The position numbers were made by a program, and so were the translations under genes. DNA of 19,057 bases from an uncultured Erysipelotrichaceae bacterium (lineage in GTDB: Bacteria; Bacillota_I; Bacilli_A; Erysipelotrichales; Erysipelotrichaceae), in assembly GCA_900319505.1 (NCBI GenBank), contig ONOV01000221.1, positions 1-19,057 of the forward strand, in the 5' to 3' direction. How positions within the stretch are numbered: the stretch's first letter is position 1; each line of letters opens with the position of its first letter. Under the pieces are notes generated by a model that saw only the letters and a list, made by a program, of their open reading frames with translations, had not been told where the DNA came from and ran no database searches. Positions 1-19,057 of the stretch are shown here, in pieces.

Positions 1-420
1 TGCACAGAAGAGAGAGCTGTCACATCTGTACAGACACCGGCTGTAACGGCATCTTCCGCGATTGCCCTGGAAGAAGACGGTACCTATGATACAAAGGAAG
101 AAGTGACAGAGTATCTGATTGCATACGGACATCTGCCGTCTGACTACATGACAAAGAAAGAAGCCAGAAAAGAAGGATGGGAAGGCGGTGCACTTTCCAC
201 TGTGCTGGAAGGCAAGTGTATCGGCGGTGATGTATATGGCAACTATGAAGGCACCCTGCCGGAAATCGACGGCAGAACATATTATGAATGCGATATCAAT
301 ACGCTTGGAAAAGAAAAAAGAGGTGCCGAGAGAATCATCTACAGTGATCCGGATCTGAATATCTATTACACAGCGGATCATTATGAGACGTTTGAACACC
401 TGTATGGAGATGATGAATAG
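1..420 (+). CDS. Barnase-like secreted ribonuclease (5' end outside window)
   Basis: This frame is open from the first base, so the gene starts upstream and any signal peptide is not visible; 139 residues are seen. The C-terminal ~105 residues follow Bacillus barnase closely (guanyl-specific RNase N1/T1 superfamily, cleaving single-stranded RNA through a 2',3'-cyclic phosphate). Residues equivalent to the barnase active site are all present: Lys27 (codon 154-156, in YMTKKEA), Glu73 (codon 286-288, in GRTYYECDIN), Arg83 and Arg87 (codons 319-321 and 331-333), and His102 (codon 379-381, in ADHYETF). The enzyme should therefore be active. The barstar-like gene follows two bases after the stop, as expected for an RNase whose cytoplasmic leakage must be neutralised. 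An alternative is that this is the toxic tip of a larger polymorphic toxin, since the N-terminal part is missing. Confidence 0.9.
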   Translation, partial: CTEERAVTSVQTPAVTASSAIALEEDGTYDTKEEVTEYLIAYGHLPSDYMTKKEARKEGWEGGALSTVLEGKCIGGDVYGNYEGTLPEIDGRTYYECDINTLGKEKRGAERIIYSDPDLNIYYTADHYETFEHLYGDDE

Positions 421-422
421 CG

Positions 423-695
423 ATGAACAGAGCAATTGTACTGGATGCTTCACGCATCACAGATAAAGATGACATGTATCTGTATTTCCACAGTCTGTTT
501 GGTCCGGATTTCAATGCGGAAAATCTGGACGCTCTGCATGATGCCCTATCTGAAGTGAATGAAGATGCCGTGTTTCTATTGACCCAGAGCAATGTATCAA
601 AGATATGCCTGGACAGCTATGCCTACCGGGTTCTGCTGGTTATAGGAAAAGCAGTGGAGGAGAATCCCCATCTGCATATACAGTTTACAAAGTGA
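423..695 (+). CDS. Barstar family ribonuclease inhibitor
   Basis: A 90-residue acidic protein matching barstar in length and in its binding helix. The motif ENLDALHDAL (residues 33-42) aligns with barstar ENLDALWDCL; Asp36 and Asp40 correspond to barstar Asp35 and Asp39, the first of which plugs the barnase active site. Barstar Trp38 is His here, and the Tyr29 position is Phe. The protein would bind and block the upstream RNase in the cytoplasm. The start lies two bases after the RNase stop, and the purine-rich GGAGATGATG near the end of the RNase gene can serve as its ribosome site, so translation is probably coupled. Confidence 0.88.
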   Translation: MNRAIVLDASRITDKDDMYLYFHSLFGPDFNAENLDALHDALSEVNEDAVFLLTQSNVSKICLDSYAYRVLLVIGKAVEENPHLHIQFTK

Positions 696-719
696 GAACA
701 GTTTCATGCTGTTCTTTTC
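695..719 (+). terminator. Weak rho-independent terminator after barstar
   Basis: A 7-bp stem AGAACAG/CTGTTCT (695-701 with 709-715), a 7-base loop, then TTTTCATTTT. It overlaps the stop codon of the barstar gene. The stem is short and AT-rich, so termination may be partial. Confidence 0.55.
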
Positions 720-873
720 ATTTTGTCTGTCTGATTGGAAGATTCTGCGGCTGCAGAAAGATACGGACTACGGATGAGCTTCACGATGACCTGTCTTCTT
801 CTGTTTCGATAGCAGGGGGCAGCGTAATATGCCGGCGAAAAAACTTTGTTCAGTCATGGGAACAGTCCGTATT
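720..873. other. Non-coding spacer between barstar and the heat-shock promoters
   Basis: No credible gene is seen on either strand. A short open frame crossing from barstar has cysteine-rich, low-complexity translation and is an overlap shadow. The only structure noticed is a 6-bp hairpin TTCTGC-GGCT-GCAGAA (743-758) without a following T-run. Confidence 0.5.
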
Positions 874-917
874 TTGATGCTCTGAGCAATTAGCATATAA
901 TACATAAAGAGTGCTAA
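874..917 (+). promoter_or_regulatory. Distal hsp20 promoter overlapped by a degenerate CIRCE-like operator
   Basis: TTGATG (874-879), 16 bases, then TATAAT (896-901) form a good sigma-A promoter. The same bases hold TTAGCATAT (890-898) and a perfect right CIRCE arm GAGTGCTAA (909-917), separated by 10 instead of the usual 9 bases. CIRCE is the operator of the heat-shock repressor HrcA. The left arm matches only TTAGCA, so this may be a weak or half operator. Confidence 0.5.
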
Positions 918-978
918 GAATTAATTTATGACAGAAGTGCTTATATATGCAGAATATAAAAAAATAAATTAAAAAAAT

Positions 979-1005
979 TTAGCACTTGGCACTTGACAGT
1001 GCTAA
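979..1005 (+). promoter_or_regulatory. CIRCE element (HrcA operator)
   Basis: TTAGCACTT (979-987), a 9-base spacer, and CAGTGCTAA (997-1005) match the CIRCE consensus TTAGCACTC-N9-GAGTGCTAA with one change in each arm and the exact spacing. Its position over the proximal promoter implies repression by HrcA until heat or folding stress. The hrcA gene is not in the window. Confidence 0.9.
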
Positions 1006-1020
1006 AACCGGAGCTATTAT
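993..1020 (+). promoter_or_regulatory. Proximal hsp20 promoter inside the CIRCE element
   Basis: A perfect -35 TTGACA (993-998) sits within the CIRCE spacer and right arm. A -10 TATTAT (1015-1020) follows after 16 bases. HrcA bound at CIRCE would directly block RNA polymerase. Predicted start is near 1027. Confidence 0.75.
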
Positions 1021-1063
1021 AACAGGTGTAAGGATAAGAAAGATCCTCAGGAGGTACAAAGAT

Positions 1064-1462
1064 ATGACATATTATCCAGAAAGAACTTTATTTGATGATT
1101 TCTTCAATAACGGTTTTGCAGGAAATGGCCTGATGCGTACCGACATTGCTAAGAAAGACGGTATGTACACACTCAGTATTGAGCTGCCGGGATATAAGAA
1201 AGAGGATGTTAAGATTTCTCTCTACAATGGCGAGCTGAAGGTTACAGCTTCCAGAAATGAGACAAAGGATGAGAAGGATGCCAGGGGAGATCTGGTCAGA
1301 AGTGAGCGCTATAACGGCACCGTGAGCAGAAGCTTCTATGTTGGTGATACGATCCGTGACACAGATATCCACGCATCTTATGCGGATGGCATTCTGACAG
1401 TGACAGTTCCGACGGCGGAGAAGAAGGAAGCCGAAGGGAAGAAGTTTATTTCCATTGAATAA
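1064..1462 (+). CDS. Hsp20 family small heat-shock protein, copy 1
   Basis: A 132-residue alpha-crystallin-domain chaperone that would hold unfolding proteins in the cytoplasm for ATP-dependent refolding. The start at 1064 is chosen because AGGAGG (1049-1054) lies nine bases before it; an upstream in-frame TTG at 986 would fall inside the promoter. The N-terminus is short (FDDFF). The alpha-crystallin domain covers about residues 22-120, with the ELPGYKKEDVKISL strand and the signature A-x-x-x-DGILTVTVP at its end. The C-terminal FISIE supplies the I-x-I tail motif used in oligomer assembly. It is the most diverged of the three tandem copies and the first gene behind the CIRCE promoter. Confidence 0.93.
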   Translation: MTYYPERTLFDDFFNNGFAGNGLMRTDIAKKDGMYTLSIELPGYKKEDVKISLYNGELKVTASRNETKDEKDARGDLVRSERYNGTVSRSFYVGDTIRDTDIHASYADGILTVTVPTAEKKEAEGKKFISIE

Positions 1463-1491
1463 GCATTGAATGAGAATAGGAGATGATATTT

Positions 1492-1920
1492 ATGATGTTC
1501 ATGCCTGTTGTTAATGATATGTTTGATGATTTCTTCGATGATGATTTTGATATCATGCCTGTCTATGATAATGGCACTGCCAGTCTGATGAAGACAGATG
1601 TAGAAGAAAAAGATGGAAAGTACATCATGAAGGTGAATGTGCCGGGGCTGAATAAGAAAGATATCAGAATTTCTCTGAAGAATGGCAATCTTGTAATTTC
1701 TGCGAAGAGAAATGAGAATCATGATGAGAAAGACAGCAAGGGTCATGTGATTCGTCAGGAAAGATATGAAGGCTCCTATGCAAGAAGCTGGTATGTCGGT
1801 AAAGATGTAAAGGAAAATGATATCCACGCATCCCTGAAGGATGGTGTATTGACGCTGGATCTGCCGGATCGCAGGAATGTGCCGGCGGTTGAGAACAATC
1901 ACTATATTGCGATTGAATAA
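1492..1920 (+). CDS. Hsp20 family small heat-shock protein, copy 2
   Basis: A 142-residue small heat-shock protein. Two nearby ATGs exist; 1492 is preferred over 1483 because AGGAG ends directly against 1483 but is eight to nine bases from 1492, and the resulting MMFMP start is shared with copy 3. The N-terminus is strikingly acidic and aromatic (MFDDFFDDDFD, about residues 8-18). The alpha-crystallin domain follows (NVPGLNKKDIRISL to DGVLTLDLP) and the protein ends YIAIE, an I-x-I tail. It lies 29 bases behind copy 1 with no terminator between, so it is transcribed from the same CIRCE-controlled promoters. Confidence 0.93.
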   Translation: MMFMPVVNDMFDDFFDDDFDIMPVYDNGTASLMKTDVEEKDGKYIMKVNVPGLNKKDIRISLKNGNLVISAKRNENHDEKDSKGHVIRQERYEGSYARSWYVGKDVKENDIHASLKDGVLTLDLPDRRNVPAVENNHYIAIE

Positions 1921-1943
1921 CAGAAAGAATGGAGGTTGATACT

Positions 1944-2348
1944 ATGATGTTCATGCCGATGATGAGAAGTATATTTGATGATGGTTTCATGCCTTCGTTC
2001 AGAAATGAAGGCATCATGAAGACAGATGTCAGTGAAGAAAACGGCAGGTATGTCATGAAGATTGATATGCCTGGGGTGAAGAAAGATGATATCAGGCTGT
2101 CGCTGAAAGACGGCAATCTGACCATCAGTGCTTCCTCTGATTCAAACCATGAAGAAAAGGATAAGGAAGGACATGTGATCCGTCAGGAGAGATATGCCGG
2201 ATCCTGCAGCAGAAGCTTCTATGTGGGCAAGGATATGAAGGAAGAAGATATCCACGCATCTCTGAAGGATGGTGTGCTCAGAATTGAGCTGCCGAAGAAG
2301 GAAGATACGCCTGAAGTAGAAGAGAAGCACTACATTGAAATTGAATAA
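1944..2348 (+). CDS. Hsp20 family small heat-shock protein, copy 3
   Basis: A 134-residue small heat-shock protein. GGAGG (1931-1935) places the start at 1944 rather than the upstream in-frame ATG at 1929. It shares MMFMP, MKTDV, DMPGVKKDDIRLSLKDGNL and HVIRQERY with copy 2, so these two arose by the most recent duplication. The domain ends in DGVLRIELP and the tail is YIEIE (I-x-I). It is the last gene of the heat-shock unit and is followed directly by a terminator. Three paralogs in tandem could form mixed oligomers or cover different stress strengths; the sequence alone does not decide. Confidence 0.93.
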   Translation: MMFMPMMRSIFDDGFMPSFRNEGIMKTDVSEENGRYVMKIDMPGVKKDDIRLSLKDGNLTISASSDSNHEEKDKEGHVIRQERYAGSCSRSFYVGKDMKEEDIHASLKDGVLRIELPKKEDTPEVEEKHYIEIE

Positions 2349-2360
2349 GCGATAGCTTGA

Positions 2361-2396
2361 AGGGCTGGAAGTAATCAGGGCTTCCGGCTCTTTTTG
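2361..2396 (+). terminator. Rho-independent terminator of the hsp20 operon
   Basis: An 11-bp stem AGGGCTGGAAG/CTTCCGGCTCT (2361-2371 with 2381-2391), two pairs of which are G-T wobbles, with a 9-base loop and TTTTTG at its end. Confidence 0.85.
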
Positions 2397-2642
2397 TGTT
2401 TCTGGACAGAACACTTCCATCTGGCTGTGTCGATATGCATGAGATGGAGGTAAGGACTGAAGGATGGCATGAGTGAGATCAGGGCGATATCCGCGTCTGC
2501 GGGAAAGCAGGGTATTCTTTTACCGGTACTTATCATGCCTGAAAGGGGCTGAGAGGGCTTTCAGATGCCTGAAATATACAAAGATGAGCATCTGTCAGTG
2601 CTTTTTTATGGGTTTTGTGACAGAATATAAAGCGAGTTCAGA
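2397..2642 (+). other. Non-coding, repeat-rich stretch upstream of the radical SAM gene
   Basis: No credible gene is present. Several inverted repeats can be read: CCGC-GTCT-GCGG near 2491-2502; CTGAAAG/CTTTCAG (2539-2545 with 2558-2564); and CAGATGC/GCATCTG (2562-2568 with 2588-2594), which shares CAG with the previous stem so the two exclude each other. ATGCCTGAAA occurs twice (2535-2544 and 2565-2574). A run of six T starts at 2602. TATAAA (2626-2631) could be a -10 box but has only a poor T-rich -35. The string GGGGCTGAGAGG recalls a thi box, but the rest of a TPP riboswitch is absent. Confidence 0.4.
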
Positions 2643-2662
2643 CCGCAGTGGGATTTCTGCGG
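2643..2662 (+). repeat. Hairpin immediately before the radical SAM ribosome site
   Basis: A perfect 6-bp GC-rich stem CCGCAG/CTGCGG (2643-2648 with 2657-2662) with an 8-base loop. It ends eight bases before the AGGGAG ribosome site (2671-2676). No T-run follows, so it is not a terminator; it may stabilise the 5' end of the mRNA or tune translation. Confidence 0.5.
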
Positions 2663-2683
2663 CCTGATATAGGGAGATATTTT

Positions 2684-4201
2684 ATGGCAAAGTTTACTGA
2701 AAACCTGACACACGCTGCTGAGAGACAGGCGATCTCGGTAATTATTGACGGGCTGATCAAAACTCTGAATAAAGCAGACAGTCATGAAGCACGTACAGAT
2801 ACATATCTTAAACTTGTGGATGTGGCATCTCATTTCTATGGTCCGGAAGCACAGGACAAGATTGACGCTGTCCGCAAGTACGTGTCCAATCCGAACAACA
2901 GATGGATGAAGCTCATCAACAGTGTCATTGATGATGCGGATCCGCATTATCTGAAGATGTTCTTACTGAACCTGGGCTATGAGTCCTTCTTCCGCGGCAC
3001 AAAGACAATCCGTGCCAACCGCCAGAAGTACAACTGCAATATCCCGTGGCTCATTCTCTTTGATCCGACCAGTGCCTGCAATATGCACTGTGTAGGATGC
3101 TGGAGCGGAACATACGGTCACAAATCTTCATTAACATATGAAGAGATGGATAAGATCGTAACTGAAGGCAAGGAGCTCGGTCCGCATCTGTATATGATGA
3201 CCGGCGGTGAGCCGATGGTGAAGTGGAAGGAAATCAAGAAGCTGGCTGAAAAGCATAATGACTGCTTCTTCGCACTGTATTCCAACTCTACACTGATTAC
3301 AGAAGATGTCTGCAGGGATGTTCAGAGACTGGGCAACATTTCCTTCATGCTTTCCATTGAAGGTACACCTGAGACAAATGACGCAAGACGCGGTGAAGGT
3401 CACTACGCTGCTGTCATGAATGCAATGGATCTGTTAAAGAAGTATGGTATCATCTTCGGTACGTCCATCTGCTATACAAAGGCCAATGTTGAAGCTGTTA
3501 CATCTGACGACTTCTTCAGAATGCTGGCGGATAAGGGTGCCCACTATGGCTTCTACTTCCATCTGATGCCGGTTGGCAACAATGCTGTACCGGATCTGAT
3601 GCCGACGCCTGAACAGCGTGTCTACATGATTCACAGAATCAGAGAAGTACGTTCCGAGAAGAGCGATATCCAGTTCTTCCCGATGGACTTCCAGAATGAC
3701 GGCGAGTATGTCGGCGGCTGCATTGCCGGCGGCAGAAACTACTTCCACATCAACTCTAATGGTGATGCGGAACCGTGTGTCTTCATTCACTTCTCCAATA
3801 CAAATATCAAGAACAATACGATTCTTGAGATGCTGCAGAGTCCTCTGTTCATGGCTTACCATGAAGGCCAGCCGTTCAACAGAAACCACCTCAGACCGTG
3901 CCCGATGCTGGAAAATCCGGATCTGTTAGTTGAAATGGTTCATAAGACAGATGCCCACCAGACAAACATCGAGTCTCCGGAGTCCGTTGAACATCTGACT
4001 GACAAGTGCCGTCCTTATGCGGAAGTCTGGAAGCCGGTAGCGGATCGGGAATGGGCAAGTGAGACACATAAGCGCCCTTCCTACGAGAACTATACCGCTG
4101 AAAAGCGTGAACATCCGGAGCTGGCCGCATTTGAACATGCGGATGGTTCAGAGCATATTGATCTGGATACCACTGCACCGGAACAGTCCAATCGCGCCTG
4201 A
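2684..4201 (+). CDS. Radical SAM protein with SPASM-like C-terminal cysteines, function unknown
   Basis: A 505-residue soluble protein. The start at 2684 follows AGGGAG at good spacing; a longer in-frame version from 2648 would begin inside the leader hairpin. The radical SAM cluster motif C-x3-C-x2-C is at Cys132, Cys136 and Cys139 (ACNMHCVGC), with the SAM-binding GGEP at 174-177, so a 4Fe-4S cluster cleaving SAM is expected. Further cysteines at 346, 365, 406 and 442 (GGCIAGG, AEPCVFIH, RPCPM, DKCRP) resemble a SPASM/twitch region holding an extra cluster. Residues 1-115 form a separate helical N-terminal domain. No peptide substrate gene, transporter or partner lies beside it; it is a single-gene unit ending in a strong terminator. 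Alternatives are a peptide- or cofactor-modifying enzyme. The substrate is not inferable from the sequence. Confidence 0.85.
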   Translation: MAKFTENLTHAAERQAISVIIDGLIKTLNKADSHEARTDTYLKLVDVASHFYGPEAQDKIDAVRKYVSNPNNRWMKLINSVIDDADPHYLKMFLLNLGYESFFRGTKTIRANRQKYNCNIPWLILFDPTSACNMHCVGCWSGTYGHKSSLTYEEMDKIVTEGKELGPHLYMMTGGEPMVKWKEIKKLAEKHNDCFFALYSNSTLITEDVCRDVQRLGNISFMLSIEGTPETNDARRGEGHYAAVMNAMDLLKKYGIIFGTSICYTKANVEAVTSDDFFRMLADKGAHYGFYFHLMPVGNNAVPDLMPTPEQRVYMIHRIREVRSEKSDIQFFPMDFQNDGEYVGGCIAGGRNYFHINSNGDAEPCVFIHFSNTNIKNNTILEMLQSPLFMAYHEGQPFNRNHLRPCPMLENPDLLVEMVHKTDAHQTNIESPESVEHLTDKCRPYAEVWKPVADREWASETHKRPSYENYTAEKREHPELAAFEHADGSEHIDLDTTAPEQSNRA

Positions 4202-4208
4202 ATGTGAT

Positions 4209-4242
4209 GAAAGATTCTGAAAAACAGGATCTTTCTTTTTTT
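4209..4242 (+). terminator. Strong rho-independent terminator after the radical SAM gene
   Basis: An 11-bp stem GAAAGATTCTG/CAGGATCTTTC (4209-4219 with 4225-4235; one wobble) closes an AAAAA loop and is followed by seven T. Confidence 0.92.
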
Positions 4243-4291
4243 ATACCTCGGTTTTGTCATACAATTTCTTTATTAAAGGGAGGAAGGACAT

Positions 4292-5065
4292 ATGGATGCG
4301 ATTCTTGCCAGGGCCAATTCATGGCCCATGTATTGTATTGCCATTGTGATTGTATGCGGTGTGCTTATGCAGGCTTTTCTCTTTCTGCATAAGGCATGGA
4401 AACATGGAAGAGAAATCGGGATGGATGAGAAGGTCATGAAGAAGGCAGCTGTTTCCAGTGCGGCCTTTACCGTCGTGCCGGCGATCGGGATTCTGATCGG
4501 TGTACTGGCGCTGGCACCGGCTTTAGGTGTACCGGTGCCATGGATCCGTCTGTCCGTGCTTGGCGCACTGCATTATGAAAGCAGTACGGCCAATAATCTG
4601 GCCAAGGGACTCGGCATTGGTGAATTGCCCAGCAGTTCATTGACGCCTGGAGATTTTGCCAGCATCGTGCTTGGCATGACGGTGACGATTCTTTCAGGAC
4701 TTCTGTTTACGCTGTTTTTCTTCAAGCGGTATCAGAAGAAAATACTGCAGAAGACAAAGAGCGACCCCAAGGCTTCGGATATTCTTCTTTCTTCAATGTT
4801 CATCGGCATGATTGCGGCATATCTTGGTGATGCGGTGTCATATCTGCGTACGGTACAGGTGTCAGGGCAGACACGAACACCTAATATTCTGCCGTTAATA
4901 GCTTTTGGTACAGCGATGGCGGCCATGGCGCTTTTCCAGTATCTCATTCAGAAAAAGCATGTGAAGTGGCTGGAGAATTATGCTTTGAGTTTCAGTATGC
5001 TGGCTGGAATGACGTGTGCGGTACTGGGACAGTTTGTGTTTTCAGGCATGAGTACATTCCTGTAA
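4292..5065 (+). CDS. DUF5058-like multi-pass membrane protein, probable transporter subunit
   Basis: A 257-residue hydrophobic protein with about six or seven membrane segments (near residues 14-32, 50-75, 80-95, 128-148, 165-180, 200-216 and 228-250). It resembles the DUF5058 family by its overall plan and the N-terminal NSWPMYCIAIVIV...AFLFLHKA pattern; this is from memory, not a search. The motif WIRLSVLGALHYESST (about residues 83-98) between helices is polar and may line a substrate path. GGGAGG (4278-4283) gives the start. The next gene encodes a second small membrane protein and the third an M20 peptidase, so the two membrane proteins probably form a two-part carrier whose substrate or product is handled by the peptidase. 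Transport direction and substrate are unknown. Confidence 0.75.
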   Translation: MDAILARANSWPMYCIAIVIVCGVLMQAFLFLHKAWKHGREIGMDEKVMKKAAVSSAAFTVVPAIGILIGVLALAPALGVPVPWIRLSVLGALHYESSTANNLAKGLGIGELPSSSLTPGDFASIVLGMTVTILSGLLFTLFFFKRYQKKILQKTKSDPKASDILLSSMFIGMIAAYLGDAVSYLRTVQVSGQTRTPNILPLIAFGTAMAAMALFQYLIQKKHVKWLENYALSFSMLAGMTCAVLGQFVFSGMSTFL

Positions 5066-5077
5066 GAGGTGAAGTGT

Positions 5078-5731
5078 ATGAATTATTATGATCAGATGCA
5101 TCGTATGGGCCGTATTTCCATGGCCATCATGCTGGTACTGATGTTATCTGTACCGTTCTATGTCTGTCTTGTCTTTGATACTTCGTTTCACTTCAATGCC
5201 GGCTATTGGGCCGCGCTCGGCGCCATGTTAATTCAGTATATTCCTTCCGGCATTCTGGAAGTGATTACGTATGCGCCGTTACTTGGTACTGGCGGAACAT
5301 ATCTCGGTTTTATTTCGGGCAATCTCATCAATCTGAAAGTGCCGTGTGCCATGAATGCAAGAGATATTGCCAGGGCAGAACCGGGCACGGAAGAAAATGA
5401 AGTCATCTCCACGATTGCCATTTCAGTCTGCACCATTGTGACAACCCTTGTCATTGCTTTGGGCGTAATCTGCATTGTGCCCTTGACGCCGTTATTGGAA
5501 AGCAAGGTGCTGACCCCGGCATTCAAGACCGTTGTTCCGGCGCTTTTTGGCGGGATGGGGTTTGTGTATGTAAAGAAATACCCGAAGATTGCCATTGTTC
5601 CATGGTTATTGGCAGTAATGCTGTTTCTGCTGATGCCGTCTTTGACATCGATGGTTTCGATTATGGTTGTGGTTTTAGCGGTGATTGCCATGGTGAGCGG
5701 GCATGTTCTTTATAAGCGAGGTAAGATCTGA
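5078..5731 (+). CDS. Multi-pass membrane protein, partner of the upstream DUF5058-like protein
   Basis: A 217-residue protein with about five or six membrane segments. The ATG at 5078 is chosen because GAGGTG (5066-5071) is six bases upstream; a GTG at 5069 lies inside that site. A conserved-looking polar stretch, GTGGTYLGFISGNLINLKVP (about residues 70-90), sits between the second and third hydrophobic regions and is followed by the soluble loop CAMNARDIARAEPGTEENE. Glycine-rich re-entrant stretches of this type occur in carriers. The gene starts 12 bases after its upstream neighbour and its stop TGA overlaps the ATG of the M20 gene by one base, so the three are translated together. No family name is offered with confidence. 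Confidence 0.72.
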   Translation: MNYYDQMHRMGRISMAIMLVLMLSVPFYVCLVFDTSFHFNAGYWAALGAMLIQYIPSGILEVITYAPLLGTGGTYLGFISGNLINLKVPCAMNARDIARAEPGTEENEVISTIAISVCTIVTTLVIALGVICIVPLTPLLESKVLTPAFKTVVPALFGGMGFVYVKKYPKIAIVPWLLAVMLFLLMPSLTSMVSIMVVVLAVIAMVSGHVLYKRGKI

Positions 5732-7200
5732 TGAAGAAGAAGGTAATGGGTGTTATGGCAGCTGTTCCGGCAGCGGTATTGGGAACAGCTGCCATAAGAA
5801 CTGCTTTGATGAAAGCAAAACCGGCAGGGGAAAGACCTGCCTGTTCCAGAAATGAAACAGAACTGGAACGGATGGGTCATGACTTTGCCCGCATGATTCA
5901 GGTAAAGACTTATTCCTGGCAGAGTGAAAAGGATAATGAAGCGTTTGAGAAGCTTCATGCAGTGATTGATGATTTATTCCCGCTGGTACATGAGAAGCTG
6001 GAAAAGACGGTGCTGGAGGATGAGGTGCTGCTGTATCACTGGAAGGGAAAACATGCAGGAAAGGCTGTAATCATTACCGGCCATCAGGATGTTGTGCCGG
6101 TGGAGGGACAGAACTGGAGCTATCCGCCTTTTGCCGGTGAAATTCATGAAGGAAAGATCTATGGCCGGGGTGTGAATGATGATAAGTGCAATATCTTCAC
6201 CCAGCTGGCGGCCTGTGAGAGTCTGCTGAAGAAGGAATTTGTACCGGACAGTGATATATGGTTTGTCTATGGGACAAATGAAGAGTGCAGCGGTCCTTCG
6301 GCGGTTCATGCCATTGCCTGGCTGAAAGAGCATGGAGTGGCAGCTGCCTGTGCCTGGGATGAAGGCGGAGCGGTTGTCGATAAGGCCATGGCTGGTATGG
6401 ACCGGCCGTATGCGGTGATCGGCATTACGGAAAAGGGCTATGCGGATGTGAAGTTTACGGCGGCTGGTGAAGGCGGTCATTCCAGTGCGCCCAAGGCTGA
6501 AACAACGATGACGCGTTTGGCTGATTTCATGCATGATGTCAATCATGCCCATCTGTTTGAATGTTCGTTTACTCCGCATGTCAGAGCCATGTTTGAAAAT
6601 ATGGCGCCATCCTTCGGCTATGGCATGCGCTTTCTCTTCGGCAATCTGTGGCTGACGGAAGGACTGCTCACAAAACTCATGCCGAAGATCTCAAACCAGG
6701 GGGCTGCTCTGCTTGGTACGACTGTCTGCTTTACGGAAATGAAAGGCTCTGATGCGACCAATGTCATTCCCACTGAAGCCAGTGTTGTGGCCAATGTGCG
6801 TACCGGCTATACCCAGGGCCTGGATGCATCTTTGGCGATTCTGAAGCAGAAGGCAGATCAGTACGGTCTGAAGATGGAAGTGCTGTCCAGCCGGGAAGCT
6901 TCTCCGGTTACCCCGACTGATACAAAGGTATATGCATATCTGTGCAGGTGCATTCACCATCAGTTTCCTGACTGCGGGGTTTCACCCTATGTCATGATGG
7001 GCGGTACAGATAACCGCCATTATGCGGATATGACGCCTGACTGTCTGCGCTTCTATCCGCTGCGGTTAAGCAGTGCACAGCTTGGTACAATGCACAGTCC
7101 GGATGAGAATGTGGATCTTTCTTCACTCAGCGACTGTATTGATTTTTATGCGTACTTCATTGAAAACTGGAAAGCAGAGTATGGCAGTGAAGCAGTATAA
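5731..7200 (+). CDS. M20 family metallopeptidase, carboxypeptidase S/PM20D1-like
   Basis: A 489-residue di-zinc hydrolase of the M20/M25/M40 group, which removes amino acids from dipeptides or N-acyl amino acids. Metal and catalytic residues are visible: HQD (His118, Asp120), GRGVND (Asp150), NEE (Glu184 general base, Glu185), DEGG (Asp210) and the C-terminal LGTMH (His455). GGHSSAP (249-254) marks the lid/dimerisation domain. Residues about 5-25 are hydrophobic after MKKK, so the enzyme is probably membrane-anchored or exported; this and the length match the long carboxypeptidase S-like branch rather than cytoplasmic dipeptidases. GAGGT (5718-5722) gives the start. The operon begins with two membrane proteins, which may move the peptide or product. 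Confidence 0.88.
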   Translation: MKKKVMGVMAAVPAAVLGTAAIRTALMKAKPAGERPACSRNETELERMGHDFARMIQVKTYSWQSEKDNEAFEKLHAVIDDLFPLVHEKLEKTVLEDEVLLYHWKGKHAGKAVIITGHQDVVPVEGQNWSYPPFAGEIHEGKIYGRGVNDDKCNIFTQLAACESLLKKEFVPDSDIWFVYGTNEECSGPSAVHAIAWLKEHGVAAACAWDEGGAVVDKAMAGMDRPYAVIGITEKGYADVKFTAAGEGGHSSAPKAETTMTRLADFMHDVNHAHLFECSFTPHVRAMFENMAPSFGYGMRFLFGNLWLTEGLLTKLMPKISNQGAALLGTTVCFTEMKGSDATNVIPTEASVVANVRTGYTQGLDASLAILKQKADQYGLKMEVLSSREASPVTPTDTKVYAYLCRCIHHQFPDCGVSPYVMMGGTDNRHYADMTPDCLRFYPLRLSSAQLGTMHSPDENVDLSSLSDCIDFYAYFIENWKAEYGSEAV

Positions 7201-7843
7201 AGCAGTAATTTTTGACATGGATGGTACAACCCTGTACACCCTGCAGGATCTGTCTGATGGATTGAACTATGCCCTCAGAAAGAACGGTTTTCCACCAAAG
7301 CCGATCGAAGAGATCCGGCTGTTTGTGGGTAATGGTGTACACAGTGAAGCAGAACACAGTGTACCGTCCGGCACATCCGAAGCAGAAATTGAGAAAGTGT
7401 ACCAGGACTTTCTGCCCTGGTATAATGCCCACTGCAATGATCATACAAAGCCGTATGACGGCATTCTGGATCTGCTGAAGCACATTCGGGCACACGGCAT
7501 GCGTACAGCGATCGTTTCCAATAAGGGCGATGAAGCGGTACAGATTCTGGATGAGATGTATTTCCATGGTCTGATAGATGCAGGGGTTGGCGAAAAGGAA
7601 GGCATTGCCCGCAAACCGGCGCCGGATACGGTCAATGCCGTATTGAAACAGCTGAATGTTGCCAGAGAAGATGCGGTGTATATCGGGGACAGTGAAGTGG
7701 ATCTTGAAACAGCGAAGAATGCAGGCATGGACTGCATCATTGTGCTGTGGGGCTACCGGGATGAGGCGTTTCTGAAGGAAAAAGGAGCCCTGGATCCGGT
7801 ACATACAGTAAAGGAACTGGAGGAAAGACTGATACATGAGTGA
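7181..7843 (+). CDS. HAD family hydrolase, phosphoglycolate-phosphatase-like, copy 1
   Basis: A 220-residue HAD phosphatase. Motif I is FDMDGTT (Asp12 nucleophile, Asp14 acid/base), motif II IVSNK (Ser113), motif III Lys145 in ARKPAPD, and motif IV GDSEVD (Asp170, Asp174). A helical cap of type C1 lies between motifs I and II. The cap loop FVGNGVHSEAEHSVP (about 48-62) lacks the G-x-G-x-x-x-L pattern usual in phosphoglycolate phosphatases and kept in the next gene, so substrate choice may differ. The start overlaps the end of the M20 gene by 20 bases, and the ribosome site is weak (GGAAAGCAGAG), pointing to translational coupling. The substrate is likely a small phosphorylated metabolite but is not known. 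Confidence 0.87.
   Translation: MAVKQYKAVIFDMDGTTLYTLQDLSDGLNYALRKNGFPPKPIEEIRLFVGNGVHSEAEHSVPSGTSEAEIEKVYQDFLPWYNAHCNDHTKPYDGILDLLKHIRAHGMRTAIVSNKGDEAVQILDEMYFHGLIDAGVGEKEGIARKPAPDTVNAVLKQLNVAREDAVYIGDSEVDLETAKNAGMDCIIVLWGYRDEAFLKEKGALDPVHTVKELEERLIHE
7661..7737 (+). repeat. Near-identical 77-base block shared by the two HAD genes (first copy)
   Basis: This block over motif IV of HAD copy 1 matches 8319-8395 in HAD copy 2 at 75 of 77 bases, counted by eye, whereas flanking parts of the genes differ much more. It fits selection on the motif plus recent conversion between the copies. Confidence 0.8.
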
Positions 7844-8498
7844 ACTGAAAGATAAAGAACTGATCATCTTTGACATGGATGGAACAACCCTCTACACCCT
7901 GGATGATCTGTGGGACACAGCCAATTATGCCCTGGCGAAAAACGGTCTTCCCTTGCGAAAGAAAGAGGAAATCAGGCAGTTTGCCGGCTATGGCCTGAAG
8001 CGTCTGATTGAGCAGGCGGTGCCGGATGGTACACCGGCCGGATTATGTGAGCAGTGCTTTCAGGATCTGACGGAACATTATAAAGTGCACTGTAATGACA
8101 AGACACGTCCGTATGACGGGATACCGGAACTGATGCGGGCACTGCGTCAGGCGGGAAAGAAAACAGCTGTTGTCTCCAATAAGGCAGACTATGCGGTACA
8201 GATTCTCGATGAGAAGTATTTTCCCGGTCTGCTCGATATGGGTGAAGGGGAAAGAGAAGGCATTGCCCGCAAGCCCCATGCGGATATGGTCAATGCTGTG
8301 CTGGAACAATTGCATACTGCCAGAGAAGATGCGGTGTATATCGGAGACAGTGAAGTGGATCTTGAAACAGCGAAGAATGCCGGCATGGACTGCATTGCAG
8401 TGCTGTGGGGATACCGTTCAGAAGCATTCCTGAAACAGCAGGGAGCGGTCCATATTGTCAAAGATGTGGATGAATTGAAGAAAGTTCTGTTAGGGTAA
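7836..8498 (+). CDS. HAD family hydrolase, phosphoglycolate-phosphatase-like, copy 2
   Basis: A 220-residue paralog of the preceding gene, overlapping it by eight bases. The HAD residues are intact: Asp13 and Asp15 (FDMDGTT), Ser114 (VVSNK), Lys146 (ARKPHAD), Asp171 and Asp175 (GDSEVD). The cap segment FAGYGLKRLIEQAVP (about 49-63) keeps the G-x-G-x-x-x-L pattern of phosphoglycolate phosphatases, unlike copy 1. Both proteins share HCND-x-T-x-PYDGI and a long identical block around motif IV. It is the last gene of the operon starting at 4292 and is followed by a bidirectional terminator. The tandem pair is a clear local duplication. Confidence 0.88.
   Translation: MSELKDKELIIFDMDGTTLYTLDDLWDTANYALAKNGLPLRKKEEIRQFAGYGLKRLIEQAVPDGTPAGLCEQCFQDLTEHYKVHCNDKTRPYDGIPELMRALRQAGKKTAVVSNKADYAVQILDEKYFPGLLDMGEGEREGIARKPHADMVNAVLEQLHTAREDAVYIGDSEVDLETAKNAGMDCIAVLWGYRSEAFLKQQGAVHIVKDVDELKKVLLG
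8319..8395 (+). repeat. Near-identical 77-base block shared by the two HAD genes (second copy)
   Basis: Second copy of the block at 7661-7737; the two differences are silent (GGG/GGA and GCA/GCC codons). Confidence 0.8.
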
Positions 8499-8506
8499 AA
8501 AGAAAG

Positions 8507-8533
8507 CGGCTCTGCACGAGGTGTGCAGGGCCG
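8507..8533. terminator. Bidirectional terminator between convergent HAD and aldo/keto-reductase genes
   Basis: An 11-bp stem CGGCTCTGCAC/GTGCAGGGCCG (8507-8517 with 8523-8533, one wobble) with a 5-base loop. On the minus strand it is followed by TTTCTTTTT, a good terminator for the aldo/keto-reductase gene; on the plus strand only TTT follows, so it is weaker for the HAD operon. Confidence 0.8.
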
Positions 8534-8541
8534 TTTCAGAT

Positions 8542-9390
8542 TCAGAAATCAGCTTCGTCCGGATTGATGTTCTCCGGGCCGTAATTTTTCATATTATCAA
8601 GATATTTCATCTCATCTGAAGAGAGACGGAAATTGTAGGCATTGAAGTTTTCAGCCAGTGTCTTTTCATCACTGCCGTTGACCAGGGCGATGCAGTCTTT
8701 TTCAAACAGATACCTGACACAGATCTGCTGGGGTGTTACCTTGTACTTCTCGGCGAAGATCTTCAGCTCGCGGCTGTTGAGAATCGGTGCATCCTCATCC
8801 GGCAGATAGCCTTCGGTCTGGATCTTATGGGATGAAGCGCAGTCTACATTGTCAGTGAACGGAAAGCCCGGGTAGATGCGCGCTTCATTCAGCATTGGAG
8901 CGATCTCACTGTGATCCAGCGTGTATTCAATATGCCGTGATTCATAGTTGGCAACACCGATGGCACGCGCACTGCCTGACTTGTAGATCTCTTCCAGAGC
9001 ATGCCATGTGGCGACAATTGTTTCTTCATACGTATCACGGAAGCCAACCGGATTCGGCCAGTCAATCAGAAGCAGATCCGCATAATCTGTCTGCAGACGG
9101 GACAGAGAGTTGCGGAAGCCGTGCCTTGCGGCATCAAAGCCGTGATCACTGTTGGCAATCTTGACGGTCAGAAAGAAATCTTCCCGCTTCAGGCCGCTGT
9201 CCCGGCAGGCGCGGGCGAACGTCTTTTCCACGTCATGATCGGAGCAGACATCAAAGTGCCTGTAGCCGGCATGAATGGCAGTGAGAATATTCTGATATAC
9301 ATTTTTATCTGTTCTTCTGACCCGGAAGCCAAGGGTCGGAATTTTTACACCATTATGCAGAAGAACAGACGGCTTATCGATAAAACTCAT
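8542..9390 (-). CDS. Aldo/keto reductase-fold protein with altered catalytic residues
   Basis: A 282-residue protein of the aldo/keto reductase TIM-barrel family, recognised by GVKIPTLGF, AGYRHFD, the strand DYADLLLIDWPNP, GSARAIGVANYESRHIE and the C-terminal AENFNAYNFRLSSDEM. The classic tetrad Asp-Tyr-Lys-His is damaged: Asp47 and Lys77 remain, but the Tyr position is His52 (DVCSDHDVEK) and the His of the usual LIHWP is Asp110. The cofactor region is also unusual: the K-S...R-x-x-EN motif that binds the NADPH phosphate reads NGSDEKTLAEN, and the nicotinamide-stacking NQ/E segment reads NEAR. I infer a non-reductase or binding role; a changed reaction is possible. GGAGG precedes the start on the minus strand. 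It is a single-gene unit, convergent with the HAD operon. Confidence 0.85.
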   Translation of the reverse strand: MSFIDKPSVLLHNGVKIPTLGFRVRRTDKNVYQNILTAIHAGYRHFDVCSDHDVEKTFARACRDSGLKREDFFLTVKIANSDHGFDAARHGFRNSLSRLQTDYADLLLIDWPNPVGFRDTYEETIVATWHALEEIYKSGSARAIGVANYESRHIEYTLDHSEIAPMLNEARIYPGFPFTDNVDCASSHKIQTEGYLPDEDAPILNSRELKIFAEKYKVTPQQICVRYLFEKDCIALVNGSDEKTLAENFNAYNFRLSSDEMKYLDNMKNYGPENINPDEADF

Positions 9391-9409
9391 CTGGAAACCT
9401 CCGTGCTTT

Positions 9410-9438
9410 ATTATATAACAGCAGACTCATGAAAACTG
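9410..9438 (-). promoter_or_regulatory. Possible promoter of the aldo/keto-reductase-like gene
   Basis: On the minus strand TATAAT (plus 9410-9415) is well placed before the gene and is preceded by TG (TGTTATATAAT). The -35 region (CAGTTT, plus 9433-9438) is poor, so only the -10 is convincing. Confidence 0.4.
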
Positions 9439-9499
9439 TGGAAGAATGCGGAAAACGTAACCCGTTCATTCACATATAAAAAGATGTGGATATCCCGGA

Positions 9500-9517
9500 A
9501 ATGTAAAAGTTTACATT
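9500..9517. promoter_or_regulatory. 18-bp perfect palindrome, candidate repressor operator
   Basis: AATGTAAA-AG-TTTACATT is symmetric with a 2-base centre. It lies in the divergent region between the aldo/keto-reductase-like gene (minus) and the 50-aa gene (plus), where a dimeric repressor or activator could act on both. I cannot assign the cognate regulator. Confidence 0.6.
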
Positions 9518-9550
9518 CTGCTGCTGTGCACAGCTATGAACAGTAACAAG

Positions 9551-9606
9551 ACCTTCTTTCTTTAGTATATAAATGCGGCTGATGATCAGCGGCTAAGAAA
9601 GAAGGT
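9551..9606 (+). promoter_or_regulatory. Long inverted repeat whose right arm contains a ribosome site
   Basis: ACCTTCTTTCTTTAG (9551-9565) pairs with CTAAGAAAGAAGGT (9593-9606), 14 pairs with one bulged T. An inner hairpin GCTGA-TGA-TCAGC (9579-9591 region) lies between the arms. GAAGGT (9601-9606) is the only plausible ribosome site of the 50-aa gene and would be hidden when the stem forms. TATATAAAT (9566-9574) between the arms could instead be a -10 box, in which case the left arm is not transcribed and the repeat would act as DNA. Confidence 0.7.
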
Positions 9607-9612
9607 AATATT

Positions 9613-9765
9613 ATGAAACGGAAAATCAAGAAATGCATGACCGTATCCGAAGGAGAGATCCATGTTGAGGATCTTACGCCGGAACAGCTCTACCGTGCTC
9701 TGCATACGGGCTTTATGAGCCTGGCCATGCCTGCCGCTGTTCATCAGGAAAAGAAAGCCGCCTGA
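9613..9765 (+). CDS. Small basic protein, 50 aa, function unknown
   Basis: A short open frame MKRKIKKCMTVSEG... ending QEKKAA. It starts six bases after GAAGGT, which is the right arm of a long inverted repeat. The N-terminal eight residues are strongly basic; the middle EIHVEDLTPEQLYRALHTGF looks like a short strand followed by an amphipathic helix, with no membrane segment. I do not recognise a family. Evidence for a real gene is the ribosome site, the designed-looking leader and the codon use (CTG, GCC, CCG), similar to neighbouring genes. It has no operon partner: a minus-strand tRNA lies downstream. It could also be a leader peptide or a spurious frame. Confidence 0.5.
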   Translation: MKRKIKKCMTVSEGEIHVEDLTPEQLYRALHTGFMSLAMPAAVHQEKKAA

Positions 9766-9870
9766 CCGGTATATTTAATTCTGCCTCTCATCATCAGTGA
9801 ACCGGTCTGCAGATATGGTGCTGCCACACTGTATCTGCTTTTCTTTTTCCTGATCCTGATGATAAACATA

Positions 9871-9899
9871 AAAAAGATCAGATCTTTCGATCTGATCTT
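9871..9899 (-). terminator. Rho-independent terminator of tRNA-Lys
   Basis: A perfect 11-bp stem AAGATCAGATC/GATCTGATCTT (9874-9884 with 9889-9899) with a TTTC tetraloop on the plus strand. Read on the minus strand it is followed by a run of T, just after the tRNA. Confidence 0.9.
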
Positions 9900-9902
9900 A
9901 CA

Positions 9903-9978
9903 TGGTGGTCCCTGAGGGACTCGAACCCTCGACCCACTGATTAAGAGTCAGTTGCTCTACCAACTGAGCTAAGGGACC
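9903..9978 (-). tRNA. tRNA-Lys (anticodon CTT)
   Basis: The 76-base minus-strand sequence folds as a complete cloverleaf: acceptor GGTCCCT/AGGGACC, D stem GCTC/GAGC with AGTTGGTA loop, anticodon stem ACTGA/TCAGT with loop CTCTTAA (anticodon CTT, reading AAG), variable GGGTC, T stem GAGGG/CCCTC with TTCGAGT loop, discriminator A and an encoded CCA. Promoter and terminator flank it, so it is a single-gene unit. Confidence 0.97.
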
Positions 9979-9998
9979 ATTTCCCTTGGTGCTCGATT

Positions 9999-10027
9999 AT
10001 ATTAACTCTGTCTGCTATCAGTGTCAA
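9999..10027 (-). promoter_or_regulatory. Promoter of tRNA-Lys
   Basis: On the minus strand a perfect TTGACA (plus 10022-10027), 17 bases, then TAATAT (plus 9999-10004), overlapping a second possible -10 TATAAT at plus 9996-10001. Transcription would start near 9990, a few bases before the tRNA. Confidence 0.85.
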
Positions 10028-10087
10028 CATGAAATTTTAAAAAAATGAATATCTGAGAAAATAAATATAAGAAACTGCTGAAGGAAA

Positions 10088-10102
10088 TGGCGTGAAGCGC
10101 CA
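10088..10102 (-). terminator. Possible weak terminator after the phosphatase gene
   Basis: A 5-bp GC-rich stem TGGCG/CGCCA with a 5-base loop. On the minus strand it is followed by TTTCCTT, a poor T-run. Nothing else was seen in the 180-base gap between the tRNA and the phosphatase gene. Confidence 0.35.
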
Positions 10103-10159
10103 GTACTGCTTAAGAATAGGAGCGGATAGAATTACTTTGCTGGTTTTAAAACTATCTGT

Positions 10160-10783
10160 TCAGAATTGCTCGTAGCCGGGATTGGAACGTTCTGTTTCCG
10201 TGAAAGTGCCATTTTCATATAGTACTATGGCATAACCGCAGTTAGGCAGCTTGACAGACCAGTAATTCTCTAAAGGAATCTGGAACATCAGTCCCTGTAT
10301 GGCAGCGCTGATTCCAGCATGTGATGCAACTAGAATTGTTCTGCCGTCATTTGCCGGATTCAGAAGATACTGGCTGATGAACTCTTTTGCCCGATTATAA
10401 ACCTGCTGAAATGTTTCGCCGCCTATGGCAGGAACAAACAGTTCGGGATGATGTTCATAGTTATAGGCACGACAGTTCTGGTAATAGATCGGAATATGAC
10501 GATAGCTGCTTCCTTCGGACAGTCCATAACCGTGTTCTACCAGAAGGTCAGTCGTTTGAATCGGAATATCACGGCCATTCAGTGCAATACGGGCTGTATC
10601 AACTGCCCGGGAAAGGGGACTGGAATAGCAGATGTCGATTTTTCGATTGGCAAGTTTTTCAGCAAGTTCATGTGCCTGGGCGATGCCAGTGCTGTTTAAG
10701 GGAATATTAACCTGACCCTGCATGCGCTTCTTCTGATTCCAGAAAGTTTTTCCATGACGGATCAGTATGATTTCAGTTTTCAT
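10160..10783 (-). CDS. Histidine phosphatase family protein (phosphoglycerate-mutase-like)
   Basis: A 207-residue enzyme of the histidine phosphatase superfamily. The phospho-accepting RHG motif is at residues 9-11 (LIRHGKT), the SSPLSRA-x-x-TA signature at 54-64, the proton-donor glutamate in LVEHGYGLSEG (Glu83), and the second histidine in ASHAG (His155). Such proteins remove phosphate from small sugar phosphates or cofactors, or act as mutases; the sequence does not decide. Its start overlaps the end of the RpiR-type regulator gene by 11 bases, and the ribosome site GAGG lies inside that gene, so both are made together. The link to a divergent sugar PTS operon suggests it acts on a phosphorylated intermediate of that pathway, perhaps to relieve sugar-phosphate stress. 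Confidence 0.88.
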   Translation of the reverse strand: MKTEIILIRHGKTFWNQKKRMQGQVNIPLNSTGIAQAHELAEKLANRKIDICYSSPLSRAVDTARIALNGRDIPIQTTDLLVEHGYGLSEGSSYRHIPIYYQNCRAYNYEHHPELFVPAIGGETFQQVYNRAKEFISQYLLNPANDGRTILVASHAGISAAIQGLMFQIPLENYWSVKLPNCGYAIVLYENGTFTETERSNPGYEQF

Positions 10784-11669
10784 CTTCTTTTTTCCTCTTA
10801 TATGTAGAGCGCGTGCTTTCAGTACTCATCTTTGTCTTTTTGAGATTTTCAGCTGCTTTCTTCTCATCCATAACCTGACACAGAACAAATAGAGCATCCA
10901 GAATGCTCAGCTGAGACATGTGAACGGATATTGATTCGGGCCGGTATTTACGTTCTGAAGATGATGAAGGAATGACGATGTCGGCGTAATCAGAGACCGG
11001 GGCATCAGGATAGCTTGTCAGGGCAATGACATTTGCTCCTGCTTTGTGGGCTGTGTGCGCAACTTCATTGGTCTGGATGTTAGTGCCGGTATGTGAGATC
11101 ACAAAAGCACAGTCTCCAGGCTGAAGCAGAGCAGCACTCATAAGCTGCATATGATAATCCGCAATATAGCCGCAGCGAAGAGCAGAGCGGATAAAGATCT
11201 GATAACATTCCAGGGCAATTGACGCGGAAGCGCCCAGACCGAAGAAAAAGACCTTATTAGAATGTACCATCATCTCTGCTGCGTTTTCGATTACATCCGT
11301 ATGAATCACCTGTAAAGTGTCCTGAATCGTCTTGATGTTGGCACCGAATACTTTCTGAATAATTTCTGATGTGCTGTCACCCTGCTCTATTTCTTCAAAC
11401 AGGTAGGGATTATTATCGTTGTCTGAAGTGAGCAGAGCAATTTTCAGTTCTTTGAAGCCGGAATAGCCCAGCCTGCGTGCATATTTATAAATTGTAGAAT
11501 CAGCTACCTGAAGCTCTTTGGCAATGTCGCTGATGGAAGCGTGAGCTGCATATGAGGGATTTGCAAGGAGGTAATCGGATATAGCCCGGTCAATCGTGCT
11601 CATCTCATCATAGGAACTCTTTATTTCATTAATAATCGATTTATGATCTTCCTGTCTGTTTTCATCCAT
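10773..11669 (-). CDS. MurR/RpiR family transcriptional regulator (HTH-SIS)
   Basis: A 298-residue regulator. The start at 11669 follows GAGG on the minus strand; a longer in-frame extension to 11840 would run through the divergent promoter and is rejected. The N-terminal HTH_6 domain occupies about residues 12-80, with the helix-turn-helix near 45-72 (SISDIAKELQVADSTIYKYARRLGYSGF, split across two helices). A SIS sugar-phosphate-binding domain follows at about 125-265, with FFFGLGASAS and the phosphate-loop ISHTGTN (191-197). It would sense a phosphosugar from the adjacent pathway and control the divergent PTS operon, and probably its own promoter. The C-terminus ends in a lysine/arginine-rich tail (TYKRKKEDEN). 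Confidence 0.93.
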   Translation of the reverse strand: MDENRQEDHKSIINEIKSSYDEMSTIDRAISDYLLANPSYAAHASISDIAKELQVADSTIYKYARRLGYSGFKELKIALLTSDNDNNPYLFEEIEQGDSTSEIIQKVFGANIKTIQDTLQVIHTDVIENAAEMMVHSNKVFFFGLGASASIALECYQIFIRSALRCGYIADYHMQLMSAALLQPGDCAFVISHTGTNIQTNEVAHTAHKAGANVIALTSYPDAPVSDYADIVIPSSSSERKYRPESISVHMSQLSILDALFVLCQVMDEKKAAENLKKTKMSTESTRSTYKRKKEDEN

Positions 11670-11724
11670 AACGTTTTTCCTCTGTGATAGGTGATACGTT
11701 CGAAATATTTTTTGTCCTGCAATG

Positions 11725-11753
11725 ATAATATCACATAATTTTAGGCTGTTCGA
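11725..11753 (-). promoter_or_regulatory. Possible promoter of the regulator/phosphatase pair
   Basis: On the minus strand TATTAT (plus 11725-11730) is preceded by 17 bases and TCGAAC (plus 11748-11753), a weak -35. It is the best candidate in the 235-base divergent region. Confidence 0.35.
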
Positions 11754-11761
11754 CTGTTTGA

Positions 11762-11777
11762 GAAAAAAATAATTTTC
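11762..11777. promoter_or_regulatory. GAAAA/TTTTC inverted repeat, candidate RpiR operator (upstream site)
   Basis: GAAAAAAATAATTTTC has GAAAA and TTTTC arms six bases apart, between the two divergent promoters. Many RpiR-family regulators bind AT-rich repeats with GAAA/TTTC arms; assignment here is an inference. Confidence 0.4.
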
Positions 11778-11798
11778 TATTAAAAAACAAATTTTCCA

Positions 11799-11827
11799 TT
11801 GTAAAGCGCTTACGGTAGTGTTAATAT
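11799..11827 (+). promoter_or_regulatory. Promoter of the PTS/aldolase/kinase operon with an overlapping cre-like site
   Basis: TTGTAA (11799-11804), 17 bases, TAATAT (11822-11827). The -35 and spacer contain GTAAAGCGCTTAC (11801-11813), which keeps the AAGCGCTT core of catabolite-responsive elements but departs from the CcpA consensus at its ends. Binding there would block polymerase when preferred sugars are present. Confidence 0.6.
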
Positions 11828-11846
11828 CCTCATGTACCAATAAAAA

Positions 11847-11876
11847 GAAAAAATATTTTTCACTTTATGGGAAAAA
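11847..11876. promoter_or_regulatory. GAAAAA/TTTTTC repeats in the PTS operon leader, candidate RpiR operator
   Basis: GAAAAAATATTTTTC (11847-11861) is followed by GAAAAA (11871-11876), making two overlapping inverted repeats just downstream of the transcription start. A repressor bound here would stop transcription; it echoes the upstream GAAAA/TTTTC site. Confidence 0.4.
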
Positions 11877-11904
11877 TAACGCACAGAATGCGTGAGGAGG
11901 ATCC

Positions 11905-12378
11905 ATGCTCGGAAAAGAAATTATTATGCGTGAACTGACTGCAGTTGATCTGGAAGCAGAGACATACGAGGACGTATTTGAAAAGATGGCACCTAAGTTT
12001 CTTGAACTGGGATATGTCAATGAAAAATATCTTCCGACGATCAAAGTCAGAGAAGCGCAATATCCGACAGCACTGCCGGTTGAACCCTATCCGATTGCGA
12101 TTCCTCATACGGAAGCGGATGCAATTATCAGACCATTCATTGCACCTGTCCGTCTGAAGAACACCGTGAAATGGGGGGATATGTCAAACCCGGATAACAA
12201 GTTTGATGTAAAGCTTGTGTTCATGCTTGGATTCAAGGATCCTGGCGAACATATCGAGCTTCTTCAGATTCTTGTTTATAACTTTCAGAAACCTGAGTGG
12301 GTTAATAAGCTGTTCGCCGCCAAGACAGATCAGGAACTCTATGATGCTGTATTGGCAATGGAATGGAAACATGACTGA
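11905..12378 (+). CDS. gatA: PTS EIIA component, galactitol (GatA) type
   Basis: A 157-residue cytoplasmic phosphocarrier of the PTS_EIIA_2 (fructose/mannitol-like) fold. The phosphorylated histidine is His68 in PIAIPHTEA, preceded by REAQYPTALPVEPY, which follows E. coli GatA (REAEFPTG...IAIPHCEA). It takes phosphate from HPr and passes it to EIIB. GAGGAGG (11894-11900) is only four bases before the ATG at 11905, so the next in-frame ATG at 11926 is an alternative start. It is the first gene of a long operon divergent from the RpiR-type regulator. The gat symbol denotes the transporter family only; the sugar carried here is unknown. Confidence 0.9.
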   Translation: MLGKEIIMRELTAVDLEAETYEDVFEKMAPKFLELGYVNEKYLPTIKVREAQYPTALPVEPYPIAIPHTEADAIIRPFIAPVRLKNTVKWGDMSNPDNKFDVKLVFMLGFKDPGEHIELLQILVYNFQKPEWVNKLFAAKTDQELYDAVLAMEWKHD

Positions 12379-12430
12379 CTGAACAGCTTGAATTACAGGC
12401 AATTATTTATTCATAAAGGAGGATTAAAAA

Positions 12431-12733
12431 ATGCCAGTAAAAGTTATCGTTGCATGTGGAAGCGGTGTGGCTACCAGCCAGACAATTGCTTCAAAGGTCA
12501 ATCGTATGCTGAAGAACGACAAAATCGACGCTGAAGTAGAAGCTGTTGACCTCAAGAGTGTTGACCGTAATCTGAAGGATGCGGCAGCTTACATCAGTAT
12601 CGTGAATGACCACAAGACTTATGATCTGCCGGTTATCAATGGAATCAAATTCCTGACAGGTATGGGCCAGCAGGATGAGTACAAGAAGCTTGTCGCTGCA
12701 ATTAATGATTATCAGAAAAAGCATCTTGGATGA
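12431..12733 (+). CDS. gatB: PTS EIIB component, galactitol (GatB) type
   Basis: A 100-residue PTS_IIB protein. The phosphocysteine is Cys9 in VIVACGSGVATS, matching GatB IIVACGGAVATS, and the middle and end (DLPVINGIKFLTGMG) follow GatB (DIPLVHGMPFVSGVG). It receives phosphate from EIIA His68 and delivers it to the substrate crossing EIIC. AAAGGAGG lies about eight bases before the ATG. The gap to EIIA is 52 bases without a terminator. Confidence 0.93.
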   Translation: MPVKVIVACGSGVATSQTIASKVNRMLKNDKIDAEVEAVDLKSVDRNLKDAAAYISIVNDHKTYDLPVINGIKFLTGMGQQDEYKKLVAAINDYQKKHLG

Positions 12734-12766
12734 TGCATTAAGTAAACAAAAAGGGGAGTAACTATT

Positions 12767-14146
12767 ATGTTTAATGCTGCAAATGCGTGGATACAGTCGT
12801 TCCTGAACTCTGTCGGTGCTGCTGTATTCGTACCGATTATCATGATTATCATGGGTCTCATCGTCAAGATGAAGCCGAAAGAAGCGTTCAGTTCCGGTCT
12901 TCTGTTAGGTGTTGCTTTTGACGGAATGTCAATGCTCATCTCCTACATGTCCGGTATTATTCAGCCTGTTGGTGAAGCTATGCTGAATCGTCTTGGCATT
13001 GACCTGCCGATCATCGATGGCGGCTGGACAACCATGGCGGCAATTGCCTGGTCATGGCCGTATGCCATTCTGATGTTCCCGCTGATGATTCTCATTAACA
13101 TCATTATGCTGACACTGAACAAGACAAAGGTATTCAACGCCGATTTATGGAATGTATGGGGCAAGATCTTCACTGCAATTGGGGTTGAATTCCTGACACA
13201 TAATGTTCTGCTCGCTTTCCTGATTGCTGCGATTCAGATTGTTCTTGAGCTGAATATCGCTGACCAGTATCAGGATACAATCGAAGAGCTTTCCGGTATC
13301 CCTGGTGTTACCTGCACACATAAGATGGTTTTCCTGACAGCTATCTTCTATCCGATTGATAAGCTGCTCCGTAAGATCCCTGCTCTGAACCATCAGGCCG
13401 ATGCTGCTGCCTTAAGAGAAAAGGTTGGTATTTTTGCAGAAAACCATGTGCTCGGTTTCATCGTAGGCTGCCTGTTCGGTATTCTCGGTGGATACAATGT
13501 TGGTCAGCTGCTTGGTTTAGGTGTGCAGTGTGCAATGTGCTTAACACTGTTCCCGGTCATTTCCAAGTATTTCATGGAAGCTCTGTCTCCTATTTCCGAG
13601 GCTGTTTCCAACTATATGAACAAGAGGTTCGAAGGCAGACAGCTGGTTGTTGGTCTTGACTGGCCGTTCCTGGGCGGTTCCAATGAAATCTGGCTTGCTG
13701 TTATCTACAGTATCCCGATTACCGTTCTGTTCTCCTTCATTCTGCCTGGCAATAAGATTCTGCCGTTTGCCGGTATTGTCAATATTGCAATAGCTGTTCC
13801 TGCTTATCTTGTTACCGGCGGAAACCTGATTCGTATGATCATTCTCTGCACTATCGGTGTTCCGGTATTCCTGTTAGTCGGTACTGCATTTGCGCCTGCA
13901 ATTACACAGCTTGCAACATCTACAAAGGCTGTTGATCTGGCTAAGGGCGCAATGATTTCCAACTCTTCTATCGATGGTCCTTGGTTCACATATGCTATCT
14001 CTCAGTTCCTTGACTGCATGAATGGCAACTGGATCCCGCTGATTATGCTGATTATCTGGATCGCAGGCTATGTTTACCAGCGCCATGATATGAAGAAGAT
14101 TGCTATGGCTAAGAGAGCCGGTGCAGTCGAAAAGGAAGATAAATAA
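12767..14146 (+). CDS. gatC: PTS EIIC permease, galactitol (GatC) family
   Basis: A 459-residue polytopic membrane protein with about nine or ten hydrophobic segments, the translocation subunit of the EIIA/EIIB pair. Length, the N-terminal FLNSVGAAVFVPIIMIIMGL and the segment VVGLDWPFLGGSNEIW (about residues 296-311) fit the GatC/SgcC family, which imports polyols and some ketoses or pentitols as phosphates. GGGGAG precedes the start. A charged C-terminal tail (MKKIAMAKRAGAVEKEDK) faces the cytoplasm. The gene has more conserved, uniformly spaced codons than the regulator side. Because no polyol-phosphate dehydrogenase accompanies it, galactitol itself is an unlikely substrate. Confidence 0.92.
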   Translation: MFNAANAWIQSFLNSVGAAVFVPIIMIIMGLIVKMKPKEAFSSGLLLGVAFDGMSMLISYMSGIIQPVGEAMLNRLGIDLPIIDGGWTTMAAIAWSWPYAILMFPLMILINIIMLTLNKTKVFNADLWNVWGKIFTAIGVEFLTHNVLLAFLIAAIQIVLELNIADQYQDTIEELSGIPGVTCTHKMVFLTAIFYPIDKLLRKIPALNHQADAAALREKVGIFAENHVLGFIVGCLFGILGGYNVGQLLGLGVQCAMCLTLFPVISKYFMEALSPISEAVSNYMNKRFEGRQLVVGLDWPFLGGSNEIWLAVIYSIPITVLFSFILPGNKILPFAGIVNIAIAVPAYLVTGGNLIRMIILCTIGVPVFLLVGTAFAPAITQLATSTKAVDLAKGAMISNSSIDGPWFTYAISQFLDCMNGNWIPLIMLIIWIAGYVYQRHDMKKIAMAKRAGAVEKEDK

Positions 14147-14160
14147 TCTGAAAATGAATT

Positions 14161-14191
14161 GCTGAAAGGATCTCATTTGAGATCCTTCGGC
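14161..14191 (+). repeat. Strong intra-operon hairpin between EIIC and aldolase genes
   Basis: AAGGATCTCA (14166-14175) pairs with TGAGATCCTT (14178-14187), extended by GCTG/CGGC around a bulged A. The following bases are TTATTAAAAAAG, not a T-run, so full termination is unlikely. It may protect the upstream PTS mRNA from 3' decay or lower expression of the downstream enzymes. Confidence 0.7.
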
Positions 14192-14217
14192 TTATTAAAA
14201 AAGAAAGGGTAAATAAA

Positions 14218-14889
14218 ATGCTTGAAGAATTAAAACGCAGAGTTATGGAAGTTGCCAAGAAGGCACAGAGAGAGGGCATGTGCAAGCACAAGTCCGGAAA
14301 CTTCTCCGCTCGTGATAAGGAAACGGGCTATGTTGTAATCACACCTACCAGTGTTGACCGCGAAGATCTGCAGGTCAGAGATATGGTTGTCATGGATCTT
14401 GATGCCAATGTTATTGAGAATCCGACGGGACTGCGTCCTACCAGCGAATCTCTGATGCACCTGGCAATTTATAAGACACGTCCGGATGTTATGGCAGTTG
14501 CTCATACACATTCTCAGTATGCAACTACATTCGCTATTCTCAACAAGCCGATTCCGGCTGTTGTTTATGAACTTGCCAACCTGAAGTGCAGCAAGGCGAG
14601 AATCCCGGTTGCTCCTTATGGACGTCCTGGTACACCGGCATTAGCCGAGTCTGTTGTCGAACCGATTCATGAAGCTGATGTATGTCTGATGCAGGGTCAT
14701 GGTGCTCTGGCAGTCGATGAAGGCACAATTGAAGAGGCTTATCTGAAGGTCTGCTATGTTGAAGAACTGGCTGAGCTTTACTACCATGCTCTGACTGCCA
14801 ACAATGGCAAAGAGCCCGAGGTATTCGGCCCTGAAGAACTGCAGAGCTGGGCATATCCGAAGGAAATCAAATTTCCGCATAAGAATTAA
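14218..14889 (+). CDS. Class II aldolase/adducin family protein (fuculose-phosphate-aldolase-like)
   Basis: A 223-residue zinc-dependent aldolase of the FucA/RhaD/AraD family. Zinc ligands are His96 and His98 (AVAHTHSQYAT) and His161 (LMQGHGALA); the catalytic glutamate is Glu77 (PTSESLMH). SGNFSARD (26-33) and ITPTSVD (41-47) are the phosphate-binding loops. FucA-type enzymes split a ketose 1-phosphate into dihydroxyacetone phosphate and an aldehyde; relatives are epimerases or decarboxylases, so the reaction is inferred. AAAGGG precedes the ATG. Its place between a PTS and dihydroxyacetone-type kinases suggests it cleaves the phosphorylated product of the PTS pathway. Confidence 0.9.
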   Translation: MLEELKRRVMEVAKKAQREGMCKHKSGNFSARDKETGYVVITPTSVDREDLQVRDMVVMDLDANVIENPTGLRPTSESLMHLAIYKTRPDVMAVAHTHSQYATTFAILNKPIPAVVYELANLKCSKARIPVAPYGRPGTPALAESVVEPIHEADVCLMQGHGALAVDEGTIEEAYLKVCYVEELAELYYHALTANNGKEPEVFGPEELQSWAYPKEIKFPHKN

Positions 14890-14934
14890 TTCGATTCACT
14901 GATAATACTGCCACGGGCAGGCACAGGAGGCTTT

Positions 14935-15552
14935 ATGAGCAAGAAAAAACAGCGCAATAAGAATACAGCACCGCGTGATTCATTCATCGGTACACCGCAG
15001 GGCGACAGCCATGCGCATAAACAGATTGAAAAGAATCCGAAACTGCAGATTCAGAAAGAGCGCAAGCCTGTGCCTGCCATCTCCCTTTCTTCCCGCGTAT
15101 TTACGATTGCTGAATGCATTCTGGCATCTGTACTCTGGATCTATTCCGCATATATGCTGATGCCGATAGGCTCCATGCTCAGCAATGTACTGCTTGCCCT
15201 GATCTATTTCTTCTGCTGTCTAGTCATGTATCTGACAAGATGTGCATTGGAAAGTAAAAGAAGATACGGTAAGACAAATCACAAGGCCATGTTCTACTAC
15301 AGCCAGGTAACGGCATATGACCGCAGATGGTCTATTTACATCTCACTTGCATTCTTTGTTGTTATTACGCTGGTGCAGTGGCTTATCCCGATCGGTAAAT
15401 ACCGTATGACTACGATTGATATCGCGTCATGCTTCTATCTGGGTTATGTATGGACAACAACATATAAGGGAGAAAGAATTCCATATCAGTATATGGAGAC
15501 AGTATTTCTGTTTGTGACAATGGCAACAAATATTATTCTGCTTGCCTTATAA
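14935..15552 (+). CDS. Membrane protein of unknown function with a basic N-terminal tail
   Basis: A 205-residue protein not recognised as a known family. Residues 1-45 are polar and strongly basic (MSKKKQRNKN start). Hydrophobic segments lie at about 55-75, 80-100, 133-151, a weaker 160-175, and 187-205, giving four or five membrane spans. The conserved-looking stretch ...KTNHKAMFYYSQVTAYDRR (about 113-131) forms a cytoplasmic or external loop. A strong AGGAGG (14925-14930) is present. It ends 16 bases before the dhaK start, so it is made with the sugar operon. Possible roles are an accessory of the transporter, an aldehyde or product exporter, or an unrelated passenger; nothing in the sequence decides. 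Confidence 0.7.
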   Translation: MSKKKQRNKNTAPRDSFIGTPQGDSHAHKQIEKNPKLQIQKERKPVPAISLSSRVFTIAECILASVLWIYSAYMLMPIGSMLSNVLLALIYFFCCLVMYLTRCALESKRRYGKTNHKAMFYYSQVTAYDRRWSIYISLAFFVVITLVQWLIPIGKYRMTTIDIASCFYLGYVWTTTYKGERIPYQYMETVFLFVTMATNIILLAL

Positions 15553-15568
15553 GAAAAAGGGAATAAAC

Positions 15569-16561
15569 ATGAAAAAGATTATCAATAAGCCTGAAACATA
15601 TGTAGATGATATGCTGAAAGGTATCTATGCTGCTCATCCGGACATGGTAAAAGATACAGCCGATGATCTGAGATGTTACTGTATCGCTCATAAAAAGCCG
15701 GGTAAGGTAGCAATCATTACAGGCGGCGGTACAGGTCATCTGCCTCTGTTCCTCGGCTATGTCGGTGAAGGTCTGATTGATGGATGCGGCGTAGGCGGTG
15801 TCTTCCAATCTCCTTCTGCTGAACAGATTTACAACATTGCAAAAGAAGTAGAAGCCGGTGCCGGTGTGCTGTTCCTTTATGGCAACTATACCGGTGATAT
15901 CATGAACTTCGATATGGCAGCTGAAATGCTTGAGATGGATGATATTCCGGTCAAGAGCATTACCGGTGCGGATGATGTTCTTTCCAATGCCAATCCTGAT
16001 ACAAGACGCGGTGTAGCCGGTATTTACTTCATGTATAAAGCAGCCGGTGCCAAGGCAGATCAGGGCGGAACGCTGGAAGAAGTCTATGAAGCTGCACGCA
16101 AGGCCAAGGAAGCGACACGAACAGTGGGATTTGCATTAACCCCCTGCATTATTCCTGAAATCGGGCATCCTAACTTCACTTTAAAGGATGATGAAATGGC
16201 CATGGGCATGGGTATTCATGGCGAGCCTGGTGTCTGGAACGGCCCGATTAGGACGGCAGATGAACTGGCAGAAGAATGCCTGGGTTATATCCTGAAGGAT
16301 ATGCCGGTCAAGGAAGGCGAAGAAGTTGCAGTTCTGATCAACGGTCTAGGCGCAACCTCTATTGAAGAACAGTATATTCTCAGCGGCAGCGTACAGAAGA
16401 ATCTGGAAAACAGAGGTATTAAGGTTGCCCGTGTGATTGTTGGTGAATATGCCACATCCATGGAAATGATGGGCGCTTCCATCTCTTTGTGCAGGCTGGA
16501 TGATGAACTGAAGTCTTATGTGAACTATCCGCATAATACTCCGTTCTTATGTCAGAAGTAA
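15569..16561 (+). CDS. dhaK: DhaK-like dihydroxyacetone kinase subunit (split form)
   Basis: A 330-residue substrate-binding subunit of the DAK1/DhaK family. The start at 15569 follows AAAAAGGG; an in-frame extension to 15542 overlaps the previous gene. The His that forms the covalent hemiaminal with the ketone is His217 in GMGIHGEPG, and the two other active-site residues are present: His57 in GGGTGH and Asp110 in GNYTGD. The loop after His57 reads LPLF where dihydroxyacetone-specific proteins have EPAH, so the substrate may be larger or different. Its partner DhaL-like subunit starts 12 bases after the stop. No PTS protein DhaM is seen, so the phosphate donor of the pair is open. Confidence 0.9.
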   Translation: MKKIINKPETYVDDMLKGIYAAHPDMVKDTADDLRCYCIAHKKPGKVAIITGGGTGHLPLFLGYVGEGLIDGCGVGGVFQSPSAEQIYNIAKEVEAGAGVLFLYGNYTGDIMNFDMAAEMLEMDDIPVKSITGADDVLSNANPDTRRGVAGIYFMYKAAGAKADQGGTLEEVYEAARKAKEATRTVGFALTPCIIPEIGHPNFTLKDDEMAMGMGIHGEPGVWNGPIRTADELAEECLGYILKDMPVKEGEEVAVLINGLGATSIEEQYILSGSVQKNLENRGIKVARVIVGEYATSMEMMGASISLCRLDDELKSYVNYPHNTPFLCQK

Positions 16562-16572
16562 GAGGTATGACA

Positions 16573-17211
16573 ATGGATGTAATGAAGTGCAGTGATGTCA
16601 TTGACATGTTTGCATGTGTCAGCGAAGAGTTTGCCGAACAGAAAGACACACTCTGTGAGATGGATGCAAAGATGGGTGACGGTGATTTAGGTCTTACCAT
16701 GAACAAAGGCTATGGTGCACTGCCGCAGCTTTTGAAAGATAACAGTGCGGAAGGCGACATCGGCAAGATGCTCATGAAAGGCGGCATGAAGATGTCTTCT
16801 GTTGTCCCCAGTACCATGGGAACACTGATGTCTTCCGGTATTATGGAAGGCGGCAAAGCTCTTAAGGGCAAGACAGAACTGACACCTGCTGATCTCAGTG
16901 CATTCCTGACCGGATTTGCGGCCGGTATTGTCAAACGCGGAAAATGCCAGCCAGGCGATCGTACAATTCTGGATGCGCTCAAACCGGCATCTGAAGCTGC
17001 GGCAGCTGCAGCAGAGCAGAGCGGTGCTTTTACAGATGTGATTGATGCGGCTCTGAAAGGTGCGGCAGACGGTGTGGAAGCAACCAAGGATATGACGCCG
17101 AAGTATGGCAAAGCAGCTGTGTTTGCTGCCAAGGCTAAGGGCGTGGCTGACCAGGGTGCAACGGCCGGCTATGATCTGATTGAAGGCATGCACAGATACT
17201 TTCATAAGTAA
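16573..17211 (+). CDS. dhaL: DhaL-like dihydroxyacetone kinase subunit, divergent
   Basis: A 212-residue nucleotide-binding subunit of the DAK2/DhaL family. The start at 16573 lies seven bases after AAGAGG; upstream in-frame ATGs at 16549 and 16567 are too close to it or inside the dhaK gene. The three metal-binding aspartates are Asp31, Asp36 and Asp38 (MDAKMGDGDLG). The His of the usual DGDHG is Leu39, and the nucleotide-loop GGASG is replaced by VVPSTMG (77-83). PGDRTILDAL is kept near the middle. These changes could mean a different nucleotide or no bound ADP. The C-terminus ends YDLIEGMHRYFHK. It acts with the adjacent DhaK-like subunit. Confidence 0.85.
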   Translation: MDVMKCSDVIDMFACVSEEFAEQKDTLCEMDAKMGDGDLGLTMNKGYGALPQLLKDNSAEGDIGKMLMKGGMKMSSVVPSTMGTLMSSGIMEGGKALKGKTELTPADLSAFLTGFAAGIVKRGKCQPGDRTILDALKPASEAAAAAAEQSGAFTDVIDAALKGAADGVEATKDMTPKYGKAAVFAAKAKGVADQGATAGYDLIEGMHRYFHK

Positions 17212-17276
17212 AAAGGAAATAAGGCGGATGCATCATGATGTATTCGCTTTTTTCAGAAAAACAGGAGGATAAAAAC

Positions 17277-18968
17277 ATGTTATATAACGATCCCAAGGCA
17301 TTCAGAGATGAAATGATCAAAGGATATGTAAAAGCATATTCGCAGTATGTAACTGAGGTTCCGGGCGGTGTTGTCAGAAGTACAAAGCTGCCGGAAGGTA
17401 AGATTGTTGTCATGAATGGCGGCGGTTCAGGACATTTTCCGGCATTCTGCGGTATTGTAGGCGATGGCTTCATGGATGCCACAGTGGTTGGCAATATCTT
17501 CACATCCCCGTCAACTGATGATGTGTATCATGTTGCCAAGGCAATCGATAATGGAACAGGCATCTACATCATCGGCGGCAATTATGCGGGTGACAAAATG
17601 AATTTCAATCTGGCCCGTGATCGTCTGAAAGCAGAGGGCATTGACTGCCGTTCATTCTATATCACCGATGATATTGCAAGTGCAAAGCCGGAGGAAAAGG
17701 AAAAGCGCAGAGGCAATGTCGGTACTTTTACGGTATTTAAAACGGCAGGTGCAGCTGCGGCTGAAGGCGTGAGTTTTGATGAGCTGGAAAGAATCACTGC
17801 TAAAGCCAATGCGCGTACCAGAACGATGAGTGTCGGTCTGAAGGGGTGCACCCTGCCGGGTGAAAAAGAACCTCTCTTCCATGTGCCGCAGGGTAAGATG
17901 GAAGTTGGCCAGGGCATTCATGGAGAGCCTGGCGTGTATGAGGCGGATGTTGTTTCTGCTTCAGAAATTGCCAAACTGCTCTGTGACAGGGTGCTGGCAG
18001 AGGCACCGGCAGATGATTCTAAGCGTATTGCTGTCATCCTGGATGGCTTGGGCTCTACCAAATATGAAGAGCTGTTTGTGGTGTGGAATACGGTAGAACA
18101 GATTCTGACAGACCGCGGTTATACATTAGTTGAGCCGCAGGTTGGTGAATTTGTTACCAGTCTGGATATGGAAGGCATTGCGCTGTCCATTGAATATCTG
18201 GATGATGAACTGGAAAAGTACTGGAAGGCACCAGCTGATACACCGGCATTCCGCAAAGGGAACAGTACAATTGCTGGACATGAAAGACGTACATATACCG
18301 AACAGGCTGATGTGACGAAAAAGTATGAAGGCGCTACAGATGCTTCCCGCAAAGCAGGTGCCTACATTAAAGACGCATTGGGCAGAATGAAGGCAATGCT
18401 GGCCGAGAAAGAAGAAGAGCTGGCAAAAATTGATTCTGTAGCTGGTGATGGCGATCACGGCCGCGGTATGGTTAAAGGTTCGACCTTTGCATATGAGGCA
18501 GCGGAAGCCGCTTATGATAACGGCGCCGGTGCAGAGGATGTGCTGAAGGAAGCTGGACGTGCGTGGGCTGCCAAAGCCGGCGGCACTTCCGGTGTTCTGT
18601 GGGGTGAAGCGCTGGCAAAAGCTGGTGAAACCCTGAATGGTGTTTATACTGCAGACAGAGCTGCTGATGCTGTACAGGCTGCGGCTGATCGTATGACAGA
18701 GCTTGGCGGTGCCCATGTTGGTGATAAGACCATGCTCGATACGCTTGTTCCTTTTGCAGCAGCACTGCGCAGAGAAGCTGACAAAGGACTCTCGCTGAAA
18801 GAAGCATGGCGCAATGCAGCTGCTGATGCTGAAAAAGCAGCGGATGAGACGAAGAATCTTCTGCCTAAGGTAGGCAGAGCCCGTCCGCAGGCCGAAAGAA
18901 GTCTGGGAACACCGGATGCCGGTGCTGTTTCCATGGCTATGTGCATTCGTACTGTACTGCCAGAATAA
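17277..18968 (+). CDS. Fused DhaK-DhaL kinase (dihydroxyacetone/tetrulose kinase type)
   Basis: A 563-residue single-chain kinase. The start at 17277 follows AGGAGG; an in-frame extension to 17235 has no ribosome site. The DhaK domain (1-330) has His53 (GGGSGHFPAF), Asp106 (GNYAGD) and the ketone-binding His215 (GQGIHGEPG). The DhaL domain (about 355-563) has canonical Asp386, Asp391, Asp393 and His394 (AGDGDHG), the GGTSG nucleotide loop (435-439), GDKTMLDTL and GRARPQAERS. It should use ATP. The GSGHFPAF loop resembles erythrulose kinases (LerK/DerK) more than dihydroxyacetone kinases; this is a memory-based comparison. It is the last complete gene of the visible operon. Confidence 0.9.
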   Translation: MLYNDPKAFRDEMIKGYVKAYSQYVTEVPGGVVRSTKLPEGKIVVMNGGGSGHFPAFCGIVGDGFMDATVVGNIFTSPSTDDVYHVAKAIDNGTGIYIIGGNYAGDKMNFNLARDRLKAEGIDCRSFYITDDIASAKPEEKEKRRGNVGTFTVFKTAGAAAAEGVSFDELERITAKANARTRTMSVGLKGCTLPGEKEPLFHVPQGKMEVGQGIHGEPGVYEADVVSASEIAKLLCDRVLAEAPADDSKRIAVILDGLGSTKYEELFVVWNTVEQILTDRGYTLVEPQVGEFVTSLDMEGIALSIEYLDDELEKYWKAPADTPAFRKGNSTIAGHERRTYTEQADVTKKYEGATDASRKAGAYIKDALGRMKAMLAEKEEELAKIDSVAGDGDHGRGMVKGSTFAYEAAEAAYDNGAGAEDVLKEAGRAWAAKAGGTSGVLWGEALAKAGETLNGVYTADRAADAVQAAADRMTELGGAHVGDKTMLDTLVPFAAALRREADKGLSLKEAWRNAAADAEKAADETKNLLPKVGRARPQAERSLGTPDAGAVSMAMCIRTVLPE

Positions 18969-18984
18969 AAAACAGAGGAGTGCT

Positions 18985-19057
18985 GTGCTCAATGGCATTA
19001 AGTTAAACCCTGTAGTTGGAGCTTGATGCCGTCGGATGAATCGGCTGATGAACCGCA
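18985..19057 (+). other. Downstream of the kinase: possible short ORF and start of another gene
   Basis: GAGGAG (18975-18980) is a clear ribosome site after the kinase gene. A GTG at 18985 opens only 13 codons (VLNGIKLNPVVGA), ending in TGA at 19024-19026. That stop overlaps ATG at 19026, whose frame (MPSDESADEP) stays open to the window end. This could be a tiny coupled leader and the next operon gene, or an unrelated spacer. Too little is seen to name it. Confidence 0.25.

Follow-up and report, generated by a model that had tools for sequence, protein, structure and literature searches.

A galactitol-family PTS operon with a FucA-type aldolase and two sets of dihydroxyacetone-kinase-like proteins in an Erysipelotrichaceae bacterium

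Which sugar enters through a PTS operon that joins a galactitol-family permease to a class II aldolase and two sets of dihydroxyacetone kinase (DAK)-like proteins, and what is left for the kinases to phosphorylate? The window, by which we mean the whole 19,057-nucleotide stretch analysed here, carries such an operon. On balance, and with modest confidence, we propose a sugar-catabolic operon which works by cleavage of a ketose 1-phosphate, followed by DAK-family phosphorylation of the released fragment. The observations that bear directly on this concern gene content, gene order, conservation and residues. No publication describing the operon was found, judged by titles and the opening lines of abstracts.

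Gene content and layout

The operon lies on the plus strand and encodes a GatABC-type PTS and a class II aldolase of the FucA type, then a small membrane protein, a split DhaK/DhaL pair and a fused DhaKL. All the genes named in a preliminary description of this DNA were found in their places on that strand, with Pfam matches above cut-off (PTS_EIIA_2, PTS_IIB, EIIC-GAT, Aldolase_II, Dak1, Dak2, and Dak1+Dak2 for the fusion), but its gene count was one short, an eighth gene at 14935–15552 having been overlooked. Position 11799, given there as the operon start, is the -35 hexamer of a good predicted promoter (11799–11827, plus strand; TTGTAA-17-TAATAT, with TAATAT at 11822), which is probably that of the operon. 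Its spacer carries AAAGCGCTTAC, which resembles a CcpA site.

The EIIA gene (11905–12378; PF00359, 102 bits) is preceded by the Shine-Dalgarno sequence AGGAGG and is followed by those for a galactitol-type EIIB (12431–12733; PF02302), a Gat-family EIIC (12767–14146; PF03611, 213 bits), and the aldolase (14218–14889; PF00596, 167 bits). The conserved membrane protein (14935–15552) matched no Pfam or NCBIfam model and has only three database matches; it is 33–48% identical to nine orthologs at the same place in the operons of other loci, with 31 invariant columns, and its predicted structure is helical at low confidence (mean pLDDT 62). The split DhaK (15569–16561; PF02733, 378 bits) is overlapped by 13 bases by DhaL (16549–17211; PF02734, 132 bits). 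The fused DhaKL (17235–18968; PF02733 and PF02734), a member of the PRK14479 family, scores 718 bits against NF011049 (cut-off 492), and its translation probably starts at 17277, where there is a Shine-Dalgarno site.

Divergent from the operon, on the minus strand, are the RpiR/MurR-family regulator (10773–11668) and the phosphatase of the preliminary description. The former has HTH_6 and SIS domains (PF01418 and PF01380 above cut-off), while its best NCBIfam matches, PRK11337 and AlsR, each fall below theirs; the reading frame reaches a TTG at 11840, with a likely ATG start near 11668. The latter (10160–10783; PF00300, 159 bits) overlaps the regulator gene, belongs to the histidine phosphatase superfamily and is likely a sugar-phosphate phosphatase. 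Its homologs (50–55% identity) occur in the fetched stretches of five of the 18 distinct operon loci described below (L007, L012, L014, L127 and L129).

Homologous loci and distribution

The preliminary description had proposed looking for this gene order elsewhere, together with extra genes such as RpiB. The identical eight-gene order was found in 13 distinct loci of Coriobacteriia type, that is, Olsenella, Atopobium, Olegusella and the like by name, with L014 from an uncultured actinobacterium; these are gut and mouth bacteria of another phylum. With five variants, one of them a fragment, these make up the 18 homologous loci; L127 to L130 come from genomes drawn from the class of the L009 genome. 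Recurrence of the eight-gene order in 13 distinct loci shows that the operon is conserved beyond chance, and it is more widespread than could be told before. EIIA is 67–77% and EIIC 69–79% identical to the orthologs in the eight-gene loci. Four variant loci have a RhaD-like aldolase instead, 34–36% identical to E. coli RhaD in L007, L013 and L022, and in L125 similar to that of L013.

Standard galactitol or dihydroxyacetone loci, which the preliminary description said would speak against its reading, were sought in these 18 loci. E. coli GatD, GatZ and DhaM queries, and RpiB, found nothing at E≤1e-3; the one exception is L127, where an aldolase resembling GatY (38%) and another PTS of Gat type lie some 1.4 kb downstream. 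RpiB was also missing, by Pfam, among the operon genes of the window. That the substrate is something other than galactitol, as the preliminary description argued, is probable. The E. coli GatABCDYZ system shares its PTS family with the window, but the operon of the window has no equivalent of GatD, GatY or GatZ; neither galactitol-1-phosphate dehydrogenase nor tagatose-bisphosphate aldolase occurs before the contig ends 89 bases downstream, and the galactitol-specific models for IIA (62 bits, cut-off 139), IIB (40 bits, cut-off 95) and IIC (TIGR00827; 270 bits, cut-off 542) are not reached. The galactitol/tagatose route was therefore rejected as the main reading, though not altogether, given the match in L127. 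The claim that a dehydrogenase is lacking holds within the operon itself; the downstream side extends only the 89 bases beyond the DhaKL stop codon.

A common trait of the host lineage was rejected as an account of the operon: the aldolase was matched in one of 296 genomes of the class (E≤1e-40) and DhaKL in one of 392 of the phylum (E≤1e-120), each time the genome under study. Within its genus the aldolase finds a match at E≤1e-30 in 14 of 70 genomes, counting this one. Only one of the others exceeds 55% identity (G361, 74%), on an 11.3-kb contig where it adjoins BREX-like genes and where no match to PTS or DAK proteins was found. Seven more stand at 51–54%; in the loci where the gene was located (L080–L085) no other operon protein was matched, and L080, the one scanned, encodes an FGGY kinase together with an ABC transporter and a regulator of sugar-binding type. 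Misbinning of the contig was likewise rejected, since a genome of the same genus carries the radical-SAM gene of the left side at 82% identity, the neighbourhood of the aldo/keto reductase (AKR) gene and tRNA-Lys is shared with three such genomes, and the G+C content is even (43–49%).

A related cluster (L136) is found in Klebsiella, Citrobacter and E. coli plasmids. It resembles the operon of the window in its IIA-IIB-IIC order, an aldolase of 63% and a DhaK of 53% identity, a VPSTMG-type DhaL and a nearby second DAK set. It differs in an internal BglG-type regulator, a dedicated HPr, an intervening fabV, the lack of an annotated membrane protein between aldolase and DhaK, and in the second DAK set, which is split and divergent there and fused in the window. 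The plasmid cluster is annotated, and no function was found for it; of the enterobacterial plasmids with a related cluster, 33 of 38 are predicted to be conjugative. The Klebsiella psicose locus, with a deoxyribose-phosphate aldolase and an allulose-6-phosphate epimerase, was taken to be a different operon, since DhaK and dihydroxyacetone go unmentioned in the available portion of its description (PMC6020474).

The aldolase and the kinase-like proteins

Alignment with E. coli FucA, AraD, UlaF, RhaD and YgbL places FucA residues N29, T43, S72, E73, H92, H94, Y113 and H155 at N28, T44, S76, E77, H96, H98, Y117 and H161 of the window aldolase, which is 33% identical to FucA and 15% to RhaD. The FucA catalytic and zinc residues (three zinc histidines, Glu73 and Tyr113) are kept in it and in nine full-order orthologs, and the epimerase aspartate of AraD/UlaF is missing from all of them; an AraD/UlaF-type epimerase was rejected on the catalytic Glu and the retained Tyr113. 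Most positions of the FucA phosphate site are also kept. Specificity may differ from that of FucA because Ser replaces Gly44 and Thr replaces Ser71; the curated L-fuculose-phosphate aldolase equivalogs are not reached (128 of 264 and 103 of 400 bits). Unlike FucA and RhaD, the enzyme is partnered by a PTS and DAK kinases, and in variant loci RhaD-like enzymes replace it.

These residues also bear on an ordinary polyol or pentitol PTS route, in which the dehydrogenase would lie elsewhere, the aldolase-family protein would be an epimerase and the kinases would salvage dihydroxyacetone. Among NCBIfam models the aldolase indeed matches best that of an L-ribulose-5-phosphate 4-epimerase (137 bits, below the cut-off of 251), the L127 genes just mentioned would fit, and an AKR gene lies on the other strand 2.5 kb to the left of the operon (8542–9390). 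A Gat-family PTS with a shown substrate takes a polyol, D-arabitol (PMC6685057). We regard this route as highly unlikely, given the Glu in place of the epimerase Asp and the retained Tyr113. Moreover, when E. coli GatD and GatZ, the AKR of the window and the L021 protein resembling mannitol dehydrogenase were used as tblastn queries, none had a match in the 18 loci (E≤1e-3), the GatY-like match being confined to one of them; a Pfam scan of ten proteins from five operon loci found no dehydrogenase, three of these proteins being operon products or small proteins of no known family; and in three same-genus genomes the AKR gene adjoins tRNA-Lys, as it does here, in fetched stretches that lack the operon.

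Both kinase-like sets keep the catalytic His/Asp. In the split DhaK, H57, D110 and H217 correspond to H56, D109 and H218 of E. coli, where His218 binds the substrate covalently and His56 and Asp109 also serve the substrate site. E57 is replaced by Leu and K104 by Gly, and the GHEP and KNY motifs of E. coli DhaK give way in the window to GHLP/GHFP and GNY, the full motifs being GHLPLF/GNYTGD in the split DhaK and GHFPAF/GNYAGD in DhaKL. The Glu and Lys are present in all six canonical KNY sequences compared (E. coli DhaK, L047, L051, L052, L053 and L056) and missing from both window kinases; a GNY site without Glu could accommodate a larger substrate. The known D-glyceraldehyde kinases (human, Citrobacter) have the canonical GHEP/KNY site. 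Dihydroxyacetone kinase binds its substrate through a hemiaminal His, and D-glyceraldehyde is phosphorylated by DAK-family enzymes (PMC6429413).

The split DhaL reads VPSTMGTLM where the canonical loop is GGxSGxL(Y/W/F)G. In the comparison all 12 DhaL proteins of operon type have VPSTMG, while the remaining DhaL domains have GGxSG or GGSMG; of the 120 best database matches, 119 show VPSTMG or APSTMG. A search for the split DhaL in 391 genomes of another class, run without a positive control, gave none at E≤1e-50. Such a change in the loop points to the split pair being an enzyme of another kind. It is broken in one of the 13 eight-gene loci (G781), where the other six genes align without breaks, and in three loci with the RhaD-like aldolase (L007, L022 and L125) it is missing from the stretch that was fetched, so that DhaKL is the constant partner and the split pair is dispensable. 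The pair may accordingly be a regulator or a non-ATP enzyme and DhaKL the sole pathway kinase, which is compatible with ketose 1-phosphate cleavage; we hold this as a possibility somewhat short of even, since the Mg-binding GDGD aspartates and the DhaK His are retained, and intact DhaK is 77–80% identical among loci with this type. The two kinase sets may also differ in the product on which they act. We doubt the bolder view, in which the operon would serve a route not yet described, for a ketose that is rare or branched: an aldolase of FucA or RhaD type would free DHAP together with a short carbonyl compound, and the split pair would be a DAK-family enzyme no longer using ATP in the usual way; the pair would then use another phosphoryl donor, catalyse another reaction on the His-bound carbonyl, or act in sensing.

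The fused kinase is 48–54% identical to DhaKL proteins with RpiB nearby in nine loci (L025, L040, L043 and L119–L124), an arrangement reportedly that of the mycobacterial erythrulose kinase DerK. The mycobacterial loci, in which an ABC transporter accompanies DhaKL and RpiB, have DhaKL proteins 52–55% identical to that of the window, with GHYPAF/GNYAGD against GHFPAF/GNYAGD; loci of this kind are those of the D-threitol/D-erythrulose kinase system DerK-DerI. L025, the one checked, has RpiB, unlike the window operon, and no PTS or aldolase match. The earlier hint of an erythrulose kinase is therefore reasonable on similarity, but RpiB was not found in the PTS-aldolase loci. Other relatives (L021) stand beside a polyol-dehydrogenase-like protein, and no aldolase was found there.

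Proposed pathway and its significance

Under ketose 1-phosphate cleavage, the PTS would import a ketose and phosphorylate it, as we assume, at C1 and not at the far end; the FucA-type zinc aldolase would then yield DHAP together with a short aldehyde. This aldehyde is most likely glyceraldehyde, the sugar then being a hexulose; from a pentulose it would be glycolaldehyde, from a heptulose a tetrose. DhaKL, and perhaps the split pair, would phosphorylate the aldehyde with ATP, and the product could pass into glycolysis or the pentose phosphate pathway with no isomerase required. Since what is taken up would be a ketose and not a polyol, the route would need no dehydrogenase. If the 3R selectivity of FucA holds, candidates are D-allulose, L-tagatose, D-ribulose or similar sugars. 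The combination of PTS, DHAP-type aldolase and DhaKL recurs with the RhaD-like aldolase branch, so that an aldolase followed by DhaKL is the constant step, and we therefore place the kinase after cleavage. The plasmid cluster L136, with its two DAK sets, follows this logic too. That RpiB was not found in the 18 loci is what one would predict for a product that is an aldose phosphate from the outset. The notion of a catabolic PTS operon whose DHAP-type aldolase and DAK kinases serve a single pathway, as first described, is supported, although we know of no activity for any member of the operon family. Against ketose 1-phosphate cleavage speak also the GNY sites without Glu in both kinases, the Gat-family PTS that takes D-arabitol, the two substituted aldolase positions, the L021 neighbourhood and the downstream genes of L127. 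Mammalian fructolysis has the same proposed order of steps, aldolase then triokinase (TKFC), and its kinase also belongs to the DAK family; it differs in using ketohexokinase rather than a PTS as first kinase, a class I rather than a class II zinc aldolase, and another DhaK site motif.

Were the PTS instead to phosphorylate the far end, a ketose 6- or 5-phosphate would be cleaved to free dihydroxyacetone and glyceraldehyde 3-phosphate, and the DAK kinases would phosphorylate the former. Two DAK-family sets next to an aldolase fit this, as does the E. coli Gat route, which leads to tagatose 6-phosphate; RhaD is also reported to accept dihydroxyacetone as donor (PMC6202814). Such a pathway is rather unlikely in view of the retained FucA-type catalytic residues, the mostly retained phosphate site, and the loss of the canonical Glu and Lys from both kinases. 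DhaM, too, was missing: TIGR02364 finds nothing in the 92%-complete genome, which makes PTS-driven phosphorylation of dihydroxyacetone unlikely, and identity with E. coli DhaKLM, which shares the DAK family, was rejected on this and on the homologous loci.

The preliminary description expected two different short ketones or a tetrulose, which is unsupported, as an ordinary ketose split by retro-aldol cleavage of the FucA/RhaD type yields DHAP and an aldehyde; a ketone would need a branched ketose, and RpiB, expected for use of a tetrulose phosphate, was not found in the 18 loci. Nearest to that expectation is a 4-C-branched ketose 1-phosphate cleaved to DHAP and either dihydroxyacetone or erythrulose, ketones that the DAK kinases would phosphorylate. 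We know of no natural source of such ketoses. The similarity of DhaKL to kinases with RpiB nearby speaks for it, and E. coli FucA and RhaD, not FruA/TagA, condense DHAP and dihydroxyacetone to the same branched product, FucA poorly (PMC6202814). With a shared product, the alternation of FucA-like with RhaD-like aldolases next to the same DhaKL would make sense, but two epimeric sugars explain this equally well, and we consider the branched route quite improbable.

Since gut and mouth anaerobes of a different lineage carry this gene set, and plasmids of enterobacteria a relative of it, the set is a portable sugar-use module. The operon is a natural test of the roles of non-canonical dihydroxyacetone-kinase-like proteins. 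If the split pair no longer uses ATP in the ordinary manner, the two kinase sets would not be redundant, and a widespread DhaL subfamily annotated as dihydroxyacetone kinase would be misnamed. Once the substrate is identified, the annotation of two kinase subfamilies would be put right, and a sugar of dietary or host origin on which these bacteria draw might come to light.

Operon organization and distribution

The eight-gene operon lies on the plus strand at nucleotides 11905-18968 of the 19,057-base contig (G000:C15, all of which is the window), and specifies Gat-family EIIA, EIIB and EIIC, a class II aldolase, a membrane protein, split DhaK and DhaL, and a fused DhaKL. Its probable promoter (TTGTAA-17-TAATAT) starts at 11799, plausible Shine-Dalgarno sites precede the three PTS genes, the membrane-protein gene and DhaKL (start at 17277), and dhaK overlaps dhaL by 13 bases. 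The genes for an RpiR regulator and a histidine phosphatase are divergent from it. The preliminary description named the operon genes correctly but overlooked the membrane protein. Since the contig ends 89 bases past the DhaKL stop, downstream genes are outside view for the host genome.

To the left, an aldo/keto reductase gene is located approximately 0.5 kb from tRNA-Lys(ctt) (8542-9978), as in three genomes of the same genus (L146, L147 and L148), but in the window the tRNA is opposite in strand to the reductase. Just beyond this tRNA in the window start the phosphatase, RpiR and the operon; it may therefore be the border of a rearrangement or insertion. By eye, the window also contains three small genes in series (986-2348) with Hsp20 chaperone-like translations, and a pair of adjoining, similar HAD-like phosphatase genes (7073-8498).

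A DhaKL scan of the genome collection gave 51 loci, nine with the identical gene order (L008-L012, L014, L019, L020 and L038); these nine belong to Olsenella, Atopobium and their actinobacterial relatives (Coriobacteriia). In the class containing the genome of L009, DhaKL was detected (E<=1e-100) in 18 of 246 sampled genomes; nine of these neighbourhoods have the eight genes (the split pair being broken in one), three are RhaD-like variants and six have DhaKL beside RpiB. Counting L126 and L131, repeats of L008 and L011, only once, the two overlapping sets hold 13 distinct eight-gene loci, namely the first nine and L127-L130. The preliminary description had proposed a search for this order in other Firmicutes; it was recovered at these 13 Coriobacteriia-type loci. 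Samples of the host class (aldolase, E<=1e-40, 1/296) and phylum (DhaKL, E<=1e-120, 1/392) yielded no match beyond the host's own genome. In six genomes from L009's class (L119-L124), DhaKL adjoins an RpiB homolog 67-74% identical to mycobacterial RpiB. On a Lachnospiraceae MAG contig (L021) it is found near hexulose-phosphate-synthase-like, SIS, PfkB and mannitol-dehydrogenase-like proteins and an ABC permease.

In a midpoint-rooted K-domain tree, with weak support at the DhaK fork and long branches flagged by the tool, the window DhaK and DhaKL adjoin the Coriobacteriia rows and are not nested within them. Because they stand beside and not inside these rows, transfer between lineages, in one direction or the other, is likely.

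The aldolase and its settings

The window aldolase is identical to FucA at the positions aligned with N29, T43, S72, E73, H92, H94, Y113 and H155, and has Ser at G44 and Thr at S71. The catalytic position is Glu in both proteins and Asp in AraD and UlaF. NCBIfam gave 28 matching models; among the 25 listed, none scored at its cut-off, the best being an L-ribulose-5-phosphate 4-epimerase model (137 of 251 bits). Since the FucA residues are kept and every listed score falls below cut-off, the protein is assigned as a FucA-type aldolase with a distinct predicted specificity. Strict 3R selectivity is reported for E. coli FucA and RhaD, both of which also add DHAP to dihydroxyacetone (in the available part of PMC6202814). 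Elsewhere in the genus, a gene 74% identical (L079, G361) adjoins TerB, BrxC/D-like and helicase genes on an 11.3-kb contig from which PTS and DAK matches are absent. More distant relatives from the genus (L080-L085, 51-54%) occur in different surroundings; at L080 the neighbours are an FGGY kinase, a regulator with a sugar-binding domain, an Rbs-type ABC transporter, a UlaG-like lactonase and an esterase.

At L007, L013, L022 and L125 the 223-residue aldolase gives way to a longer class II enzyme (about 270 residues), alongside EIIB and EIIC homologs and the same DhaKL; L017, a contig fragment, has EIIC, EIIA and DhaKL of this variant kind. The three variant aldolases aligned (L007, L013 and L022) share 34-36% identity with E. 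coli RhaD and have Glu at the position of RhaD Glu171. Common to both kinds of locus are the PTS, a DHAP-type aldolase and DhaKL. The split DhaK/DhaL varies: L013 has it, and the stretches fetched for L007, L022 and L125 lack it. At L130 (G781), frameshifts and stops break both genes of the split pair (about 11700-13200), and the PTS, aldolase, membrane protein and DhaKL genes are each one unbroken match.

DhaK relatives were found in 425 of 72,556 plasmid records (E<=1e-60). An E. coli IncN plasmid (L136) carries IIA-IIB-IIC-BglG-aldolase-DhaK-DhaL-HPr followed by fabV and a second, divergent DhaK/DhaL, flanked by ilvA on one side and ilvY-ilvC on the other. Identities to the window are 36% (IIA), 59% (IIB), 57% (IIC), 63% (aldolase), 53% (DhaK) and 36% (DhaL). 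Its aldolase occurs in 38 of the 72,556 records (E<=1e-60; Klebsiella 24, Citrobacter 7, Escherichia 6, Enterobacter 1), and its aldolase-DhaK-DhaL stretch in 6 of 5,426 E. coli genomes, on a plasmid in every case. Since this plasmid and the window both have two DAK sets, the combination of one aldolase, one Gat-type PTS and two DAK sets is recurrent across phyla.

The kinases

The position of E. coli Lys104 reads GNY in 56 of 65 aligned DhaK domains, KNY in six and otherwise in three; GHEP is present in all six KNY rows. The window DhaK and DhaKL have neither KNY nor GHEP and keep the equivalents of H56, D109 and H218. In the tree they are apart from each other and from the canonical rows, the split DhaK grouping with spirochaete DhaK and the fused DhaKL with kinases near RpiB. 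DerK and LerK are DhaK-like, and the DerK gene is located with RpiB. LerK is treated in PMC10733421 (available in part).

VPSTMG is found in 12 of 44 aligned L domains (the window and eleven other operon-type split DhaL); the remaining 32 have GGxSG or GGSMG. The best 120 of 2549 database matches to the split DhaL all contain GDGDLG, with VPSTMGT in 118, APSTMGT in one and neither in one. Six of ten plasmid neighbourhoods (L132-L136 and L140) have a (V/A)PSTMG DhaL, and a motif pattern search found none in the other four. An aldolase is annotated beside at least two of the six (class II in L136, dihydrodipicolinate-synthase-like in L132), the rest having, among the genes listed, chiefly ABC transporters and oxidoreductases or kinases; three of the four motif-negative loci (L138, L139 and L141) are annotated with a dihydrodipicolinate-synthase-like or citrate-lyase-like aldolase. 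The VPSTMG DhaL and its partner DhaK are the most unusual part of the operon.

A candidate pathway

According to the preliminary description, a standard galactitol or dihydroxyacetone pathway at homologous loci would argue against an unusual substrate. The 13 eight-gene and five variant loci were therefore searched (tblastn, E<=1e-3) with E. coli GatD, GatY, GatZ and DhaM, RpiB, a mannitol-dehydrogenase-like protein, the window aldo/keto reductase and a short-chain reductase, self-matches to the E. coli or source protein being confirmed for each query except the aldo/keto reductase. Past DhaKL, L038 offered 0.3 kb of sequence and L017 3.2 kb; for each of the other 16 loci 7.8-10 kb could be read. 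Only GatY was matched in these loci, by a protein of 38% identity in L127 (13059-13811), followed by EIIB-like (27%) and EIIC-like (34%) genes. This cluster (13059-15600), about 1.4 kb downstream of DhaKL, is apparently a second, separate Gat-type PTS cluster, in one of the 18 loci.

We propose that the PTS would deliver a ketose 1-phosphate, that FucA-type cleavage would give DHAP and an aldehyde, and that DhaKL would phosphorylate the latter. This route is suggested by the kinase adjoining the aldolase in two aldolase settings, by finding no RpiB in the 18 loci and no DhaM in the host genome, and by precedent in the DAK family, for which D-glyceraldehyde phosphorylation is known (available part of PMC6429413). 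Against it count the non-canonical kinase sites, the L127 cluster and the fact that the only Gat-family substrate shown in the literature consulted is a polyol (available part of PMC6685057). The earlier interpretation, a pathway for an unusual ketose or a branched or short sugar, is borne out in outline, apart from its cleavage products (two short ketones or a tetrulose), which are unproven.

The operon is a conserved variant of known parts, uncharacterised as far as we found. Since the available part of PMC12780249 states that no tetrose-specific transporters, kinases or PTSs have been reported, the substrate, if tetrose-type, would be new too.
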